From contig JAEUJQ010000045.1 of NCBI GenBank assembly GCA_016793095.1, forward strand, positions 124,001 through 188,000: a stretch of 64,000 nucleotides of DNA, written 5' to 3'. The stretch is from Myxococcaceae bacterium. GTDB taxonomy: Bacteria; Myxococcota; Myxococcia; Myxococcales; Myxococcaceae. The notes under the pieces were generated by a model, which was not told where the DNA came from, made no database searches, and saw nothing but the letters and a program-made list of their open reading frames with translations. Of the stretch, positions 1 to 64,000 are shown piece after piece (positions within the stretch are counted from its first letter, which is position 1; the number at the start of each line of letters is the position of its first letter). The position numbers and the translations under genes are program-made.

Positions 1-1101
1 GAGGTTCAGGTTGTACTCGCGCTCGAGGCGCTCCTGGACGATCTCCATGTGGAGCAGGCCGAGGTAGCCGCAGCGGTAGCCGAAGCCGAGCGCCGTCGAG
101 CTCTCGGGCTCGTAGGTGAACGCCGAGTCGTTGAGGCTCAGCTTGATCAGCGCGTCGCGCAGGTTCTCGTAGTCGGCGGCGTCGACCGGGAACACGCCCG
201 AGAACACCATCGGCTTCACTTCCTTGAAGCCGGGGAACGGCGCGTCGGTCGGGCGCGCGTCGTCGGTGATGGTGTCGCCGACCTTGGCGTCGGCGAGCTC
301 CTTGACGTTCGCGACCAGCACCCCGACCTCGCCGGCCATCAGGCTCTTCACCGGCGTCGCGAACGGGGCGATGACGCCGAGCTCCTGCACCTCGAACGCT
401 TTCTTGTTCGACCAGAGGCGGATCTTCTGGCCGATCGCGACCGAGCCCTCGAGCACGCGGGTGAGCATCACCACGCCACGGTAGTTGTCGTACCAGCTGT
501 CGAAGACGAGCGCCTTGAGCGGGGCGTCCTGGCTGCCCGAGGGCGGCGGCACCACGTTGACGATGCGCTCGAGCAGCTGATCGATGTTGAGCCCTTCCTT
601 CGCCGAGACCGGCACCGCGACCGACGCGTCGAGGCCGATCACGTCCTCGATCTCGGCCTTGGTGCGCTCGACGTCCGCCGAGGGCAGATCGATCTTGTTG
701 ATGACGGGGATGATCGTGAGGTCGTGCTCGAGCGCCATGTAGACGTTCGCGAGCGTCTGGGCCTCGACGCCCTGGGTGGCGTCCACCACGAGCAGCGCCC
801 CCTCACAGGCCGCGAGCGAGCGGCTCACCTCGTAGGCGAAGTCCACGTGCCCGGGCGTGTCGATCAGGTTGAGGACGTAGTTCTTCCCGTCCTGCGCGGT
901 GTACTTCATGCGCACCGACTGGGCCTTGATCGTGATGCCGCGCTCGCGCTCGATGTCCATGTTGTCGAGAAACTGCGCCTGCGACTCACGCTTCGACACG
1001 GTGCCGGTCTTCTCCAGCAGGCGGTCCGCGAGCGTCGACTTGCCATGATCGATGTGCGCGATGATGCAGAAGTTACGAATGTGGGCGTTCTCGGACGGCA
1101 T
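1..1101 (-). CDS. lepA: Elongation factor 4 (LepA), N-terminal part, cut by window edge
   Basis: Translational GTPase that back-translocates or remodels stalled ribosomes. The 367 codons inside the window begin with the LepA signature: P-loop AHIDHGKST at residues 15-23, switch region RERGIT, G3 motif DTPGHVDF and G4 motif NKID, followed by the domain II region. The frame stays open to the left edge, so the C-terminal third or so (the family is about 600 residues) lies outside. The ATG at 1101 fits the usual LepA start just ahead of the [14 protein letters not shown] segment. The upstream neighbour on the same strand is a secreted SIMPL protein 66 bp away, so lepA may have its own promoter. 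Confidence 0.97.
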
Positions 1102-1167
1102 GTGAGCGGGGCCCGTAGCATCGAGGCTGCGCGATTGCCAATGAGGCCGGCGTCAGCGGGCCGCGGC

Positions 1168-1773
1168 TCACTCCAGCGAGATCTTCAGGGTGAGGCTGGT
1201 CGTCAGGTGCAGCCACGTCGCCTGGTAGGGCGGCTGAATCGACTCGCTCATCTCGACGAGCGACTGCACCTTGCCCAGCTTGCGCCCGGCCGCCGTCGCG
1301 TAGTCCTCGGCCTTGGCCCTCGCAGTCGCGACCGCTTCGCGCCGGGCGTCCGACTGGGCCTTCACGCGATCAGCGACGTCGTGCGTCACCGTGAGCGAGG
1401 TGACGCCCCGGATCGCCCCGAGCCGCGAGGCGATCAGCCGGGTGTGGGGGCGCGCGGGCAAGCGAACCTCGAGCGTCTGGGACACCGAGCCGCCGTTCGG
1501 CGGCGTCGCCGTGCTGGTCGAAGTCATCACCGTGACGACCCCCTTCGTCTCGTCCTTCTCGAGGATCTTGCGAATACGCCGCTCGGCCTCTTCGACGGTG
1601 CTGACTGCCGCCTCCCACTCGCGGGGGTCCGAGGCGGACAGCACGAGCGTGATGATGTCGGTGTCGGTCGCGATCCGACGCTGGGTGCTGGTGGTGACGG
1701 TGATCTGGGTCGCGTCGAGGGTGACGGTCTGGGCAGCGATGGTGGAGACAGCGAGCGCGAGGATCGCGGACAT
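1168..1773 (-). CDS. Secreted SIMPL-domain (DUF541) protein
   Basis: A 201-residue protein with a short hydrophobic signal segment (MSAILALAVSTIAAQ) followed by a SIMPL/DUF541 fold. The C-terminal half carries the family's alanine-rich helix with repeated A..KA..YA..AG..LG spacing (AKAEDYATAAGRKLGKVQSL). Family members such as the BP26/OMP28 proteins sit in the periplasm or outer membrane and their biochemical role is unclear. A longer reading is possible from 1851, but the ATG at 1773 has an AGAGGAG Shine-Dalgarno about 6 bp upstream and gives a proper signal peptide, so I chose it. It is divergent from the secreted protein starting at 1914. Confidence 0.8.
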   Translation of the reverse strand: MSAILALAVSTIAAQTVTLDATQITVTTSTQRRIATDTDIITLVLSASDPREWEAAVSTVEEAERRIRKILEKDETKGVVTVMTSTSTATPPNGGSVSQTLEVRLPARPHTRLIASRLGAIRGVTSLTVTHDVADRVKAQSDARREAVATARAKAEDYATAAGRKLGKVQSLVEMSESIQPPYQATWLHLTTSLTLKISLE

Positions 1774-1855
1774 GGGGACTCCTCTGGTGGGTTCGTGCCC
1801 GTTCGGGCCGCGCGAGATGAACGCACCACCCGCCCGGACGATCTGCGCCATTTCC

Positions 1856-1886
1856 TTGATCGCAGCGCGACAAAGTCAGGCAGACT
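1856..1886 (+). promoter_or_regulatory. Tentative sigma70-type promoter for the gene at 1914
   Basis: TTGATC at 1856-1861 and CAGACT at 1881-1886 are separated by 19 bp. The second hexamer resembles the TAGACT boxes seen upstream of other genes in this window. The following gene also has a purine-rich AAGGGGG ribosome site just before its ATG. The spacing is long, so this is weak. Confidence 0.25.
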
Positions 1887-1913
1887 CGCGGCCTCTCGTT
1901 CCAAGGGGGATTC

Positions 1914-2414
1914 ATGAACCTGCAGCACCTCGCCACGTCCGCCGCCCTCGTCCTCTCGTCGCTTGCCCTGGCCCAGGAAGCACCGCCCGCCGCCCCGGCC
2001 CAGCCGCCCCCGTCGGCGGACGAGATCAAGCGCGTGCTGGACTATCAGGACAACGGGAAGGACCGTGGCCCTGCGCTGCTCGACATCATCCCGTGCAACA
2101 AGGTCGACCAGGCGAAGGGGAGCCCGACGCAGTTCACCTGCATCGAGCCCATCACCGGCCCCGTGAAGAAGGGCTCGACGGTCAACGCCTGGGTTCAGTT
2201 CTTCTGCCCGAAGGACGGGAAGTACGAGGATCTCAAGATCCAGTGGCTCCTGGGCAGCGAGGTTCGGCAGACGACGGACATCACCGTGCAGGGCCTCGCC
2301 CGCACGCGCACCTGGCGCGCGCACACCCCGCCCAAGGCGGGCAAGTGGACCATCAAGGTGATCCAGGGTGAGTCCAAAGAGCTCGGCTCCGCCAGCTTCA
2401 CCGTCGAGAACTGA
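1914..2414 (+). CDS. Secreted protein, possibly DUF2914-like
   Basis: 166 residues with a clear signal peptide (about residues 1-20, ending LALAQ), then a Pro/Ala-rich linker and one compact domain. In the domain, VNAWVQFF, RTRTWRAHTPP and GKWTIKVI resemble the DUF2914 pattern of a beta-sandwich ending in a GxWxV strand. That family match is by eye only. AAGGGGG 5 bp before the ATG is a good ribosome site. Its stop codon is 1 bp from the stop of the convergent hybrid kinase. Probably periplasmic; function unknown. Confidence 0.75.
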   Translation: MNLQHLATSAALVLSSLALAQEAPPAAPAQPPPSADEIKRVLDYQDNGKDRGPALLDIIPCNKVDQAKGSPTQFTCIEPITGPVKKGSTVNAWVQFFCPKDGKYEDLKIQWLLGSEVRQTTDITVQGLARTRTWRAHTPPKAGKWTIKVIQGESKELGSASFTVEN

Positions 2415-2415
2415 G

Positions 2416-3957
2416 CTACGCCCCGATCCGCGCGAGCACCCGCTCGAGGTCCGCGACGGTGAACGGCTTGGGGAGGAAGGCGCTTGGCGGGCGCTCTGCG
2501 AACCGGGCGCTCACGTCTTCCTCGGCCCACCCCGAGCTCAGCACCACCTTGACGCGCGGGTCGAGCTCGCGCAGCTGGAGGAACGTCTCGTACCCGTCCG
2601 CGCCGGGCATGGTGAGGTCCATCAGCACCCACGAAATGCGGTCGCTGGACTGCCGCCACGCCTCGATCGCTGATGGGCCGTCGCTCGCCTCCACGACCGC
2701 GAAGCCGAGGGCCTTGAGCAGCGCCGCGATGCTGGTCCGAACGCTCGGGTCGTCGTCAACGAGCAACACCACGCTGCTCGTCGCGCGCTGCACGGGCGGC
2801 GCCTCGGGCCTCGCAGGCGCGGGGTGCTGGCTCGCCGGGAACGCCACCTCGAAGGTGGTGCCTCCCCCGACGGCGCTCATCACCCGCAGCCCCGCTCTCA
2901 GCTGCGCGACGATGCCACGCACCGCCGAGAGCCCGAGCCCCCGGCCGCGCCCCTTCGTCGAGAAGAACGGATCGAAGACGCGCGCCAGCACCTCGGGGCT
3001 CATGCCCCTGCCCGTGTCCGAGACTGCCAGCACCACGTAGTCGCCGGGCGCCAGCGCCTGGCCCGGGAAGCGGGCGCTGAGCGCGTGCGTGTCGAGCACC
3101 TCCCGCCGGGTGCGGATGGTGACGACGCCTTCGCCCTCGATCGCCTCGCTCGCGTTCGACAGCAGGTTCATCAGCACCTGCTGCAGCTGCCCCCGATCAG
3201 CCTCGATGATCAGCCCTTCCGGACCGGGCTCCATCACCAGTCGAACCCGCTTCGAGATCGAGACCCGCAGCAGCTCTCCCGCATCGCCCAGCGCGCGGCC
3301 CAGATCGACGGGCTCGACGAGGAAGCGCCCCCGCCCGCTGTACGCCAGAAGCTGGCGCGTCAGGTCCGCGGCGCGATGCACGGCCTGGAAGATCGTCTCG
3401 AGGTGCTCCTTCGCCACGGTCGAGTCGGGCGAGAGGGACAAGCGGGTCAGCTCGAGGTGGCCGACGACCGCCATCAGCAGGTTGTTGAAGTCGTGCGCGA
3501 TGCCGCTCGCGAGCACCCCCAGCGACTCGAGCTTCTGTGCCTCGACCAGCGCCCGCTCGGCCTGCTTGCGCTCGGTGATGTCTCTCCACACGACGAGCAC
3601 GAGCGGGCGCTCCTCGTCGGACAAAGGGGTCAGCAGCACCTCGACCGGGAACGGCGCGCGGTGCGGGCTGCAGTGGACCCACTCGAAGCGATGGCTGCCC
3701 TCGTGCACCGCGATCGCGATCATCTCGTTGGCCTTCTCGAACGAGTCCCGCCCGTCGGGCTGGCTCGCGGGAGAGAGCGCCGAGGGGTGCAGGGTCGCGA
3801 GCTCGGCCCGGGTGCAGCGCAGCATGTCGAGGGTCGTGTCGTTGTACTCGACGAAGGTGTTCGACCGCGTGTCGAGGAGCAGGATCGCGTCGGCGCTGCG
3901 CTCGAACATCGCGCGAAAGCGCCCGTCGCCTGACTCCGCTGGCCCCCCAACGGTCAT
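2416..3957 (-). CDS. Hybrid histidine kinase: PAS, HisKA, HATPase, receiver
   Basis: 513 residues, no transmembrane segment, so a cytoplasmic sensor kinase. Order: PAS domain (about 12-125), H-box [11 protein letters not shown]-box LMNLLSNASEAI, G1 DTGRGM, G2 GRGLGLSAV, then a C-terminal receiver starting VVLLVDDDPSV with its phospho-acceptor Asp in LMDLTMPG and the conserved Lys in FLPKPF. The GxAHDFNN type of H-box is typical of kinases that pass phosphate to an attached receiver. No output regulator is adjacent, so the pathway is orphan here. It is closely similar in layout to the kinase at 48873. A membrane protein gene lies 19 bp upstream on the same strand. Confidence 0.93.
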   Translation of the reverse strand: MTVGGPAESGDGRFRAMFERSADAILLLDTRSNTFVEYNDTTLDMLRCTRAELATLHPSALSPASQPDGRDSFEKANEMIAIAVHEGSHRFEWVHCSPHRAPFPVEVLLTPLSDEERPLVLVVWRDITERKQAERALVEAQKLESLGVLASGIAHDFNNLLMAVVGHLELTRLSLSPDSTVAKEHLETIFQAVHRAADLTRQLLAYSGRGRFLVEPVDLGRALGDAGELLRVSISKRVRLVMEPGPEGLIIEADRGQLQQVLMNLLSNASEAIEGEGVVTIRTRREVLDTHALSARFPGQALAPGDYVVLAVSDTGRGMSPEVLARVFDPFFSTKGRGRGLGLSAVRGIVAQLRAGLRVMSAVGGGTTFEVAFPASQHPAPARPEAPPVQRATSSVVLLVDDDPSVRTSIAALLKALGFAVVEASDGPSAIEAWRQSSDRISWVLMDLTMPGADGYETFLQLRELDPRVKVVLSSGWAEEDVSARFAERPPSAFLPKPFTVADLERVLARIGA

Positions 3958-3976
3958 GGCGTCGATACTAGCGCCA

Positions 3977-4627
3977 TCACTCGCGTCCCCGCGCGGTTCG
4001 TCGCCTCCACAGACCTACGGACGTCAGCAACGCCGCGCCCACCAGCACGGCAAAGGCGAGCGCGAGCGACCGCGAAGGCCCGGCGACCTGATCCACCCGC
4101 ATGGTGTCCAGCGACTCGCTCAACGCCGGGGCGAGGCCGTCCCAGCGGCCCGAGGGAACGCTGAAGAGCACCACTGCGCGACGTGCGTCGCCGGCGAACT
4201 GCGCGACCACGACCTTGCGCAGCTGCGCCCCTTCGCGCACCGAGCCGTGCACCTCGACCCGCGCCGCCGGGCCCGTCACCACGTCGGCCCGCTCGAGCGT
4301 GAACTCGAGGCCGAGCTCGTCGCGCAGGTGCTTCATCACGGCGGTCGCGGCGTCGTCGCGCGCGTTCGGTCCAGGCCTCAACGGCGCCTCGATCACCGAG
4401 ATCAGCATCGTGGCGGCGTCTTCGCCCTCTCCGTCCATCAGCGCTGCGCTCAGGTAGCGGGCCGCGTCGTCTCTGGAGCCGACCCCGATCACCCGCGTTC
4501 CATGGAAGAGATCCATGCGAGCCAGGCGGAACTCCCTCGGTGGGCGCACCGAGAGCCCATCCTGACGGATCGGCGGGCCGAGCAGGTCCGCCGCGCCCAC
4601 TACGAGCCAGAGCAGCGCTGACGTCAC
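3977..4627 (-). CDS. Secreted, C-terminally membrane-anchored protein of unknown function
   Basis: 216 residues from a GTG at 4627, which gives a signal-peptide-like start (TSALLWLVVGAADLL). A soluble domain follows, with alternating strands around ISVIEAP, RVEVHGSV, KVVVAQFAG and VLFSVPSGRWDGL, then a final hydrophobic helix (SLALAFAVLVGAALLTSVGLW) and a basic tail WRRRTARGRE. The topology suggests a periplasmic domain anchored to the inner membrane. The SxxWD...L..SLDTMR ending recalls DcrB/PsbP-like folds, but I cannot assign a family. The frame is open further upstream, but that extension is Arg/Gly-rich and looks non-coding. It may be co-transcribed with the kinase downstream. Confidence 0.65.
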   Translation of the reverse strand: MTSALLWLVVGAADLLGPPIRQDGLSVRPPREFRLARMDLFHGTRVIGVGSRDDAARYLSAALMDGEGEDAATMLISVIEAPLRPGPNARDDAATAVMKHLRDELGLEFTLERADVVTGPAARVEVHGSVREGAQLRKVVVAQFAGDARRAVVLFSVPSGRWDGLAPALSESLDTMRVDQVAGPSRSLALAFAVLVGAALLTSVGLWRRRTARGRE

Positions 4628-4705
4628 AGGGGCTGATCTCGCGCGTTTCCAGTCGGCGTGCCACCCTCGCTGCACCCATTTCGCGTCGCCGGGCATCACA
4701 TCGCC

Positions 4706-4906
4706 ATGCGCTGGCTCCTCCTCGCCCTCCTCCTGCCCGTCACGACCCTCGCCGAAGACAAGAAGCCTGGCCCGTGCACGTGCGGACAGCCGAACTGTGA
4801 GGCGGCCTGCACCTGCTCCGCCGGGACCTGCCCGCTGCACCGCCCGCGCAGCCCCCAGCCACCCCCACCCGCGCCGCCGCCCCCGGCGCCTGCGCCGAAG
4901 CGCTGA
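4706..4906 (+). CDS. Small secreted cysteine-rich, proline-tailed protein
   Basis: 66 residues: a strong signal peptide (MRWLLLALLLPVTTLA), a compact stretch with five cysteines in CTCGQPNCEAACTCSAGTC plus a nearby His, and a tail of Pro/Ala repeats ending in KR. The closely spaced CxC and CxxxC pairs suggest metal binding or disulfide bonding after export. I do not recognise a named family. It is divergent from the gene ending at 3977, with 78 bp between the two starts. The ATG at 4706 was chosen because it begins the signal peptide. Confidence 0.6.
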   Translation: MRWLLLALLLPVTTLAEDKKPGPCTCGQPNCEAACTCSAGTCPLHRPRSPQPPPPAPPPPAPAPKR

Positions 4907-4962
4907 CGACACGCCGGGCGCGGGCTTGCGCCCCCCGCGAATCGGGAACAACGTCAGTCGTC

Positions 4963-5418
4963 ATGACGCCGGACGCCCGACACGCCCTCGAGCAGCGCGC
5001 CGAACGTTGCCTGCGCCGCGGCGAGCTGTCAGAGGCCTTCTCGCTCTTCAAGCAGCTCATCGCCGCCTTCCCCGACGACGAGCCCCTGCGCCATCGGGTG
5101 GCGGAGCTGGAACAATCGCTCCAGCCTGCCGAGCTGTTGAGCGCCAAAGCCAACTTCCGCAGCGAGCCGCAGCAGACGCCGCGCACCGCCACGGAGCAGG
5201 CCGAGCGCCTCGCGGAGCATGGTGACTATGCCGGCGCGGTCGCCGCCTACCGCCGGTTGCTGGCCCAGAAGCCCGAGAGCGACCTGGTGAAAGAGCGCCT
5301 CGACGAGCTGTACGTGCTGGCCCAGGCCGCGGCTCCGAGGCCTTCCGCTCCCACGGCACGCCGGGAAGCCGTGCTCGGCGAGATCCTCAGCCGGATCGGG
5401 GCAAGACGGCGGACCTGA
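4963..5418 (+). CDS. Small TPR-like protein
   Basis: 151 residues without a signal peptide or membrane segment. Two helical-hairpin repeats are visible: CLRRGELSEAFSLFKQLIAAFPDD near residues 17-41 and LAEHGDYAGAVAAYRRLLAQKPES near 83-106. Both fit the TPR spacing (G.Y..A...Y..LL...P). The C-terminus is basic (RIGARRRT). It is probably a cytoplasmic scaffold or adaptor. It sits 182 bp upstream of the Ser/Thr kinase and might act with it, but only position suggests this. Confidence 0.7.
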   Translation: MTPDARHALEQRAERCLRRGELSEAFSLFKQLIAAFPDDEPLRHRVAELEQSLQPAELLSAKANFRSEPQQTPRTATEQAERLAEHGDYAGAVAAYRRLLAQKPESDLVKERLDELYVLAQAAAPRPSAPTARREAVLGEILSRIGARRRT

Positions 5419-5600
5419 CCCACCGCCGCGCCGCTCCTGTCACCCTCCTCTGACCTCCTTGTCACGACGCGCTGGCGAGGTGCGACGGACATGTCATAGG
5501 CTGCCGACGCTGTCTGACGCTCATGGCGGTCTTTCTCTGTGGAGGCCTGGTGCGACCTGGTGGGAGTGCGCAGTTGATCGGCCCGGGAGGTTGAGCAGGG

Positions 5601-7466
5601 ATGTCGCTCGTCGGGCGCCAGATCGGCCGCTACCGGATCCTGGAGCAACTCGGCCAGGGCGGGATGAGCGTCGTCTACAAGGGCCTCGACACGGCGCTCG
5701 ATCGCGAAGTGGCCGTGAAGGTGCTCCACCCGCACCTGTCCACCAAGCCCGAGAGTCGCAAGCGGCTCGACCGCGAAGCACGCGCCGTGGCGCGCCTGCA
5801 CCACCCGAACATCCTCGAGGTGTACGACTTCTCGGGCGCGGACTCGGCCGAGGCCTTCATCGTCACCGAGTACATCCGTGGGAAGACGCTGCGCGAGTTC
5901 ATCTCGGCCGAGCCGCTCTCGCCCCCCGAGATCGCGGCGATGGTGATGCACGAGATCGCCGGCGCGCTCGCCCACGCCCACGATCAATCGGTGCTGCATC
6001 GGGATCTCAAGCCCGAGAACGTGATGGTGCGCGACGACGGCGTCATCAAGCTGACCGACTTCGGCATCGCCAAGATCCTCGACCGCGACGAGAAGATGAC
6101 GATGACGGGCGCGCTGGTGGGCAGCCCCGCGCACATGGCCCCCGAGATCATCGAGGGCGAGGAGTCGGGCGCCGAGGCCGACGTCTTCTCGCTGGGCACG
6201 ATGCTGTACCTCTTCGTGACGGGGAAGCTGCCCTTCACGGCGCCCAACACGACCGCAACGCTCAAGCGGATCCTCGACTGCGTGTACGAAGATCCGCGGC
6301 AGTCGTCGCCAACGTGCTCTGACGAGCTGACGGAGATCATCGGCAGGTGCCTCCAGCGGGCTCCGGGGGAGCGGTACGCGACCGCCGGCAAGCTGCGCGA
6401 CGCGCTCGCGGGCTACCTCAGCGAGCTGGGCCTCACGAGGCCGCACGAAGAGCTGCCGAAGTTCTTCCTCGATCCGAAGGGCTACCGGAAGGACGTGGAG
6501 CAACGCATCATCGGCACGCTGCTCGAGCGGGCGCAGAAGCTCATCGCCGAGAAGCGCTCCGCCCGCGCGCTCTCGTGTCTCAACCAGGTGCTCGCGCACG
6601 ATCCCACCAACGAGCGCGCGACGCTGCTGCTCGACGCGATGAAGGCGAAGAAGCTGCGCGAGCAGCGGACGAAGCGCCTCCTCCGGCTCACCGCCGCCGG
6701 CGGGACGGCGTTCATCATCGGCATGGCCGCGCTGAAGGGCGCCCAGATCGCCACCCGGGCCCCCGAGCCGCCGATCGTCCTGCCCTTCGGCCCGCACGAC
6801 GTGGTGCTCACCAGCGTTCGCTGGAGCCCCCTGCGCGTGGAGCCGCTCGTCGAGCCCGACGCGGGGGTGGCCGAGCTCATCGACGCAGGTACAGCGGGAT
6901 CCGCCGACGCCGGTCCCGCGCTCGCCGTGGTGAAGCCCAGGAACGGCACGCCCGTCATCGTGAAGCCGCCCGAGAAGCGGCCCGATCAGCCCCAGGTGAC
7001 GCCCCCGGCCGCGGCGATCGAGGTGCAGGTGATGGTGCGGCCCTTCGGCTTCCTCGCGATCGACGGAGAGCCCCGGTCGGCCGACGCGCTCGCGATGCAC
7101 CGGCTGAAGCTGAGCCCGGGAGACCACCGCTTCACCGTCACCTGTGACGACTGCGAGGCCAGCGGGATCACGCGCACCGTCTCCATCGCCCCGGGCCAGG
7201 AGGCGATCAGCCTCGTGGCGCCGCTCAAACCGTCCCTGCTCTCGTTCGACGGCTTCCCGTCCGAGGCGATCGTCCAGGTGGGCGCGGAGACCCGCACCGT
7301 CGCCGAATCGATGAGCTCGCCCTTCCGCATCACCACGCCGCCCGAGGGCCGCCGGGCCATGCTTCACGACGTGAAGTACTCGGTCACGCTCCAGGGCGCG
7401 ACGCTGGCGCAGGACGTCGCGCGCGTGCAGCCGGGCAAGCTGCTGGTCGTGAGGCGAGCGCCGTGA
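5601..7466 (+). CDS. Transmembrane Ser/Thr protein kinase with extracytoplasmic PEGA-like tail
   Basis: 621 residues. The kinase domain (about 10-275) has every key element: glycine loop GQGGMSVV, Lys40 in VAVKVL, HRDLKPEN at 133-140, DFG at 153-155 and an APE-type segment. A TPR-like helical stretch (about 300-350) precedes a single membrane helix near 360-380. The exported tail is Pro-rich and then beta-rich; FGFLAIDGEP and LKLSPGDHRFTVTC resemble PEGA repeats found behind many bacterial kinases. It overlaps the next gene by 4 bp (GTGA), and a sigma54 activator follows, so the three probably form one signalling unit. The ATG has a GGGAGGTTGAGCAGGG leader with acceptable ribosome-site character. 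Confidence 0.95.
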   Translation: MSLVGRQIGRYRILEQLGQGGMSVVYKGLDTALDREVAVKVLHPHLSTKPESRKRLDREARAVARLHHPNILEVYDFSGADSAEAFIVTEYIRGKTLREFISAEPLSPPEIAAMVMHEIAGALAHAHDQSVLHRDLKPENVMVRDDGVIKLTDFGIAKILDRDEKMTMTGALVGSPAHMAPEIIEGEESGAEADVFSLGTMLYLFVTGKLPFTAPNTTATLKRILDCVYEDPRQSSPTCSDELTEIIGRCLQRAPGERYATAGKLRDALAGYLSELGLTRPHEELPKFFLDPKGYRKDVEQRIIGTLLERAQKLIAEKRSARALSCLNQVLAHDPTNERATLLLDAMKAKKLREQRTKRLLRLTAAGGTAFIIGMAALKGAQIATRAPEPPIVLPFGPHDVVLTSVRWSPLRVEPLVEPDAGVAELIDAGTAGSADAGPALAVVKPRNGTPVIVKPPEKRPDQPQVTPPAAAIEVQVMVRPFGFLAIDGEPRSADALAMHRLKLSPGDHRFTVTCDDCEASGITRTVSIAPGQEAISLVAPLKPSLLSFDGFPSEAIVQVGAETRTVAESMSSPFRITTPPEGRRAMLHDVKYSVTLQGATLAQDVARVQPGKLLVVRRAP

Positions 7467-8380
7467 GGCTCCTCCGGTTGGCCCTCGCGCTGCTGTTGGT
7501 GGGGCTCGGCGGGCGCGCGTCCGCGCAGGGAGCTCCGGAGCGCGAGCTCGAGCTCGTCAAGGCGCTCTTCGACGCGGGCAAGTACGCCGAGACCGTCGGC
7601 CTCGTCCGCAAGGCGACCTCGACGACGAACTTCACCGACGCGCAGCGCCTCGAGCTGCTCAAGATGGCAGGCCTCGCGTCCTTCAACCTCGGCGACAGCG
7701 CCGCCGCGAAGGAGAGCTTCCTGGCGCTGCTCCGGCTCAACCCGGACTACGTGCTCGACCCCTTCATCGCCCCGCCGCCAGCCATCCGGCTCTTCGAGCA
7801 GGTGCGAAAGGACAACGCCGACGAGCTGGCCCTCGTGCGGCAGGTCCTGCAGGTCCGCGCAGAGCAGGAGCGCAAGGCCGCCGAGGAGCGCAAGAAGCAG
7901 GAAGACGAGCGCGCCACGCGCCGCCTCGTCACCATCGAACGTCGCCCGCTCTGGATGAACTTCCTGCCGTTCGGCGCCGGGCAGTTCCTGCAGGACCGGA
8001 CCGCCTGGGGCGTCACCTTCGCGGTCGCCGAAGGCGTCCTGGCCATCACCAGCATCGTGGCCTACTGGGCCATCGAGAGCCTGAAGACCACGTTCAAGGA
8101 GCGGATCACCGACACGCTCACCCCGACCGGTGTCTTCGAGCGCGAGGTGCGCGGCATTCCGCCGTCGCTGGCCGGGGCGCGCGACACCTGGCGCGTCGTG
8201 AAGTGGACCACCGGCGGCGCCTTCTACCTCGCCTGGGCGGTCGGCGTCGTCGACGCGCTCGTGCACCACACGGGCGATCAGGTGAAAGAGACCCGCGACC
8301 AGCCCAGACCGCCCTCGGCCCGCCTGAACCTCACCCCCATCCCCGGTGGCGTCTTCGCCGGAATCAGCGTCACCTTCTGA
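7463..8380 (+). CDS. TPR-like inner-membrane protein coupled to the Ser/Thr kinase
   Basis: 305 residues from a GTG overlapping the kinase stop codon. It has a signal peptide (ends RASAQG), then a helical TPR-like domain (about 25-125) with KALFDAGKYAETVGLVRKA and LASFNLGDSAAAKESFLALL, then a charged coiled coil (QVRAEQERKAAEERKKQEDERATRR). Hydrophobic segments follow near 165-205 and 255-275. The domain order matches a common myxobacterial pattern in which a periplasmic TPR domain is tethered to the membrane, but I cannot name a family. Translational coupling with the kinase argues for a shared complex. Confidence 0.8.
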   Translation: MRLLRLALALLLVGLGGRASAQGAPERELELVKALFDAGKYAETVGLVRKATSTTNFTDAQRLELLKMAGLASFNLGDSAAAKESFLALLRLNPDYVLDPFIAPPPAIRLFEQVRKDNADELALVRQVLQVRAEQERKAAEERKKQEDERATRRLVTIERRPLWMNFLPFGAGQFLQDRTAWGVTFAVAEGVLAITSIVAYWAIESLKTTFKERITDTLTPTGVFEREVRGIPPSLAGARDTWRVVKWTTGGAFYLAWAVGVVDALVHHTGDQVKETRDQPRPPSARLNLTPIPGGVFAGISVTF

Positions 8381-8406
8381 AGCACCGGCACACGAGAAAG
8401 ACCGCC

Positions 8407-10290
<1,884 letters not shown>

Positions 10291-10304
10291 CAGGCTCGAA
10301 CCGC

Positions 10305-10934
10305 ATGAAGTTCCTCGAGCGACGCGACGCGCAGATCATGGCAACGATGTTGCTATGGCTGAGTGTTGCCGGAGGCCAGATGGCGTGCGTGCTGCCCCAG
10401 GAGGACCAGATCATCACCGAGCTGCCCGGGGCGGCGAACCGGCCTCCGCGCATTCTGCCGGGCATCGCCGAGCCCCCGACGCGCGAGTACCGCGCGCAGC
10501 TCGGTGCCAACTGCAACCGGCCCGCGTTCTCGGTGCAGGTCGATGATCCCAACCTGACGGACACGATCCGGGCGAACTGGTTCATCGACCCGAACGAGCG
10601 CTACGTGCAGGATGGCGCGGGCAAGCCGCTGATCCGCGGGAACCCCGGGACACCGATTGGCGCAGGCTCGAGCGTGAGGCTGGTGCAGGCGCCGCCGACG
10701 TTCAACGCCGCCCTGCAGCTCTTCAACGACGGGCGGAAACACCGCGTCGAGGTGGTCGTGACGGACGGCGAGTTCATCGAGAGCGAGCGGCCCGATCCGC
10801 AAGGCGGCACGCAGGCGTTTCTCGACATCGTCCGCCCCGCCGTGCGCCTGCCGAGCGGCGAGGTGATCCCCGTCGCGGCCTATCGCGACGAGTACGTCTG
10901 GCTCGTGGAGGTCGACACGCTGCCATGTCCCTGA
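10305..10934 (+). CDS. Putative lipoprotein of unknown function
   Basis: 209 residues. A short hydrophobic stretch, MLLWLSVAGGQMAC, ends at a Cys that could be lipidated, although the -3 position is Gln and the lipobox is poor. The mature part is beta-rich, with a WFIDPNERYV segment and a strand pair RKHRVEVVVTDGEF near the middle. Two cysteines (CNRP and the C-terminal LPCP) could form a disulfide. The next gene starts 10 bp before this stop codon, so the pair is translationally coupled. No family is recognised; outer-membrane or periplasmic location is inferred. Confidence 0.65.
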   Translation: MKFLERRDAQIMATMLLWLSVAGGQMACVLPQEDQIITELPGAANRPPRILPGIAEPPTREYRAQLGANCNRPAFSVQVDDPNLTDTIRANWFIDPNERYVQDGAGKPLIRGNPGTPIGAGSSVRLVQAPPTFNAALQLFNDGRKHRVEVVVTDGEFIESERPDPQGGTQAFLDIVRPAVRLPSGEVIPVAAYRDEYVWLVEVDTLPCP

Positions 10935-12610
10935 TCCGCTCCCCCCGCCTGCTTCTCGCGCTGGCCCTCGCCGGCTGCGCGGGCGCACCGGCCAGGCCGC
11001 CTCCGTGCCTCACGGATCTCGACTGCGCAGAGGGGCTCGTCTGCTTCCCCGATGGCTGCGGAGATCCGACGCGGGGGCTCGCCGTCGAGGTCCTCGGTGG
11101 CTCGAACGTGGGGCTCTTCCCGCAGGACTTCGAGGTGCCACAGCTCGGCACCACGCAGGACTTCGAGATCAAGGGGCCGCTGTCGATCGTCGGCTCCTTC
11201 CAGCGCGAGCGCACGGCCTCCGTCGATCCGACCGAGCGGGACATCTACACCGACGAGGTGCTCGTCCGGGCGACCGGTGAGAGCCAGGTGCTGCCTGGCA
11301 TCGCGCGCAGCTACCAGCAGCGCTTCGCCATGACGGACCGCGGGACCTTCTCGATGAACGTGGGCCAGGGCAAGTACACCGTGAGCGCGTTCCCCACCAA
11401 CCTCGAGGTGCCCCCTCAGACGTTCCCCAACGTCGTGGTGAGCCCCGATGCAGGGGCGACCGTCAACTTCGCGTTCGCCTCGGTCGCCGGAGCCGTGACG
11501 CTGCCCGGCCGGTTGCTCAAGAAGAGAATCACCACCCCCACCCCCTCCGAGCTCTACATCACGCAGGCCGCGATGGATCTGCAGGCCGTCGACCCAGCGA
11601 CCGGTGAGGCCCTCTCGCAGCGCATCGAGACGTCGACTGGTCGGCCTGGCTCACGAGGAGACTTCATCCTCGTCGTCTCTCCGAAGGCGAAGACGCTCCC
11701 GCGCATCGAGCTGGTCGCCACGCCCCGCGAGGTGGGCTCTGGCGTTCCGAGCCGCCGCTTCTCGCTCAGCCCTCCTTTTCCTCCGGCCCTCACCCTCGAG
11801 CTCGGAGACTTCGGCGAGCCGGTGAAGGACGTGCCGGGTCAGGTGCTCGGCTCCGATGGCCAGCCCCTCGACGGCGCGACCGTCGTCATCGAGGGCACCG
11901 TTGGCGGCGGAGGCACGTTCCGCTCGAAGCTCGCGACCACCGACGCGACCGGCGCCTTCAAGGTCGATCTGCTCCCGCCCGACGACGCCTTCACCCTCAC
12001 GGTCTTCCCGAGGGCGGGGCTCCGCGCAGGGCTCACGAAGGTGAACGTGAAGCTGAAGAACTCGCCCGGGCAGCCGCCGGCCCTCGATCCACCCAGCGCG
12101 AAGTGCGTCGATCGCATTCCAGTGAGCGGTCGGGTGCTGCTGCCCGATGGCAGCCCCGCGGCCATGCTCGCTGTCCGCGCGGTCGAGACGAGCACCGGTG
12201 AGCGCCCGCTCCCGCTCGATGACGTGAACCTGCTCACCGACGTCGACGGCAAGTACTCCCTCTTCCTCGACCCCGGGAGCTGGCGCATCGAGTTCACGCC
12301 CCTCGGCGAGCTGCCCGCCACCAGCCGGCTCGTCACGGTGTCCGCCGCGGCGGCGACCATGGGCGGCATGCTGACCGGTCAGGTCTTCGCCCCGATCACC
12401 CTGCCCCGCGGCCGTCGGCTCACGGGCGTGGTGACCTCGAACCTGTCTGGGCGCGGTTCGGTGCCGCTGCCGAACGCGCAGGTGCGCTTCTTCCGCGTCA
12501 CCACCATCGAGGGCAAGCCGGCGTCGGTGCTGCTTGGGGCGGGCGTGACGAACGGCGTCGGCTCGTACACCGTCATCCTGCCCACTCGCGAGTCCGCCCG
12601 ACCGCAGTGA
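10925..12610 (+). CDS. Lipoprotein with carboxypeptidase-regulatory-like repeats
   Basis: 561 residues. The lipobox LALAGC is classical, followed by a Cys-rich knot (CLTDLDCAEGLVCFPDGC) of the type found in myxobacterial secreted proteins. The rest is beta-sheet, with at least three carboxypeptidase-regulatory-like or Cna-B-type units marked by VPGQVLGSDGQPLDGATVVIEG, IPVSGRVLLPDGSPAA and RLTGVVTSN, each followed by a TDxTGxFKVDLL or TDVDGKYSLFL turn. It is probably displayed on the outer membrane. It overlaps the preceding gene by 10 bp, which suggests joint function at the surface. Substrate unknown. Confidence 0.8.
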   Translation: MSLIRSPRLLLALALAGCAGAPARPPPCLTDLDCAEGLVCFPDGCGDPTRGLAVEVLGGSNVGLFPQDFEVPQLGTTQDFEIKGPLSIVGSFQRERTASVDPTERDIYTDEVLVRATGESQVLPGIARSYQQRFAMTDRGTFSMNVGQGKYTVSAFPTNLEVPPQTFPNVVVSPDAGATVNFAFASVAGAVTLPGRLLKKRITTPTPSELYITQAAMDLQAVDPATGEALSQRIETSTGRPGSRGDFILVVSPKAKTLPRIELVATPREVGSGVPSRRFSLSPPFPPALTLELGDFGEPVKDVPGQVLGSDGQPLDGATVVIEGTVGGGGTFRSKLATTDATGAFKVDLLPPDDAFTLTVFPRAGLRAGLTKVNVKLKNSPGQPPALDPPSAKCVDRIPVSGRVLLPDGSPAAMLAVRAVETSTGERPLPLDDVNLLTDVDGKYSLFLDPGSWRIEFTPLGELPATSRLVTVSAAAATMGGMLTGQVFAPITLPRGRRLTGVVTSNLSGRGSVPLPNAQVRFFRVTTIEGKPASVLLGAGVTNGVGSYTVILPTRESARPQ

Positions 12611-12701
12611 GCGCTCGCGCACCTCGTCGGACTTCGCGACGCTCCTGCGGAGGGCCGCGGCGTGGGCACGCTCGGCGGTCTCCGCACGGTAGTTGGAGCC
12701 T

Positions 12702-13184
12702 TCACGAGGCGGGCAAGGCGGCCAGGGCCGCGCGAAAGGCGTCGAGGGCGGGGCCGAGCTGCCCCGCTACCTGGGTCGCCTGCACGGTCGCGAGATCCAT
12801 CACCTGGTGCAGCCGCGTGAAGGCGATCTTGAGCTCGCTGCGGAGCGGCTCGTCGAGAGCACACTCCGCCTCGAGCGCCCGCATGCGCACCATCCACCCA
12901 TTGCGGAACGTCATCCACCGCTGATCGGCCTCCGCGGCCTTCCCGATCGAGCTCAGGTTGCGCCGCTCGGCCTCGAGCTCCTCGAACAACGCGGTGAGCC
13001 GACTGGCGCAGACGGCGGGCGTTTGAACGGGGACAGCCTCAGGGCGACCGGGCGACATCTCGAACACCGACTTCGTGACGCTGAAGATCACGAGGCTCGA
13101 GAACCCGACCGAGACGACGAGGTAGAGCGCCCACGCCGCGCCGCGGAAGGGTCTCAGCCTCGGATCAGGAGCGGGCGCCGTCAT
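12702..13184 (-). CDS. Single-pass membrane protein of unknown function, last gene of envelope operon
   Basis: 160 residues from the ATG at 13184, preceded by GGCGGTGAGGTG. One membrane helix (about residues 15-35, ALYLVVSVGFSSLVIF) is followed by an extracytoplasmic helical domain. The domain has three spaced cysteines (VCASRL, ECALDE) and ends in a long amphipathic Ala-rich helix. It starts 4 bp after the stop of the TPR protein upstream, so it is clearly in the same operon. No family is recognised. The frame extends further upstream, but that portion lies inside the neighbouring gene and was rejected. Confidence 0.7.
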   Translation of the reverse strand: MTAPAPDPRLRPFRGAAWALYLVVSVGFSSLVIFSVTKSVFEMSPGRPEAVPVQTPAVCASRLTALFEELEAERRNLSSIGKAAEADQRWMTFRNGWMVRMRALEAECALDEPLRSELKIAFTRLHQVMDLATVQATQVAGQLGPALDAFRAALAALPAS

Positions 13185-13188
13185 CACC

Positions 13189-14148
13189 TCACCGCCCCTG
13201 AGCAGGTGGTGTCGGGGGCGCCGCCGGGGCAGGCGCGGCAGGTGCGGTCGCTGGCGGGGCAGCGGCCGGGGTGGCCATGGACCGCTGCAGCCGGCCGATG
13301 AACTGGTTGCGGAACTCGCTCGCGGGGTACGTCTGCCACCCCTCCTTCGCGTACTCGATCGCCTTGTCCTTGTTGCCCACCACGTCATGCGACTGCACCA
13401 GCATGACGAGGGCGAAGTCGCGGGTGCGGGCCTTCTTGTCCCCCTCGACGAAGCGGGTGAGCGGCTTGATCGCCTCTTCGTATTTCCTCGACTGGAAGAG
13501 GGAGTTCCCGAGGAAGAACGAGGCGTCGAGCGCGTCTTCTTCGACCGGGTTCATCGCGAGGAAGCGGGTGAGCTGCTCGACCGCCTCGGGCCAGTCGCCG
13601 CGTCGGAACGCCGTCTTTCCGCGCTCGAGCACCGACGCGCCGACCTCCTTCCGCAGCAGCGTGGCGCGATCCTGCAGGGCCTGGCGGGTGAGCGGCGTGA
13701 GCTTCGAGGTGTCGAGCTTCGCGAGGGCCTCGACGCCCTTGAGCCGCTCCTCGCCCGCGAGCGTCGTCATCTGCCGGTAGACGTCGGCCGCCGCGCGCTC
13801 CGCCTTCTCGACCGCCTGCGCTTCGCTCTTCTGCTTGTCGAGCTGCGCGGTGAGCTCAGCGACCTGCTGCTCGAGCCGCTGCCGCTGCTCGTTCGCCGAG
13901 GACGCGCGCGCGCCAGAGACCGCGATCGCCCCGCCGACGCACACCGCGAGGAAGCCGAGGTACGCCGCGCCGGTGGCGAACCAGGTGCGTCGCTGGAAGT
14001 CGGCCTGCTGCGAGCTGACGACCTTGAGCTCGGCATGCAGGGACTTGAGCGCGTTGTCCGTCTTGATCGTCATGTTGCGCGCTTCGACGACCTCGCGGCG
14101 GATCTCCTCGAGCGGCTTGCTGGACTCTGAGCTTGGTTCCTGCGGCAT
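13189..14148 (-). CDS. Membrane-anchored coiled-coil/TPR protein
   Basis: 319 residues from the ATG at 14148. A cytoplasmic N-terminus with a short coiled coil (EEIRREVVEARNMTIKTD) leads to one membrane helix (about 55-77). A periplasmic coiled coil (RQRLEQQVAELTAQLDKQKSEAQAVEKAE) follows, then TPR-like repeats, for example RGDWPEAVEQLTRFLAMNP and SRKYEEAIKPLTRFVEGD, and an Ala/Pro-rich tail. The layout recalls YbgF/CpoB-type periplasmic scaffolds. It lies 43 bp downstream of an outer-membrane barrel gene and immediately upstream of another membrane protein, so the operon probably builds an envelope-spanning assembly. Confidence 0.82.
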   Translation of the reverse strand: MPQEPSSESSKPLEEIRREVVEARNMTIKTDNALKSLHAELKVVSSQQADFQRRTWFATGAAYLGFLAVCVGGAIAVSGARASSANEQRQRLEQQVAELTAQLDKQKSEAQAVEKAERAAADVYRQMTTLAGEERLKGVEALAKLDTSKLTPLTRQALQDRATLLRKEVGASVLERGKTAFRRGDWPEAVEQLTRFLAMNPVEEDALDASFFLGNSLFQSRKYEEAIKPLTRFVEGDKKARTRDFALVMLVQSHDVVGNKDKAIEYAKEGWQTYPASEFRNQFIGRLQRSMATPAAAPPATAPAAPAPAAPPTPPAQGR

Positions 14149-14191
14149 GGCGCTTCCCTGTACCACGTTGGGCGCGGAGCGCGCCGGGACT

Positions 14192-14869
14192 TCAGAAGCT
14201 CGACGGGCGACCGAAGCCCGGAACGTCGAGATCGCGCTTCGGGGTGGGCGGGAAGAAGATCGAGACGCCCGCCGAGGCGAACAGCCCACCCACGTTGCGG
14301 CCGGCGATGTCGGCCACGTACGCCCGCCCGATCAGCCAGCGCACGTCGACGAACAAGCCGAAGCGATCCGTCAGCCGCCAGGCGGCGCCTCCGTTCACCG
14401 AGAACCCCTGGAGGATGCGCTCGGGACCTACGGCGCTGGGCGAGGTGACGATCACCAGCACCGGGCCAGTCTGTGCCCCGACGTACGGGACGAGGCCCTT
14501 GACGGGGAAGTCATAGCGGGTGAACCGGACCCCGACGAGCGCGCCGTACGAGACCGACGAGAACGGGAGCCAGCCTTCGAGCTGAAACGACTCGAAGCCA
14601 GCGAAGAGATCGATCGCCAGCTCGAGCCACTCGAAGGCGCCGTACCCGAAGCTGGCTGCGCCCTGAAACCCGAGCGGGGCCGTGACGAACTCCTGGGCCT
14701 GCGTGTTCGGGCGGCCCGCCTCGCGCGCGCGCGCGTTGAAGTGGTCGTTCGGGGTCCACCGCAGCCCGCCGCCGAAGCTCATGCGTCCCACGCCGTCCGT
14801 CGGGGTGTCGGCGAGGGCGGTCTGCGCGCTCATGGCGATCGCGAGGACGCCCAGCGTCACTGCGCGCAT
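14192..14869 (-). CDS. Outer-membrane beta-barrel protein
   Basis: 225 residues with a signal peptide (MRAVTLGVLAIAMSAQTALA) and then alternating aromatic beta strands (LGFQGAASFGYGAFEWLELAIDLFAG, VSYGALVGVRFTRYDF, FGLFVDVRWLIGR, FASAGVSIFFPP). That pattern fits the small myxobacterial outer-membrane barrel families, though the C-terminus is not the classical terminal Phe of BAM substrates because a short tail ending PSSF follows. The ATG at 14869 has GGAAGGTG upstream, and its A is shared with the stop codon of the preceding gene (TGATG). It may form the outer-membrane end of the assembly encoded by this operon. Confidence 0.8.
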   Translation of the reverse strand: MRAVTLGVLAIAMSAQTALADTPTDGVGRMSFGGGLRWTPNDHFNARAREAGRPNTQAQEFVTAPLGFQGAASFGYGAFEWLELAIDLFAGFESFQLEGWLPFSSVSYGALVGVRFTRYDFPVKGLVPYVGAQTGPVLVIVTSPSAVGPERILQGFSVNGGAAWRLTDRFGLFVDVRWLIGRAYVADIAGRNVGGLFASAGVSIFFPPTPKRDLDVPGFGRPSSF

Positions 14870-15249
14870 CACCACACCTTCCATCCCTCGGGGCGGTGGC
14901 CCACGCGGGGAGGTACAGGAGGGACTGGCGTCACGGGGCGGCCCGACGCGCCGACCGCGTCTTCGCGTGGCACGACGGTGAAGGGGCGTTGCCCGCCGGC
15001 GCGCGGCTCGGGAGCCGGTGGGACCTCCTTCACGCCGGCCCGCTCCTCGAGCAGCTTCACGTAGAGCTTGAGCTCGGCGAGGGCCTGCTCCTTCTCCATC
15101 AGCCTGCGGTACAGCTCCACGCGCCGCTCCTTCTCGTCCATCAGCTCGCCGTGGAGTTGCATGAGCGACGCCATCGCCTTCTCGGCGTATGAGGCAGGGA
15201 CTGGGAGCGGTGACGGGGCGGCGAGCATGAGCGGGTCGAGCGGGTTCAT
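14869..15249 (-). CDS. Short coiled-coil protein, envelope operon
   Basis: 126 residues from the ATG at 15249. After a Pro-rich start (MNPLDPLMLAAPSPLPVPAS) comes a continuous helical stretch (about 22-72) with heptad-like charge spacing (LHGELMDEKERRVELYRRLMEKEQALAELKLYVKLLEE). It ends in a Pro/Gly-rich tail closing with GWKVW. No signal peptide. Both ends overlap neighbours: ATGA with the 51-residue gene upstream and TGATG with the barrel gene downstream. This tight coupling suggests equimolar production. No family is recognised. Confidence 0.72.
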   Translation of the reverse strand: MNPLDPLMLAAPSPLPVPASYAEKAMASLMQLHGELMDEKERRVELYRRLMEKEQALAELKLYVKLLEERAGVKEVPPAPEPRAGGQRPFTVVPREDAVGASGRPVTPVPPVPPRVGHRPEGWKVW

Positions 15250-15401
15250 GAGTGTCGGGACTCCCAGGCGATCTCGAGGAAGGTGCGGCGCCTTCGCGAG
15301 AGGACGGCGCCGGCGCACCGGAGCAGGCACCGCCAGCCAAACTCCCGCCAGATGAGCCGGAAGTTCGTCGCCACCTCTCTGCCGGTGATGACTCCGTTCA
15401 T
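15246..15401 (-). CDS. 51-residue basic protein, first gene of envelope operon
   Basis: A small gene easy to miss by length filters. The ATG at 15401 follows a strong GAGGAAGGAG ribosome site, and the TGA stop overlaps the next start as ATGA. The product begins MNGVITGREVATNFRLIW and continues REFGWRCLLRCAGAVLSRRR, then TFLEIAWES. It has two cysteines, several tryptophans and a cluster of four arginines. There is no signal peptide or long membrane helix. The coding case rests on the ribosome site, the coupled overlap and the non-random residue content. Function unknown; it could be a small regulator or adaptor for the proteins downstream. Confidence 0.65.
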   Translation of the reverse strand: MNGVITGREVATNFRLIWREFGWRCLLRCAGAVLSRRRRTFLEIAWESRHS

Positions 15402-15743
15402 CTGCGCGCTCCTTCCTCGCTACAGGTGTGCAGCGCACCGTAGCAGTCGCGATCGAGCCGGCAATTTTTCGACCTGCGAGGACTCCGCGCTGGCGAAGCG
15501 GCTCGCGGGCGGCCTCATGCCCGTCGGGCCAGGGCGAGCGCGCCAGGACTCCGCGCTGGCGAAGCGGCTCGCGGCCTCATGCCCGTCGGGCCAGGGCGAG
15601 CGCGCCAGGACTCCGCGCTGGCGAAGCGGCTCGCGGGCGGCCTCATGCCCGTCGGGCCAGGGCGAGCGCGCCAGGACTCCGCGCTGGCGAAGCGGCTCGC
15701 GGGCGGCCTCATGCCCGTCGGGGCAGGGCGAGCGCGCCAGGAC
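15402..15743. other. Intergenic region of 342 bp between mutL and the envelope operon
   Basis: The left third (15402-15480) is a conventional leader for the leftward operon and contains the only AT-rich patch nearby (aatttttcg, about 15463-15471). The rest is the tandem repeat array described separately. I see no tRNA, no conserved reading frame across the repeats and no convincing U-tract terminator for mutL, which reads leftward into this region. Confidence 0.7.
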
Positions 15744-15749
15744 TCAGCG
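15481..15749. repeat. Minisatellite: four tandem ~66-bp units abutting the mutL 3' end
   Basis: Units run 15481-15546 (66 bp), 15547-15608 (62 bp, lacking 4 bp after GCGGCTCGC), 15609-15674 (66 bp) and 15675-15740 (66 bp, one visible C-to-G change near its middle). A partial fifth copy begins at 15741 (GACTCAGCG) and contains the mutL stop codon. Each unit starts GACTCCGCGCTGGCGAAGCG and ends GGGCGAGCGCGCCAG. Inverted repeats are present: CGCCAG/CTGGCG across each unit junction and GCCCGTCGGGC inside each unit. The 62-bp unit breaks any reading frame through the array, so it is not coding. Confidence 0.95.
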
Positions 15750-17474
15750 TTCGAGTTCGAGCAGCGGCAGGTCGCGGACGATCACCCGGCTCCCCCGGGC
15801 GTGGATCTGCGGCTCCACGTCGTCGAGCGCGGCCAGCCGCGCGCGAACCTGCTCGTGGGACACGACCGCCGACGCCACCACTCCGGCGCGCCGAGCCAGG
15901 ACGGCGATCCGCGCCGAGGCGTCCGCGGCGCTGGCCACCTCGAACAACCAGCCCGCGGCATCGACCCCCTCGAGCTCCGCCGGCGCTTTCAGCACCTGCA
16001 CCGATCCCTGTCCGAAGTCCTCGACCTCGACCCCCACCTCCGCGAGCCCCGCTGCGGCCTCGAGCACCCGCTGCCGCTCCGTGGGGCCCAGCTCGAGCCG
16101 CGCCGAGAAGAGCGTGCGGGGCGCAGTCGCCAGAGTCCCCGCCTGGAAGCGGGACGCCAGCGCCGACCAGACGATCCGCTCCTCGACCGCGCGGGGATCG
16201 AGGATGACGAGCGAACCCGCGCTCGACTCCATCAGCCAGAAGCGCTTCGCCAGCGTCCCGAGGAACGAGAGGCCCGAGAAGTAGCGGCGTGGGGGCGCCG
16301 AGTCGAGGGTCACCCGGGCGGTACCGAAGGACGACCTGGAGAGCGGCTGCTCGAGCGAGAGCGGCGTCACCGGCTCGAGGAAGGCGGGGGCCGGCTGCGC
16401 GCGCGCGAGGAAGCGCTCGATGGCCTGGGCGTACTGGGCTTGCACCTCCTTCGGCTCCGCGCTGTCGTCGCCCTGCCTCCACGGCGCCGCCCTCAGCGCC
16501 CTCGAGATCGCAGCGCCCACCGCCTCTTGAACGAAGCGTGGGTCTGCGAAGCGCACCTCGAGCTTCTGCGGGTGCACGTTGACGTCGACGGCGCGCGGGT
16601 CCAGCTCGATGAAGACGACGGCGACGGGCTGGCGCCCGGGGGGCAGCGAGTCCTGGTACGCGCGCTGAACCGCGGCGGTCAGGCCCCGGTCGCGCACGTA
16701 GCGGTGGTTCACGAAGGTCATCAGCCCGCGCGCGTTGGCGAGGGTGAACTCGGGGGCCGCGACGAAGCCGGTGACGGTGAGGCCGAGCCGGCGCTCGTCG
16801 ATCGCGAGCAGGTGCGGGGCGGCCTCTGACCCCAGCACCGCGGCGGCGCGCTGGAGGGGCTCGGTCGCGCTCGGCGGGCTCGACCACACCTCCTTCCCCT
16901 CATGCTCGAGCGTGAAGCCCACCTCGGGGTGCGCCAGGGCCAGCCTCGTCACTGCGTCTTCGCAGTGCAGGAGCTCGGTTGCCTCGCGCTTGAGGAACTT
17001 CCGGCGCGCAGGCACGTTGAAGAAGAGATCGTCGACCTCGATGCGGGTGCCACCGACGGCCGCCGCGGCGCCCACCACCGGCTCGCCCCCACCTTCGACT
17101 GAGAGCTGCGTGCCCTCGAGCGCGCCGGGCTCGCTGGTCACGAGGCTGAAGCGGGACACCGACGCGATCGCCGGCAACGCCTCGCCGCGAAACCCCTTGG
17201 TGAGGATGTGGAAGAGCCCTTCCTTGTCCACGAGCTTGCTGGTCGCGTGCCGCTCGAGGCTCGTGAGCGCGTCTTCGCGCGACATGCCGTGCCCGTCGTC
17301 GATCACCGTGATGCTCGCGCACCCGCCGGCTCGCAGCCTCACCGTCACCCGTGTGGCTCCCGCGTCCACCGAGTTCTCGGCCAGCTCCTTCACCACGGAC
17401 GCAGGGCGCTCCACCACCTCGCCAGCGGCGATCTGGTTCACCAGGTCTGGGGGCAGTCGGCGGACCCTGGGCAT
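15744..17474 (-). CDS. mutL: DNA mismatch repair protein MutL with degenerate endonuclease motif
   Basis: 576 residues from the ATG at 17474, matching the usual MutL start (MPRVRRLPPDLVNQIAAGEV). The GHKL ATPase motifs are intact: ELAENSVDAGA, DDGHGM, HATSKL and GFRGEALPAI, and the transducer domain has NVHPQKLEVRF. The C-terminal dimerisation domain carries DPRAVEERIVWSAL where endonuclease-type MutL proteins have DQHA-x2-E-x4-E. The Gln, His and last Glu are replaced, so it probably does not nick DNA itself. The stop codon lies at the edge of a tandem repeat array. It is divergent from the MoxR gene, with 77 bp between starts. Confidence 0.96.
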   Translation of the reverse strand: MPRVRRLPPDLVNQIAAGEVVERPASVVKELAENSVDAGATRVTVRLRAGGCASITVIDDGHGMSREDALTSLERHATSKLVDKEGLFHILTKGFRGEALPAIASVSRFSLVTSEPGALEGTQLSVEGGGEPVVGAAAAVGGTRIEVDDLFFNVPARRKFLKREATELLHCEDAVTRLALAHPEVGFTLEHEGKEVWSSPPSATEPLQRAAAVLGSEAAPHLLAIDERRLGLTVTGFVAAPEFTLANARGLMTFVNHRYVRDRGLTAAVQRAYQDSLPPGRQPVAVVFIELDPRAVDVNVHPQKLEVRFADPRFVQEAVGAAISRALRAAPWRQGDDSAEPKEVQAQYAQAIERFLARAQPAPAFLEPVTPLSLEQPLSRSSFGTARVTLDSAPPRRYFSGLSFLGTLAKRFWLMESSAGSLVILDPRAVEERIVWSALASRFQAGTLATAPRTLFSARLELGPTERQRVLEAAAGLAEVGVEVEDFGQGSVQVLKAPAELEGVDAAGWLFEVASAADASARIAVLARRAGVVASAVVSHEQVRARLAALDDVEPQIHARGSRVIVRDLPLLELER

Positions 17475-17513
17475 CGGGAGTCGATTTCCGAGCGACCACA
17501 CCACCGCGTTGGC

Positions 17514-17519
17514 TACAGT
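17514..17519 (+). promoter_or_regulatory. Possible -10 box upstream of the moxR-type gene
   Basis: CTACAGT, with hexamer TACAGT, lies in the 77-bp mutL/moxR divergent region, 32 bp upstream of the GTG at 17552. It belongs to the recurring TAnnnT set in this window. No -35 hexamer is convincing. Confidence 0.3.
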
Positions 17520-17551
17520 CGCGCAACGTCTTTTCTCGGGCCCCGCCTCCA

Positions 17552-18487
17552 GTGAACGCCGCAGACCTGCTCAAGAAGCTCCACGCCCACCTCGGCCAGG
17601 TGGTGCTCGGGAAACCGGACCAGACGAAGCTCGCCCTCACCTGCCTCGCGGCCCGCGGCCATCTGCTGCTCGAGGACGTGCCGGGCGTCGGCAAGACGAC
17701 GCTGGCCGAGGGCCTCGCGCGCGCCTTCGCGTTGTCGTTCGCGCGAGTGCAGTTCACCGCCGACCTGCTGCCAAGCGACGTGCTGGGGACCCAGGTGTTC
17801 CTGCCACAGCAAGGCAGCTTCGAGTTCCGCGCCGGCCCGATCTTCCATCAACTGCTGCTCGCCGATGAGCTGAACCGCGCGCCGCCGCGCACCCAGTCTG
17901 CGCTGCTCGAGGCGATGGCGCAGGGCCAGGTGAGCCTCGACGGCGTGACCCGCCCGCTCCCGGCGCCCTTCGTCGTGATCGCGACCCAGAACCCCCTCGA
18001 TCTCGCCGGCACGTACCCGTTGCCCGACTCCCAGCTCGATCGTTTCCTCATCCGCCTGTCTCTCGGCCACCTGGACCCGGCCATCGAGGCCGACCTGCTG
18101 GTGAGCCGCCGCGGCGATCCGCTCCACACCCTGCAGCCCGTCGCCTCGAGCGCCGAGCTCATGGAGCTGCAGGCCGCGGCCGATCGGGTGCAGGTGCCGA
18201 AGGAGGTCGCTGAGTACGCCGTGCGGCTCGCGCAGGAGACGCGCACCCACTCGGAGATCGAGCGCGGTGTCTCGACCCGAGCGGTGCTCGCCCTCGTGTC
18301 GGCCGCGCGAGCCTGGGCGCTGTGGGACGAGCGCACGTTCGTCTCTCCCGGAGACGTCCGCGCGGTGCTGCGCGCCACCCTCTCTCACCGCCTCGTGCTC
18401 AAGTCGTCGCTCCAGGGCGGCTTCAGCCGCGAAGAGGCAGGCCACCTCGTCGATGAGCTGGCGCGGCGGGTGCCGGCGCCGAGGTGA
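17552..18487 (+). CDS. MoxR-family AAA+ ATPase
   Basis: 311 residues from a GTG at 17552, where homology-like sequence begins (NAADLLKKLHAHLGQVVLGK). Walker A is EDVPGVGKT and Walker B LLADELNRAPP. The MoxR-specific sensor region IATQNPLDLAGTYPLPDSQLDRF and the arginine-finger area ALLEAMAQGQVSLDG are both present. MoxR ATPases act as chaperones that activate neighbouring DUF58, VWA or transglutaminase proteins. That arrangement is seen here, with a DUF58 gene 4 bp downstream and a transglutaminase gene overlapping that one. Substrate unknown. Upstream in-frame sequence overlaps the mutL gene and was not included. Confidence 0.95.
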   Translation: MNAADLLKKLHAHLGQVVLGKPDQTKLALTCLAARGHLLLEDVPGVGKTTLAEGLARAFALSFARVQFTADLLPSDVLGTQVFLPQQGSFEFRAGPIFHQLLLADELNRAPPRTQSALLEAMAQGQVSLDGVTRPLPAPFVVIATQNPLDLAGTYPLPDSQLDRFLIRLSLGHLDPAIEADLLVSRRGDPLHTLQPVASSAELMELQAAADRVQVPKEVAEYAVRLAQETRTHSEIERGVSTRAVLALVSAARAWALWDERTFVSPGDVRAVLRATLSHRLVLKSSLQGGFSREEAGHLVDELARRVPAPR

Positions 18488-18491
18488 CGTG

Positions 18492-19430
18492 ATGCGGGGT
18501 TTGCTCGCGAGGCTCAGGCGCGCGCTCAACCCGGGGCGGATCCTGCGGATCACTCCCGTCGGTCGCATCTACCTGGTGCTCACCATCGGCATCGGCGTGG
18601 GCGCGCTCAACACGGGAAACAACCTGCTGTACCTCGTGCTGGGGCTGCTCCTGGGCACCATCGTCGTGTCAGGCATCTTGTCCGAGCGGGTCATCTGGGA
18701 TCTCGAGGTGCGACGGCTGATGCCCGACGGCGTCTTCGCCGACGAGCCCTTCCCCCTGCGATACGAGGTTCGCCGGAAACGCGGTCAGGCGTTCGCGCTC
18801 AGCATCAAGGAGTCGGGCTCCATCGCGTCGCCGGGGGCCTGGGCGCCGGTCGTCGTGGGTGGACAGCCGGTGGTCGTGCGCACCACCGCCACCGCGCCCC
18901 GCCGCGGCCCCTGGGCGCTCCAGGCCATCGAGGTGGCGACCAGCTTCCCCTTCGGCATCTTCGAGAAGATCCGCACCCTGCGCGTCAGCGACACCCTGCT
19001 GGTCTACCCGCGGCGGGGCTTCGCCTGCGATCCCGATGGGGTCGATCGCACCCCGCCGCGCGGCGACTCCGGGAGCAGCCGCCACCGGGACGGCACGGCC
19101 GACCTCGCCGATCTGCGTGAGCTCGCGGTCGGTGAGGACGCGCGGCGCATTCACTGGGGCAAGACCGCGACGACCGGAAAGCTGATCGGCGTCGAGCGCG
19201 AGCGCGAGGAGCGTCGGCAGGTCACCCTCTCGGTCGACGCGGGCCTGTCGGGGGAAGAGCTCGACCGCGCGTGTGAGGACGCGGCGGGGCAGACGGCCCT
19301 GCTGCTGGCGCGCGGGTACGACGTCGGGCTGGACGTGGGTCGTCGGCACCTGAGGCCTGGCCACGGCGCACCGCACGAGCGGCGCATCCTCTCGGCCCTC
19401 GCCCTGGTCGGGTTCGGAGACGAGCGGTGA
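18492..19430 (+). CDS. DUF58 membrane protein
   Basis: 312 residues. Two adjacent membrane helices near the N-terminus (about 25-62, IYLVLTIGIGVGALNTGNNLLYLVLGLLLGTIVVSGI) contain the NTGNNLLYL signature usual for DUF58 proteins. A beta-rich part follows, and the conserved core DLRELAVGEDARRIHWGKTA near 208-228 is the DUF58 hallmark. The family is a VWA-like domain that works with MoxR ATPases and transglutaminases in envelope or cell-wall related processes. It starts 4 bp after the moxR stop and overlaps the next gene by 4 bp (GTGA), so the three are an operon. Confidence 0.93.
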   Translation: MRGLLARLRRALNPGRILRITPVGRIYLVLTIGIGVGALNTGNNLLYLVLGLLLGTIVVSGILSERVIWDLEVRRLMPDGVFADEPFPLRYEVRRKRGQAFALSIKESGSIASPGAWAPVVVGGQPVVVRTTATAPRRGPWALQAIEVATSFPFGIFEKIRTLRVSDTLLVYPRRGFACDPDGVDRTPPRGDSGSSRHRDGTADLADLRELAVGEDARRIHWGKTATTGKLIGVEREREERRQVTLSVDAGLSGEELDRACEDAAGQTALLLARGYDVGLDVGRRHLRPGHGAPHERRILSALALVGFGDER

Positions 19431-21409
19431 GAGGGCTCGTCAGCCGGCCGCCCGGCCTCCTCTCGCGCGATCTCGCCGCCCTGTCGGCCTTCGGCGCCGT
19501 CGCGCTCTCGGGCGTGCTGCCGCTGCCGGTGCTGATCATCTTCCCGATCGTCTTCGTGCTCTCGTTGCTGGGAGTGAGGCCGCTCGCCGGGCGGCGCACC
19601 GTGTCGGTGATCGTGCTGTTGGTGATCGGCGTCGGCCTCTTCGCCGCGGTCGCGCTGTCCACCCTCGATCTCGTCATCGCGGCCGTGTCCTTCGCGACGC
19701 TGGTGACGTCGCACCGCATGCTCGCCGAACCCACCCCTCAGGCCTCGCGCCAGGTGTTGTTGTCGGGCCTGCTCCTCGTCAGCGGCGGTGCGGCCCTCAC
19801 GGGTGAGGCGCTCTTCGCGCTGCTCCTGACGACGTTCTTCCTCACGGCGTCCTGGTCGCTCGCCTGGCTCGTGCTCGCGCGCGACGAGGCGGTCCTCGCG
19901 GGTGGCGAGCGGCAGGCCGTCTCGCGCCAGCTCGTCGTCGGCAGCCTGACCACGCTGCTCCTCGGCGTCGGGTTCTTCGTCGTCTTCCCGCGGCTGTCGT
20001 GGAACCTCGCCAACCGGCGCGGCTCGCCGGGCCTGGGTGGCGTCACCGGCATGTCGGACACGGTGAAGCTCGGCGGAGGCGGCGACATCAAGACGAGCGT
20101 TCGGGTGGCGTTTCGCGCAGAGCTCACCCCCAACCCCGGCGTCGACGAGCTGCGGGCGTACTGGGTCGGGCGCCACTTCGACTCCTTCGACGGCTCGGAG
20201 TGGACTTCGTCGCAGCGGCCCCTGACGCCCGCCGGCACCGTCGTGCTGCATCGGGCGTCCCGGCGGAGCCTCGGCCAACTGAGCCAGGACATCGAGCTGA
20301 CGCCCGCCTACGGCAGTCGCACCCTCGTCGCCATCGACACCCCGACGTTCTTCGCGAGGGGGCGCGGCGTGTCGGTGGCGGGCACCCAGCCGATGCCGCT
20401 CGTCCACGTGCCGGGCGATCAGGTGTTCGGCGCCAACGAGGCCAACACGACGACCTACATGGCGACCAGCGACGGCGCGGCTGGCGTCGACCAGACGGAG
20501 CCGTCGCCTGCGGCGTCCGGTCTCCCTGCTGGACTCGACCCGCGGGTGGCGCCTCTGGCTGACGAGCTGGCCCGGGGCGCGACCACTCCACTGGCCATCG
20601 CGCGGCAGCTCGAGCAGGAGCTGAAGCGGCGGTACGACTACACCCTCGATCTGCCGGGCGACGTCGCCGACCCGCTCGCCGACTTCCTGTTCGTTCGCCG
20701 CGCCGGCCACTGCGAGGACTTCGCCACCGCGTTGTCCCTCATGCTCCGGCTCAAGGGCATTCCCAGCCGCCTCACGACAGGCTTCTTCGGCGGCGAACGG
20801 GCCGGGGCCCGCTACGTCGTGCGCGCAGGCGACGCGCATGCCTGGGCCGAGGCGTACGTCGATGGCGCCTGGGTGCGTCTCGACGCGACCCCTGACCAGG
20901 GGCGCGCGGCCTCGGGCGGGAGGTGGGCCGCGCTCGTCGCGCAGAGCTGGGAGCAGCTCGAGGACTGGTGGCGGTCGCGCGTCGTCGACTACTCGTTCCA
21001 GGATCAGCTCTCGTTCGTGCGCTCGCTGGCGAGACCTCCCGCGATCGCGCAGACCCAAAGCTCGACGCTGAGCCTGCCCGACGGCAGCGCACCGCGAGCC
21101 GTGCTGGTCGCCACCGGCCTCGCGATGCTGGGCGTCGGCGTGTGGCTCGCCAGCCGTCGTCGCCAGGCGTCGCACCCGGCCGCCGACTTCCTCGCCGAGA
21201 TCGAGCGGCGGCTCGAAGCCAGGGGCCTCGACGTGCGCTCCCAGCCGCTCGAGGAGCTCTCGCACCAGCTCTCCCTCGCGCAGCACCCGCTGTCCCAGCC
21301 CCTCGCCCAGGCCTGCCGCCGCTACCTCGAGGCCCGCTTCGCCGGACGGCCCTTGACGCCAGCCGAGCGCTCGACCCTGCTGGCGGGGCTCGAAACGCCA
21401 CGCCGCTGA
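19427..21409 (+). CDS. TgpA-like transglutaminase membrane protein
   Basis: 660 residues from a GTG that overlaps the DUF58 stop codon. The first 200 residues hold about five to six membrane helices (DUF3488-type). An extracytoplasmic transglutaminase core follows, with catalytic Cys near 428 in RAGHCEDFATALSLMLR, His near 470 in GDAHAWAEAYVDG and Asp near 485 in DATPD. A last helix near 555-575 and a cytoplasmic tail match the DUF4129-type ending. Relatives such as TgpA act on periplasmic proteins or peptides and can be essential. The MoxR-DUF58 partners upstream support such a role. Confidence 0.94.
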   Translation: MRGLVSRPPGLLSRDLAALSAFGAVALSGVLPLPVLIIFPIVFVLSLLGVRPLAGRRTVSVIVLLVIGVGLFAAVALSTLDLVIAAVSFATLVTSHRMLAEPTPQASRQVLLSGLLLVSGGAALTGEALFALLLTTFFLTASWSLAWLVLARDEAVLAGGERQAVSRQLVVGSLTTLLLGVGFFVVFPRLSWNLANRRGSPGLGGVTGMSDTVKLGGGGDIKTSVRVAFRAELTPNPGVDELRAYWVGRHFDSFDGSEWTSSQRPLTPAGTVVLHRASRRSLGQLSQDIELTPAYGSRTLVAIDTPTFFARGRGVSVAGTQPMPLVHVPGDQVFGANEANTTTYMATSDGAAGVDQTEPSPAASGLPAGLDPRVAPLADELARGATTPLAIARQLEQELKRRYDYTLDLPGDVADPLADFLFVRRAGHCEDFATALSLMLRLKGIPSRLTTGFFGGERAGARYVVRAGDAHAWAEAYVDGAWVRLDATPDQGRAASGGRWAALVAQSWEQLEDWWRSRVVDYSFQDQLSFVRSLARPPAIAQTQSSTLSLPDGSAPRAVLVATGLAMLGVGVWLASRRRQASHPAADFLAEIERRLEARGLDVRSQPLEELSHQLSLAQHPLSQPLAQACRRYLEARFAGRPLTPAERSTLLAGLETPRR

Positions 21410-21422
21410 CCCCGGCGCTTGC

Positions 21423-21428
21423 TACGCT
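21423..21428 (+). promoter_or_regulatory. Possible -10 box 8 bp upstream of the NTT-HEAT gene
   Basis: CTACGCT, with hexamer TACGCT, ends 8 bp before the GTG at 21437. This leaves room for a leaderless or nearly leaderless transcript. No ribosome site precedes the start codon. Confidence 0.4.
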
Positions 21429-21436
21429 GCGGCGCC

Positions 21437-24319
21437 GTGCTGCTGCGCATCCTCGAGGCGGTCCTCCCAGTCCGACGGGGTGAACGGCAGCTCACCGGGG
21501 CGCTGTTCCTGCACAGCCTGTTCGCGGTCGGCTCGTTCCTCACGGGGCGCAGCGTGCGCGACGCGCTCTTCCTCGCCCACGGCGACCGCAACCAGCTCGC
21601 GTGGATGTACGTGCTCTCGGCCGTGGCGGTGACCGCGACGGGGCTCCTCTACGGCCGCCTCGCGACGAGAGTCCGGCGCGACCTGATGGCGCTCGGCTCG
21701 GCCTCGCTCTTCGCGGTGCTGTTCGTCGTGCTCTTCGTGCTCGAGCGCAGCCAACCCTGGTGGATCTACTCGCTCATCTACGTCTACGTGGAGGTGGTGG
21801 GGGCGCTGGTGCTCGTCCAGTTCTGGACGCTCGCCAACGAGCTGTTCAACGCCCAGGAAGCGAAGCGCCTCTACGGGCTGATCGGCGCCGGCGGCACCTT
21901 CGCCAACATCCTCATCGGCCTGCTCTCGGCGCGCGTCGCGAAGACCTTCGGCACCAGCGCGTTGCTCCTGATGTGTTTCGCGCTGCTCGGCGCGACCGCC
22001 CTCGCCAGCTTCTTCGCCGGCCGGCTCGGCCGTCAGCGCATCTTCGCGCGCGCCGCGAGCGGCAAGCCGAGCGCCGCCAAGCGGACCGGCGGCGCCTCGC
22101 GCGTGCTCTCGGACGTGCACCTGCGCACGGTCGCGCTGCTCGCGGCGGTCACGTTCTTCACGACGACCCTCGTCGACTTCGAGTTCAAGGTGGTGGCGGC
22201 CGACAAGATCGCCGCCGACGAGCTGGCCGCGTACTTCGGCTACTTCAGCGCGGTCGTCGGCGCCCTCGCCCTGGGCCTGCAGCTCTTCGGCACCAGCCGC
22301 CTGCTCACGCGCGCCGGCGTCATCGGCTCGCTGGCAGTGCTGCCCCTCTCGCTCACGCTGGGGAACGCCGCCCTCGCCCTCTTCCCGGCGCTGTGGGCCG
22401 CCTCGCTCACCAAGGGGGCCGACACCCTGTTCCGCTACTCGGTGAACGACGCGACGACCCAGATCCTCTACCTGCCGGTGCCCTCGCAGGCGCGCGTGGC
22501 CGCCAAGGCCTTCGTCGATGGCGTCGTGAAGCCCACGGCCATCGGCCTCGCTGGCGTCACCTTGAAGCTCTGGGGGCTGGTGGTCGGCAAGGATCCGTAC
22601 CGGCTCGCGTGGGTCTCGCTGGTGCTCGGCGGCGCCTGGCTCGCCGTCGTGGCCAGCCTTCGTCAGCGGTACATCAAGACGCTCCAGGAGAACCTCAAGA
22701 ACCGCCGGCTCGATCTCGTGGGCGCGCGCGTCAACGTCGTCGACGGCTCCACCAGCGGGGTGCTCGAGCGCGCGCTCGCGAGCCAGGACACCCGCGAGGT
22801 GCTCAACGCCCTCGCGCTCTTGCCGCACCTCGAGAAGCTGTCGCTCGACATTCAGGTGGAGCCGCTGCTCGAGCACGCGGACCCCGAGATCCGCGTGAAG
22901 GCGCTCGAGTACTACGCCCACCGGCAGACGATGCGCTTCGCCAACTCGGTGTTCCGCCGCTTCGAGGACAAGGACCCGGCGGTGCGCGCCGCGGCGATCG
23001 ACGCGTTCTGCGCCATCGGCCGCGACAAAGCCGTGCGCAGCGTGCGCGCCTTCCTTCACGATCCTGACCCGCGCATCCGCAGCGCGGCGGTGACGGGCAT
23101 GATCAGGTACGGCGGGCTCGACGGCGTGCTCGTGGCCGCCGAGGCGCTCAAGGCCCTCATCGACAACCAGGACCCGGTGATGCGCCTGCACGCCGCGAAG
23201 GTGCTGGGAGCGATCGGGGTGAAGAACTTCTACCAGCCCGTGCTGCAGTTGATGAGCGATGCGGACGCGCGGGTGCGGCGCTCGGCGGTGACCGCGGCTG
23301 GTCACTTGAAGAGCCCTGAGTTCGTGATCCCGCTCATCTACCGCACGCAAAGCCACGAGACCGCGCGCGAGGCCACCGACGCGCTCACCAACTTCGGGCC
23401 GGCCATCGTCGCGACGCTCGCCAAGGTGCTGAGCAACCACCTGGAGGATCCCAACATCCGCCGGGCGGTGGCGAAGGTGCTGGGGCGGGTCGGCACCCCC
23501 GAAGCGGTCGACGTCATCAGTCAGCACCTCGACGAGCCCGACGAGGAGCTGCGTGGTCGCCTCTACAAGGCCCTCGCCCGCACGGTGAAGGGCCGCCGGC
23601 TGGTGCTCAAGGACCTCGCCGCCGTTCGGGCCGCGCTCGATCGCGAGCTGAACCGCGCGTGGAAGGCGCTGCACCTCGCCGAGATCCTCGCGCTGGGGAG
23701 TGGACCCGGGGCCTCGACGCCGCGCCAGGGCGAGCAGGCAGCCCGGGCCCTGCTCGGCTCGGCGATCATCGAGAAGGTCGCGCAGATCGAAGGCCGCCTC
23801 TTCCTGCTGCTCGCCATCCTCTACCCTGACGCCGACATGGAGCAGATCGCCGCCGGCATTCGCGACGCGCTGGCCGCCGACGCCGCCCGCCGCCGCGGCA
23901 ACGCAGTCGAGCTGCTCGACAACCTGCTCGATCGTGATCTCAAGGCGCGCTTCCTGCCGCTGCTCGATCAGCTCCCCCGGCCCGAGAAGCTGAAGGTCGT
24001 CGCCGAGCGCTACCCGAAGCCGCAGCTCGATCAGAAGGCGGCGTTGCTCGAGCTGACCCGCGACGAAGTGGCGTGGGTGCGCGCCTGCGCGGTGTGGTGC
24101 TGCGCAGAGGCCGCGGCCACCTCAGACGTGCGCACCTCGACCCTGGCCGACAGCACGGCCGACGGGAGCGCCATCGTGCGGGAGATCGCGCTGTCCACCC
24201 TGCGCGCGGTCGATCTTCATCGTGCTCGAACCGCAGCCGAGGCGCGCGAAGGCGACGACTCGCCGCTGGTCCGCCAGCAGCTCGAGGCGATTCGGCGGGC
24301 GGCGAGCACCGCGGCCTGA
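21437..24319 (+). CDS. NTT-type nucleotide transporter fused to HEAT repeats
   Basis: About 960 residues. The N-terminal half has about a dozen membrane helices with features of the ATP/ADP translocase (Npt/Tlc) branch of the MFS: SVRDALFLAHG, YGLIGAGGTFANILIGLLSARV and the late KGADTLFRYSVNDATTQILYLP segment. The C-terminal half (about 430-955) is a run of HEAT-like repeats, such as EIRVKALEYYAH, AVRAAAIDAFCAIG and RVRRSAVTAAGHL. Known relatives exchange nucleotides in intracellular bacteria; free-living versions with HEAT tails are of unknown substrate. A TTG at 21419 is an alternative start, but the GTG at 21437 begins the helix-forming N-terminus. Confidence 0.85.
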   Translation: MLLRILEAVLPVRRGERQLTGALFLHSLFAVGSFLTGRSVRDALFLAHGDRNQLAWMYVLSAVAVTATGLLYGRLATRVRRDLMALGSASLFAVLFVVLFVLERSQPWWIYSLIYVYVEVVGALVLVQFWTLANELFNAQEAKRLYGLIGAGGTFANILIGLLSARVAKTFGTSALLLMCFALLGATALASFFAGRLGRQRIFARAASGKPSAAKRTGGASRVLSDVHLRTVALLAAVTFFTTTLVDFEFKVVAADKIAADELAAYFGYFSAVVGALALGLQLFGTSRLLTRAGVIGSLAVLPLSLTLGNAALALFPALWAASLTKGADTLFRYSVNDATTQILYLPVPSQARVAAKAFVDGVVKPTAIGLAGVTLKLWGLVVGKDPYRLAWVSLVLGGAWLAVVASLRQRYIKTLQENLKNRRLDLVGARVNVVDGSTSGVLERALASQDTREVLNALALLPHLEKLSLDIQVEPLLEHADPEIRVKALEYYAHRQTMRFANSVFRRFEDKDPAVRAAAIDAFCAIGRDKAVRSVRAFLHDPDPRIRSAAVTGMIRYGGLDGVLVAAEALKALIDNQDPVMRLHAAKVLGAIGVKNFYQPVLQLMSDADARVRRSAVTAAGHLKSPEFVIPLIYRTQSHETAREATDALTNFGPAIVATLAKVLSNHLEDPNIRRAVAKVLGRVGTPEAVDVISQHLDEPDEELRGRLYKALARTVKGRRLVLKDLAAVRAALDRELNRAWKALHLAEILALGSGPGASTPRQGEQAARALLGSAIIEKVAQIEGRLFLLLAILYPDADMEQIAAGIRDALAADAARRRGNAVELLDNLLDRDLKARFLPLLDQLPRPEKLKVVAERYPKPQLDQKAALLELTRDEVAWVRACAVWCCAEAAATSDVRTSTLADSTADGSAIVREIALSTLRAVDLHRARTAAEAREGDDSPLVRQQLEAIRRAASTAA

Positions 24320-24328
24320 GGCTCAGGC
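24314..24328. terminator. Perfect inverted repeat containing both convergent stop codons
   Basis: GCCTGAG and CTCAGGC are 7-bp arms around a single G. The rightward TGA (24317-24319) and the leftward TGA (read from 24325-24323) both lie in the arms. It could fold on either transcript and act as a bidirectional 3' end. No U-tract follows. Confidence 0.4.
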
Positions 24329-24601
24329 GCGAAAGGTCGAGACCAGCACCCAGGCGCCGATGGCCACGAAGGCGACGCCGGCGAGCCGCTGCAGCACGAG
24401 CGGTGCGACGACCCTGCCCAGCGCCTCACCCACCAGCACCGCGACCGCGCTCGTCGCCACCAGGGCCGCGGCGGATCCGATGAAGACCGACAGCTTCGAA
24501 GAAGCCGAGCTGGCGAACGAGAGGGTCGCGAGCTGCGTCTTGTCACCCAGCTCGGCGACGAACACCGAGACGAACGTCGTCGCGATCAGTTTCCAGTCCA
24601 T
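24323..24601 (-). CDS. Half-size UPF0016 (GDT1/TMEM165-like) cation transporter
   Basis: 92 residues from the ATG at 24601. Three hydrophobic segments and the family motif ELGDKTQLATLSFAS (E-x-G-D-K-T) place it in UPF0016. Members move Mn2+ or Ca2+, or exchange them for protons. Full-length proteins carry two such motifs in about 200 residues. This one has a single copy, so it presumably works as a homodimer or with a second half-gene elsewhere. The longer reading from 24640 lacks the usual MDWK-type beginning. It converges on the NTT-HEAT gene with 3 bp between stops. Confidence 0.88.
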   Translation of the reverse strand: MDWKLIATTFVSVFVAELGDKTQLATLSFASSASSKLSVFIGSAAALVATSAVAVLVGEALGRVVAPLVLQRLAGVAFVAIGAWVLVSTFRA

Positions 24602-24676
24602 GGCCAGAGCCTGGAGCGGATCGTGAGAGGCGTCGAGCACGTCCGACGCCGACGGTGCACTTGGCGGGCCGCGCGC

Positions 24677-24682
24677 TATGCT
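24677..24682 (+). promoter_or_regulatory. Possible -10 box upstream of the cNMP-binding gene
   Basis: CTATGCT, with hexamer TATGCT, ends 14 bp before the ATG at 24697. It is among the closest matches to the TATAAT consensus in the window. No convincing -35 lies at 16-18 bp spacing. Confidence 0.4.
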
Positions 24683-24696
24683 CCCCGCGCCGCGCC

Positions 24697-25110
24697 ATGA
24701 TCTCCACCGTCGAGAAGGTGCTCTTCCTCAAGTCCATCGACCTGTTCTCCCAGATCCCCGGGGAGGACCTGGCGGCGGTCGCGCTGATCTCGAGCGAAGA
24801 GCGGCGGGATCAGGGCGACGAGATCTTCGCCGAGGGTGAGTCTGGCGACGCGCTCTACCTGGTGATTGACGGGAAGGTGCGCGTGCACAAGCAGGACCGG
24901 GTGATCGCAGAGCTCGGCGAGCGCGAGTGCTTCGGCGAGATGGCGATCCTCGACGCGGCGCCGCGGTCTGCCACCGTGACGGCGCTCGACGACACCTCGC
25001 TGCTCAAGATCACCCGCGAGGACTTCCAGGAGATCATGACTGAGAAGCCCGAGATCGCGATGGGCATCATCAAGGTGCTGACGCGGCGGCTGCGCGACGC
25101 GATCCGCTGA
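24697..25110 (+). CDS. Stand-alone cyclic-nucleotide-binding domain protein
   Basis: 137 residues from the ATG at 24697. The whole protein is one cNMP-binding beta-roll: FAEGESGDALYLVIDGKVRVHK, then the phosphate-binding cassette ECFGEMAILDAAPRSATVTAL, with the Glu and Arg that contact the ribose and phosphate. It ends in a C-helix (GIIKVLTRRLRDAIR). There is no DNA-binding or catalytic domain, so it must act by protein contact. A class III adenylate cyclase is encoded at 53590, but any link is conjecture. It precedes a HEAT-like protein and a degenerate HD-GYP gene on the same strand. Confidence 0.9.
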   Translation: MISTVEKVLFLKSIDLFSQIPGEDLAAVALISSEERRDQGDEIFAEGESGDALYLVIDGKVRVHKQDRVIAELGERECFGEMAILDAAPRSATVTALDDTSLLKITREDFQEIMTEKPEIAMGIIKVLTRRLRDAIR

Positions 25111-25183
25111 GCCCGAGGTAGGCCCAGGTCGCACCCCGTCTCGCTGAACAGGCGGAGGAAGGGGCGCGCCAGAAGGCAGGCGC

Positions 25184-25189
25184 TAGACT
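25184..25189 (+). promoter_or_regulatory. Possible -10 box 9 bp upstream of the HEAT-protein start
   Basis: CTAGACT, with hexamer TAGACT, ends 9 bp before the ATG at 25199. Transcription would begin within a few bases of the start codon. No ribosome site is present between them. Confidence 0.45.
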
Positions 25190-25198
25190 GGCGCGAGC

Positions 25199-26992
25199 AT
25201 GCCCCTTCCGTCTGCCCGCCCACCCGGCTCGAACCTGCTCTCGAACCCGCCTCCCGAGGCGCCCGCCGATCCGATGTCGGATCCGGCGCTCAAGAAGCAG
25301 GTCGAGCTCGCCCGCGGCGTCGCGTACCACCTGCTCAAGGGCATCAAGATGATCGGCATGTACCGCCACAACGAGTCGAAGTACGGCGAGTACCTGCAGA
25401 AGGCTCACGCGGCGCTGGCGCAGTTTCACCAGGAGTTCGGCCCGCTGACGCTGAAGGTCGACCTCACCAACTTCCAGCTCCACAAGCAGGACCTCTTCGC
25501 GGAAGACAGCCAGCTTCCCTACAAGTTCTTCAAGGACGGGATCCGCCAGCTCATCTTCCGCCAGGGCTTCACCGTCGAGGAGCTCACCACCTTCACGGTC
25601 ATCGCCCTCTCGGACCCGGATCGCGGCGCGGAAGACCTCAACGCGCAGCTCTGGCGCGCCCAGATGCCGCACTTCGAGTACATCATGGTCGAAGGCTTCC
25701 GCATGGACGAGTTCTCCGAGGAGGAGATCCAGGTGGAGGTCGACAAGGTGGTCGACTACCTGCAGCGGCGCCTGCGCACGGCGAGCGAAGACTTCCTGCG
25801 GTTCGCCCGCGTCACCGAAGAAGATCTCGAGATGAAGCTGGACAACGTCGAGCAGATGCGCGGCGTCGTCATCACGGGCGTCACCGCAGACGCTGGCTTC
25901 AAGGCGCGCGTCCAGAAGGACGTGCACGACGAAGAGAACCAGCGCCTCTTCCCCAAGCTCATCAGCGCCGTCTTCCAGGTCGTCGAGAGCGGCGTCGACG
26001 ACGCCGAGCTGCTCACCGACATGTTCACCCAGCTGCTCGACGCCATGCTGCTGCAGGAAGACTTCACGATCATCAACCAGGTCGTGCTCAAGCTGAAGGC
26101 GATGGAGCAGCGCTCAGGCTCCGACAGCGCGGTCGGGCGGCTGTTGCGCAACTTCCTCGCGCGCATGGGCGAGGAGCAGCGCGTCAACCGCGTGGCCGAG
26201 ATCATCCGCTTCACGCGCCTGAAGAACCCTCAGGACATCGTGCGCTACCTGTCCAACCTCGGCTCGGACTCGGTGCCGTTGTTGCTCGACGCGCTCGAGG
26301 TCGTCGAGCTGCCCGAGAACCGCACGCTGCTCTGCGACGTGCTCATCCCCTTCGCCAAGGATCACCCCGACCCCTTCGTGAACCGGCTGCAGAGCGACAA
26401 GCCGCAGATCGTCCGCGACATGATCTACGTGCTCGATCGCTCGAACCACCCCGAGAAGCTCAAGTTCTTCTCGACGGTGCTGCGGTCGAAGAACCTGGCC
26501 GTCAAGCTCGAGGTCATGGGCATCATCGCGCGCGGGCGCACGGGCGAGGCCCGCAAGCTGATCGCCGCGATGCTCGAAGACGACAACCAGCCGGTCCGCA
26601 TCCAGGCGGCGCGCGTGTTGCCGGAGTTCGACCGCGAGAAGGCGTTCCTCGATCTGATGAAGCTCGTGAAGGACCCGAAGTTCGAGAAGCGCTCTCCAGA
26701 GGAGCACGAGGCCTTCTACGCGGCCATCGGCTCGACCGGGGTCACCGGCGCGATTCAGTACTTCACGCAGGTGCTGCAGGTGAAGGCCGGCCTCTTCAAC
26801 AAGGACAAGGTGAAGCAGGACAAGATCCTCGCGGTGGCAGGGCTCGGCGGCGCGTGCAACATCCAGACGGCCAAGCTCCTGCAAGAGGTCATCGAGGACA
26901 AGAGCCAGCCACCTGAGGTCGTCAACCACGCGAAGCTCCACCTGGGCCGCGTGCGCAAAGCCCTGTTCGGCAGCGCGGACAAGGAGGGCTGA
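25199..26992 (+). CDS. HEAT-like repeat protein paired with a degenerate HD-GYP protein
   Basis: 597 residues, cytoplasmic. A disordered Pro/Ser-rich start (1-27) is followed by an alpha-helical domain (about 28-210) containing RGVAYHLLKGIKMIGMYRHN, which has a counterpart in the next gene (MARQLVSALYMLIRSVKMYD). The C-terminal half contains HEAT-like helical repeats (LAVKLEVMGIIARGR, VRIQAARVLPEFDREKAF). Four bases separate it from the HD-GYP gene, and the shared N-terminal pattern suggests the two products interact or descend from a common module. No enzymatic motif is seen. The ATG was kept because a promoter-like box lies just upstream. Confidence 0.82.
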   Translation: MPLPSARPPGSNLLSNPPPEAPADPMSDPALKKQVELARGVAYHLLKGIKMIGMYRHNESKYGEYLQKAHAALAQFHQEFGPLTLKVDLTNFQLHKQDLFAEDSQLPYKFFKDGIRQLIFRQGFTVEELTTFTVIALSDPDRGAEDLNAQLWRAQMPHFEYIMVEGFRMDEFSEEEIQVEVDKVVDYLQRRLRTASEDFLRFARVTEEDLEMKLDNVEQMRGVVITGVTADAGFKARVQKDVHDEENQRLFPKLISAVFQVVESGVDDAELLTDMFTQLLDAMLLQEDFTIINQVVLKLKAMEQRSGSDSAVGRLLRNFLARMGEEQRVNRVAEIIRFTRLKNPQDIVRYLSNLGSDSVPLLLDALEVVELPENRTLLCDVLIPFAKDHPDPFVNRLQSDKPQIVRDMIYVLDRSNHPEKLKFFSTVLRSKNLAVKLEVMGIIARGRTGEARKLIAAMLEDDNQPVRIQAARVLPEFDREKAFLDLMKLVKDPKFEKRSPEEHEAFYAAIGSTGVTGAIQYFTQVLQVKAGLFNKDKVKQDKILAVAGLGGACNIQTAKLLQEVIEDKSQPPEVVNHAKLHLGRVRKALFGSADKEG

Positions 26993-26995
26993 GTC

Positions 26996-28312
26996 ATGGC
27001 CGAGAACCTGCAGATCACCAAGGCGTCGACCGGCGACAGTGAGCTGCTCGACTCCTACGGCCGCGAGCACAGCGAGAAGCTGCAGTCGATGGCGCGCCAG
27101 CTCGTCTCGGCGCTCTACATGCTGATCCGCTCGGTCAAGATGTACGACCCGGACAACGCGGTCTTCGACAAGCCGCTCTCTCAGCTGCAGGACACCATCA
27201 ACGTCATCATCCGCAAGGAGGGCAAGCTCGAGCTCATGGGCGTGAAGCAGTCGTTCTACCTGAACGGCATGCTCGTGAAGGTCGACATGGCCTCGTTGGA
27301 CAACGTGAAGTTCCTGCTCGAAGAGATGCGCGGCAAGGACGTGGGCGGCTTCACCATGCTGCGCACGACCTCGGTCGCCGAGCTCAAGAACTTCATCTGG
27401 ATCTTCTCGAAGGAACAGGCCGACATGGCCAACGAGGACGGCACGAGCAGCAAGAAGCTCGTGTCGATGAAGCTCGCGAAGTGGTCGAAGCTGAAGGACA
27501 AGCTCGAGAACGAGAAGGACGAGAGCGAAGCCAAGCTCGACCGCAAGAAGTACGCGCTCACCTGCTACGGGCGCGCGATCTTCTTCACGCGCAAGTACAT
27601 GGAGTCGCTGCGCAACAACAACCCGCTCAACACGTCGAAGTCGCTGCGCATCCTCCAGGACTTCGTCGACATCTCGATGGATCACCGCACGCACTTCCTG
27701 GGGCTCACCACCACGAGGACCGACAGCGAGTACCTCGCGTACCACCAGGTGAACACGTGCCTGATGGCGATCGTGTTCGGCAACGAGCTGGGCCTGACCA
27801 AGCCACAGCTGCGCGACCTGGGCTACATCGCGCTCTTCCACGATGCCGGCATGGGGACGGTGCCCGACAACCTGCTCAACAAGCGGGGGGCCCTGACCCC
27901 AGACGAGAAGGCCATCATCGCGCGCGCGCCGCTCGTCTCGGTTCGAAACATCCTTCGCGAGAAGTCGATCAACCGCTCGACGCTGCTCCGCCTCGTCACC
28001 ACCTTCGAGCACAAGGTCGAGTTCGGCACCGCGGTGCGAGACGGCCAGGGCAACATTCAGATGATCATCCCCAAGGCCAACCTCGGCCTGTACGCGAAGA
28101 TCATCTCGATCTGCGCGACCTACGACGCGCTCACGTCGAAGCGCGCGTTCCGCGACGCGTACGGCCCTGAGGTCGCGCTGATGCTGATGTGGACCGAGAT
28201 GCGCAACAAGTTCGACCCCGATCTGCTGCGCATCTACATGCGGGTGATGGCGATCCAGCCGATCAAGGTCCTCACGAAGCGGCAGCAGTCGCTCTCGATC
28301 GGCTTGATCTGA
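26996..28312 (+). CDS. Degenerate HD-GYP domain protein
   Basis: 438 residues. The N-terminal part resembles that of the HEAT protein just upstream. The C-terminal part (about 245-425) follows the HD-GYP plan: LFHDAGMGTVPDNLLNKRGALTPDEK corresponds to LHDIGK..VPD.IL.K.G.L, and ISICATYDALTSKRAFRDAY to the late DALTSxRxYR segment. However, the HHExxDGxGYP block is replaced by TTFEHKVEFGTAV, and the His of the HP step is missing (IIARAPLVS). Cyclic-di-GMP hydrolysis is therefore unlikely, and a sensory or scaffold role is more plausible. It ends 12 bp from the convergent rluD-type gene. Confidence 0.88.
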   Translation: MAENLQITKASTGDSELLDSYGREHSEKLQSMARQLVSALYMLIRSVKMYDPDNAVFDKPLSQLQDTINVIIRKEGKLELMGVKQSFYLNGMLVKVDMASLDNVKFLLEEMRGKDVGGFTMLRTTSVAELKNFIWIFSKEQADMANEDGTSSKKLVSMKLAKWSKLKDKLENEKDESEAKLDRKKYALTCYGRAIFFTRKYMESLRNNNPLNTSKSLRILQDFVDISMDHRTHFLGLTTTRTDSEYLAYHQVNTCLMAIVFGNELGLTKPQLRDLGYIALFHDAGMGTVPDNLLNKRGALTPDEKAIIARAPLVSVRNILREKSINRSTLLRLVTTFEHKVEFGTAVRDGQGNIQMIIPKANLGLYAKIISICATYDALTSKRAFRDAYGPEVALMLMWTEMRNKFDPDLLRIYMRVMAIQPIKVLTKRQQSLSIGLI

Positions 28313-28324
28313 GGTCGAGCGCGG

Positions 28325-29248
28325 TCAGCGACGAGGTCGGCGCAGCGCGGCCAGCGCCTCCTCGAGATCGTCGGGCAGCGGCGACGTCACCGAGACCCTC
28401 TTCTTCTTCGACGGGTGAGGGAACGAGAGCTGGTGGGCGTGCAGCGCGAGCCGTGGCGCTGCGGTGAGCTTCGACGAGGTTCTGGAGCCGTACAGCACGT
28501 CGGCGAGCAGCGGGAACCCAGCCTCGGAGAAGTGAACGCGGATCTGGTGGGTCCGCCCCGTCTCGAGCCGCACCTCGACGAGCGCCGCGTCTGCGAGGCG
28601 TTCGATCACCCGGTAGTGCGTCACCGCGCGCCGGCCCCGGCTGATCCGCGTGGTGAAGCGCTGGCGGTGGACGGGGTGACGGCCGTGCAGGGTGTCGAAG
28701 GTGCCCGCATCGGGCGGACGACCGGCCACGATCGCGAGGTAGATCTTCTCGACGGTGCGGCTGGCGAAGGCTTCCTGGAGCGTGACGAGGGCGCGCTCGT
28801 GCTTCGCGATCACCATCACGCCCGAGGTGTCCTTGTCGAGACGGTGCACGATGCCGGGCCGCAGCTCTCCGCCAACCCCGCCGAGATCTTCGACGTGATG
28901 GAGCAGCGCGTTCACGAGCGTGCCGGTCTGGTGGCCGGCGCCAGGGTGCACGACCATGCCTGCGGACTTGTCCACCACGAGCACGTCGCGGTCTTCGAAG
29001 AGCACCGTGAGCGGCAGCGCCTCGGCGGCAGGCGTCGCGGCGACGGGCTGGGGGATCTCGAGCACGATCTGCTCCGTGCCGAGGACGCGGTGCGATGACC
29101 GAACGGGTTTGCCGGCGACCGAGACGTGGCCATCGTCGATCAGCGCCTGAATGCGAGACCGGCTGAGCTCGGGCAGTCGGCGCGCAAGGAAGCGATCGTA
29201 GCGCTCACCGCGGTCAGCCTCGGTCGCCTCGATCAGCGTCCGCGTCAC
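28325..29248 (-). CDS. rluD: RluD-family 23S rRNA pseudouridine synthase
   Basis: 307 residues. An S4 RNA-binding domain (about 15-65, LSRSRIQALIDDGHVSVAGK) precedes the RluA/RluD catalytic domain, with VVDKSAGMVVHPG and the catalytic Asp near 138 in GIVHRLDKDTSGVMVIAK. The later ETGRTHQIRVHF and LHAHQLSF motifs are intact. The S4 domain and length fit RluD (23S rRNA 1911/1915/1917) best, but RluC-like specificity cannot be excluded. It overlaps the small upstream gene by 4 bp (ATGA). Confidence 0.94.
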   Translation of the reverse strand: MTRTLIEATEADRGERYDRFLARRLPELSRSRIQALIDDGHVSVAGKPVRSSHRVLGTEQIVLEIPQPVAATPAAEALPLTVLFEDRDVLVVDKSAGMVVHPGAGHQTGTLVNALLHHVEDLGGVGGELRPGIVHRLDKDTSGVMVIAKHERALVTLQEAFASRTVEKIYLAIVAGRPPDAGTFDTLHGRHPVHRQRFTTRISRGRRAVTHYRVIERLADAALVEVRLETGRTHQIRVHFSEAGFPLLADVLYGSRTSSKLTAAPRLALHAHQLSFPHPSKKKRVSVTSPLPDDLEEALAALRRPRR

Positions 29249-29508
29249 CAGATCTTCGACTTCACGTGCCCCTTGGGCTTGATGACGACGTCGACGATCG
29301 CCCGGTCGAAGAAGTTCGTGCGCGTGAAGATCTCGGAGCTGACACGGGTCTTGAACAGCTCCCGCCCCTCTTCGATCTCGTCCTTCAGAACGTCGAACAG
29401 CGTGTCCTGCTCGATGCCCTGGACGATCTTCGCCTCGTTGTAGAGGGAGATGTCCGAGGCGATCGCCCGGGCCAGCCGCATCGCCTTCATCCGTTCTTCG
29501 TCAGTCAT
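29245..29508 (-). CDS. Small conserved helical protein coupled to rluD
   Basis: 87 residues from the ATG at 29508 (MTDEERMKAMRLARAIASDI). It is predicted helical and acidic in the middle (LKDEIEEGRELFKTRV), ending in a beta-rich, basic segment (IVDVVIKPKGHVKSKIW). It has no signal peptide or cysteine. Similar-looking small proteins occur in Deltaproteobacteria and relatives, but I know no assigned function. It overlaps the start of rluD by 4 bp and follows the J-like/HTH gene by 32 bp, so all are probably in one leftward transcript. Confidence 0.75.
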   Translation of the reverse strand: MTDEERMKAMRLARAIASDISLYNEAKIVQGIEQDTLFDVLKDEIEEGRELFKTRVSSEIFTRTNFFDRAIVDVVIKPKGHVKSKIW

Positions 29509-29540
29509 GGGCCGATCTTTCTGGCGGATTCCCGCCCGGG

Positions 29541-31646
29541 TCAACCTTTCGCCTTCGCCTGGTGTGCCTCGACGAAGGTCAAGTAGCTCTTCGACACGCG
29601 CAGACCGTCGAGTCCCAGCTCGCGCGCCACGCTCATCAGCATGCCGCGCAGGTACACCATCGCCGGGAGCTGGTCGTAGCGATCCCCCTCGAGGTTCTCG
29701 AGGTGCCGGACACCGATTCGGGTGCGCTCCGAGAGCTGGAGCAGCGACACCCCTCGCGCCATCCGCACCTGGCGCAGGAGATCGCCGTTGAACTCGACGC
29801 CCGCGGGAACCTCATAGGGTCGCGGCCGCTCGGGAGGGCGGTACTCCCGCGGGGTGAAGGGACGCGCAGGGACGATGGCTGACTCGCCGTCGAGCGCCTC
29901 GGACGGCCCATCCAGGGGCAGAGAGGGCCGCTCCCCGACCCGCGCCTTCTCGTCGATGGGCGAGTCCTCCCCGACGGGCGCCTTCTCTCCGACGGGCGCC
30001 TTCTCTCCGACGGGCGCCTTCTCTCCGACGGACGCCTTCTCTCCGACCGACGCCTTCTCTCCGACGGACGCCTTCTCTCCGACGGACGCCTTCTCTTCGG
30101 CGGACGCCTTCTCTTCGGCGGACGCCTTCTCCTCTTCGGCGGACGCCTTCTCTTCGGCGGACGCCTTCTCTTCGGCGGACGCCTTCTCTTCGGCGGACGC
30201 CTTCTCTTCGACGGACGCTTTCTCTTCGACCGACGCCTTCTCTTCGACCGACGCCTTCGCCTCGACCGACGCCTTCCCTTCGACCGACGCCTTCTCTTCG
30301 ACCGAGGCCTTCTCTTCGGCGGACGCCGTCTCTTCGGCGGACGCCTTCTCTTCGACCGACGCCTTCTCTTCGACCGACGCCTTCGCCTCGACCGACGCCT
30401 TCTCTTCGACCGACGCCTTCTCTTCGACCGACCCCTTCTCTTCGGCGGACGCCTTCTCTTCGACGGACGCCTTCTCTTCGACGGACGCCTTCTCTTCGGC
30501 GGACGCCTTCTTCTCCTCGACGGACGCCTTCTTCTCCTCGACGGACGCCTTCTCTTTGACGGGCGCCTTCGCCTCGACCGACGCCTTCTCTTCGGCGGAC
30601 GCCTTCTTCTCCTCGACGGACGCCTTCTCTTTGACGGGCGCCTTCGCCTCGACCGATGCCTTCTCTTCGACAGAGGCCTTCTCTTCGACAGACGCCTTCT
30701 CTTCGACAGACGCCTTCTCTTCGACAGACGCCTTCTCTTCGACAGACGCCTTCTCTTCGACAGACGCCTTCTCTTCGACCGACCCCTTCTCTCCGACGGG
30801 CGCGTTCTCCTCGACGGACCCCTTCGCCTCGACCGACCCCTTCTCTCCGACGAGCGCGTTCTCCTCGACGGACCCCTTCGTCTCGACCGACGCCTTCTCT
30901 TCGACAGACGCCTTCTCTTCGACCGACCCCTTCTCTCCGACGGGCGCGTTCTCCTCGACGGACCCCTTCGTCTCGACCGACGCCTTCTCTTCGACAGACG
31001 CCTTCTCTCCGACCGACGCCTTCTCTCCGACCGACGCCTTCTCTCCGACCGACGCCTTCTCTTCGATCGCCTCGATCGGCTTCCGCTCTGCTGGCCGCGC
31101 CTGTCTGACCGTGCCTGACTGATCCGCGACGATCATCGTCGCGTTCGCGGCGCGCGCATCAGGCGGTGCGGAGCCCTCCTCGGTTCGCAGGGGCTTCGCC
31201 TCGGCCGCAACGGACTCCGCACGCGAAGGTCGCGGCGCGCTGGTCTGGGCGACCGGGGAACCAGTGGTGACGGTGTAGCTGTAGACCGCAGCCGCAGGGG
31301 ACGCTGAAGCGGTCGTCACGAACGCCCACGAGCCTGCCCACGACGTCGGAGCCGCCGCCGGCGCGCTGTTGGGGGCTGGCGCCTTCCTGGGCAGCTCACG
31401 TGGCGGCAGCCCGATGGAGACGTCATACGAGGCGCGCCGCTGCTCATCGAGCAGCGTGTCCACGGCCTCCTTGAGTCGTGCCCGAAGCGCACGGGCCCGC
31501 GTCTCGTCGATCAACCCGTAGAGCGCGACCTGATCCTCGGCATACAGCCGCAAGAGCCGCTCGTAGGCCGAGCGGATGTCACCGTCGGAAGCGCCGACCG
31601 ACACCTCCAGCAGCTCATAGAAGGTCTGGGCCTGGAACGACTTCAC
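29541..31646 (-). CDS. J-like / ~60-fold hexapeptide repeat / RodZ-type HTH protein
   Basis: 701 residues in three parts. Residues about 8-78 resemble a J-domain (FYELLEVSVGASDGDIRSAYERL ... LLDEQRRASYD), but the HPD motif is replaced by AED, so DnaK stimulation is unlikely. After a Pro/Ala/Ser-rich linker, residues about 194-575 are roughly sixty copies of a six-residue repeat (EEKASV, with GEKASV, EAKAPV, EEKASA and some 7-mers), highly charged and likely disordered or helical. The C-terminus (about 615-690) is a RodZ/HTH_25 domain: LLRQVRMARGVSLLQLSERT, then LPAMVYLRGMLMSVARELGLDG. It overlaps the MinD-type gene upstream by 4 bp. It is not predicted to span the membrane. Confidence 0.88.
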   Translation of the reverse strand: MKSFQAQTFYELLEVSVGASDGDIRSAYERLLRLYAEDQVALYGLIDETRARALRARLKEAVDTLLDEQRRASYDVSIGLPPRELPRKAPAPNSAPAAAPTSWAGSWAFVTTASASPAAAVYSYTVTTGSPVAQTSAPRPSRAESVAAEAKPLRTEEGSAPPDARAANATMIVADQSGTVRQARPAERKPIEAIEEKASVGEKASVGEKASVGEKASVEEKASVETKGSVEENAPVGEKGSVEEKASVEEKASVETKGSVEENALVGEKGSVEAKGSVEENAPVGEKGSVEEKASVEEKASVEEKASVEEKASVEEKASVEEKASVEEKASVEAKAPVKEKASVEEKKASAEEKASVEAKAPVKEKASVEEKKASVEEKKASAEEKASVEEKASVEEKASAEEKGSVEEKASVEEKASVEAKASVEEKASVEEKASAEETASAEEKASVEEKASVEGKASVEAKASVEEKASVEEKASVEEKASAEEKASAEEKASAEEKASAEEEKASAEEKASAEEKASVGEKASVGEKASVGEKASVGEKAPVGEKAPVGEKAPVGEDSPIDEKARVGERPSLPLDGPSEALDGESAIVPARPFTPREYRPPERPRPYEVPAGVEFNGDLLRQVRMARGVSLLQLSERTRIGVRHLENLEGDRYDQLPAMVYLRGMLMSVARELGLDGLRVSKSYLTFVEAHQAKAKG
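29935..31075. repeat. 18-bp tandem repeat tract inside the J-like/HTH gene
   Basis: About sixty imperfect 18-bp units, seen on the + strand as variants of GACGCCTTCTCTTCGGCG, plus a few 21-bp units with an extra codon. Blocks of identical units (for example seven EEKASV-type copies in a row and three GEKAPV copies near the left end) show recent expansion. The frame is preserved throughout, so it is under coding constraint. Copy number is likely variable between strains and prone to assembly error. Confidence 0.95.
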
Positions 31647-32620
31647 CGCTCCAATGCAATCAGGTTTTCGGCCACTCGCAACAAGCCCGTGGCGGCCGGG
31701 CTCTGCGGGAACGCGCGCATGAGTGATTGCCGCGCCCGAACCGCTTGCCAGACGGCATCGTCGTGGGCGACCGCGCCGAGGTACCCCAGCTCGAGCCCGA
31801 AGAACTTCTTCCAGGCGCTCACTACCGTCGGGCCGATGTCGTGGTCACCGCGCGTGCGCGCCTGGTTGACCAGCACCCAGGGTGAGAAGCCTGCCAGGGC
31901 GTGCTCGAGCCTCGCCGCCGCCTCGACGTTCGTCTTGCGAAGCTCCACGACCACGTCCATCGGCGTCATGGCTGCGTGGCCGTCGCGGGGAGCGAGGGCG
32001 CGAGCGACCAGGGACGCAAAGTCGTCGTCCGGCGCGAGCGTCTGCAGGCGGCGAAAGAAGGCGGCCTTGATGAACCGGTACGCGTTCTCGATCGAGGTCG
32101 GCTCGGGCAACATCACCACCAGGCCCGTGTCCGCGATCAGGAAGAAGTCGAGCACGTTGAAGCTGGTCCCGGCGCCGAGGTCGAGCAGCACGTAGTCCAC
32201 GTCGAGCGTCTTCAGGTGCCGCAGGAGCTTCGCCTTCTGCGAGTGCTTCGGGTTCGCCGCGTCCAGATCGTCCATCGCGCCCGAGATCAGCTCGAGCCGA
32301 TCGATGCCCGTCGCCACCACGACGTCTTCGAGGCGCGCGGCGCGCTTCTCGACGAAGTCAGAGAGGGTCACCCGAGGCTGGGGCACGCCGAGGCAGGTGT
32401 GCAGGTTGGCCCCGCCGAGATCCGCGTCGACGAGCACGACCTTCGAGCCGCGCTCGGCCAGCGCGATCCCGAGGTTCGCTGACACCAGCGACTTGCCGAT
32501 GCCGCCCTTCCCGCCCCCGATCGCGACCACGCGTCGCGCACGGCCCCGCCGCGCGGCTGTTCGCTTGCCACCGGGGAACTCGATGATCGCGCCCTGATCG
32601 AGGGCTTCGCTCTCTGCCAT
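31643..32620 (-). CDS. MinD/FlhG-type P-loop ATPase
   Basis: 325 residues. The deviant Walker A GGKGGIGKS with the signature Lys, switch I DADLGGANLH and switch II LLDLGAGTS assign it to the MinD/ParA family; DADLGGANLHTCLG is typical of the FlhG (MotR/YlxH) branch. There is no flagellar gene nearby. It overlaps the J-like/HTH gene by 4 bp, so that protein is the likely partner whose position or assembly it controls. The C-terminal amphipathic helix typical of MinD is not obvious (ending LLRVAENLIALER could serve). Upstream is an HNH gene 10 bp away. Confidence 0.92.
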   Translation of the reverse strand: MAESEALDQGAIIEFPGGKRTAARRGRARRVVAIGGGKGGIGKSLVSANLGIALAERGSKVVLVDADLGGANLHTCLGVPQPRVTLSDFVEKRAARLEDVVVATGIDRLELISGAMDDLDAANPKHSQKAKLLRHLKTLDVDYVLLDLGAGTSFNVLDFFLIADTGLVVMLPEPTSIENAYRFIKAAFFRRLQTLAPDDDFASLVARALAPRDGHAAMTPMDVVVELRKTNVEAAARLEHALAGFSPWVLVNQARTRGDHDIGPTVVSAWKKFFGLELGYLGAVAHDDAVWQAVRARQSLMRAFPQSPAATGLLRVAENLIALER

Positions 32621-32630
32621 GGGCTCCGAC

Positions 32631-33230
32631 TCAGTCGTCCTTCAGCTCGACGTTCCAATACGACGCGTCGGCCACGTTGAGGAAGGGCAACCATTCACGG
32701 TACGTCTGGGGCTTCGCCGCGTTGCGGAAGAGGGGGGTCCACTTCGGGCGCACCGGCTCTCGCAGCAGCGAAATCCCGGCCTGCGCGGGCGTTCGGCCGC
32801 CCTTCCTCAGGTTGCACGTGATGCACGAGCAGACGACGTTCTCCCAGCAGGTACGCCCCCCCTGCGAGCGCGGCACGACGTGATCCAGGTTGAGGTCGGC
32901 GCGCCGGAGCTGTCGGCCGCAGTACTGGCAGGTGTCGTTGTCGCGCGCGTAGATGTTGATGCGGCTGAAGCGCACCCTCGTTCGCGGCAGCTTCTCGAAC
33001 GCCGTCAGCACCAGCACCCGCGGCACCCGGATCGTGCGGTTCACCGAGTGGATCCGATCGTGATCGGCCGCTGCGGCCAGCTGCTGCCAATCGGCGAAGT
33101 CGTACTGGCGGTACTGCTCATCGAGCGCCCGCGCGACGCCCTGGTACAAGAGCGAGATGGCGCGCTTCACGCTCGTCACGTGAATCGGCTGGAAGTTGCG
33201 GTTCAGGACGAGGACTGCGGTGTTCAGCAT
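32631..33230 (-). CDS. HNH endonuclease (paralogue 1, beside selA)
   Basis: 199 residues from the ATG at 33230. The N-terminal half, VLVLNRNFQPIHVTSVKRAISLL, is the fold typical of the 'VLNRxYQP' HNH family. The nuclease core has CQYCG, the HNH-type LNLDHVVPRSQGG, then TCWENVV and a second zinc pair CITC ahead of NLRKGGRTP. Intact metal and catalytic residues suggest an active nuclease of unknown target. It overlaps selA by 7 bp at its start, and a paralogue lies on the other side of selA. Such genes are common as single chromosomal copies with unknown role. Confidence 0.9.
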   Translation of the reverse strand: MLNTAVLVLNRNFQPIHVTSVKRAISLLYQGVARALDEQYRQYDFADWQQLAAAADHDRIHSVNRTIRVPRVLVLTAFEKLPRTRVRFSRINIYARDNDTCQYCGRQLRRADLNLDHVVPRSQGGRTCWENVVCSCITCNLRKGGRTPAQAGISLLREPVRPKWTPLFRNAAKPQTYREWLPFLNVADASYWNVELKDD

Positions 33231-34615
33231 GGGTCGCCTCGAATGACGTCGGCGACCCGGGTCGCGACGGCGTGGCAATCGGCCTCGGTGAGACAGCGGA
33301 CGTCGAACCACAGCTCGTCGTCGCAGATGCGCGCGACGACGGCGGGATCTCCAGCTCGCAGGGCGTCGTGCAGGGCGACCGCCGGGCCCTTCACGGCGAC
33401 GGCAAACGAAGGGGGCGAGGCCAACGGCATCGAGCCTCCGCCGACCCTCGAGGTCGTCGCGACCACCCGGCTCGTCACGTTGCCGGCGGCGAGCGCGCGA
33501 GCCAGGCGCTGGGCCCTCGCCTCGAGCTCGGGGAGCGGAGTGCTGAGCAGCGCCCGCGCGGGGATCTCGAAGTCAGCTCCGTCGCGGTAGTGCTCGAGCG
33601 TCGCCTCGAGGGCAGCGACGGTGAGCTTGTCGATGCGCAGCGCCCGGTTGAGCGGGTGCTTCGCGAGGAGCGCGATGAGAGCGCGGCGCCCCACGACGAT
33701 GCCGGCCTGCGGTCCGCCCAGCAGCTTGTCGCCCGAGAAGGCCACCACGTCGGCCCCGGCGTCGATGACCGAGCGCACCGTCGGCTCCGAGGTCAGCCCT
33801 TCGCCGTGCAGCGGCACGAGCGCTCCGCTGCCGAGATCCTCGAACAGCGGCACGCCCTTCGCCCGCCCCAGTGACGCCAGCTCGGCCGTCGTCGCCTCCT
33901 CGGTGAAGCCCACCACCGCGAAGTTCGAGCGGTGCACCTTGAGCAGGAGGCCGGTCTCTGGCGACAGCGCGGCCTCGTAGTCGGCCACGCGGGTGCGATT
34001 GGTCGTGCCCACCTCGACCAGCTGGCAGCCAGACTGGCGCATCACGTCGGGCACGCGGAACCCTCCGCCGATCTCCACCAGCTCGCCCCGCGAGACGATC
34101 ACGGCCCTGCCCTGCGCCAGGGCTCCCAGCGTCAGCAGCGTCGCAGCCGCGCAGTTGTTCACGACCAGCGCGTCCTCGGCGCCAGTCAGCGCGCACAGCA
34201 GCTCGACGACGTGCGCGTAGCGGCTGCCGCGCTCGCCCTCGTCGAGATCGAGCTCGAGGTTGCAGTAGCCCCGCGCGATGGAGGCGATGCGCTCGACGGC
34301 CCGAGACGACAACGGCGCCCGTCCCAGGTTCGTGTGGAGCACCACCCCGGTCGCGTTGAGCACCGGGCGCAGGTGGGGGCGGGTCAGCACCTCGATCTGC
34401 CGTGACACCAGCACCGGATCGAAGGCGAGCTCGGCGCCCGCCAGGATCTGCTCCCTCACCGCGCCCACGGCCCGGCGGCACGCCTCGACCAGCAGCGGGC
34501 GCGCGACAGTCCTCCCCAGCGCAGCGATCTGTTCGTGCACCAGCAGCTCGTCGATCGAGGGCAGCGCCCGGAGTAACGCCTGCCGACGGCCGGTCTCGGT
34601 GGGAGTCGCACCCAT
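33224..34615 (-). CDS. selA: L-seryl-tRNA(Sec) selenium transferase
   Basis: 463 residues, the usual SelA length. It converts Ser-tRNA(Sec) to Sec-tRNA(Sec) with selenophosphate and PLP. Diagnostic motifs are LNATGVVLHTNLGRAPLS, GYCNLELDLDEGERGSRY, ALVVNNCAAATLL and the PLP-binding Lys near 292 in FSGDKLLGGPQAGIVVG. The ATG at 34615 is chosen because the SelA N-terminus begins there (ALLRALPSIDELL follows shortly). No selB, selD or tRNA(Sec) gene is seen in the window. A TACGAT box lies 12 bp upstream, and a strong hairpin lies about 50 bp upstream. Confidence 0.96.
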   Translation of the reverse strand: MGATPTETGRRQALLRALPSIDELLVHEQIAALGRTVARPLLVEACRRAVGAVREQILAGAELAFDPVLVSRQIEVLTRPHLRPVLNATGVVLHTNLGRAPLSSRAVERIASIARGYCNLELDLDEGERGSRYAHVVELLCALTGAEDALVVNNCAAATLLTLGALAQGRAVIVSRGELVEIGGGFRVPDVMRQSGCQLVEVGTTNRTRVADYEAALSPETGLLLKVHRSNFAVVGFTEEATTAELASLGRAKGVPLFEDLGSGALVPLHGEGLTSEPTVRSVIDAGADVVAFSGDKLLGGPQAGIVVGRRALIALLAKHPLNRALRIDKLTVAALEATLEHYRDGADFEIPARALLSTPLPELEARAQRLARALAAGNVTSRVVATTSRVGGGSMPLASPPSFAVAVKGPAVALHDALRAGDPAVVARICDDELWFDVRCLTEADCHAVATRVADVIRGDPC

Positions 34616-34627
34616 GTCGGTGCCACC

Positions 34628-34633
34628 ATCGTA
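34628..34633 (-). promoter_or_regulatory. Possible -10 box for selA
   Basis: On the minus strand the hexamer TACGAT ends 12 bp before the ATG at 34615. The leader between them (GGTGGCACCGAC) includes a short GGTGG. No clear -35. Confidence 0.35.
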
Positions 34634-34664
34634 CCCTGAAACAGCTCCAGCGCCGATCGAACGG

Positions 34665-34692
34665 CCCCTCTGGAAGGTGACTCCCAGAGGGG
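34665..34692. other. Strong hairpin upstream of selA
   Basis: CCCCTCTGG (34665-34673) and CCAGAGGGG (34684-34692) form a 9-bp perfect stem with a 10-nt loop. It lies just upstream of the possible selA -10 box, so it could be an operator, or the 3' end of the transcript from the HNH gene at 34881. No U-tract. It does not fit a tRNA(Sec) fold. Confidence 0.55.
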
Positions 34693-34785
34693 ACCAGCTC
34701 GATCGACGCGGAACCCACGAGAACCGGCGTCTACGCCGTCTGACGGGGGCGCCAGGGCCCTGTGAAGCGTGGACCAGCACCCAGC

Positions 34786-34801
34786 GGCTCCTCGCGGAGC
34801 C
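34786..34801. terminator. Hairpin downstream of HNH paralogue 2
   Basis: GGCTCC, loop TCGC, GGAGCC: a 6-bp perfect stem with a tetraloop, 80 bp after the stop of the HNH gene ending at 34881. No U-tract on the leftward transcript, so terminator function is only possible. A 10-bp palindrome CAGGGCCCTG lies at 34753-34762 in the same 265-bp gap. Confidence 0.3.
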
Positions 34802-34880
34802 TCTCTGTCTACCCGTTCAGGCGGTGCAGTCGGCCCGCACCGGCCCTCATGTCGTCAGCACTTGAACCACGGAGCCCGGC

Positions 34881-35426
34881 TCAATCTTCCTCGAGGCTGC
34901 CGTGCCAGTAGGTCAGGTCGCGCAGCCACGTCTGCCACGAGGCGGGCATGCCCTTGTGGAAGGCGAAGGTGAGACGGAGCGTGTCCGGCAGCTTCGCCGG
35001 CTTCACCGGCCGCACCTTCAGCGGCATGCCTGCCTGCTCCGGCGTCCTGCCACCCTTCTTCTGGTTGCAGGGCACGCAGGCGATCACGATGTTCTCCCAG
35101 TTCGTCGCGCCGCCGCGCGAGCGGGGCGTCACGTGATCGTAGGTCGCGTCGGCCCGGAGGACCGGCCGCTGGCAGTACTGGCAACGGCCGTGGTCACGCG
35201 CGTACACGTTCTCGCGGCTGAACCGGATGACCGGCTTGCGGCGCGCGAGCAGGCGCAGGAAGCGAACCACGGACGGGACCTTGAACTCGAAGCTCACGCT
35301 GCGAATCGTCTGGTCCTCGTACGCCTCGACGAGCTCGACCTTGCCGAGGAACAGCAGCGTGATGGCGCGCTGCCAGGGAATGCGGGCGACCGGCTGGTAC
35401 GAGCGGTTCAGAACGAGAGTCTCCAT
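34881..35426 (-). CDS. HNH endonuclease (paralogue 2)
   Basis: 181 residues from the ATG at 35426, which follows an excellent AAAGGAGG ribosome site. The layout is the same as the gene at 32631: TLVLNRSYQPVARIPWQRAITLL at the start, zinc pair CQYCQ, HNH core TYDHVTPRSRGGATNWENIV, zinc pair CVPC and NQKKGGRTPEQAG. Catalytic His/Asn residues are retained. The two are clearly paralogous, sharing motifs all along, but differ in the first half, which may set specificity. Target unknown. Confidence 0.91.
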   Translation of the reverse strand: METLVLNRSYQPVARIPWQRAITLLFLGKVELVEAYEDQTIRSVSFEFKVPSVVRFLRLLARRKPVIRFSRENVYARDHGRCQYCQRPVLRADATYDHVTPRSRGGATNWENIVIACVPCNQKKGGRTPEQAGMPLKVRPVKPAKLPDTLRLTFAFHKGMPASWQTWLRDLTYWHGSLEED

Positions 35427-35512
35427 GGCTTGCCTCCTTTCGCGGACCCACGCTGCGGGGCCGATGCGCGAATGGACGGCGGCGCTCACGATTCCTGAAC
35501 GAAGCCGAACGC

Positions 35513-37906
35513 CTACACCTTCTTGTCCGCCTTCGCTGGCTTCGGGGCCGGGGGCTGACCAACCGTGCGGGCGACGTCGTCGGGCGAGTACAGCAGCTTG
35601 TAGGTGTTGTAGCTGCGCAGCACCCGCTTCACGTAGTTGCGGGTCTCCTGGATGGGGATCTGCTCGACCCAGGCCGGCAGATCGTCGATCGGCAGCTCGC
35701 GTCGCCAGCGCGCGACCGCGTTCGGCCCCGCGTTGTAGCTCGCGACGGCGAACGGCTTGACGCCCTCGAAGCGGATCATCAGGTCCGACAGGTACCGCGC
35801 GCCGAGGCGGATGTTGAGGTCAGGCTCGAGCAGCGCCGCGGTGCTGGGCCGAGGCAGCTTGAGCTGGGCAGCGACCTGGGCAGCGGTCGCCGGCATCAAC
35901 TGGCATAGCCCCAGCGCGCCGGCCCAGGACAGCGCCTTCGGATCGAGCGCGCTCTCTTCGCGCATCAGCGCCTGGAGCAGATCTGGATCGAGCTCGTCGG
36001 CCTCGGCGCTCGAGGCCTCGATGGGCTCGCGAAACGCCTTCGGGTACGCGATCTCCCAGACGAGCCGCGTCTTGCGCGTGATCGGGCCTGAGAGATCCTT
36101 CCGGAGCCAGAGCCTCGCCATGCCGTGCGCCGGCCGCTCCTCGCCGGCCATGGCCAGCATGACGACCAGCAACCGGTGGGACTCTGGCGGCAGCGCGGCG
36201 CGATCGATGCCGAGGATCTCCATCGGCACCAGCTCGCCGAACCCCAGGCGCAGCAGCTCGACAGCCGCGCGGAACTGCAGATCGGCCGCCATCGCGGTCA
36301 CCGGCAACGGGAAGACGTCATCGATCCGGGTGGCCGCCGCGACCGACCTCTGCAGCGCCTTCGCCTTCGAGGGCGACAGGGCCTCAGCGCGCTCCCGGGA
36401 GAGCAGCCCGTAGAAGGTGGCCGGGTGTGCTGCGGCATTGGCGGCCAGCGCCTGAAACGCGCCCGTTCGATCTCCCGACTCTTCCAGGAGCCGCGCCCGC
36501 CAGTACTGCGCCCGCTCGAGATCGTGGGAGTCGTCGAGCCCGCTGAAGCGCTCCACGATCTCGTCGAGCACCGCGACGGCGCCGTCGCGATCGCCGGCTG
36601 ACTTGCGCAACCAGAACAGCCGGAACAGCCCGTCTGCGCCCATGTCCGAGACCGGGAAACGATCGGCCAGCTCGGCGAGGCGGTCAGCGGCGCCCTCGAG
36701 ATCGCCGGAGCGCTGCCGGGCTTCCGCGGCGAAGAACAGGGCGTCGTCCGCGAGGGGGTGATCCGGGTAGTCGAGCGCGAGGGCTTCCCAGGTCCCGATC
36801 GCGAGCGCAGGCGCGGTGATCGTCTGGCTGAACCCCAGCGTGTAGAGCGCCTTCACGCGCAGGTCGTCGTCCTGGAGGCACTTCTTCACGATGGGGGCGA
36901 GCAGCGCGACGGCCTTCACGTGCTGCCGCAGCTTCCGCTGCGCCTTGCCAGCGACGAAGTGCGCGCGGCAGGCGACCGGCTCCGGCAGCTCGAGCGTCTC
37001 GAGCATCGGCTCGACGAGCGCGAGGCCCTGAGCGTTCCGGTGCGCGTCCACCAGCTGGTCGGCGCGGGTGATGGTCACCTCGACGGGCAGCTTCTCGACC
37101 TCGGTCAGCCGCCGCTCGCTCTTGAGGGCCTGCGCGGAGAGCGGGTGCTTCGACCACAGCGCCGCCAGGGCGCGCTGCTCGCCCTTCGCGTCCCCGCGCG
37201 CCAGGTGCAGATCGGCCAACGCCAGGAGCGCCTCGGCGCCGACGTCGCGGCCCCAGGGTGGCGCGGGGCGCTCGCCCAGGCTGGCGAGCAGCTCGATCGC
37301 CGCGGGCCACTTCCCCACCCGCCTGAGAGAGCGCGCGCGGCCGAGCTGCCCATCGACCCACAGGCGTGAGCGCGGGTTCACCCGCTCGAAGACCCGTGCG
37401 GCGCTCTCGAAGTCCTCGAGGCCCTCGAACGACCACCCCGCGTGCACCAGACACCGGTCGGCGAGGGCGTCGTACGTCTGGGCGAGCGCTTCGAACTCGG
37501 GGCCGGCGAACGCGAAGTCGCGCGCGCGGAACGCCGCCAGCGCGCGGAGGAAGCGCACCGGGTTCGTGTCGTTGACCGGGTCGAGCTTCTCGCGTGCGCG
37601 CGTGTACGCCCCCTGGGCGAACGCCTGCCGGGCCTCGCGGAGCTTCCCCTCGAGGAAGTACGGCGAGAGGTCGGCGCGCTCCATCAGCACCTCGGCCGGT
37701 GCGCCCGCGTCCACCACCGCGGCGCTCGCGGCGACCTCCGAGGGGAAGGCCGGGTTCTGCAGCAGCTCGACGGCTCGCGGTGGAGGCTCTGCGATCACCT
37801 CGGCGTTGAAGGGGTCGTCGTCGGTCCCCCGCTCCGCGCTCGCGACCGACCCCACCCCCACCACCAGACTGACCAGCCACCCGGGACGCACGCGGGCATC
37901 GTACAC
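35513..37906 (-). CDS. Soluble lytic transglycosylase with TPR-like N-terminal domain
   Basis: 797 residues. A signal peptide lies at the start (LVSLVVGVGSVASA). About 580 residues of helical TPR-like repeats form the ring typical of Slt70-type enzymes (for example RARDFAFAGPEFEAL, ARQRSGDLEGAADRLAELADRFP). The C-terminal catalytic domain has the Glu near 650 in LMREESALDPKALSWAGALGLCQLMPATA, then NIRLGARYLSDLM and SYNAGPNAVARW. It cleaves peptidoglycan in the periplasm. The GTG at 37906 is used here, but a GTG at 37891 gives a cleaner signal peptide and also lies 5 bp behind a TACGAT box. It is divergent from a histidine kinase gene. Confidence 0.94.
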   Translation of the reverse strand: MYDARVRPGWLVSLVVGVGSVASAERGTDDDPFNAEVIAEPPPRAVELLQNPAFPSEVAASAAVVDAGAPAEVLMERADLSPYFLEGKLREARQAFAQGAYTRAREKLDPVNDTNPVRFLRALAAFRARDFAFAGPEFEALAQTYDALADRCLVHAGWSFEGLEDFESAARVFERVNPRSRLWVDGQLGRARSLRRVGKWPAAIELLASLGERPAPPWGRDVGAEALLALADLHLARGDAKGEQRALAALWSKHPLSAQALKSERRLTEVEKLPVEVTITRADQLVDAHRNAQGLALVEPMLETLELPEPVACRAHFVAGKAQRKLRQHVKAVALLAPIVKKCLQDDDLRVKALYTLGFSQTITAPALAIGTWEALALDYPDHPLADDALFFAAEARQRSGDLEGAADRLAELADRFPVSDMGADGLFRLFWLRKSAGDRDGAVAVLDEIVERFSGLDDSHDLERAQYWRARLLEESGDRTGAFQALAANAAAHPATFYGLLSRERAEALSPSKAKALQRSVAAATRIDDVFPLPVTAMAADLQFRAAVELLRLGFGELVPMEILGIDRAALPPESHRLLVVMLAMAGEERPAHGMARLWLRKDLSGPITRKTRLVWEIAYPKAFREPIEASSAEADELDPDLLQALMREESALDPKALSWAGALGLCQLMPATAAQVAAQLKLPRPSTAALLEPDLNIRLGARYLSDLMIRFEGVKPFAVASYNAGPNAVARWRRELPIDDLPAWVEQIPIQETRNYVKRVLRSYNTYKLLYSPDDVARTVGQPPAPKPAKADKKV

Positions 37907-37916
37907 GGGCTACACT
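37897..37916. promoter_or_regulatory. Overlapping divergent promoter, transglycosylase / histidine kinase
   Basis: On the + strand TACACT (37911-37916) ends 14 bp before the kinase ATG at 37931. On the - strand TACGAT (37902-37897) ends 5 bp before the GTG at 37891. The two candidate -10 boxes are only 8 bp apart, so the genes would compete for RNA polymerase. Confidence 0.4.
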
Positions 37917-37930
37917 GCGCCTTCGACTTC

Positions 37931-40141
37931 ATGGACATCAGGACTCAGAGCGCGCTGCTCGCTGGCATCATCGGCCTGGCGCTTGGCATCTCGATGCTGC
38001 TGCGGCAGCAGCGGGCGCGCGTGGTGACGCTGTTCGGCGTCTTCGCGCTGTCGGTCGGCGCCTTCCACTTCGCGCGCTTCCTCGAGGGGCTCTTCCCCGT
38101 CGTCGACGACACGCCGTCGATGGTCGCGCGCGTGATGCTGGGCCTCACCATCGTCGCCGGAGCCCTCGTCCCCTCGACCGCCCTCTCGTTCTTCCTCGAG
38201 TTCCTCAACTTCAGCCCCCGCGCGGCGCGGTACGGGCGGCGGACCTCGTTCTTCTCGTTGCTGCTCGGCCTGGCCGTCGGCGCCACGCCCCTCGTCGATC
38301 AGCTCTGGGCGCGCGTCGCCGTGAGCGCCTGGGTGCTGCTGGCCCTGACGTTCTCGGTGTCGCTGCTGCTGTCGCGCATGCAGGCGAGCGAGTCACGCAT
38401 CGACCGGCTCCGGCTGACGTACCTCGCGATCGGCGCCGCCGCGTCGATCCTCTTCTCGGGCCTCGACTTCCTCGCGCGCTTCGACATCCCCTTCCCCACG
38501 CTCGGGCCGATCATCTCGACGCTCTACCTGTTCTTCCTGAGCCAGACCCTGCTGCGCCTGCGCCTCATGGATCTGCACGAGCTGCTCGGGAAGATCGTGG
38601 CTCAGACGATCCTGGCTGCGATCCTCGCGCTGGTCTTCATCGTGCTCACCGTCTGGGTGCAGAAGGACAACACCAGCCTCTATCTCTTCAACACCACCGT
38701 CGCCGCGTTCGTGATGCTGATCCTCCTCGAGCCCTTGTCCACCTGGGTGGGCGAGCGGGTGGTCGCGCTCTTCTTCCGGCAGCGCTTTGCCTTCCTTGAG
38801 TCCGTTCGGCAGGTGCTGCGGCGAACGGCGAACGTGATCGACGGCCCGCAGCTCGCCGCGATGCTGCTCGACGGCCTCAACGAGACCCGCCGGGTCACCC
38901 ACGCGTCGATCTACCTCCTCGCCGAGGATCGGCCGGGTTTCCGGCTGCTCGACTCCCGGGGCCCGCAGCCAGCCCTCTTCCTCGACGCCGGGACCGCGCG
39001 GGCGCTCGTCAGCCGCACCGAGCGGGCACAGCTCCTCGAGACGGTGAACCGTCGCTCCGCCGAGCTCCGAGCCCAGCCGCTCGAGGCGCGAAAGGCGCGT
39101 GAAGAGGTGAAGCGCCTCAACGACGTGCGCTCGGCCATGGAGCAGATGCGCGCTGGCATCACCGTGCCGCTCATGGGGAACGATCGCGTGCTCGGGTTCC
39201 TGAACCTGTGGGACGAGCGCGTGCCCGAGGCCTTCGCGTCGGACGAGATCGCCCTCATCCTCGAGCTGGCCGATCGGTTCGCGACCGTCGTCGAGAACTC
39301 GAAGCTGTACGATCGCATGCGCGAGCGCGATCGCCTCGCGGCGCTCGGCGAGATGGCCGCTGGCCTCGCCCACGAGATCCGCAACCCGCTGGGCGCGATC
39401 AAGGGCGCGGCGCAGTGTCTCGACCCGAAGATGGTGCCGACCGACGATCGCGAGTTCATCGAGGTGATCGTCGAAGAGGTGAACCGCCTCAACGGCGTGG
39501 TGACGGCCTTCCTCGACTACGCGCGGCCGATGAAGCAGAGCTTCGGACCGACCGACGTGAACGAGGCGATCACCCGCACCCTGCGCCTCATCCAGAACGA
39601 TCTGCCGAAGTCCGTGACGCTTCGCGAAGATCTCGCGCCCGAGCTGCCGAGAGTGGACGGAGACGCCGAGCAGCTCAAGCAGGTGCTGATCAACCTCGTG
39701 CAGAACGCCGCCCAGGCCCTCGGCGACCGGCCCGGCGAGATCGTGCTCAAGACGTTCAAGCCGGAGCGGCTCGGCGACTTCAGGCAGCCCGACCAGGTCG
39801 AGGTCCACGTCTCTGACAACGGGCCAGGCATTCCCGCCGATCAGCAGCTCAACATCTTCGTGCCCTTCTTCACCACCAAGCAGAAGGGCACCGGCCTCGG
39901 GCTCGCGATCTGTCAGCGGATCGTGAAGAGCCATGGCGGCTCCATCGCGCTCCAGAGCAGGCCGGGCGAAGGCACCACCTTCATGATTCGGCTCCCGGCG
40001 CTCGCCACCGAGCAGCCAGCGCCCGAGACGCCGTTGCCCGAGTCGGGCACGCCCATGCCCGACACGATCGCCCCGCCCGAGGTGGTGCGGGTCGACCAGA
40101 AGCTGAGCAGACGTGAGCGGAAGAAGAAGCAGCGCGCGTGA
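37931..40141 (+). CDS. Membrane histidine kinase with GAF-like sensor domain
   Basis: 736 residues. About eight membrane helices occupy residues 5-285 in a 7TM-like arrangement. A GAF-like domain (about 295-450) with ASIYLLAED and GITVPLMGNDRVLGFLNL follows, then the H-box EMAAGLAHEIRNPLGAIKGA (His near 480), N-box LINLVQNAAQAL, G1 DNGPGI, F-box FVPFFTTK and G2 GTGLGLAICQRI. The C-terminus is Pro-rich and ends in basic RRERKKKQRA. There is no attached receiver, and no response regulator gene is adjacent, so its partner is unknown. It converges with the PDZ protein with 3 bp between stops. Confidence 0.94.
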   Translation: MDIRTQSALLAGIIGLALGISMLLRQQRARVVTLFGVFALSVGAFHFARFLEGLFPVVDDTPSMVARVMLGLTIVAGALVPSTALSFFLEFLNFSPRAARYGRRTSFFSLLLGLAVGATPLVDQLWARVAVSAWVLLALTFSVSLLLSRMQASESRIDRLRLTYLAIGAAASILFSGLDFLARFDIPFPTLGPIISTLYLFFLSQTLLRLRLMDLHELLGKIVAQTILAAILALVFIVLTVWVQKDNTSLYLFNTTVAAFVMLILLEPLSTWVGERVVALFFRQRFAFLESVRQVLRRTANVIDGPQLAAMLLDGLNETRRVTHASIYLLAEDRPGFRLLDSRGPQPALFLDAGTARALVSRTERAQLLETVNRRSAELRAQPLEARKAREEVKRLNDVRSAMEQMRAGITVPLMGNDRVLGFLNLWDERVPEAFASDEIALILELADRFATVVENSKLYDRMRERDRLAALGEMAAGLAHEIRNPLGAIKGAAQCLDPKMVPTDDREFIEVIVEEVNRLNGVVTAFLDYARPMKQSFGPTDVNEAITRTLRLIQNDLPKSVTLREDLAPELPRVDGDAEQLKQVLINLVQNAAQALGDRPGEIVLKTFKPERLGDFRQPDQVEVHVSDNGPGIPADQQLNIFVPFFTTKQKGTGLGLAICQRIVKSHGGSIALQSRPGEGTTFMIRLPALATEQPAPETPLPESGTPMPDTIAPPEVVRVDQKLSRRERKKKQRA

Positions 40142-40148
40142 AGTTCAC
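40138..40148. terminator. Palindrome containing both convergent stop codons
   Basis: GTGAA-G-TTCAC, a perfect 11-bp inverted repeat. The kinase TGA (40139-40141) and the PDZ-protein TGA (read from 40147-40145) both lie within it. Weak as a terminator on its own; noted as part of a pattern. Confidence 0.25.
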
Positions 40149-42334
40149 CAGGAGGTGATCAGCAACGACTTGCGGCGCAGCACCAGCTCGACGGGCCGCC
40201 CCTCCCGCTCGAACCCGATGCGCACCGGCGTGCCGGCCGGTCCACGAATGCGGCCCACCACGTTCTGCAGATCGGCGCCGGCTGGTGCGCCCTCGATGCT
40301 GACGATCACGTCACCTGCCCGCACGCCTGCGCGCTCCGCGGGGCTCCCCTCGTTCACCACCTGCACGACCACGCGGTTGTTCTCGGGCCTCAGCGTCATG
40401 CCGACGCCCTCGAACCGCGGCGCCTCGTCCTGGAAGGGCTTGTTCGGGGAAGGCTGCAGCTCGACGGTCAGGTTGGCGGCGTCAGGCCTCGACGGCAGGT
40501 AGAAGCCCTGCGGCTCGTAGCCCTCGCGTCCGACCAGCAGCTGAACCTGCTTCGGCTGAGGGGGCAGCGTGAACTCGCCGCGCGCGTCGGTGGTGACGCT
40601 CACCTTGCCCATCGCTGACTCGGCGCGAACCCGCGCGTTCTGCAGTGGCAGTCTGGAGAGCCGATCGAGCACCCGACCCCGCACCGGGTCCGTCGCCGTC
40701 AGCGTCAGGGTGAGATCGACGGGCGCCCCTGCGACCGTCACCAGCTTGCCTCCAGTCCGGCCACGTCCGCTGACCTCGGCGAGCACCAGCCACCGGCCTC
40801 TCGGCAGATCGATCTGGAACACGCCGTCTGGCGCCATCAGCACGTACTTGCGGACCGCGCCGGTCTCATCGCTGCGGGCGAGCACGACCGCATCGGCCAC
40901 AGCCGCGCCGCTCTCATCCACGACACGCACGAGCACCGAGCCCCGCTCGAGGCGCAGGATCACCGTGTCGCCGGGCTTCGCAGTGGCGGTCGCGGCGCCG
41001 GCCGGCCCTTCAGCGTCGAGCAGCACCTGCGCCGCCGGAACTCCCTCGAAGCGGAACGTGCCGTCGGCGGCGGTGATCGCCTCGGAGGACGGGCCCGACC
41101 AGTCCCCGCTCCGCCACCGCACCCTCACGCCCTCGGAGGCCGGCTCGACGCGCCCGGCCAGCACCTGGCCCGAGGTGAGCTCGATGGTCCAGCGCTGGCC
41201 GTCGTCCCTGTGATCGAAGGGGCCCGCGATGGTGCTGAACGCGCCCAGCCGAACCTGGACGAGGTAGCGCCCGACGGGCACCGCGCTGAAGGCGAAGCGC
41301 CCGTCGAGGAACGCGCCGACGGTGCTGACCGGATCCTCGGTGAACGCGTTCACCAGCGTGAGGCTCGCGCCGCCGAGGGGGGCGCCGTCACGGCGAACGA
41401 CCCCCGAGATCCCGCCGAGATCGCCCAGCTCCACCACCACCCCTCTCTGAAGATCACCGACGGCGAGGCGCACCTCGGGGCCGGGGAACGTCACGCCAGC
41501 GGGCGTCACCACGACGACGCGGCGCAGCCCCTCGCTGCACTCGAGGCGAAACTCGCCCTTCGCGTTGGTCAGGCTGATGGGGCTGCGCTCGCCGCGCCGG
41601 AGGCCCTCGGTCAGCTCGGCCCACACCGACACGCCTGGCCGCGGCGTGCCCTGCTCGAGCACCTGCCCCTCGATGACGGACACCGGCGAGAGCGACAGAT
41701 CGAGCCTGCCGCCAGCGCGCGCGAGCTCGAGCGAGACCCACTCCGTTCGCGGGAGGAAGCCCTTCGCCATCACGTCGAGCCAGATCTGGCTCTTGGGCGC
41801 CGGCAGCTGGAAGGCGCCCTGATCGTTCGTCTGCGTCGTGCCGCCTGACCAGGACACGATCGCGCGGGGGATCGGCGCCCGGGTGACCGTGTCGCGCACC
41901 ACGCCATCGACCGTGACGGTCGGCTTCAGCTCGAGCACGATCCCGTCGATGGTCTTCCCGGGCTCGACGATGAAGGGCCCGAGCACGTCCGAGGCCATCG
42001 CGCCCGTCGAGGCCGCGACGAAGACCGGCTCGGGTGGGAGCCCGTCGATGCGAAAGGCGCCATCGTCGAGGCTGTCGACCGCGAGCGGTGTGCTGGCCTT
42101 CACGAGGACCCGGGCCCGCGCGACGCCTTTCCCGTCGAGGCGCACCAGCCCGCTGAGGGCCCCGGGCCGCTGAGCCGGTTCGTCGGCACGCCGGGTCGTG
42201 CTCCGTTCTCCCGGCTCGTCCTCCTGCGCGCGCTGAGGATCCGGGGCGGTGGAGGCGGGGCTCGAGAGGACGAGCGCAGCGATCCCACAGAGCAGCCCTG
42301 CGGTGACGATCAAGAGAAGGAGCCGCCGCGACAC
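40145..42334 (-). CDS. Exported beta-sandwich repeat protein with C-terminal PDZ domain
   Basis: 729 residues. An N-terminal hydrophobic segment (LLLLIVTAGLLCGIAALVLSS) acts as a signal or anchor. A series of carboxypeptidase-regulatory-like domains follows, with repeated LSGLVRLDGKGVARARVLVK, VDGVVRDTVTRAPIPRAIVSW, ISGVVRRDGAPLGGASLTLV and VRGRVLDRLSRLPLQNARVRA strands. The last 80 residues are a PDZ domain (VVVQVVNEGSPAERAGVRAGDVIVSIEGAPA). It is probably a periplasmic or surface scaffold that binds protein tails. It starts 9 bp after the stop of the giant coiled-coil gene, so the two are probably co-transcribed. Confidence 0.87.
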   Translation of the reverse strand: MSRRLLLLIVTAGLLCGIAALVLSSPASTAPDPQRAQEDEPGERSTTRRADEPAQRPGALSGLVRLDGKGVARARVLVKASTPLAVDSLDDGAFRIDGLPPEPVFVAASTGAMASDVLGPFIVEPGKTIDGIVLELKPTVTVDGVVRDTVTRAPIPRAIVSWSGGTTQTNDQGAFQLPAPKSQIWLDVMAKGFLPRTEWVSLELARAGGRLDLSLSPVSVIEGQVLEQGTPRPGVSVWAELTEGLRRGERSPISLTNAKGEFRLECSEGLRRVVVVTPAGVTFPGPEVRLAVGDLQRGVVVELGDLGGISGVVRRDGAPLGGASLTLVNAFTEDPVSTVGAFLDGRFAFSAVPVGRYLVQVRLGAFSTIAGPFDHRDDGQRWTIELTSGQVLAGRVEPASEGVRVRWRSGDWSGPSSEAITAADGTFRFEGVPAAQVLLDAEGPAGAATATAKPGDTVILRLERGSVLVRVVDESGAAVADAVVLARSDETGAVRKYVLMAPDGVFQIDLPRGRWLVLAEVSGRGRTGGKLVTVAGAPVDLTLTLTATDPVRGRVLDRLSRLPLQNARVRAESAMGKVSVTTDARGEFTLPPQPKQVQLLVGREGYEPQGFYLPSRPDAANLTVELQPSPNKPFQDEAPRFEGVGMTLRPENNRVVVQVVNEGSPAERAGVRAGDVIVSIEGAPAGADLQNVVGRIRGPAGTPVRIGFEREGRPVELVLRRKSLLITSW

Positions 42335-42343
42335 AGGGCCCTT

Positions 42344-45300
42344 CTACTTCTTTCCGCCTCCGGTTTTCCCGTTCCCGCCCACCTCTTCGTCGAGGAGGAC
42401 GATCTCCTCGGCTTCACCGTTGTCATCAGCCACGTCGAGCTCGAAGACCTCGGGGTCGACGGGGGACGTTGGTGGCGGCGGCGAGCTGGGTGGGGGCTTG
42501 GGCGGCGCGGTCTGTTTCAGGAGGGCCGCGAGGTCGGGCACCGGGTTGACTGCGGTGATCGGCTCGACGTCCAGCTCGAAGCCTTCGGTGTCCTTGACGG
42601 GCGCTCCGAAGCGCGGCGGGGGCGGCGGGGGCGGCGCTCTCCTCGCCTCCTCGAGGTCGCGGCGCGCCTGCTCGAGCAGCTTGCGCGTGAGCTCGAGGTC
42701 GGTCTCGAGGCGGAGCACCCGTTCCTTCGCCTGGTCCTGCTCCTTCACCCGGCGCTCGAGGCCGTCCACGAGCTCCGCGAGGCGCTGTCGCTCGGACTCG
42801 ATCAGCTCGTTCTCTGCCGTCAGCTCGGCGACCTGTTCGCGGAGATCGGGGCTGCCGCCCTGCTTCGCCTGTTCGAGCGCCTCGGTGAGGCTGGTGAGCT
42901 CGTGCTGGAGATCGCCGTACTTGACGCGCAGGGCGAGGAGCAGCTCCTCGGCTTGCCGACGAGCCCCGACGGCCGCGTCCACGTCCGACTTCGCGCTCAC
43001 GCGAGCGAGCTCGAGCTCGGCCTCGAGCTCAGGGAGGCGGCGCCGCAGGGCCTCGATCTCCGAGTCGGACCGGGGGGCCGCGCGCTCGGCCTCGGCGAGC
43101 CGCTTCTCGAGCACGTTCGCCTTGAGCCGCAGCTCGGTGATGGTGGTGTCGAGGGCAGGCCGCTCGTCCTGATACTGCGACAACGACTCGGCGAGCTGCG
43201 CAGCGCGGGTCTCGGCCTCGAGCACCTGCTGCTGGAGCGCTCCCGCGCGCGCGTCGAGCTCCATCGAGGAAGTCTCGAGCGTCGAGGCCCTGGCGCGGGC
43301 TTCGACGAGCTCGGCCTCCATCGCTGCCGAAGACGACCCGAGCTGCGCGCGACCCTCCTCGGCGAGCGCGAGGCGCTGCTCGAGCTCGGCGCGGGTCGCC
43401 TCGAGCTGCGGCAGCCGCTCCCTGAGCGCCTCGAGCTCGGGTTGGGCGCCCTGGAGCGTCCGAACCAGCCCCTCGAGCTCAGGCACCCGCTGCCGCAGGC
43501 GCTCGACCTCGGCCTCGAGCTGGGTGCGCGCCTCGGCGATGGCGCGGCTCTCTCCACCGGCCTGGGCGAGCGAGGTGCGCAGCTGATCGAGCTCGACGCG
43601 GGCACGATCGAGCTCTCCCTGGAGCGCGTGTTTCCCGGCCTGATGACCGCGCGCCTCGGAGTGCGCCTTGTCCACCTCCGCCTGCACCTTCGCGAGGTCG
43701 GCGAGCACCGAGTCGAGCTTCGCCTGCAGGTCGCTGCGCTCCTTCGAGGCGGCCTCGCGCGCGCTCTCGACGTCCTTCTTCAGCTCGTCGCGTTGGCGCT
43801 CGAGCTCATTGGACTTGCCCTCAGCAGCGCCAGCGCGCTGCAGCAGCTCGTCTTCGCGGGCCGCGAGGGCCTTCGCGGCCTCCACCGATCGCTGTTCGAG
43901 GTTGGCACGGTAGGCGGCGGCCTGTTGCTCGAGCGCGCGCTCGTGCTCGGCGCGGGCCTCGGTCAACTTCGCCTCGAGCTCCGCCTGCCGGCTCTCGAGG
44001 GCCCGGGCGGCGGCCTGGGTGGTGGCCTCGAGCTCGCTCCGGTGCGTGTCCACGAGGGCGACGCGGGCCTGGTCCCACTCGGCGCTCCGCTTCTCGAGCG
44101 TGGCGCGGGCCTCCTCGAGGGCGGCGCGTTGCTCGGCGGCGAGCCCGTCGAGGGAGGAGCGCTCGGACGTGAGCTGGGCGAGGTCGCCAGCGCGGGCCTC
44201 GAGGGCGACGCTGAGCGCCTGCTTCTCTGCCTCGAGGGTCTCGCGGCGCTGCTGCTCCTCCAGGCGCGCAGCGGAGAGCTGGCTGAGCTCGGCAGTCCGC
44301 GCCTCCAGGGCGCTCGCGAGGCTCGCCTTCTCGGCTTCGAGGCCCTCGCGCAGCTTCTGCTCTTCTCCGCGGCCGTAGACCGACTCCTCGAGCTCGGCCT
44401 TGAGGTGTTCGAGCTCCTCGGCCGTCGCGGCGGCGCTGCGCTGCGCATCCGCCAGCTGTCTCTCGAGCCGCTCGCGCTCGAGCCCCGTCGCGGCGACGGC
44501 CTGCGAGTGCTCCGCGAGCAGGCGCTCGATGGCGGCCGTCTTGTCGTCCAGGGTCGCCTGCAACGACGCCGACGAGGCTTGAAGATCGGCGAGGCGGTGT
44601 TCACGCTCGCCGATCGCCGCCGACAGCTCGTCGACGCGCCGCTCGAGGGTGGCCACGGACTCGAGGCTGCGGGAGAGCTCGACCTCGCGGGCAGCGAGCG
44701 CCTGCGACAGCGCCTCGATGCGCGACTGCTGGGACGAACCCGTGGTCGCCAGCGACTCACGCTCTGCAGCCAGCGCCGCGAGCGCCTCATTGGCCCTGCC
44801 CAGCGCCGTTTGAGCCTCGTCGAAGCTGGCAGTGCGCCGGTCGAGCGCTTCACGCACCTGCACGAGCTCGGACGAGAGGCCATCGACCCGCAGCCGCGCC
44901 GCGTCGAGCTCCGCCGACTTCGCAGCGACCAGGGCCTCGCGCTCGGCGCCCTGGGCCTGCCCTTCGGTCCTGAGGCGCTCGATCACGTCGGCCTGGCGCC
45001 TGGCCTCGGCCTCGAGCCGCTCGACCAGCTCGCCGCGGGCCTGGGCCTCGGCGCGTTGGAGCGCGGTCTCCTCGGCCTGCTCCCGCAGCGCGCGGTTCAG
45101 CTCGGCCACGCGGCCCTCGAGCTCGACGGCGCGGTTCGCCGAGAGCTCCGCGGCCTGCTTGAGCGCCTGGGTCTTCTCATCGGCGGCGCGCCGCTCCTCG
45201 GCCACCTGCGCGCGCAGGGCCGACAGCTCGCGATCGATGGCGTTCTTCTGCGAGCGCGCCGCCGCGAGGGCCTCGTCGGCTGCGAGCGTGATGCGCTGCA

Positions 45301-47887
45301 GGTTCTGCACCTGCTCCGACATGCCGGACGCGCGCAGCGTCGTCTCGTCGAGGCGTTGCTGGAGCGAGGCCTTCTCGGCGCGGACCGTCCCGAGCGTCGA
45401 GGTGGTCTGCTCGAGCGTCTGGGCGGTGTTCGCCAGGGTCCCCTCGAGCAGCGTGATCCGCTGGCGCAGCCCGGCCCCAGCCTGACGCTCGCCCTCGAGC
45501 TCGAGCTGCCAGGCCTCGGCGTCCCGCGTTCGACTCTCCAGGGCGGCGCGAGCCTCACCCTGCGCCCCCTCGAGCTGAGCCACGCGGTCGTTCAGCGCAG
45601 CGGTCGCCTGCCGCGCGGCGTCGAGCTCTCGATCGCGCGCCTCGAGATCGCGGCCCCGGCTCTCGAAGGAGGCGCGGGTTTCGTCCAGGGTGCGCTGACC
45701 GTCACGCAGCAAGCCGCCGAGGCGGGCGATCTCGGCGTCGAGGCCGGTGAGCTGCTCGCGCAGGCCCGCGGCGGTCGCCTTCTCGGAGGCGAGCTGCGCG
45801 TCCCGCTCGGAGATGGCGGCCTGGAGCGCCCGCTGTTGGTGCTGGGCCCCCTGGAGGGCGTCGTCTCGTTCCCGGCGCGCCTGCGCGGCCTCGCCCTCGA
45901 GGCGGCTCACGGTCGCCGCCAGGAGGCCCTTCTCGTCTTCGAGCGCCGAGACGCGCGTCTGTTCGGTCAGGCGAGCCTTCCGCAGGTCCTCGACGGCGCC
46001 GCGCAGGTCGTCCTTTTCCTCGATCAGGCGGTCGCGGTCCTGCGTCAGCTCGTCGAGCTGGCGGCGCAGCCCGGACGAGAGCACGTCGCCCTGTTCGCGC
46101 GAGGTGCGCTCGGCGGTGATCGCCGTCTCGAGGTCGCGCTCGAGGCGCCGGCCCCGCGCGATCTCCGCGTCCTTTGCGGCGCTGAGCTGAGCGATCTGAT
46201 CGCTCAACTGCTGAACGTTCGCGTTCGTCTCACCGAGGCGCTGCTCGAGCTGCTGGGCGGTCTCACGCCAGGTGCGCTCGGAGCTGGCGAGGGTCTCGAT
46301 GTCACGCAGGGCCCTGGCGTGCGCCGAGCTGGCCGCCTGGAGTTCGGTCTCGAGGCCGACGAGCGCCGTCTGACGCTGGGCGAGCTCCTCTTCGAGCTGC
46401 CGGGCGGTGGCGCTCGCGCGCTGCAGCTCCTGCTCGAGCTCGCGACGACGCGACGACTCGACCTCGAACGAGCGCGAGAGGGACAGCTTCTCTGCTTCCC
46501 GCTTCGAGCCCTCTTCCCGCAGGGCCGCGAGCTGATGGCGAGCGTCGGCGAGCGAGCGCTCGAGCCCTTCGATCGCGAGCAGGGACTGGGTGCGGGCGTC
46601 AGCGAGGGCGAGCTCACGCTGTCGTGCCGCGGTCAGCTCGGTCTCTCGCGACGCCATCTCGTCGCGCACGCGGTCGGCCTGGGCCAGGGCGCGTTCGCGC
46701 TCGAGCCGCTCGGTGACGACGTCTTCCTGGGCCTTCTTGAGCTCCTCGTACGCGCGCGCGAGCCGGGTGCGGGCGTCTTCGAGCTGGGTGGCCACCTCTT
46801 CGCGACGCGCCCGCTCGAGGCGGATCTGCTCCTGCGCGGCGAGCGCCTGGATCGCGGCGTCCTTCTGCGCGCGCTGCAGCGCCTCCTGCTCCGCCTTCGC
46901 GGCGGTCGCCCGGCCCTCTGCGTCGATCGCGCGCTCACGAAGCACGGTGAGCTCGGCCTCGAGGCGGCGCACGCGCTGGGCGAGCTCTTCGCGATCGCGC
47001 AGCGACTCGGGGCGCTCACGCTGCGCCTCGAGCTGCGCGGTCAGGCGGGCGAGCCCGTCTTTCGTGGCCTCGAGCTGGTCCTTCGTCTCCTTCAGATCGG
47101 CCTGGCGCGTCTCGAGCTCGGCGGTCTTCTTCTGCAGCGCGTCCTTGAGGCGCTCGGCGCGGTCGCGCCAGTCACGGGCGCGGGTCGAGAAGTCCTCGAG
47201 CTTGCCGCCGGTGAAGGCCAGCGGCTCGGGCGGCAGCTGCACCCACGTCGGATCGAAGCTGCGCGCCGGCTCCTGCCCGGCGATCACGATGAAGTACGCC
47301 GCCTCGCTGCTGCCGGCGAGCGAGCCGTCCACCTGCAGGCCGTCGCCCCGCTCGAAGGCGAGCTGGTAGCCCAGCACCGGAGACTGCGTCGCCACTTCGA
47401 CGGACTTGAAGTGCACCGACAGCGCATCGAGCAGCTGCCCGTAGGTGGGAGGCGGCTCGGCCTCCTCGGGATCGACGACGTTCGCGAGGGCGAGCCCGGC
47501 CGGGTTCCGCAGCCCGCCCATGAGGTAGCCGCTCTTCGCCACCAGCCGCGCGAGATCCTTCAGCAGCTCGGGCGCGCGGACGTACGGCGCGAGGTCGGCC
47601 ACCATCACGAGATCGAAGCTGCCCGCCTCGAAGTCGTCGAAGACCGGCGGGCGGAAGCGCAGGTTCGGTCCGGCGAGCTTCGCTTGCGCTTCCTGAATCG
47701 CCTGCAGATCGGCGTCGGCGGCGACGACCACGCGCGCGCCCCGGGTCTCGAGAAAACGGGCCGACTGCCCCAGCGTCGAGGCGACAGCGCCGATCTCGAG
47801 CACACGCCGTCTTGCGTAGAGGCTCTCGGCGAAGATGTACCGGGGGAGCAGCTCGCTCTGGCCCAGCCGTTTGAACGAAGTCGACAC
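42344..47887 (-). CDS. Giant coiled-coil protein with methyltransferase-like N-terminal domain
   Basis: 1847 residues from the GTG at 47887. Residues about 1-225 resemble a class I SAM methyltransferase: RRVLEIGAVASTLGQSARFL (motif I, but GxGxG is degraded), VVVAADAD and FDLVMVADLAPYV. From about 235 to 1740 it is an almost unbroken coiled coil rich in Glu, Ala, Arg and Leu (for example LEAQRERPESLRDREELAQR). The last 105 residues are Pro-rich and carry two copies of FELDV (GFELDVEPI and VFELDVADD) and an acidic EEIVLLDEEV. No membrane segment. The start is fixed by a TAGACT box 5 bp upstream and by where homology-like sequence begins. It may act as a cytoskeletal or polar scaffold. Confidence 0.85.
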   Translation of the reverse strand: MSTSFKRLGQSELLPRYIFAESLYARRRVLEIGAVASTLGQSARFLETRGARVVVAADADLQAIQEAQAKLAGPNLRFRPPVFDDFEAGSFDLVMVADLAPYVRAPELLKDLARLVAKSGYLMGGLRNPAGLALANVVDPEEAEPPPTYGQLLDALSVHFKSVEVATQSPVLGYQLAFERGDGLQVDGSLAGSSEAAYFIVIAGQEPARSFDPTWVQLPPEPLAFTGGKLEDFSTRARDWRDRAERLKDALQKKTAELETRQADLKETKDQLEATKDGLARLTAQLEAQRERPESLRDREELAQRVRRLEAELTVLRERAIDAEGRATAAKAEQEALQRAQKDAAIQALAAQEQIRLERARREEVATQLEDARTRLARAYEELKKAQEDVVTERLERERALAQADRVRDEMASRETELTAARQRELALADARTQSLLAIEGLERSLADARHQLAALREEGSKREAEKLSLSRSFEVESSRRRELEQELQRASATARQLEEELAQRQTALVGLETELQAASSAHARALRDIETLASSERTWRETAQQLEQRLGETNANVQQLSDQIAQLSAAKDAEIARGRRLERDLETAITAERTSREQGDVLSSGLRRQLDELTQDRDRLIEEKDDLRGAVEDLRKARLTEQTRVSALEDEKGLLAATVSRLEGEAAQARRERDDALQGAQHQQRALQAAISERDAQLASEKATAAGLREQLTGLDAEIARLGGLLRDGQRTLDETRASFESRGRDLEARDRELDAARQATAALNDRVAQLEGAQGEARAALESRTRDAEAWQLELEGERQAGAGLRQRITLLEGTLANTAQTLEQTTSTLGTVRAEKASLQQRLDETTLRASGMSEQVQNLQRITLAADEALAAARSQKNAIDRELSALRAQVAEERRAADEKTQALKQAAELSANRAVELEGRVAELNRALREQAEETALQRAEAQARGELVERLEAEARRQADVIERLRTEGQAQGAEREALVAAKSAELDAARLRVDGLSSELVQVREALDRRTASFDEAQTALGRANEALAALAAERESLATTGSSQQSRIEALSQALAAREVELSRSLESVATLERRVDELSAAIGEREHRLADLQASSASLQATLDDKTAAIERLLAEHSQAVAATGLERERLERQLADAQRSAAATAEELEHLKAELEESVYGRGEEQKLREGLEAEKASLASALEARTAELSQLSAARLEEQQRRETLEAEKQALSVALEARAGDLAQLTSERSSLDGLAAEQRAALEEARATLEKRSAEWDQARVALVDTHRSELEATTQAAARALESRQAELEAKLTEARAEHERALEQQAAAYRANLEQRSVEAAKALAAREDELLQRAGAAEGKSNELERQRDELKKDVESAREAASKERSDLQAKLDSVLADLAKVQAEVDKAHSEARGHQAGKHALQGELDRARVELDQLRTSLAQAGGESRAIAEARTQLEAEVERLRQRVPELEGLVRTLQGAQPELEALRERLPQLEATRAELEQRLALAEEGRAQLGSSSAAMEAELVEARARASTLETSSMELDARAGALQQQVLEAETRAAQLAESLSQYQDERPALDTTITELRLKANVLEKRLAEAERAAPRSDSEIEALRRRLPELEAELELARVSAKSDVDAAVGARRQAEELLLALRVKYGDLQHELTSLTEALEQAKQGGSPDLREQVAELTAENELIESERQRLAELVDGLERRVKEQDQAKERVLRLETDLELTRKLLEQARRDLEEARRAPPPPPPPRFGAPVKDTEGFELDVEPITAVNPVPDLAALLKQTAPPKPPPSSPPPPTSPVDPEVFELDVADDNGEAEEIVLLDEEVGGNGKTGGGKK

Positions 47888-47892
47888 GCCAC

Positions 47893-47920
47893 GCCGGAGT
47901 CTACCTTCCCTGAGGAGGTC
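47893..47920 (-). promoter_or_regulatory. Promoter-like element 5 bp upstream of the giant coiled-coil gene
   Basis: On the minus strand TTGGGG (47920-47915), a 16-bp spacer, then TAGACT (47898-47893), followed after 5 bp by the GTG at 47887. Transcription would start at or next to the start codon. There is no ribosome site. Confidence 0.5.
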
Positions 47921-47986
47921 CCCAAGGAAACCACCCGCCGTTCGGCAGAGACGGAACACCAGGGCAATGGAGGCTGTTTCAACCCG

Positions 47987-47992
47987 TATTAG
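47987..47992 (+). promoter_or_regulatory. Possible -10 box upstream of the inner-membrane protein gene
   Basis: TATTAG ends 13 bp before the ATG at 48006. It lies in the 118-bp region divergent from the giant coiled-coil gene. No clear -35. Confidence 0.3.
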
Positions 47993-48005
47993 CCTGTCGC
48001 GCGCC

Positions 48006-48797
48006 ATGGACACCGCCCCCGACCTCAAAGGCCCGTCGTTCCTCTCCAGGCTGGGGCGCGCGTTCCGCAACCTGGTCATCTTCGCGGTGGTGGTCGCGGC
48101 GGCGACGGGCGGGCTGTACGCCGCCTCGCTGCTCAACGCGCGCACCTGGAGCCTCGAGGTCCAGGGCGGCCAGTTGATCGTCACGAGGGGCAAGATGCTG
48201 CCGACGGGCACCGAGCCCTTCCAGCCGGCCGATCCGCTGCTCGCTGAGGCCTACGCTCCCCTCGAGCTGAACGGCAACACGGCCCTCGCCGTGGTGGGCA
48301 CCAGGTACGAGGATCGAGATGAGCTCGACCGGGCGCTGTTCTCGGTGATCGAGCTGCTGGCGAAGCCGCGCGTGGCGTCAGACACCAAGCGCGATCTCGA
48401 CGTGGGCGTGGGGCTGGTGAAGCGCGCCGAGGCCCTGCGGGGGCTGTCGGAGCAGCAGCGCGCCAGCCTGAAGACGCTCAAGGCCGAGGTGGCCTACTTC
48501 CTCGCGAAGCAGCGCATCGACGACGCGCGCAAGCAGCTCGACGAGGCGCTGCAGCAGCTCAAGCTGGCCGCTGACGCCGACGCACGCCACAAGAAGGACG
48601 CGACGCAGATGCTGCTCGCCGTCGAGCCGCAGGTGAAGGCGCTCTCGGACACGCTGAGGGCCGCCGTCCAGGGCCTGCCCCCGCCCGTGGTGGCTCCCGC
48701 GCCGGTCCCGCAGCCTGTTGCGTCGCCCCCGCCCGTCATCGCTGAGGCTGCGGACGCGGGCGTCGCCCCGGCCGAACCCGAGTCCGACGGCCACTGA
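48006..48797 (+). CDS. Single-pass inner-membrane protein, divergent from the giant coiled-coil gene
   Basis: 263 residues from the ATG at 48006. A short cytoplasmic N-terminus is followed by one membrane helix (about 23-43, LVIFAVVVAAATGGLYAASLL). A mixed domain (WSLEVQGGQLIVTRGKMLPTG) leads to a helical stretch, EQQRASLKTLKAEVAYFLAKQRIDDARKQLDEALQQLK, and the C-terminal tail is Pro/Ala-rich. It is likely anchored in the inner membrane with a periplasmic helical domain. No family is recognised. Shared divergent control with the coiled-coil protein suggests, but does not show, a functional link. Confidence 0.75.
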   Translation: MDTAPDLKGPSFLSRLGRAFRNLVIFAVVVAAATGGLYAASLLNARTWSLEVQGGQLIVTRGKMLPTGTEPFQPADPLLAEAYAPLELNGNTALAVVGTRYEDRDELDRALFSVIELLAKPRVASDTKRDLDVGVGLVKRAEALRGLSEQQRASLKTLKAEVAYFLAKQRIDDARKQLDEALQQLKLAADADARHKKDATQMLLAVEPQVKALSDTLRAAVQGLPPPVVAPAPVPQPVASPPPVIAEAADAGVAPAEPESDGH

Positions 48798-48859
48798 GCC
48801 GCCGGCGGGTCTGGCGCGACCCCGAGACGCTCGAGGTAGAGACGAGGCGCCCGACCGCG

Positions 48860-48865
48860 TAGGGT
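48860..48865 (+). promoter_or_regulatory. Possible -10 box 7 bp upstream of the hybrid kinase start
   Basis: TAGGGT ends 7 bp before the GTG at 48873. It is another member of the near-start TAnnnT set. It is weaker than the others because three of six positions are G. Confidence 0.25.
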
Positions 48866-48872
48866 CTCGGGC

Positions 48873-50777
48873 GTGGACCCGGCCCGGCTCGCCTCGCTCT
48901 ACGCCCGCATCGTCGAGACCACCCTGCAGGGGGTCTGGGTGATCGACGCGGCCAGCGTCACCACCTTCGTCAACGCCGCGATGGCGACCATGCTGGGCTG
49001 GACGCGCGAGGAGATCATCGGCCGATCCCTGTTCGATTTCATGGACGACGAGGGGCGGCGGATCGCCGCCCAGAACGTCGCGCGCCGCAAGGAGGGCATC
49101 TCGGAGTCGCACGACTTCGTCTTCCGCCGCAAGGACGGTCGCGCGTTGTGGAGCTCGATGGTGACCAACCCGCTCCACGCCTCCGATGGCACCTACGAGG
49201 GGGCGGTCGCGGTGGTGACTGACGTTGGCGCCGAGCGGGAGCGAGAGCAGGAGCGCCTCAGGCTCTGGCGCATCGTCGATGAGAGCCTCAACGAGATCTA
49301 CCTGTTCCGCGAGCGCGACCTGCGCTTCGAGTACGCGAACCGGGGCGCAACCCGGAACCTCGGGTTCAGCCTCGAGGAGCTGCGTGGGAAGACACCCCTC
49401 GACATCAAGCCCGAGCACACCCGCGCGTCGTTCCAGGCGCTCGTCGCACCGCTGGTCGAAGGCCGCGTCGATCGGTTGCGCTTCGAGACGATTCACGAGC
49501 GGAAGGACGGCACCGCCTACCCCGTCGAGGTGAGTCTGCAGCTTGCGCGGCGCGAGGGTGGCGGCCTGTTCTTCGCGATCATCAACGACATCAGCGAGCG
49601 CCGTGAAGCCGAGCGATCGCTCAGCGCGCTGGGCGATCAGCTCGCCCAATCGCAGCGCCTCGAGAGCATCGGCAGGCTCGCAGGCGGAATCGCGCACGAC
49701 TTCAACAACATCCTCACGACGATCCTGAGCAGCGTCACGTTCCTCGAGGACGCCCCGCTGAACGACGAGCAGCGCACCGATCTGCGGGAGATCGGACGCG
49801 CGGCGGAGCGCGCCAGCCAGCTCACGAACCAGCTGCTCGCGTTCGCGAGGAAACGCGTCATCAAGCCGCGCAGCATGGACATCGGGCAGACGATTCGCGA
49901 CCAGGCACGGTTCCTCCGCAGGGTGATCGGTGAGGAGTCGACGCTGGAGCTCCGCATCGCGGACGGGCTGTGGCCGGTGCTGGCAGATCCGACCCAGATG
50001 GAGCAGGTCATCCTCAACCTCGCGGTGAACGCGCGCGACGCGATGCCAACCGGCGGGCGGCTCACCATCGAGGCACGGAACACCCTGCTCGCGGAGGCGC
50101 CTCCTGTCCAACGAGGGGTGCCTCCCGGTGAGTACGTGACGGTGACGGTGAGCGACACCGGCGCGGGGATCGCGTCAGACGTGATCCCCCACGTCTTCGA
50201 GCCGTTCTTCACCACCAAGCCGGTGGGGGCCGGTACCGGCCTGGGGCTCGCGACCGTCTACGGCATCGTCAAGCAGAGCGGCGGCCACATCGGCGTCGAG
50301 AGCGCGCCGAGGGCGGGAACGACCTTCACGATGTTCTTCCCCCGGACGAAGGACACCGCCGCGCAGCAACCGGAGTCGAGCGACCTCGCCCCGAGACCCG
50401 GCCACGAGCGCGTGCTGCTCGTCGAGGACGACGCGGGGGTGCGGCGCATGGCGGTTCGCGCGCTCGAGGACTGCGGCTACCAGGTGCACGCCGAGCCGAC
50501 TCCGCACGAGGCCCTGCGCTGGGCACAGAGCCCCGAAGGCGCCTTCGACCTGCTCGTGACTGACGTCATGATGCCGGGAATGAGTGGCAAGGCGTTCGCC
50601 GACCAGGTGCTGGCCGGGCGCGGTGCGGTGCCGGTGCTCTTCATCTCCGGCTACGCCGAGGACGCGATCGTGCACCGTGGCGCGATCGATCAGGGTGTCG
50701 AGCTGCTCCCCAAGCCCTTCTCCCCGGCCCAGCTCTGCGCCCGGGTCAGAGCGCTGCTGGATCGTGGGCGCGCGTGA
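48873..50777 (+). CDS. Hybrid histidine kinase: PAS-PAS, HisKA, HATPase, receiver
   Basis: 634 residues, cytoplasmic. Two PAS domains (about 10-125 and 128-245; [23 protein letters not shown] and [23 protein letters not shown]) precede the H-box [18 protein letters not shown]-box [14 protein letters not shown]1 [14 protein letters not shown] and G2 [11 protein letters not shown]. The C-terminal receiver begins [11 protein letters not shown], with the phospho-acceptor Asp in [10 protein letters not shown] and Lys in LLPKPFSP. The layout matches the kinase at 2416. No cognate regulator is next to it. An MFS gene follows 10 bp downstream. Confidence 0.94.
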
Positions 50778-50787
50778 CTGAGACGAA

Positions 50788-52080
50788 GTGGCGGTCGAGC
50801 GAGCCCGCGTGAGCGCTCCTGGCTATCTCGAGCTCTTGAGGCGCCGGGCGGCCTACCGGCGGATCTGGCTGGGCTCGGTCATCAGCCTGCTCGGCGACTG
50901 GTTCACGCTCATCGCGCTGTACTCGCTCCTCAACCAGTTCACCGGGCGCGGCGAGGCCGTGGGCCTGCTGCTGCTGGTCCGCTTCCTGCCCGCCGCGGTG
51001 CTGGGACCGCTCGCAGGCATGGTGGCCGACCGGTTCCCGCGGCGCCTCGTGTTGATCACCTGCGACCTCGCCCGCGCGCTGGTGGTGCTGGGCTACCTGC
51101 TCGTGCGCTCCGCGGAGGACGTCTGGCTGATCTACGCCCTCACGTTCGTGCAGATGACGGCGGCTGCGTTCTTCGATCCGACCGAGCAGGCCGCCATCGC
51201 CAGTACGGTCGAGCCCGAGGAGGTCGTCACCGCCAACACCCTGCAGGGGGTCACCTGGTCAGCGATGCTCGGGCTGGGTGCGATCGCGGGCGGCCTCACC
51301 GCGACGTTCGTCGGCCGTGACGCGGCGTTCGCGATCAACGCCCTCACCTACCTCGCCTCGGCGGTGTCGATCCGCGGGGCGCGGGTCCCCTTCTCACCGC
51401 GCCCCCGCCCCGCGACGTGGAGCGCGATGCTGGGCGTCGATGACGTGCGTGAAGGCTGGGCTCGCGTCCGCGGCGACTCACGGGTGCAGCGCACCCTCTT
51501 CGTCAAGACGGCCTGGGCGATCCCCGGCGGTGGCGCGCTCGTGCTCTACGCGATCCTCGGAGAGAGGGTCTTCGCCATCGACGGCCGCGCGGAGGCTGGC
51601 ATCGGCGTGCTGCTGGCGATGCGCGGGCTGGGCGCGTTCGTCGGCCCTCTCCTGGCCCGGCGTCTCGGGGGCGACACGCCGGCCTTCCTCGAGCGCGCGG
51701 TCGGGGTCAGCTTCCTCGTCACGGCGGTGTTCTGGGTCGGGTTCGCGTTCGCGCCCGCCCTTCCGCTGGCGGCGGTGATGCTCGCCTGCGCGCACCTTGG
51801 GGTGTCCACGCAGTGGGTGTTCTCGTCGTCCCTGCTCGCGCTTCAGGTGGAGGATCGCCTGCGCGGGCGCGTCTTCGCGGTGGAGTCGATGCTGCACATG
51901 TTGTCGCTCGGACTGTCGAGCTGGATCGTCGGACGCGTGCTCGATGTCTCTGGGCTGGGCCCCCGCGTGGTGATGGCGAGCTTGAGCGTCGTGCTGGTGA
52001 TCACGGCAGCGGTCTGGTGGCTCTGGGGCCGCGCGGTGAAGGAGCCCACGCGCGTCTCCAGTGGAAGTCCAGCCCGGTAG
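50788..52080 (+). CDS. MFS exporter, EntS-like
   Basis: 430 residues from a GTG at 50788 (a GTG at 50809 is also possible). About 12 membrane helices. The segment LLLLVRFLPAAVLGPLAGMVADRFPRR contains the MFS loop 2-3 signature G..ADR..RR. The overall order, including QGVTWSAMLGLGAIAGG and LRGRVFAVESML, resembles the EntS-type exporter branch (DHA3-like). Substrate unknown. It is 10 bp behind the hybrid kinase and may be co-transcribed with it, so the exporter could be part of a response to whatever the PAS domains sense. Confidence 0.88.
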   Translation: MAVERARVSAPGYLELLRRRAAYRRIWLGSVISLLGDWFTLIALYSLLNQFTGRGEAVGLLLLVRFLPAAVLGPLAGMVADRFPRRLVLITCDLARALVVLGYLLVRSAEDVWLIYALTFVQMTAAAFFDPTEQAAIASTVEPEEVVTANTLQGVTWSAMLGLGAIAGGLTATFVGRDAAFAINALTYLASAVSIRGARVPFSPRPRPATWSAMLGVDDVREGWARVRGDSRVQRTLFVKTAWAIPGGGALVLYAILGERVFAIDGRAEAGIGVLLAMRGLGAFVGPLLARRLGGDTPAFLERAVGVSFLVTAVFWVGFAFAPALPLAAVMLACAHLGVSTQWVFSSSLLALQVEDRLRGRVFAVESMLHMLSLGLSSWIVGRVLDVSGLGPRVVMASLSVVLVITAAVWWLWGRAVKEPTRVSSGSPAR

Positions 52081-52089
52081 CGGCGTGGC

Positions 52090-52117
52090 TTGCCCCTGAC
52101 CTCACGTGCCTTACTGT
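52090..52117 (+). promoter_or_regulatory. Sigma70-type promoter for the PhoD-like gene
   Basis: TTGCCC (52090-52095), a 16-bp spacer, then TACTGT (52112-52117). The leader to the ATG at 52157 is about 30 nt and contains GTGGAGGTGTGTGCC with a usable GGAGG. This is one of the more complete promoter matches in the window. Confidence 0.5.
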
Positions 52118-52156
52118 CGGGGTGAGCCTTCGAGCCCCGAAGTGGAGGTGTGTGCC

Positions 52157-53464
52157 ATGACGAGCCGCAAGACGAGCCTCAGTCGCCGCGCGATGCTCGC
52201 CGCGTTCGGCACGGTTGCCTGCGCTCCCCGGCTGTCCACGGAGCCGCCGCCGGTCTCGCCCGTCTTCCCGCTGGGCCTCGCCAGCGGGGAGCCCACGTCT
52301 GACGGGGCGATCGTGTGGACCCGGTACACCGGCGCCGCGCAGCTCACGCTGCGGGTCTGGCGCGAAGACGCCGAGGCGTCGACGGCGCGCGCGCTGCCGG
52401 TCGAGGTGGACGCCAATGGCTTCGTGCACGCCCCGGTGACGGGCCTCACTGCGGGTGCGTGGCACCGCTTCCAGTTCACCGAGGTGCTGGATGGCTCGGA
52501 GGTCGGTCACTCCGAGATTGGCCGCTTCCGCACTGCGTTCCCACCAGACGTCGCTCCCCCCCTTCGCCTCGGCGCCGTGTCGTGTACGCACCAGAAGTAC
52601 CCCCTCGACACGCTGCTGCAGGCCGCCGCGCGAGACGATCTCGACGCGTTCCTCGTGCTGGGCGACTTCCTCTACGCGGATGGAGCAGAGACGAGCGAGG
52701 AGTACCGGGCGATCTGGGACGAGGCGCTCGGTCGGCACCCGCACCAGCGACTGCGCGCGAAGACGAGCCTCATCGCGGCCTGGGACGATCACGAGGTGGT
52801 GGACAACTTCGATGCCGAGCTGACGGTCTCGGCCCTGGTCAACGAAGGCCGGGAACGGTTCTTCGAGTACCAGCCGGTCCGGCCGAGCGCTGCATCACCC
52901 GGGCGCATCTGGCGCTCGCTGCGCTGGGGGAAGACGGCCGAGATCTTCGTGCTCGACTGCCGGGGCGAGCGTCGCCCTGGCCGGGGGGAGTACGTGTCAC
53001 GTGAGCAGCTCGACTGGCTGAAGCAGGGCCTGGCGACGAGCCCCTGCGCCTTCAAGCTGATCCTCAACTCGGTGCCGATCACCGAGTTCCCCGGCCCGCT
53101 CTTCGGTCTTCAGCTTCACGATCGGTGGGAGGGCTTCCCAGCGCAGCGCACCGAGCTGCTCGAGCACATCGACTCGAAGGGCATCACCGGGGTGCTGTGG
53201 GTGTCGGGCGACTTCCACCTGGGGACCGTGGGGCGCGTGTCGCGGCAGGGCCCGGGCTCGAAGGCCATCGAGGCGCTCGTGGGGCCCGGCGGGCAGCGCG
53301 CGAACACCTCGCCCACCTACCCCTCTCCGCCGCAGTTCGACTTCGCGACGGGCGTGAACAACTACGTGCTGATCGATCTCGACCCGGCGACGGTGACGGC
53401 GCGGCTCCAGTACGTCTCGGGCTCGGGGAAGATCGTGCAGGATCGCTCGTACGCGCTCGGGTAA
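52157..53464 (+). CDS. Tat-exported PhoD-like alkaline phosphatase/phosphodiesterase
   Basis: 435 residues from the ATG at 52157. The start carries a twin-arginine motif (SRRAMLAAFG) and a possible lipobox ending VAC. An N-terminal Fn3-like domain (LGLASGEPTSDGAIVWTRYTG) is typical of PhoD. The metallophosphatase core shows LGAVSCTHQKYPL, LVLGDFLYADGAE, IAAWDDHEVVDNF and, later, WVSGDFHLGTV. Known PhoD enzymes use Ca2+ and Fe3+ and cleave phosphomonoesters and diesters outside the cell. It is transcribed alone, 76 bp after the MFS gene, with its own promoter-like sequence. Confidence 0.93.
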   Translation: MTSRKTSLSRRAMLAAFGTVACAPRLSTEPPPVSPVFPLGLASGEPTSDGAIVWTRYTGAAQLTLRVWREDAEASTARALPVEVDANGFVHAPVTGLTAGAWHRFQFTEVLDGSEVGHSEIGRFRTAFPPDVAPPLRLGAVSCTHQKYPLDTLLQAAARDDLDAFLVLGDFLYADGAETSEEYRAIWDEALGRHPHQRLRAKTSLIAAWDDHEVVDNFDAELTVSALVNEGRERFFEYQPVRPSAASPGRIWRSLRWGKTAEIFVLDCRGERRPGRGEYVSREQLDWLKQGLATSPCAFKLILNSVPITEFPGPLFGLQLHDRWEGFPAQRTELLEHIDSKGITGVLWVSGDFHLGTVGRVSRQGPGSKAIEALVGPGGQRANTSPTYPSPPQFDFATGVNNYVLIDLDPATVTARLQYVSGSGKIVQDRSYALG

Positions 53465-53499
53465 CGAGCCCGCGCCCCGGTGCTGGGTTCCCGGACGCC

Positions 53500-53548
53500 T
53501 CGCCCACGCCCGAGGGCGAAGACGGCAACTCCGAGCTCTTCGCGAAGA
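53500..53548. terminator. Two hairpins between convergent PhoD and cyclase genes
   Basis: TCGCCC/GGGCGA (53500-53505 and 53514-53519) with an 8-nt loop, and a perfect 12-bp palindrome TCTTCGCGAAGA at 53537-53548. They sit in the 125-bp gap between the two converging genes, so one or both may be 3' ends. No U-tracts. Confidence 0.3.
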
Positions 53549-53589
53549 CGAGTACGGGCCGTGGTGATGCTCTGCCGCGCGCCCTCGCC

Positions 53590-56118
53590 TCAGTCGTCGC
53601 GGTCGTAGACGCCGTCCCAGGTCTCGGGCGGAGGCGTCGCGACGCACACCTCGCACCGCGCCACGTACCGATCGATCAGCGGATCATCGCCCTCGGCCGC
53701 GAGCGCCTTGAAGCCCTCGAGGGCGTCGGAGAACCTCCGCTCGCGCCAGGCCTTCATCGCGGCTTCGTGCTGCTCGAGCCGAGCACCCAGGCGATCCCGC
53801 TCCGAGGCGCGTCCGATCAGCTCGTAGACCTCGAGCGGCTCGGCCAGGCGGCCCACGCGCAGGCGATCGACCGACCGGAAGAGGTACCGGTCGCCCGCCT
53901 CGTCCACGACCGGTCGCGCCACGAGCACCCGGGAGCCGTAGCGCTTGGCGATCGCCTCGAGCCGGAACGCCGTCGCCACCGGCTCACCCATGACGGTGTA
54001 GTTGACGTGGTGATGGGTGCCCATCTCGCCCACGACCGTCGGCCCCGTCTCGAGGCCAGCGCGGAGGACGAGCGAGCGCCCGCAGGTCTTCTCGAGCTCG
54101 GGCCGGCGCTTCTCGAAGCGCTCCTGCATGACGAGGGCTGCCTCGCAGGCGATCGCCACCTGATCCTCGAGCGCGACGGGCGCCCCCCAGAACGCCATCA
54201 GCCCATCGCCCAGGTACTTGTCGACGTGGCCACCGGACTCGATGACGGCGTCGGTCATCTCGTTCAGGTACGACTGCAGCACCGTGACGACCTCGGCCGG
54301 GTCCTTCTCCTGCGCCACCGCGGTGAAGCCCTCGATGTCAGAGAAGTAGACGGTGAGCGGCCGCCGCTCAGGGCGCATCAGCGCCAGATCGCGCTCGACC
54401 CGCGCGAAGACGTCGGCCTTGACTGCCCCGCCCAGCGCCCGGCCGATGAAGTCACGGAAGCCCTTCTCGAGCGTGCGCGCGTAGCCCTGGGCAGCGAGGA
54501 ACGTCAGGCCGCAGGCCAGCAGGGGGGCCGCCATCGCCACCCAGCGCTGCTCGGCGACGAAGAGCTGCCGCGCCGCCAGCGCGTGCAGCATCGACACTCC
54601 GGCGAGCGTCGCCACCCACGCGAGCCAGCCCGGGTTCCGGGTCAGGGTGGACCAGACGACCGCGAGCACGGCGCCCATGAGCGCGAAGGCCATCGTCAGC
54701 CAGAAGTCGCTCATCGGCCGCGCCCGCACGATGCCGGTCGAGTGCAGCAGCCCGACCACCGTCTGCGCGAGGACGGCGGCGTGCCCCACCTCGCCGATCG
54801 AGGTCGGCACGGACTCGCGTTCCTCCGAGAGGACGACGACGCGACCGACGAGATCGTTGTCGTAGTGCCGCACGCCGCGCGAGGCTGCGTCGTCTTCGGC
54901 GTTCTGCAGCAGCCGCCAGGCCGGCACCGCGCGCTTCACGGTGCCTCGCCCACCCCGGCCTGCCTCCTCGGCGTCCCAGCGCAGCGCGAGGAACCCGTCT
55001 CGATCCATCGGCACTTCGAAGCGCCCGCCGAGGCGCAGCTTCCCGTCGCGGTACTCGAGCGAGCGCGAGCCCACCAGCGCCATCACCGCCAGGAGCGGCG
55101 CCGAGGCCAGCAGCCTGGGCGCGCCGTCGAGCTCCCCGGCGACGAGGAGCGGCACCGCCCGCAGCCGCTCATCGGGATCGAGCACGAAGGACGCGGCCCC
55201 GGGCGGCGCGCCCCAGAGGAGCAGCGGAGCGACCGGCGCCTCGATCGTTCGCGCGCGCACCAGGTGCCGGGGATCGACGCCCGCGACCTCGACCTCCGAG
55301 AGCCGCTGCGCGATCCACACCTCGTCGATGGTGTGCTCGTCGTCGGAGGGCACGCGCTGGCGGACCTGCGGCGTCTTCACGTCGAGGCTCGCGGCGAGGT
55401 CCTTCGCCTTCGCTTCAGACGAAGCGCCAGCCCAGATGACGGGCCGCCCGTCGGAGATGAGCCAGGTGACTGGAGCCTTCCGCGCCATCGCCCCGCGCGC
55501 GACCCCGATCGCCTCCCGTGTCGTCTCGAACTCGCCCAGGCGCACCATCACCGGCGTCAGCGGCCGCTCCCCCGATCGCGTGCGTTCACCTGAGAACCCC
55601 CACGTCAGCACCACTTTGCCGTCGTGCGGCTCGAGCTGCGCAGCGAAGCGCTCGTCGTCCGAGCGGGCGCGCTCTCCCTTGCACGGCGAGCAGGTGCGCG
55701 GCGAGACGTCGCGGAACGACTGATCGACGATCACCTGCGCCGCGCCCTCGTCGAGGATCTGCGAGACGAGGCGCCCGGTGAGCTCCCTCGGCCAGGGTCG
55801 CATCGCCCACTCGACGTGCTCGGTCTCGCGCGCGTTGGCGAGCGTCTCTTCATCCACGCGGACGATCACCACCTCGTCGCTGCGCTCGGACGCCGCGCCC
55901 AGCTCCCGCGACCGCCAGTCGTACGTCATCCACTCCAGGCGCTCGAGCCAGAGCCTGAGCTGCACGTGCCAGCGGGTGTCACCGGTGAGGTCCTGCCGCT
56001 CGATGCGGAAGAAGGAGGCCGCCCCGAGGCCGAGCCCGAACACCAGCGCCCAGAAGAAGGCCACGCCGAACTTCTGGACGAAGCGGCGCCCGGCAGACTG
56101 AAGAGGGTTCGTCGACAC
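53590..56118 (-). CDS. CHASE2-domain class III adenylate cyclase
   Basis: 842 residues from a GTG at 56118. One N-terminal membrane helix (about 18-38) is followed by an extracytoplasmic CHASE2 domain (about 60-465, starting VEWAMRPWPRELTGRLVSQILDEGA). Two to three more helices follow near 470-545 (FWLTMAFALMGAVLAVVWSTL, WVAMAAPLLACGLTFLAA). The cytoplasmic cyclase catalytic domain has metal-binding Asp near 594 in VYFSDIEGFTAVAQ, then GGHVDKYLGDGLMAFWGAP near 628-646. The C-terminus has a helical stretch. It makes cAMP (or cGMP) in response to an external signal. It is divergent from the lipoprotein gene at 56144, with a shared -10-like region. Confidence 0.95.
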   Translation of the reverse strand: MSTNPLQSAGRRFVQKFGVAFFWALVFGLGLGAASFFRIERQDLTGDTRWHVQLRLWLERLEWMTYDWRSRELGAASERSDEVVIVRVDEETLANARETEHVEWAMRPWPRELTGRLVSQILDEGAAQVIVDQSFRDVSPRTCSPCKGERARSDDERFAAQLEPHDGKVVLTWGFSGERTRSGERPLTPVMVRLGEFETTREAIGVARGAMARKAPVTWLISDGRPVIWAGASSEAKAKDLAASLDVKTPQVRQRVPSDDEHTIDEVWIAQRLSEVEVAGVDPRHLVRARTIEAPVAPLLLWGAPPGAASFVLDPDERLRAVPLLVAGELDGAPRLLASAPLLAVMALVGSRSLEYRDGKLRLGGRFEVPMDRDGFLALRWDAEEAGRGGRGTVKRAVPAWRLLQNAEDDAASRGVRHYDNDLVGRVVVLSEERESVPTSIGEVGHAAVLAQTVVGLLHSTGIVRARPMSDFWLTMAFALMGAVLAVVWSTLTRNPGWLAWVATLAGVSMLHALAARQLFVAEQRWVAMAAPLLACGLTFLAAQGYARTLEKGFRDFIGRALGGAVKADVFARVERDLALMRPERRPLTVYFSDIEGFTAVAQEKDPAEVVTVLQSYLNEMTDAVIESGGHVDKYLGDGLMAFWGAPVALEDQVAIACEAALVMQERFEKRRPELEKTCGRSLVLRAGLETGPTVVGEMGTHHHVNYTVMGEPVATAFRLEAIAKRYGSRVLVARPVVDEAGDRYLFRSVDRLRVGRLAEPLEVYELIGRASERDRLGARLEQHEAAMKAWRERRFSDALEGFKALAAEGDDPLIDRYVARCEVCVATPPPETWDGVYDRDD

Positions 56119-56130
56119 GGCCGCGGGAGA

Positions 56131-56137
56131 CTATGCT
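56131..56137. promoter_or_regulatory. Shared divergent -10 region, cyclase / lipoprotein
   Basis: ACTATGCT: on the + strand TATGCT (56132-56137) ends 6 bp before the ATG at 56144. On the - strand CATAGT lies about 12 bp before the cyclase GTG. The two candidate -10 boxes overlap almost completely, so the genes could exclude each other. Confidence 0.35.
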
Positions 56138-56143
56138 GGCTGA

Positions 56144-57097
56144 ATGAAGATCGCTCCCAAGATGCTCCGTGGCCTCGCCGTCCTCGCCCTCGCAACGACG
56201 CTCGGCGTCGCCTGTGATCTCGGCAAGACCGCCAACCAGATCACCGCCCGCAGCGTCGTGGTGGCGACGGTGCTCACGACCCCGCCGGTGACCCTCAAGC
56301 CCGAGGCGATCGCCGGGCTCGACGCCAGCTTCCTGCAGATCGACGCCGGCTTCCTGGCGGACTCGGGCATCACCTTCGACGCTGGCGCCCTGCCGATCGA
56401 CTTCCGCGACGCCGGCCTGCCGATTCCGGCGCAGAACGTCGTCGTCGTCTTCTTCGGCCAGCGGCAGGGAGATGGGCTGACCGCGCCACCTGCGGGCGTG
56501 GCCGGCGCGACGGTCAGCCTTCAGCAGGCGGGTGGCGGCTCGTTCCAGCTCGCCGACCAGGGCGGCGGCAACTACCTGCTCGCGGGCGACGACGCCGGCT
56601 TCAAGTACACCTCCAACGCGACGTACCAGTTCAACGTCGTGTCGGCGGGCGAGACCTACGTCGCCGAGGTGGCGCAGGTGCCGCCTGAGGAGCGGATCCA
56701 GGCCTTCGAGTCCTCGCGCGGCTTCATCGATCAGCCCTCGGGCCAGCCGCTCACCTTCGTGCGGCCCGAGCCGGCGCCCGGCCAGCGCCTGAACCTCGGC
56801 TTCGTGAACGTCTTCCCGATCGATCCGAATGGGAAGCAGGTGCCGACGCCGACCTACACCAACGTGCCGAAGACGCCGCTCGACTTCTTGAAGCTCGTGG
56901 GCGACGCGGTCGGCGCGCAGACCGAGTACCGCGCCCAGTCCGTGACGATCCCCGGCACCGCGTTCCCGGATCGCGACAAGAACTACCTCATCGTCTTCCA
57001 GTCGGCGAAGACCGGCGGCCCGAAGTCCGACAACCTCTTCGCGGGCTCAGCGATCATCGCGGGCACCGCCGCGGTCGGGATCGTGAAGACGCGCTGA
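56144..57097 (+). CDS. Secreted lipoprotein of unknown function
   Basis: 317 residues. The signal peptide ends in a lipobox-like LGVACD; Asp after the Cys might retain it in the inner membrane. The mature part is beta-rich, with an early Asp-rich stretch (LQIDAGFLADSGITFDAG), a carboxypeptidase-regulatory-like portion (VAGATVSLQQAGGGSFQL, then GGGNYLLAGDD) and later VFPIDPNGKQVPTPTY. No named family. The start is placed 6 bp behind a TATGCT box. Its stop is 3 bp from the stop of the next, convergent gene. Confidence 0.72.
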   Translation: MKIAPKMLRGLAVLALATTLGVACDLGKTANQITARSVVVATVLTTPPVTLKPEAIAGLDASFLQIDAGFLADSGITFDAGALPIDFRDAGLPIPAQNVVVVFFGQRQGDGLTAPPAGVAGATVSLQQAGGGSFQLADQGGGNYLLAGDDAGFKYTSNATYQFNVVSAGETYVAEVAQVPPEERIQAFESSRGFIDQPSGQPLTFVRPEPAPGQRLNLGFVNVFPIDPNGKQVPTPTYTNVPKTPLDFLKLVGDAVGAQTEYRAQSVTIPGTAFPDRDKNYLIVFQSAKTGGPKSDNLFAGSAIIAGTAAVGIVKTR

Positions 57098-57100
57098 CGA

Positions 57101-57631
57101 CTACTCCGCCGGCGCGGCCTCTTCCTTCTTCTCGATCTTGTCGAACCAGCCCTTGTAGCCGAGCTTGATGGAGTCGTTGGTGAAGTCCTCGCCGCGCTTC
57201 TTGTCCACGAGGTACCACTTCCCGTCCTTCTTCCCGACGAGGTACGTCGACTTCTCGCCCTCGGCGATGCCCTTGTCCTCGACCTGGAAGTTGTCCTCGC
57301 TGGCCTCGATCACGAACGACGACTCGGTGGGCCCCGGACGGCCGCCGACCACCTTGAAGTCCTTCAGGTAGTAGTCGACTTTCTCGTGGTACCAGGGGGC
57401 CATGGGGTGATCCTCCTTCCCCATGCGCTTCTTGCGCTCGGCGATGGACTCGAGCGTCTTCGGGTGAAGCAGCTTCTTCGCGTCGGCCCACTTCTTCGCC
57501 TTCACGGCGGTCAGGTACTTCGTGGCGAGATCCTTCGCGGCCTTGAGCTCGGGGGCCTCGGCAGGAGCGGCCTCGTCGGCGAGGGCCACGGACGACAACG
57601 ACAGCGCTACCAGCATCGCGAACTTCTTCAT
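57101..57631 (-). CDS. Small secreted protein, NTF2-like fold suspected
   Basis: 176 residues. The signal peptide MKKFAMLVALSLSSVALA is clear. The rest has helix-then-sheet order: AKDLATKYLTAVKAKKWADAKKLLHPKTLES, then FKVVGGRPGPTESSFVIEAS and GEKSTYLVGKKDGKWYLVD. The AxxfxxAlxxgdyxxAxxll start with a later GxWyl strand is what DUF4878/NTF2-like lumazine-type proteins look like, but the match is by eye. It ends KKEEAAPAE. Probably periplasmic; function unknown. Confidence 0.75.
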   Translation of the reverse strand: MKKFAMLVALSLSSVALADEAAPAEAPELKAAKDLATKYLTAVKAKKWADAKKLLHPKTLESIAERKKRMGKEDHPMAPWYHEKVDYYLKDFKVVGGRPGPTESSFVIEASEDNFQVEDKGIAEGEKSTYLVGKKDGKWYLVDKKRGEDFTNDSIKLGYKGWFDKIEKKEEAAPAE

Positions 57632-57742
57632 GATCGTTCCCTCACTGAGGACTTCGAGGGCCTCCTAGCACGCGCCTGACGCACCGGTGGGCAGGGAATT
57701 CTCGGACCGTCGAACGAGGCTCCCAACGCACCCACCTTTGGG

Positions 57743-57748
57743 TAGTGT
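57743..57748 (+). promoter_or_regulatory. Possible -10 box at the start of the receiver-DUF4388-J-TPR gene
   Basis: TAGTGT lies directly before the GTG at 57749. If it is a real -10, transcription would begin near 57755, and translation would have to start later, for example at the TTG at 57758. This is the reason for doubt about the start of the gene. Confidence 0.3.
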
Positions 57749-60061
57749 GTGCCCACTTTGCCTCCAGCACCCGTCAACGTCCTGATCGTCGATGACGACC
57801 GCTCGACCCAGCGAGTCCTCGCCGACGCCCTCACGAAACGCGGCTTCGTCGTCACCGTCGAGCGGGACGGCGAGTGGGCCGTGAAGACCTTCGAGAAGAA
57901 GCCCTTCGACGTGGTGCTGCTCGACATCCTGTTGCCGGCGCTCAACGGCTACGAGGTGGCGAAGAAGATGCGGTCGGTGCCCCGCGGCAAGCGCACGCCC
58001 ATCATCATGATCTCGGGGGTGTACAAGAACGCCATTCACCAGCGCGAGGCGGTGAGCAAGCACGGCGCCTTCGCCTTCCTCGAGAAGCCGATCGACCTCG
58101 AGAAGCTGACCGGCGTCTTGCGGGACGCGCTGGGCGATCGGTACCCGGAGCCTGCGCCGCCGAAGCCGCCTCCGCCGCCGCTCGAAGAGGACGAGAAGAC
58201 GGGCGAGTTCTACGCCGACGATCTGCAGCGCGAGGAGGCCCTGCACGTCGAGGCGCAGGCGAAGCACGTGCAGCAGCCGAGCAAGCCGTCAGGCCCGGTG
58301 ATCAAGGGCGACTTCGCGCAGGCGCCGTTCGCGAAGGTGCTGGCCGAGCTCTACCGCTGGCGGGCGACGGGCGCGCTGCTCGCGGGCCGCGCCAGGGTGA
58401 AGAAGATCATCTACCTGCGGGACGGCGTGCCCGAGCTGGTGAAGTCGAACCTGCTGGTCGAGGCCCTCGGGCGGATCCTCGTGCGCGAGAAGATGATCAC
58501 CGAGGCCGAGTGCGAAGAGTCGCTCAAGCGCATGAAGGCGACGAGGCGCATGCAGGGCACGGTGCTGATCGAGATGGGGTGCATCAGCCCGCACAACCTC
58601 TCGTATGCGCTGACGCAGCAGATGCAGGAGAAGCTGTACGACGCCTTCCGATGGGACGACGGCCTGTACCAGTTCAAGCCAGGCGTGCAGCAGCCGCCCG
58701 AGCCGGTCACGCTGGGGATGACGACGGCGCAGCTGATCGTCGAGGGCGTGCGGCGGACGTACGACGACAAGCGGGTCGCGCGGGCGCTGGGTGAGGTGTC
58801 GCAGCTCTACGTGCACCCGAGCGACGATCCGCTCTACGCGCTGCAGGACGCCGGGCTGTCGGACGAGGAGAAGGAGATCGCCCTCGTGGCTGACGGCCAC
58901 AAGACGGTCGCGACGCTGCGGGCGCTCAACGTGCTGACGCCGCTGGAGACGGACAAGCTGATCTTCGCCCTGACGTGCGCGCAGATGCTGTCGCTCAAGC
59001 CGACGCCGGCCGCAGGCAAGCCGAAGGTGTCGATCGCGAAGATCGCGGCGGATCTCCACCCGCAGGAGCCGCCGCCGATGCCGAAGCCGAGCCCCGCCGC
59101 GGCGCCGCCCCCGCTGCCGCCCCCGCTCCCGCCGCCGCTGCCCCAGCGCGCGACGCCCGCCGCGCCCCCGAAGGAGCTGCTCGACCTGCCGTGGGACAGC
59201 GCCGAGCTCGCGAGGCCAGCGGTGCCGCAGGTCGCGGTGCCCCCGCCGCCTCCGCCGGACACCACGCCGCCAGGGAGAGGGAAGAAGGGCAGGAAGGACG
59301 ACGCGCCGCCGCCGCCGAAGTCGAGCTCGCTGTTGCCCGAGCTGTCCGAGGTGGTGAGCATGCCGCGCCTGTCGAACGAGGAGCGCGATCACCGCGAGCG
59401 CCTCGCCGCGCGGGTGGCTGCGATGCGCAAGCAGGACTACTTCGAGGTGCTGGGCATCAAGCGCAATGCCTCGCGGGAGGACATCAAGCGCTCGTACTTC
59501 GCCCTCGCGAAGGAGTTCCACCCCGACAAGCACGCGATGTCGAAGTCTGCCGAGATCCGCGAGCTGGCGCAGCAGATCTACGATCTGATCTCGAGCGCCC
59601 ACGACACCCTCACCGATCCGGCCGAGCGGGAGCGGTACGTGAAGGATCTCGAGCAGGGCGTGAAGCACGACATGGGCGAGGACGTGGGCAAGATCCTCGC
59701 GGCCGAGGGCAAGTTCCAGCGGGGCGAGGAGTTCATGCGCCAGCGACAGTTCGCCGAGGCGGTGGGGGCGTTCAAGGAGGCGGTGGCGCTCTACCCTGAG
59801 GAGGGCGAGTTCTTCGCGTGGCTCGGCTGGGCGCGCTTTCAGGCGGCGCCGGAGCAGGCTGAGGAGGCGCTCACCGAGATCGAGAAGGCGATCAACCTGA
59901 ACCCGAAGCTCGACAAGAGCTACCTGTTCCTCGGCTACATCCACAAGGCGACGGGCCGCCCGGACAAGGCCGAGAAGCAGTTCGAGAAGGCGATTCAGGC
60001 GAACCCGGACTGCACCGAGGCGCTCCGCGAGCTGCGCCTGCTCGGCAAGTCGAAGCGGTAG
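57749..60061 (+). CDS. Receiver-DUF4388-J-domain-TPR signalling protein
   Basis: 770 residues from GTG 57749 (TTG 57758 is the alternative). The receiver (about 10-130) has VLIVDDD, phospho-Asp 59 in VVLLDILLPALNG and the Lys in FLEKPID. A DUF4388 (PATAN-type) domain (about 190-310) starts IKGDFAQAPFAKVLAELYRWRATG. A long Pro-rich linker is followed by a J-domain (about 565-635) with an intact HPD in LAKEFHPDKHAMSK, and TPR repeats to the end (GEEFMRQRQFAEAVGAFKEAVALYP, AEKQFEKAIQANPD). It may couple phosphorelay input to DnaK-type chaperone action. A patatin gene starts 4 bp downstream. Confidence 0.92.
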   Translation: MPTLPPAPVNVLIVDDDRSTQRVLADALTKRGFVVTVERDGEWAVKTFEKKPFDVVLLDILLPALNGYEVAKKMRSVPRGKRTPIIMISGVYKNAIHQREAVSKHGAFAFLEKPIDLEKLTGVLRDALGDRYPEPAPPKPPPPPLEEDEKTGEFYADDLQREEALHVEAQAKHVQQPSKPSGPVIKGDFAQAPFAKVLAELYRWRATGALLAGRARVKKIIYLRDGVPELVKSNLLVEALGRILVREKMITEAECEESLKRMKATRRMQGTVLIEMGCISPHNLSYALTQQMQEKLYDAFRWDDGLYQFKPGVQQPPEPVTLGMTTAQLIVEGVRRTYDDKRVARALGEVSQLYVHPSDDPLYALQDAGLSDEEKEIALVADGHKTVATLRALNVLTPLETDKLIFALTCAQMLSLKPTPAAGKPKVSIAKIAADLHPQEPPPMPKPSPAAAPPPLPPPLPPPLPQRATPAAPPKELLDLPWDSAELARPAVPQVAVPPPPPPDTTPPGRGKKGRKDDAPPPPKSSSLLPELSEVVSMPRLSNEERDHRERLAARVAAMRKQDYFEVLGIKRNASREDIKRSYFALAKEFHPDKHAMSKSAEIRELAQQIYDLISSAHDTLTDPAERERYVKDLEQGVKHDMGEDVGKILAAEGKFQRGEEFMRQRQFAEAVGAFKEAVALYPEEGEFFAWLGWARFQAAPEQAEEALTEIEKAINLNPKLDKSYLFLGYIHKATGRPDKAEKQFEKAIQANPDCTEALRELRLLGKSKR

Positions 60062-60065
60062 CGCC

Positions 60066-61475
60066 ATGCGGCTGCGGGAGCGGTTCGAGATCATCCGCCC
60101 GCTCGAAGAGCTGGAGTCGGCGCTCGTGCGCGGCGCCCTCGAGAACCCCTCACTGGTGACGGCGCACGAGGAGGCGATTCTGCGCACGGCGCTGTCACTG
60201 GCGCGGCTCTACAAGGTGCACCAGGACGGGCGGGAGGTCGGCGTGGGCGCGTGCCTCAGCCCGTTCCGGGAGGATCTCGCGCGGCGGCTGACGCCGGTGC
60301 TCCTGCCGAAGAGCGGGCGCATCGAGCGGGCGCAGGTGTTGCCGCAGCTGCGGGAGCTCAAGGAGACGACGCTCGCGACGCGCGACTCGATGCTGCAGCG
60401 GTTCAAGGGGCGGTTGACGTTCGACGCGGTGGATCGCGAGCTGCGGCACAAGTCGCTCGTGCTGGTGCTCGGCGGCGGCGGCGGCAGTGGCTACGTCTAC
60501 CTCGGGGTGATGGCGCTGCTCGACGAGTACGGGCTGACGCCGAAGCTGCTGTCGGGCACGTCGATCGGCGCGATCCTCAGCCTGTTCCGCTCGCGCATGC
60601 GACGGTTCGAGCAGGACGAGGTGGTGAACATCGTGCGCACGCTGTCGTGGCGGCGCTTGTTCCGGGTCGTCTCGACGGAGAACAAGTACGGGCTGCCGGC
60701 CGCGCTCCGGCTGTTCCTGCGCTCGGGCATCGGGCGGTGGTTCGGGGTGGACACGCGTGGCGGCGAGGCGCTGACGCTGGCGCAGCTGCCGATCAAGACG
60801 TTGATCACTGTGTCGGGCATCAGGGCGGGCAAGCTGCCGCACCCACTCGAGTTCTACGAGAAGCTGATCGCCGCGTCGCCGAAGCAGCTGCTCAACCCGC
60901 TGGTGCTGCCGAAGTGGCTCGGGGCGCTGTGGGAGTTCGCGACGCACCCTGAGATCCTCACGCGGGTGACGCTGGGGCAGGACGAGGGCACCGACACCTT
61001 CGACTCGGTGGACGCGGCGGGGTTCTCGAGCGCCCTGCCTGGCATCATCCACTACGACGTGCTGCGCGACGACGCGCGGATGCACGCGATGCTGAAGGAG
61101 CTGTTCGCCCACAAGCGCATCTTCCGGTTGGTGGACGGCGGGCTGGTGGACAACGTGCCGTCGAAGGCGGCGTGGCGCGCGGTCCACAAGGGGGAGATCA
61201 GCACGCGCAACACCTTCATCCTCGCGCTCAACGGCTTCGCGACGAAGCTGGCGACGCCGTTGTGGATCCCCCTGCAGCGCATCGCCGAGCTGAACGTGGC
61301 GCGCTCGCGGCCGTGGGCGCACCTCACCCACGACTTCAAGCGCTCGCTCAACCCGCTGTCGGTGGTGCCGCGGGTGGACGAGCTGCTCGACGCGATCACC
61401 TGGGGGCGTGCGCAGGTGGCGCCGCACCTGCCGTTCATCACCCGCATGCTGGCGCCCCTGCCCCGCCTTGGCTGA
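60066..61475 (+). CDS. Patatin-like phospholipase
   Basis: 469 residues. After a helical N-terminal region of about 130 residues comes the patatin core: oxyanion loop LVLGGGGGSGYVYLGV, nucleophile Ser near 166 in LSGTSIGAIL, and catalytic Asp near 357 in RLVDGGLVDNVP. The catalytic dyad is complete, so lipid acyl hydrolase activity is expected. There is no signal peptide, so it acts in the cytoplasm or on the inner membrane. It is 4 bp downstream of the receiver-DUF4388-J-TPR gene, and a two-helix membrane protein overlaps its 3' end, which suggests an operon. Target lipid unknown. Confidence 0.94.
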   Translation: MRLRERFEIIRPLEELESALVRGALENPSLVTAHEEAILRTALSLARLYKVHQDGREVGVGACLSPFREDLARRLTPVLLPKSGRIERAQVLPQLRELKETTLATRDSMLQRFKGRLTFDAVDRELRHKSLVLVLGGGGGSGYVYLGVMALLDEYGLTPKLLSGTSIGAILSLFRSRMRRFEQDEVVNIVRTLSWRRLFRVVSTENKYGLPAALRLFLRSGIGRWFGVDTRGGEALTLAQLPIKTLITVSGIRAGKLPHPLEFYEKLIAASPKQLLNPLVLPKWLGALWEFATHPEILTRVTLGQDEGTDTFDSVDAAGFSSALPGIIHYDVLRDDARMHAMLKELFAHKRIFRLVDGGLVDNVPSKAAWRAVHKGEISTRNTFILALNGFATKLATPLWIPLQRIAELNVARSRPWAHLTHDFKRSLNPLSVVPRVDELLDAITWGRAQVAPHLPFITRMLAPLPRLG

Positions 61476-61677
61476 GCTGCCGCCGCTGGCGCTGGTGTCC
61501 GCCGGCACGAGCGCCGTGCTCGCGGTGCTCTCCGGCCTCGCGGCGTACGTGTCGTGGCGGGTGAAGCGGTCGCCGGGCGATGACAACCCCGTCGGGCCGC
61601 TGGCGGGGCTGGCCGCGGTGGCGCTGACGACGCTGGCGATCATCGCCGCGGTGGTGGCGCTGCTCCTGGCCCGCTGA
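61468..61677 (+). CDS. Two-helix membrane protein overlapping the patatin gene
   Basis: 69 residues if the TTG at 61468 is the start. It overlaps the patatin reading frame by 8 bp. Two membrane helices (LALVSAGTSAVLAVLSGLAAYVSW and LAGLAAVALTTLAIIAAVVALLLA) are joined by a short charged loop (RVKRSPGDDN). It could anchor or regulate the patatin. The TTG start and absence of a ribosome site make the start uncertain, but the two clean hydrophobic segments argue that it is expressed. Confidence 0.6.
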   Translation: MAELPPLALVSAGTSAVLAVLSGLAAYVSWRVKRSPGDDNPVGPLAGLAAVALTTLAIIAAVVALLLAR

Positions 61678-61687
61678 GCCGCTCAGC
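61673..61687. terminator. Perfect inverted repeat containing both convergent stop codons
   Basis: GCTGAG-CCG-CTCAGC, 6-bp arms and a 3-bp loop. The rightward TGA (61675-61677) and leftward TGA (read from 61685-61683) lie in the arms. Same arrangement as at 24314 and 40138. Confidence 0.4.
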
Positions 61688-63551
61688 GCGACAGGACCCA
61701 GGCGTCGAGCGCGTCGAGATCGGCCGGCGCCAGCCCGCCCTGGGCGTGCTCGGCGATGGTCGGCAGACGATCGGCCAGCACGTCACGCACGGTGCGGGCG
61801 CTGCCGTCATGCAGGTACGGCGCGCTCGCGAAGACGCCCCGGAGCGACGGCGTGTCGATGGCCGGCAGGCTCGCGCGGGTCGACCGGTGCGCCCGCCCGT
61901 CGGTGAGCGCCTCGCCCGCATGGCAGGTCGCGCAGCGCTGGACGAAGAGCGCCTCCCCGCGCGCGAGGAGGCCCGGGGCCACCCGGCCCGTCGCCGGGTT
62001 GTCAGGGAGCGGGATGACAGCGAGGAAGGCGGAGAGATCGGCCACGTCGGTGCGGTCGAGCCCGAGCCCGCCCATCTGGCGCACCATCGTCTGGGAGAAG
62101 GCCGGCAGGTCCTTCAGGTCGCCCTCCCAGTGGTACGGCGCGGTGCCGGTGACGCCCCACAACGTCGGGGTGTTCCGGGCCGCGGTGCTGATCCTCGCCT
62201 GCGGCAACACCCACGACAGGCCGTCCGCGCGCCCGTCCGGGTGACAGCTGGAGCACGACACGCCGCCGAACTGCGGCTCGGTGACCCGCGGATCCACCGC
62301 CGAGAAGAAGAGCCGGCGGCCCCGCTCGACGTCGGGCGGCAAGGGCGACCGCGCGAAGGACACCACGGCCGACTCGGTGAGGCGCCCATCACGGCTCTGG
62401 ACGAGCGACACCGTGTAGTCGAGCGCGTTGTGCACCCACGCGTGCTTCAGGTCGCCGGCCACCGCGAGCCCCGTCGGCTTCGCGCCCACCCGCACCACGT
62501 CGGCGATGCCCCGCTGCGGATCACGGAAGCTCGAGTTCACCACGCCCGTGGCGCTCACCACCGCGACCGCGTTCGAGTTGTGATCGGCGACGAAGATCCA
62601 CTCGCCGCGCCCATCGATCACCAGCGACGAGGGCGCGTCCATGCCGTTGCCGCCGCCCACCAGCTGGCAGCTCTCGTCGAGGTTGGTGGACAGGAGCGCA
62701 GGCGGGAAGTCGGCGCGGCGCTCGGTGTCGTCGGCGCGGAACCGGGTCTCGTTCGTCAGGCTGTCGCGCAGCACCCGCGCCGTGCCGGTGTCGATGGTGC
62801 TGAGGGCGGGCGCGACCGCGAGCCTCAGCGAGCCGTTCACCCGGCGCTCCACCCCGGTGCGGCTCTGCACGTGCGCGACGAAGGCGCGAGCGCCGTCGGG
62901 CGAGAGCACCACGTCCGCCGCCTGCGCCGGCTCGCGCAACGGCGCGGTTCCCCAGACGCACTCCGCTTGAGGCGGCTGCTCGAGCGTCAGCGTCTGGTTG
63001 GCCGGGCCCTCGAGATCGACCACGCGCAGGCTGCCCGACAGGAAGTCGGTCACGTAGAGCTGGCGATCGCCGGCGCCGAGCGCGAGCGCCCAGGGCTGGC
63101 CACCGACCGTGAGCTCCCGCACTGGCGCGAGGGAGGTCGCGTCGAGCACCGACACCGAGCCAGACAGCGAGTTCGCCACGAGGAGGCGCTTCCCATCGGA
63201 CGTGAGCGCCAGCCCCACCGGCTCGGCGCCCACGGTGGCCGTCGCCAGCACCGCCTCGCCTTCGGCCGAGAGCCGCGACACGGTGCGCGCGCCGCGGCTG
63301 GTGACGAAGAGCGCGCCGTCGGGCGCGACGAGCACCCGCTCTGGCTGCCGCGCCACCGCCGTCTGCCGCACCACCCGCCGCGTCGCGGTGTCGATCACCA
63401 CCACCGCGTCGTGGTCCGCGTCGGCCACGAAGAGGAGCGCGTCGTCCTGGCTGATGGCGAGCGAGCCCGAGCTGCGGGGCGTCGAGCGCTCTTCGGCACA
63501 GGCGACGAGGACCACCACGACGAGAGGAAGCAGGCGTGCGCGTCGAGGCAT
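61683..63551 (-). CDS. Di-haem cytochrome c beta-propeller lipoprotein
   Basis: 622 residues from the ATG at 63551. The signal peptide ends in the lipobox VVLVAC. The N-terminal half is a YncE-like beta-propeller with repeated blades such as LFVADADHDAVVVIDTATRRVV, LLVANSLSGSVSVLDATSL and WIFVADHNSNAVAVVSATG. The C-terminal half has two c-type haem motifs, CSSCH near 431 and CATCH near 538, in a di-haem peroxidase-like arrangement (SLRGVFASAPYLHDGSARTVRDVL after the second). It probably sits on the periplasmic face of a membrane and takes part in electron transfer or an oxidation. It starts after a GGAG ribosome site. Substrate unknown. Confidence 0.9.
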   Translation of the reverse strand: MPRRARLLPLVVVVLVACAEERSTPRSSGSLAISQDDALLFVADADHDAVVVIDTATRRVVRQTAVARQPERVLVAPDGALFVTSRGARTVSRLSAEGEAVLATATVGAEPVGLALTSDGKRLLVANSLSGSVSVLDATSLAPVRELTVGGQPWALALGAGDRQLYVTDFLSGSLRVVDLEGPANQTLTLEQPPQAECVWGTAPLREPAQAADVVLSPDGARAFVAHVQSRTGVERRVNGSLRLAVAPALSTIDTGTARVLRDSLTNETRFRADDTERRADFPPALLSTNLDESCQLVGGGNGMDAPSSLVIDGRGEWIFVADHNSNAVAVVSATGVVNSSFRDPQRGIADVVRVGAKPTGLAVAGDLKHAWVHNALDYTVSLVQSRDGRLTESAVVSFARSPLPPDVERGRRLFFSAVDPRVTEPQFGGVSCSSCHPDGRADGLSWVLPQARISTAARNTPTLWGVTGTAPYHWEGDLKDLPAFSQTMVRQMGGLGLDRTDVADLSAFLAVIPLPDNPATGRVAPGLLARGEALFVQRCATCHAGEALTDGRAHRSTRASLPAIDTPSLRGVFASAPYLHDGSARTVRDVLADRLPTIAEHAQGGLAPADLDALDAWVLSR

Positions 63552-63587
63552 GGGCGGCTCCGGGGTTGGCGGTTCGCGGTGACACAA

Positions 63588-63602
63588 GCGAAGACCGCGC
63601 CA
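63588..63602 (-). promoter_or_regulatory. Possible sigma54 promoter for the cytochrome lipoprotein gene
   Basis: On the minus strand TGGCGC, five bases, TCGC: the -24 GG and -12 GC are at the right spacing for TGGCAC-N5-TTGC, with two mismatches. The leader to the ATG at 63551 would be about 25 nt. Matches of this quality arise by chance in GC-rich DNA. Confidence 0.25.
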
Positions 63603-63758
63603 CCGCTTCGTGCATTGACGGAGTGCAAGGCACGAGGTCGACCCGCACGTCGTTCCGCGTGCCTGCGCCGTGCGTCCGGTGCTCGCCGGGTGGTCGTGAT
63701 GCGAAGCGTGCTGCGCACTGTGCGCCGTGCGTGTCACACCGCGCGCGTGCCGCTGAAG

Positions 63759-64000
63759 TTACTGCGCGAAGGACTCAAGGACCGTCCGGAGGGCACGAAA
63801 GCTCGGTGAGACATTGCGCGCAGGCTTCATATGTTCAGCGACCGCCCGTGCTGCCTCGACCTTCCTGAGCCCAGTCGAGAAGTAGCCCGCGCGCTGAAGC
63901 ACTCGCTCGAACGCCTCCCACGTACCGCCCAGAATGCCGTCTGGGTCGCGGAAGCCTCGCTGGGCAGGCACATGCGGGTCGACCCTCGGATAGGCCGTGC
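63759..64000 (-). CDS. C-terminal part of an unrecognised gene, cut by window edge
   Basis: The leftward frame is open from the right edge to a TAA at 63759, giving at least 79 residues without an obligatory start. It includes RGFRDPDGILGGTWEAFERV and a basic, helical end, RKVEAARAVAEHMKPARN, finishing TVLESFAQ. I do not recognise the family. A GTG at 63971 could start a short protein, but the sequence before it (ending PRVDPH) looks coding too, so I regard it as the end of a longer gene. The 207 bp to the cytochrome gene contain a 13-bp palindrome at 63713-63725 (GCGCAC-T-GTGCGC) and nothing else I can name. Confidence 0.55.
   Translation of the reverse strand, partial: TAYPRVDPHVPAQRGFRDPDGILGGTWEAFERVLQRAGYFSTGLRKVEAARAVAEHMKPARNVSPSFRALRTVLESFAQ

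Follow-up and report, generated by a model that had tools for sequence, protein, structure and literature searches.

Do the five genes that follow mutL in this Myxococcaceae genome build one assembly across the cell envelope, and what would such an assembly serve? In the window, by which we mean the whole stretch of 64,000 nucleotides analysed here, genes A to E lie head to tail on the minus strand (Table 1), exactly where a preliminary description of this DNA had placed them. Its finer observations are exact as well: A and B overlap by ATGA (15246–15249), B and C overlap by TGATG (14867–14871), and gaps of 43 bp and 4 bp separate C from D and D from E. Each of the five genes is present in 7/7 genomes of the window's genus, so the five-gene observation is not due to chance. 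The span from cytoplasm to outer membrane that the same description proposed also stands, as a prediction that places A and B in the cytoplasm, D and E in the inner membrane and C in the outer membrane.

Table 1. Genes A to E and their neighbours, with positions counted from the first nucleotide of the window.
Feature	Coordinates	Strand	Product and features
gene A	15246..15401	-	51 aa, basic (pI 11.6); new family of small proteins with CxxxC
gene B	14869..15249	-	126 aa, probably cytosolic coiled coil; conserved helix and invariant C-terminal tryptophan
gene C	14192..14869	-	225 aa, likely outer-membrane beta-barrel; signal-like N-terminus (by eye)
gene D	13189..14148	-	319 aa; motif RNxxIK(T/S)DN, hydrophobic segment ~59-77, coiled coil (by eye), TPR
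gene E	12702..13184	-	160 aa; hydrophobic segment ~19-37, three-helix domain, two invariant cysteines (C59, C108)
mutL	15744..17504	-	upstream neighbour, conserved, same strand as A-E
CPreg	10925..12610	+	probable lipoprotein, carboxypeptidase-regulatory-like domains, convergent with E; lipobox LAGC by eye
lipo	10305..10934	+	small, probable lipoprotein (by eye); without Pfam family at E <= 0.01
sigma54 activator	8407..10290	+	FHA-like N-terminus, GAF, sigma54 AAA, Fis-type HTH
weak TPR protein	7463..8380	+	hydrophobic N-terminus and one inner hydrophobic segment
Ser/Thr kinase (STK)	5601..7466	+	one hydrophobic segment ~360-378; C-terminal part would be periplasmic

Conservation of the D–E pair

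Judged by gene content among relatives, the conserved unit is the D–E pair, with A, B and C as optional members. The five genes are thus not the fixed operon for which they had been taken: A, B and C come and go, and D–E persists. D was detected in 57 of the 59 family genomes at E ≤ 0.001, a count that includes a spurious match in one of them (G019, 4e-4), and E was detected in 55, all of which also carry D. The four family genomes without E are G002, G003, G012 and G019; MutL matches are partial in G002 and G003 and absent from G019, and the contig of G012 breaks off within the region of gene D, so that the locus itself may be missing from these assemblies. We dropped the joint loss of D, E and the activator (described below) in G019 as evidence because MutL is also undetected there.

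E is present as well in 55 of the 65 loci fetched by D, on the same strand as D in 50 and at most 250 bp away in 49; no E was detected in the other 10, some of which end at a contig edge. The pair also survives genome reduction, as MutL–D–E is kept in all three of the reduced genomes (2.1–2.7 Mb), where A, B and C were undetected. The arrangement nevertheless varies. E lies 12–42 kb from D in several Archangium genomes, and in family f2 (L335–L338, of which L337 and L338 are the same records as L255 and L256) it is found on the strand of CPreg, opposite D. In family f3, which we take to be the Anaeromyxobacteraceae, E accompanies the signalling set with no detected D or C in nine of nine loci, one of them (L334) cut by its contig, and two further loci (L328 and L339) hold E with neither D nor the activator. 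Since some lineages have D–E without the kinase set at the locus, and others have E without D, D–E would work without the kinase set in the former, and E without D in the latter.

Features of proteins B to E

Gene D encodes what its sequence identifies as a membrane-anchored TPR protein. The motif RNxxIK(T/S)DN occurs in 65 of the 66 D matches, and 63 of these 65 carry T or S at the position shown in parentheses; the sole exception comes from a split gene, of which it is the second piece, and the patterns used for retrieval themselves favoured this motif. The rear part of the protein consists of TPR repeats (TPR models to 3.6e-10), and the coiled coil was read by eye. Among NCBIfam models, YbgF/CpoB matches D best (1.7e-12), scoring 48 bits where the equivalog cut-off is 90.1. 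Like CpoB/YbgF, the TPR protein associated with Tol–Pal, D has a coiled coil followed by TPR repeats, but it differs in carrying about 58 residues ahead of its hydrophobic segment and in scoring below the cut-off, and its immediate neighbours are mutL, C and E.

Gene E encodes a protein with one hydrophobic segment, modelled confidently (pLDDT 90.9) with helices at residues 8–43, 56–77, 83–107 and 113–155. Its two cysteines are found in every row of three overlapping alignments (52/52, 15/15 and 34/34), and a disulfide would probably link them. Across the order E forms one family (99.95%), detected in 132 of 195 genomes of a set that we take to represent the phylum Myxococcota and in 40 of 90 genera, every match listed lying inside the order. 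A Foldseek search with the E model gave no match at E ≤ 0.001. The VIA-align matches were set aside, since they reached a Z of only 10.8, below the 13 advised for helical models, and were to generic three-helix bundles and designed proteins. The type II secretion model GspM matches nine of 34 E members weakly (best 0.0063), and the window's own E not at all. At loci L261–L263 a short single-pass protein follows D; its comparison with E by hhalign gave a probability of 12% (E 0.0025), and it was not counted as E.

Gene B was detected in 19 of the 59 family genomes and at four loci outside the family, and its product shows a conserved helix of the coiled-coil kind and, at the C-terminus, an invariant tryptophan. 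The product of gene C looks like an outer-membrane barrel on the strength of weak profile matches: the profile of its family aligns in part with AlkL (6qam, E 4.1e-8, positions 60–205), and the Pfam model OMP_b-brl matches 21 of 26 family members (E ≤ 1, the best at 1.6e-7), the window's own C alone matching neither this nor any other Pfam model. These matches hint at a likeness of C to the small outer-membrane barrels of the AlkL/OmpW kind, from which it differs in that the specific Pfam OmpW model is not listed for its family. The remark in the preliminary description that none of the five proteins has an obvious named family therefore needs amending for D, with its TPR repeats, and for the C family, with its OMP_b-brl matches. 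No described system was matched.

A kinase and activator neighbourhood

In relatives, the block often extends beyond position 12702, at which it had previously been ended, to include the convergent STK–TPR–activator–lipoprotein set at 5601–12610. The usual Myxococcaceae order is MutL–(A)–(B)–C–D–E, convergent with CPreg–lipo–activator–TPR–STK. Of 50 Myxococcaceae-type loci fetched by D, 47 contain MutL, 47 contain E, 44 contain C, 39 contain CPreg and 33 contain the activator, as counted in 6 kb flanks that are cut by contig ends in some loci and that stop short of the kinase.

The linkage reaches beyond the family. We compared 20 E loci, drawn from 20 of the 40 genomes outside the family with an E match; four of them (L327, L329, L337 and L338) repeat records within L250–L264, so that the sets are not additive. 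By tblastn (≥ 60 bits), these loci contain the activator in 17, the TPR protein in 17, the STK in 16 and MutL in 13, the linkage of MutL being about as tight as that of the kinase set. As a control, window genes that flank the block and lie no more than about 9 kb from E were sought in the same 20 loci: MoxR, DUF58, transglutaminase and gene 3977 were found in none and gene 4963 in three. The control comprises these five flanking genes, since stretches of this length are not expected to reach genes farther away. None of the 13 loci with MutL has the next gene out on that side, and three of the 16 with the kinase have the next gene beyond it. Searched with the window's own sequences, each of C, E, lipo and CPreg scores in no more than one of the 20 loci, which we attribute to fast divergence; with profiles, C, D and E are detected more broadly. 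Gene order thus suggests that the coupling of D–E to the kinase and activator is a frequent but not universal link.

The kinase combines a Pkinase domain with a single hydrophobic segment and a C-terminal part of large size. The activator carries GAF, sigma54 and Fis domains, and its N-terminus scores 18.5 bits with the FHA model, below the cut-off of 20.7, and 40 bits with the related Yop-YscD_cpl model, above the cut-off of 33.2. A kinase and an FHA-like/GAF/sigma54 activator are encoded together here, as in the pairing of Ser/Thr kinases with FHA-type sigma54 activators in myxobacterial signalling; the difference is that here they are linked to two probable lipoproteins and to the D–E pair.

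Ten genomes (six of Archangium, genus g7, and four of genus g11) have the activator ortholog (69–70% identity) elsewhere, 1.39–1.65 Mb from D in six and on a contig other than that of D in the remaining four. In the three reduced genomes no activator was matched at E ≤ 1e-150, and neither kinase nor activator lies at the locus; as these genomes keep D–E, the pair must have a role without the activator. A sigma54-type site upstream of A was found in 0 of 31 sequences at ≤ 2 mismatches, with a control rate of 0.8% that makes this a weak test. Upstream of D such a site was found in three of 64 (control 0.6%), as one near-identical site in three Myxococcus records.

Comparison with gliding loci and the literature

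The preliminary description had pointed to gliding-motility (Glt/Agl) genes for comparison, and position argues against such a link: the locus is not at G1, G2 or M1, as judged from the accessible parts of PMC3169522 (Glt loci) and PMC5285347 (mutL). According to the portions available of the respective papers, the Glt genes of M. xanthus are MXAN_4862-4870 and MXAN_2538-2541 (PMC3169522), nfsB-H are MXAN_3372-3378 (PMC2875238) and mutL is MXAN_4026 (PMC5285347). The Glt/Agl machinery likewise mixes an outer-membrane barrel, TPR proteins and membrane proteins, but it lies at other loci and its gene lengths, as far as the accessible text of PMC3169522 gives them, differ as a set; by position and gene length, the two are distinct.

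MXAN_4029 is listed with 292 residues in the available part of PMC4877007 and as a GGDEF-FHA gene in that of PMC8354745. At locus L155, two genes separate MutL from a gene of 292 residues, a placement that fits MXAN_4029; with mutL as MXAN_4026, the operon of M. xanthus is therefore expected immediately below that tag. PMC4902038 (a source available in part) tabulates a predicted lipopeptide cluster, MXAN_3986-MXAN_4020, which may touch this block with its edge. The accessible portions of PMC12773805 and PMC6791715 contain nothing on these genes, and our literature search, with supplements outside its reach, found no paper on them. The locus offers a defined set of core genes that can be deleted in model myxobacteria and on which this search found no study.

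A possible envelope complex

Our preferred reading, held tentatively and with a little less than even confidence, is that the locus encodes an envelope complex with D–E as its core, coupled in most lineages to the kinase and the FHA-GAF-sigma54 activator; we keep it cautious because a fair control could draw on just five flanking genes in sufficient proximity to E. D and E would form an inner-membrane pair at the core of the complex. D would hold its conserved helix in the cytosol and extend its coiled-coil/TPR scaffold into the periplasm, possibly as far as the outer-membrane barrel C, E would present a disulfide-locked three-helix domain to the periplasm, and A and B would be optional accessories in the cytosol. 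Periplasmic and outer-membrane parts, with D–E, the TPR protein and the two probable lipoproteins among the reporters, would then signal the state of the envelope to the membrane Ser/Thr kinase; the activator would read proteins phosphorylated as a result and turn on a regulon. If this is true, it would supply named inputs to one Ser/Thr kinase and one FHA activator in myxobacteria, and an uncharacterised membrane pair is linked to a kinase/sigma54 switch. A bolder form of the same idea, which we consider doubtful, is an order-wide envelope-sensing island in which D–E, the barrel and the two probable lipoproteins act on the Ser/Thr kinase and through it on the activator, and in which A founds a new multi-copy family of proteins of about 50 residues that tune membrane or kinase complexes.

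It is also plausible, though we hold it with confidence clearly under even, that D–E, with or without C, is a constitutive scaffold for envelope maintenance or division, CpoB-like in its working rather than by membership, and that the kinase/activator set is merely an old neighbour. The YbgF/CpoB match of D, the reduced genomes that keep D–E with no signalling set at the locus, and the ten genomes with the activator elsewhere would all be expected of such a scaffold; a mere neighbour, however, fits poorly with the kinase, TPR protein and activator being kept in 16–17 of 20 distant loci when the next genes out are found in 0–3 of 20, or with E being co-directional with CPreg in family f2. We think it improbable that the locus is nothing but an order-wide synteny block beside mutL, in which unrelated genes are kept together with no joint machine. 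The inclusion in the block of mutL itself, a gene without known envelope role, accords with that explanation, as do the independent gain and loss of A, B and C and the wide separation of D and E in several Archangium genomes, but the close spacing of D and E in 49 of the 50 same-strand loci (fetched by D, both present) argues against it. Very improbable, finally, is membership in a gliding-motility or spore-coat (Glt/Nfs) machine: those myxobacterial systems combine TPR, barrel and membrane proteins in a similar way (PMC3169522 and PMC2875238, in the parts accessible), yet the Glt and nfs loci given there are not in the mutL neighbourhood at MXAN_4026, and the Glt gene lengths misfit as a set, even though GltK, at 170 aa, is as long as the Myxococcus version of E.

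Gene A and its small-protein family

The 51-residue gene, which the preliminary description had regarded as overlooked, is real: it is under purifying selection in its own frame, and its family is conserved across genomes. Over the seven genus sequences, pN/pS is 0.24 in this frame and 0.45–2.14 in the other five, and differences at codon positions 1/2/3 number 158/90/327. The consensus of 43 sequences is MRGVITGRDVxxNLGLIxREFGxxCxxRCLxAxxxxRRTTFLEVA, with eight invariant columns, and the two cysteines are kept in 41 and 42 of the 43.

Members of the family, stand-alone copies counted, occur in 52 of the 59 family genomes and, across the phylum, in 125 of the 195 genomes and 42 of the 90 genera (E ≤ 0.01); a single genome can have as many as seven matches, and extra stand-alone copies are frequent. 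At the D locus the gene is present in 30 of the 50 Myxococcaceae-type loci fetched by D; it was undetected in the other 20, at least one of which (L238) ends at a contig edge, and nine Corallococcus loci have no gene A there. Four loci of family f3 (L324, L326, L330 and L342) carry a copy directly upstream of E.

No Pfam or NCBIfam model matched the window's gene A at E ≤ 1, and searches of the PDB with gene A, of plasmids with one stand-alone relative, and with ten members scanned one by one gave no match. Matches to Pfam DUF3667 (one of 43 members, 0.0012) and NCBIfam TOMM_kin_cyc (two of 43, best 0.0098) were judged to be due to chance. The family is thus widespread, and no Pfam or NCBIfam model is convincingly matched. 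Its structure model is of low confidence (pLDDT 65.8) and was left uninterpreted. The neighbours of stand-alone copies were dropped as a clue to function, as 53 loci had no constant partner. Kinase-like genes lie near stand-alone A in six loci (L177, L374, L376, L381, L382 and L384), which, by judgement rather than formal test, is near the level expected from kinase-rich genomes.

Variation around the locus in relatives

Among the 20 loci taken around gene E (single-pass protein with a predicted three-helix domain) outside the window's family (L324–L343), the probable lipoprotein genes CPreg and lipo have diverged rapidly, whereas the FHA-like/GAF/sigma54 activator is conserved, with 54–61% identity across the 17 loci that hold it.

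Within one set of loci (L187–L193), E is duplicated in genome G058, and in several genomes, mostly Archangium, it lies 12–42 kb from D, the membrane-anchored TPR protein gene; E is adjoined there by genes of ~170–180 residues without a match. An A-C-D-E locus of Myxococcus type was also found in BNCN01000004.1 (L237), titled Comamonas sp. KCTC 72670, which is probably a mislabelled myxobacterium.

Other features of the window

A tandem repeat separates mutL from gene A and extends into the final codons of mutL. Elsewhere, two genes with similar N-termini appear to resemble HNH-type proteins.

Repeat and paired genes in the window
Feature	Position	Details
Tandem repeat	15479-15749	66-bp unit, 4.2 copies, 95% matches
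Gene pair	32631-33230 and 34881-35426	spacing ~2 kb

Follow-up and report, generated by a model that had tools for sequence, protein, structure and literature searches.

The window analysed here, i.e. the whole stretch of 64,000 nucleotides from the Myxococcaceae bacterium, carries on its reverse strand two overlapping genes forming a conserved and old cognate pair, one for a MinD/ParA-superfamily ATPase and the other for a protein, J-HTH, with a J-like domain at its N-terminus and an HTH_25 domain at its C-terminus. Since the pair is conserved across myxobacteria and usually found directly upstream of romX, it may be a component of the cell-polarity machinery that has so far escaped characterisation. 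The reading preferred here, a tentative one with a probability of about 0.4, is that J-HTH would act as a flexible tether between the ParA/MinD-type ATPase and the polarity apparatus of RomX and MglA.

Gene cluster and its conservation

The first gene of the cluster (31643..32620, reverse strand) encodes the ATPase of 325 amino acids, with a FleN/FlhG-like fold, Pfam matches to ParA/AAA_31/CbiA and the deviant Walker A motif KGGIGKS at 32489..32509. It overlaps by 4 bp (31643–31646) the second gene (29541..31646, reverse strand), which starts with GTG and encodes the 701 residues of J-HTH; both this overlap and the FlhG-like character of the ATPase had been recognised correctly in an earlier note on this DNA. 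The third gene, romX (29245..29508, reverse strand), begins 32 bp past the J-HTH stop and itself shares 4 bp with the fourth (28325..29248, reverse strand), coding for an RluD/RluA-type pseudouridine synthase (Pfam PseudoU_synth_2 and S4), which is probably a linked gene outside the function of the cluster. The order ATPase, J-HTH, romX and rluD is shared by Myxococcus xanthus (L099), Corallococcus, Archangium-type genomes and Anaeromyxobacter. The neighbours of the ATPase gene in the window are selA, HNH, romX and rluD, selA (33224–34780) lying just upstream of the cluster between two HNH-endonuclease genes (32631–33311 and 34881–35489), an arrangement that recurs in relatives.

Concerning the third gene, its product of 87 amino acids has no match in Pfam; its AlphaFold model (pLDDT 94.8), however, is matched by Foldseek to PDB 8zna, the RomX of M. 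xanthus, with 76% identity and a TM-score of 0.89, and phmmer finds the same entry with an E-value of 1.7e-40, so that, judged from sequence and model, it is a romX orthologue. The gene romX helps determine the leading end of the Myxococcus cell, and RomX and RomR together act as exchange factor on MglA, the polarity GTPase (PMC10329633, PMC9481161). The earlier note had proposed a generic positioning system; the cognate pair on which it was built stands, but the identity of the following gene was overlooked, and with romX in that place the likely biology shifts towards cell polarity.

Of the 155 Myxococcota genomes surveyed, 131 have the HTH domain and 119 the ATPase, with orthologues called at E <= 1e-40; all but one of the latter (118/119) have the HTH protein as well. 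In 107 of these 118 genomes the HTH protein is encoded next after the ATPase, in the same orientation and no more than 4 kb away; of the 11 non-adjacent cases, several are interrupted by contig ends. A cognate pair of J-like/HTH_25 and MinD-type proteins in Myxococcota had been anticipated, together with the possibility that most homologues would lack the ATPase as a neighbour; the 107 adjacent pairs bear out the former and speak against the latter. Outside Myxococcota, the ATPase and J-HTH genes occur side by side in three Aminicenantes MAGs and in bin47, where the genes next to the pair differ from those described here and give no functional clue.

The solved structures closest to the ATPase are those of FleN/FlhG (E-value 2e-27), MinD being also among the best PDB matches, and the deviant Walker A motif GGKGGxGK[ST] is present in 63 of 65 distinct orthologues. 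Past the core, the protein has no obvious C-terminal tail that could form an amphipathic membrane-targeting helix; a simple hydrophobic-moment calculation gave no discrimination on this point. Its N-terminus reads MAESEALDQGAIIEFPGG, as against MDQAESLRQLM in the flagellar FlhG of the same genome; a motif of the DQAxxLR type is absent from it and neither flhF nor other flagellar genes adjoin its gene. The host contig C39 carries FlhF (over its cut-off), followed by FlhG with the MDQAESLR start, near FlhA, FlhB and FliA. The identification of the window ATPase with the flagellar FlhG is therefore rejected: the FlhG beside FlhF on contig C39 is a different gene, and the earlier view that a flagellar role is not supported holds.

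It should be pointed out that the 8474–15000 region of that contig (L148) contains FliA, FlhG, FlhF, FlhA, FlhB and FliR-type genes in a genome of the Myxococcaceae type, a group that is usually described as non-flagellated. The same contig encodes, at 20430–21314 (L063, 5431–6390), a second MinD-type paralogue, 36% identical, whose gene immediately precedes that of a small FliJ/YscO-like protein; the genome G023 (L065) shows a similar arrangement.

Two heads and a variable linker

All three elements ascribed to J-HTH in the earlier note—a J-domain fold without HPD, about sixty repeats of the EEKASV type and a C-terminal HTH_25 domain—were confirmed. The J-like head (residues 1–79; 31410..31646, reverse strand) scores 29.8 bits against Pfam DnaJ (cut-off 27.8), resembles J-domains in the PDB and is matched by Foldseek to the J-domains of CbpA/DnaJ; its AF2 model has a pLDDT mostly of 80–97, falling to 72 at residues 41–50. 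The HPD motif, required for Hsp70 stimulation, is found in none of the 68 distinct J-like domains, the commonest replacements being SPD (20) and APD (9), whereas the window protein has AED. A further J domain in the window, that of a response regulator–DUF4388–DnaJ–TPR protein (57749–60061, forward strand), keeps HPD, in contrast to the J-like head.

The HTH head (residues 623–681; 29604..29780, reverse strand) reaches 66 bits against Pfam HTH_25 (cut-off 24.6), is modelled by AF2 with a pLDDT of about 95 and has detectable similarity to PDB entries 3fym, 4gqm and 2wus; its fold also resembles SinR and DdrO, RodZ-type HTH domains being the better sequence matches. There is no membrane helix in J-HTH, the maximum 19-residue hydropathy over the whole protein being 0.92. 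The possibility that J-HTH is the RodZ of the cell was rejected on this ground, and the host contig C49 encodes a different HTH_25 protein that does have a hydrophobic segment.

The two heads are joined by a linker containing a tandem array (29943..31066, reverse strand) with an 18-bp unit, 61.8 copies and 87% matches by TRF, parsed into 60 units (56 of six and four of seven amino acids) at residues 195–563. A set of 68 distinct J-HTH linkers measure 10–534 amino acids (median 231) and differ greatly in sequence, that of the window being the longest and the sole one with a strong period of six; most of the others are rich in Pro/Ala, a same-genus genome (L039) has an array of the AAAEKA type, and those of the three Aminicenantes MAGs and bin47 count only 10–20 residues. 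The AF2 model of the window linker has no secondary structure and a pLDDT mostly of 40–50, low-depth modelling of repeats being in itself weak evidence. Since the linkers of relatives are unrelated and that of the window is modelled as disordered, the array is a local expansion within a free, fast-changing spacer; compared with the sequences of its relatives, it is specific to the present genome and does not characterise the J-HTH family. The earlier idea of a variable-length spacer is thus supported as far as length and predicted disorder are concerned, while conservation does not extend to the hexapeptide array itself.

The array also yields matches to the hexapeptide acyltransferases LpxD/LpxA/NeuD that look strong, although those to LpxD/LpxA stay below the curated cut-offs. 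They are best read as artefacts of periodicity, and a left-handed beta-helix acyltransferase was rejected, because the AF2 model shows no strands, with its pLDDT of about 40–50, and the linkers of relatives are unrelated. A 422-aa open frame with DAFSST repeats on the opposite strand (29854–31122, forward) results from the 18-bp array and is not evidence of a gene. Elsewhere in the window there is a 66-bp tandem repeat (15479–15749; 4.2 copies, 95% matches). Where no ATPase gene adjoins that of J-HTH, the linker is mostly short, at 35–51 amino acids (L134, L136, L137, L143 and L145), the exceptions being L138 (165) and L116 (109).

Possible role in cell polarity and rival explanations

The J-like domain is present in all 68 loci with an upstream ATPase versus nine of 17 without it; the loss in the remaining eight, spread over several families, gives a Fisher p of 5e-7 that ignores phylogeny, the loci being related to one another. 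Of the nine that retain J without an adjacent ATPase, one belongs to a genome in which the ATPase sits elsewhere. The HTH domain adjoins romX in 94 of 97 genomes of the host's order and in 14 of 31 outside it, as well as in 16 of 17 genomes without an adjacent ATPase. Partial distance correlations from a mirror-tree analysis of 44 loci, likewise related to one another, are 0.51 for MinD–J and 0.56 for RomX–HTH, against 0.23 for both MinD–HTH and RomX–J; they could reflect linkage, since the J end adjoins the ATPase gene and the HTH end adjoins romX. The pattern of J loss, the adjacency and the rate correlations nevertheless all point to an association of J with the ATPase and of HTH with the romX side. 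It is unlikely that RomX was the ancestral cargo of the pair, because full-length RomX is absent from the three Aminicenantes genomes possessing the pair and adjacency to romX is limited to 14/31 outside the order.

From these genomic associations we infer both a J–ATPase contact and a contact of HTH with RomX, MglA or MreB, with positioning as the output. The ATPase would probably cycle between an ATP-bound dimer and an ADP-bound monomer, and J-HTH would consist of two small folded heads joined by a long disordered string. Of these heads, the degenerate J-like one probably touches the ATPase and the HTH_25 one probably the cargo side, the cargo in Myxococcia being RomX with the MglA polarity apparatus, reached either directly or via MreB, itself a target of MglA-GTP. 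In this way, the pair may recruit, place or time the polarity apparatus, whether at the pole or along the length of the cell; the string—here rebuilt from an 18-bp tandem repeat—would set reach but not specificity. A bolder form of the proposal, which must be considered rather doubtful, envisages an unrecognised layer of polarity in which the MinD-type ATPase holds RomX through J head, string and HTH_25, so that an ATP switch would place or time the GTP switch of MglA; were it true, the string could change freely in both length and sequence, runaway tandem duplication included.

The main rival to the tether is a DnaK adaptor: the J-like head would have retained its binding to Hsp70 and would deliver DnaK to the ATPase, or to the complex bound by HTH, for remodelling or folding. 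The ATPase would then be a client or partner and not what J targets directly. The RomX of M. xanthus is taken here to be MXAN_3350. Its neighbour MXAN_3349 stands three tags before the RluA-family gene MXAN_3352 (PMC3546991) and, since this fits the order J-HTH, romX and rluD seen here, it is very probably the J-HTH orthologue, as deduced from locus-tag order rather than from a sequence check. What makes the explanation a serious one is that MXAN_3349, a J-domain protein, co-purified with DnaK1 and DnaK2, as confirmed by split luciferase (PMC11019930). It remains unlikely, as HPD is missing from all 68 distinct J-like domains, and DnaK binding alone does not predict that J should always be found beside the ATPase and often be lost without it. 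A literature search returned nothing on MXAN_3348, MXAN_3350 and MXAN_3351, although MXAN_3349 and MXAN_3352 do appear, and nothing combining RomX with MinD or J domains.

The docking of the HTH_25 head on MreB filaments in the manner of RodZ takes up a proposal of the earlier note; in this explanation, the ATPase would place or release the link, with the effect falling on cell shape or gliding. The head does resemble the MreB-binding RodZ structures 2wus and 4gqm, and a canonical MreB is encoded on contig C65 of the host genome; moreover, MglA-GTP binds MreB in M. xanthus (PMC8144978) and RodZ touches the Min system via MinJ in B. subtilis (PMC5778138). Of the two aromatics critical for the RodZ–MreB contact (F60/Y64 in E. 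coli, Y66/F70 in the chlamydial protein; PMC4047632), the first is kept in 61 of 61 sequences (59 Y and 2 F), in line with that proposal, whereas I or M stands at the second position in 52 and an aromatic in only nine, Met being found here. With J-HTH devoid of a membrane helix, its domain order the reverse of that in RodZ and its HTH linked to romX rather than mreB, this explanation, too, is improbable. Quite remote is a regulatory function, in which the HTH head would bind DNA and be switched on and off by the FleN-type ATPase, as FleN switches FleQ: the nearest solved ATPases are indeed FleN, and SinR and DdrO are further matches of the HTH fold, yet the better sequence matches are to RodZ-type domains, which are protein-binding modules, and a long disordered string with a J-like head would be unusual for a regulator.

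If the tether reading is taken as a guide, the pair deserves attention for two reasons. How RomR/RomX and the proteins acting with it come to be placed asymmetrically at the poles is explained only in part (PMC10329633), and a pair immediately upstream of romX, conserved phylum-wide, present in M. xanthus and containing an ATPase of a class that positions cellular cargos, is a candidate for that asymmetry. In addition, the linkers that join this one pair of domains, 10 to 534 residues long, offer a natural series with which to ask what a disordered tether must keep.

Comparison with known systems

With FlhG/FleN, the ATPases that act with FlhF in setting flagellar number, the window ATPase shares the MinD-superfamily fold and the closest solved structures; it differs in lacking both DQAxxLR and the FlhF/flagellar neighbourhood. 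The HTH_25 domain of J-HTH is shared with RodZ, but it is placed C-terminally, behind a J-like head, in a protein that has no membrane helix and in which one of the two MreB-contact aromatics is missing. On these features, the pair belongs neither with FlhG nor with RodZ. Concerning the RomR/RomX–MglA module, the shared element is romX, the third gene of the cluster, whereas neither the ATPase nor J-HTH figures among the six described polarity proteins—MglA, MglB, MglC, RomR, RomX and RomY (PMC10329633, PMC11580455). Several ParA/MinD positioning systems have a cognate adaptor, such as McdA–McdB, PomZ–PomX/PomY and others (PMC10241942, PMC7993993, PMC6328274), and an adaptor made of J-like and HTH_25 domains was found described for none of them in the literature. 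It is nevertheless these systems that the pair resembles in architecture, an ATPase with a dedicated, co-encoded partner.

Follow-up and report, generated by a model that had tools for sequence, protein, structure and literature searches.

A degenerate methyltransferase-fold head on a long, variable coiled coil: a candidate membrane-linked scaffold of the Myxococcota

Introduction

One gene in the window (the whole stretch of 64,000 nucleotides of Myxococcaceae DNA analyzed here) encodes a methyltransferase-like domain followed by a very long coiled coil, and raises the question of what such a head does on such a rod. Two Myxococcus xanthus proteins share part of this build. FrzS has a pseudo-receiver head and a large C-terminal coiled coil (PMC11580455) and AglZ has a receiver and a filament-forming coil (PMC2680258). 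The protein studied here resembles FrzS in joining a degenerate signaling-type N-terminal domain to a long coil, and resembles AglZ, whose role in gliding is known, in joining a small N-terminal domain to a long coil. However, it differs from both in its head, which has a methyltransferase fold in place of a receiver-type one. The preliminary description of this DNA considered a methyltransferase-headed scaffold to be uncharacterized; in agreement, we found no published characterization of the protein in the open-access literature searched. That a gene kept by 93 of 96 genomes in a family this well studied, and flanked by a conserved partner gene, yielded no paper in this search marks a gap in myxobacterial cell biology. 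The features referred to below are as follows.

47887→42344, minus strand: the head-coil gene, translated into 1847 residues plus stop
47177..47887, minus strand: methyltransferase-fold head, residues 1-237 (from Pfam, family profile and pN/pS)
42653..47176, minus strand: coiled-coil rod, residues 238-1745 (from heptad autocorrelation, Pro-free run, identity profile and pN/pS)
42344..42652, minus strand: Pro-rich acidic tail, residues 1746-1847 plus stop (from comparison with relatives)
47888..48005, no strand: intergenic region between the divergent genes, 118 bp
48006..48797, plus strand: TMdiv, our name for the divergent partner gene (from AlphaFold2, profile and adjacency)
40145..42334, minus strand: downstream co-directional PDZ gene (Pfam: six CarboxypepD_reg repeats and a C-terminal PDZ domain)

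Results

Reading frame and start of the head-coil gene

Translation of 42344-47887 yields the 1847-residue protein that had been described without a strand, and places it on the minus strand. The mechanical open reading frame is longer (1955 residues) and starts upstream at 48211, overrunning the divergent gene. All 12 aligned relatives begin at the position of the GTG at 47887, in some cases with an ATG. A plus-strand frame of 1696 codons overlaps the same DNA and was rejected as spurious, as substitutions relative to four relatives (L003, L005, L006 and L014) fit the minus frame. In these comparisons pN/pS was 0.07-0.22 for the head, 0.26-0.64 for the proximal coil, 0.61-0.96 for the middle coil, 0.30-0.72 for the distal coil and 0.35-0.81 for the tail. 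For the head, the lowest antisense frame gave 0.21-0.35, which was above the sense frame in every comparison. Thus, the head is under strong purifying selection and the middle of the coil hardly at all. The coordinates also confirm the spacing to the neighboring genes, 118 bp upstream and 9 bp downstream. Scanning the 118-bp intergenic region for sigma-70-type promoters gave no match, and no tandem repeats were found within the gene.

A methyltransferase-type head with a degenerate SAM loop

To assign the head we relied on profiles. Pfam Methyltransf_11 matches head residues 37-123 with 27.0 bits (cut-off 21.2). A phylum-wide profile of 34 head sequences matches solved SAM methyltransferases with a best E of 2.2e-11, and 31 of the 34 members individually match Methyltransf_25. 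Searched by itself against the PDB, the window's head found no convincing relative; its matches to WD-40 proteins (best E 0.0002) contained no stretch that passed alone, and this identity was rejected because the family profile finds mostly proteins named methyltransferases. AlphaFold2 modeled the head with a pLDDT of just 35.3, because the alignment was limited to 13 closely similar sequences (identity to the window's head 77-96%, the range seen across its 12 relatives). The class I methyltransferase fold of the head is thus assigned from the profiles. Compared with class I SAM methyltransferases of the Methyltransf_11/25 type, it is alike by profile but has lost the SAM glycine loop, and it has in addition the coil and an extra conserved C-terminal segment, QSPxLG ... 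LVQLP.

The loop itself, motif I, reads EIGAVASTLG (residues 31-40) and departs from the E/DxGxGxG of active class I SAM-dependent methyltransferases. GAVAST is unchanged in 13 of 13 close heads. Among 29 Myxococcaceae heads, 21 keep the first glycine (position 33) and 8 have D there, whereas the second glycine (position 35) is replaced by V in 28 heads and by I in one; two of the three motif I glycines are substituted in every head. The Myxococcaceae loop also carries a three-residue insertion relative to family f11, which belongs to another class and in which all nine rows have a GCxDG/GCGDG-type loop with small changes. All 29 Myxococcaceae heads keep E31, D58 and D92, of which E31 and D58 are at the SAM site. 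The degraded loop, EIGAVAST, and the methyltransferase-type head that had been read from the window are therefore both borne out by Pfam, the family profile and motif I.

In a tree of the heads, the window's clade splits from the rest with support 97/94 and shows a degenerate loop in 29 of 29 rows. Because rows outside this clade (f14, f17, f24 and f31) are degenerate as well, intact SAM loops are a minority in the head family. The tree is midpoint-rooted; that the glycine loop was lost in one group, and not gained in the other, is concluded from the general methyltransferase consensus instead of the tree, and the alignment used for the loop comparison excludes L086 and L095. Together, the strong purifying selection, the replacement of GxGxG by GAVAST and the intact loops of f11 argue that the head is probably a pseudoenzyme docking domain whose activity has been lost. 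Through the f11 relatives, enzyme and pseudoenzyme can be compared as they occur naturally within a single protein family.

A coiled-coil rod of variable length

Similar to AglZ and FrzS, the protein has a long, continuous coiled coil, and the roughly 1500 residues originally ascribed to it hold up. Proline is absent over 1175 residues (294-1468), and hydrophobic autocorrelation peaks at lags 7, 14, 21 and 28 (0.22, 0.25, 0.20 and 0.26). With a home-made heptad score and a null of five shuffles, 43% of 28-residue windows were above the 95th percentile of the shuffled sequence. Weak matches of the coil to MscS_porin, KASH_CCD, SMC, Rad50 and S-layer proteins were rejected as coiled-coil similarity. 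A coiled coil rises 0.1485 nm per residue, so the rod would probably be about 220 nm long if continuous, presumably as a dimer.

Identity to five relatives in 60-residue blocks was 0.86-0.94 in the head, 0.53-0.81 over residues 241-660, 0.18-0.52 over 661-1260 and 0.46-0.63 over 1261-1740. The coil is thus conserved close to both ends, with a hypervariable middle (721-1260). Length also varies, from 329 to 2326 residues among 55 full-length relatives and from 714 to 2326 within one family. This variation in length and in middle sequence indicates that the coil acts as a spacer with two ends that matter, and that it is free to vary in length where a ruler would be fixed.

The tail and its FELDV motifs

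The tail contains the poly-Pro stretch, the two FELDV copies and the acidic end that had been described. The proposal that FELDV binds a partner was not supported by comparison with relatives. The doubled motif occurs in 1 of 55 full-length proteins, the window's own. Four others (L003, L005, L006 and L014) have a single FEL[DE]V within the block EVFEL[DE]V...AEEI[VL]LL, and a FELDV-type motif is absent from the remaining 50. Near relatives share the distal block, EVFELDV...AEEIVLLDEE, but not the proximal FELDV copy. A search of the window's own genome with the tail returned the protein itself and two unconvincing matches, at E 0.2 and 1.0. As judged from these comparisons, tails differ by lineage and the doubled FELDV is a local curiosity.

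Distribution across the Myxococcota

Of 195 Myxococcota genomes, 140 have the protein as judged by the head profile, including 93 of the 96 genomes of the Myxococcaceae (f1; the exceptions are G072, G112 and G142), so that the combination of head and coil extends well outside this strain, as anticipated. Three of the 140, from f2, probably carry other methyltransferases: the f2 proteins L073 and L074 have a canonical motif I, coil in only 0.11 of windows and a branch length of 2.88, and were excluded, with the f2 genomes still counted in the total. Otherwise 140 of 195 is a lower bound, as illustrated by locus L110. There, in a genome with no head-profile match, the membrane gene TMdiv adjoins a gene for a protein of 553 residues that matches Methyltransf_31 faintly (19.5 bits, below the cut-off) and has, by eye, a coil. 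The protein is single-copy in all but four genomes. Three small genomes of 2.1-2.7 Mb (G144-G146) retain it, and the two proteins read from these have 726 and 714 residues.

Second, divergent copies of the head are found at L079:7640-9193, L081:6553-8472 and L084:8269-9480 (genomes G103, G111 and G157), each with no adjoining TMdiv. Separately, G112, a Myxococcaceae genome that is 98% complete, has neither the head-coil protein nor TMdiv, which may be a natural loss or the result of assembly gaps.

The adjoining membrane-protein gene TMdiv

TMdiv matched no Pfam family. Its AlphaFold2 model (pLDDT 77.9) predicts an N-terminal transmembrane helix (12-43), a beta hairpin and a helical domain (104-223), and the protein also has a Pro/Ala-rich tail. 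Foldseek returned nothing for this model at E <0.001 (best 0.76). The best VIA-align match was Fis1, with a Z of 8.3 and an rmsd of 3.9 over 68 residues; by the program's own guidance a Z of this size can reflect no more than a widespread arrangement of helices, and the likeness was set aside with no family claimed or excluded.

A TMdiv profile finds the gene in 157 of 195 genomes. Tallied by genome and uncorrected for relatedness, the two profiles gave both proteins in 127, the head protein only in 13, TMdiv only in 30 and neither in 25; three Myxococcaceae genomes lack both. The 13 and 30 genomes with one member demonstrate that the pair is not obligate.

To count adjacency, we excluded the paralogs L079, L081 and L084; L015-L044, which are short or overlap others, were excluded from the neighborhood counts, and L070 and L090-L093 were dropped since no head was found at the script's threshold. 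TMdiv adjoins the head-coil gene in 29 of 29 Myxococcaceae loci read (in L003 as a cut piece). The counts for other families were 6 of 8 in f3, 3 of 3 in f6 (one at 1.9 kb), 2 of 3 in f8, 2 of 2 in f9, 0 of 1 in f7, 0 of 1 in f10 (at a contig end) and 1 of 1 in the tally for f31, for which the loci named are L094 and L111. In f11 the gene is never adjacent (0 of 9) and is present elsewhere in the genome, and f2, f14, f17, f20 and f24 together gave 0 of 8. TMdiv is transcribed divergently from the head-coil gene in f1 and in the same direction as that gene in f3, f6, f8, f9 and f31. That adjacency survives this change of orientation argues for a functional link between the two genes, beyond a shared promoter alone.

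The ExbD/TolR domain is periplasmic in known proteins, and one TMdiv ortholog of the 26 members scanned (L009:5568-6587) has such a domain at its C-terminus (E 1.9e-13). Because of this fusion, and because positive residues precede the helix (as judged by eye), the C-terminal part of TMdiv is probably periplasmic. In that case a cytoplasmic partner would have access to no more of TMdiv than its short N-terminus and its helix.

The PDZ gene and the wider neighborhood

The PDZ gene product has, by eye, an N-terminal hydrophobic segment. Twelve loci, drawn from five families (f1, f6, f7, f8 and f9), have the PDZ gene 3' of the head-coil gene. Conserved adjacency therefore supports both neighbors that had been put forward as candidate partners, and the TMdiv gene is a stronger lead than FELDV.

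Many loci continue with dapF, a REC-GGDEF gene and a REC-DUF4388(PATAN) gene, and L080 has the full row: TMdiv, head-coil, PDZ, dapF, REC-GGDEF and REC-PATAN. In the genome from which the window comes, a different contig holds dapF together with the REC-GGDEF gene. Elsewhere, TMdiv lies downstream of phosphoribosyltransferase genes. Conserved neighbors include dapF, nrdAB and phosphoribosyltransferases, and no motility gene was seen among the conserved neighbors of the f1 loci read (partly by eye). The PATAN gene of the operon was not matched to MXAN_3211 or MXAN_4965, the PATAN proteins named in PMC11580455. Some gene calls in these wider neighborhoods (e.g. L110 and L095) come from a crude GC-based script.

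The f11 loci with an intact loop (L064-L068, L096-L098 and L100) have a different conserved neighborhood with LpxC, a PurF-like gene and an M20 peptidase, as well as, by eye, HU-like and TPR lipoprotein genes. At L095:6034-12180, in the distant and incomplete genome G170, a weak head-coil homologue is followed directly by a T2SSE-type (PilT-like) ATPase gene; divergent MotA/TolQ/ExbB and, by eye, ExbD-like genes lie upstream of it.

Discussion

We propose that the head-coil protein is a cytoplasmic scaffold or tether, linked to the membrane and variable in length, and assign this reading a probability of about one half. The methyltransferase-fold head, having no SAM glycine loop, would act as a conserved protein-docking head. 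The coil would form a long rod, probably dimeric, that serves as a spacer with two functional ends, and the tail would be a lineage-specific adaptor. The protein would act with TMdiv in the inner membrane, where adjacency of the genes is observed and contact between the products is presumed, and in several lineages it would act with the PDZ envelope protein as well. A cytoplasmic assembly would in this way be linked to the cell envelope. Since E31 and D58 are retained at the SAM site, some ligand may still bind the head. More tentatively, the protein may be a phylum-old scaffold of the Myxococcota and a counterpart of FrzS and AglZ, in which a pseudoenzyme head on a rod that can reach about 300 nm forms an axis from cytoplasm to envelope together with a single-pass membrane protein dedicated to it; nearly every Myxococcaceae genome retains it, including the small ones of 2.1-2.7 Mb. 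If the head is indeed a pseudo-methyltransferase, the design of a dead signaling domain on a long coil has been reached with different folds.

The closest alternative is a polarity or gliding scaffold like AglZ or FrzS, in which a dead head and coil are recruited to the pole or to focal adhesions and work on type IV pili or the gliding motor. The shared build described in PMC11580455 and PMC2680258 is consistent with this idea, as is the REC-DUF4388(PATAN) gene near many family loci, but a Pfam scan of the head-coil protein gave no Response_reg (receiver) match, finding the methyltransferase match instead. MglA occurs in all 96 f1 genomes; however, it is present in 184 of 195 genomes overall and, being nearly universal, cannot discriminate. 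The conserved neighbors are dapF, nrdAB and phosphoribosyltransferases, not motility genes, and the PilT-like ATPase gene 3' of a weak homologue, which would fit a motility role, is a single case in one incomplete, distant genome, with a head match of 38 bits. We regard a pole or gliding role as less likely than the main reading. Somewhat less probable again is that binding of SAM or SAH has been retained by the head, which the coil would then position either as an active enzyme of an unusual kind or as a ligand sensor. The Methyltransf_11 score above its cut-off, the three invariant acidic residues and the existence of coil-bearing f11 relatives with an intact loop all point that way, but every one of the 29 Myxococcaceae heads has lost two of the three motif I glycines, 8 of these heads lack the first glycine too, and the loop carries its three-residue insertion relative to f11.

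Two further comparisons lead to improbable readings. WbdD of Escherichia coli O9a likewise has a methyltransferase at its N-terminus and a coiled coil at its C-terminus and, according to PMC3482155, is a trimeric protein with active methyltransferase and kinase that terminates glycan chains, its coil-containing C-terminal domain spanning only residues 460-708. A similar protein that regulates the chain length of a surface glycan, using its coil as a molecular ruler, would agree in its two end domains, but WbdD has a kinase between them and no kinase domain was found here in Pfam or NCBIfam scans. The degenerate SAM loop, the range of coil lengths within one family (714-2326 residues) and the conserved neighbors, among which no glycosyltransferase or glycan polymerase was seen (partly by eye), likewise speak against it. 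Least probable is a chromosome protein of the SMC/Rad50 type. The SMC_prok_B profile does match with an E of 9e-33, but its 113 bits compare with a family cut-off of 567 and cover coil segments only, such coil-to-coil similarity is an effect of composition, and no ATPase head or domain was found with Pfam or NCBIfam. The preferred reading is the membrane-linked scaffold or tether.

Other genes in the window

Two further genes of the window were noted for their domain arrangements. In the product of 29541-31646, which has a DnaJ domain and ends in an HTH_25 domain, EKASVE-type repeats follow one another almost unchanged over a long stretch. The product of 57749-60061 combines receiver, DUF4388 (PATAN), DnaJ and TPR domains in a single protein, a signaling architecture.
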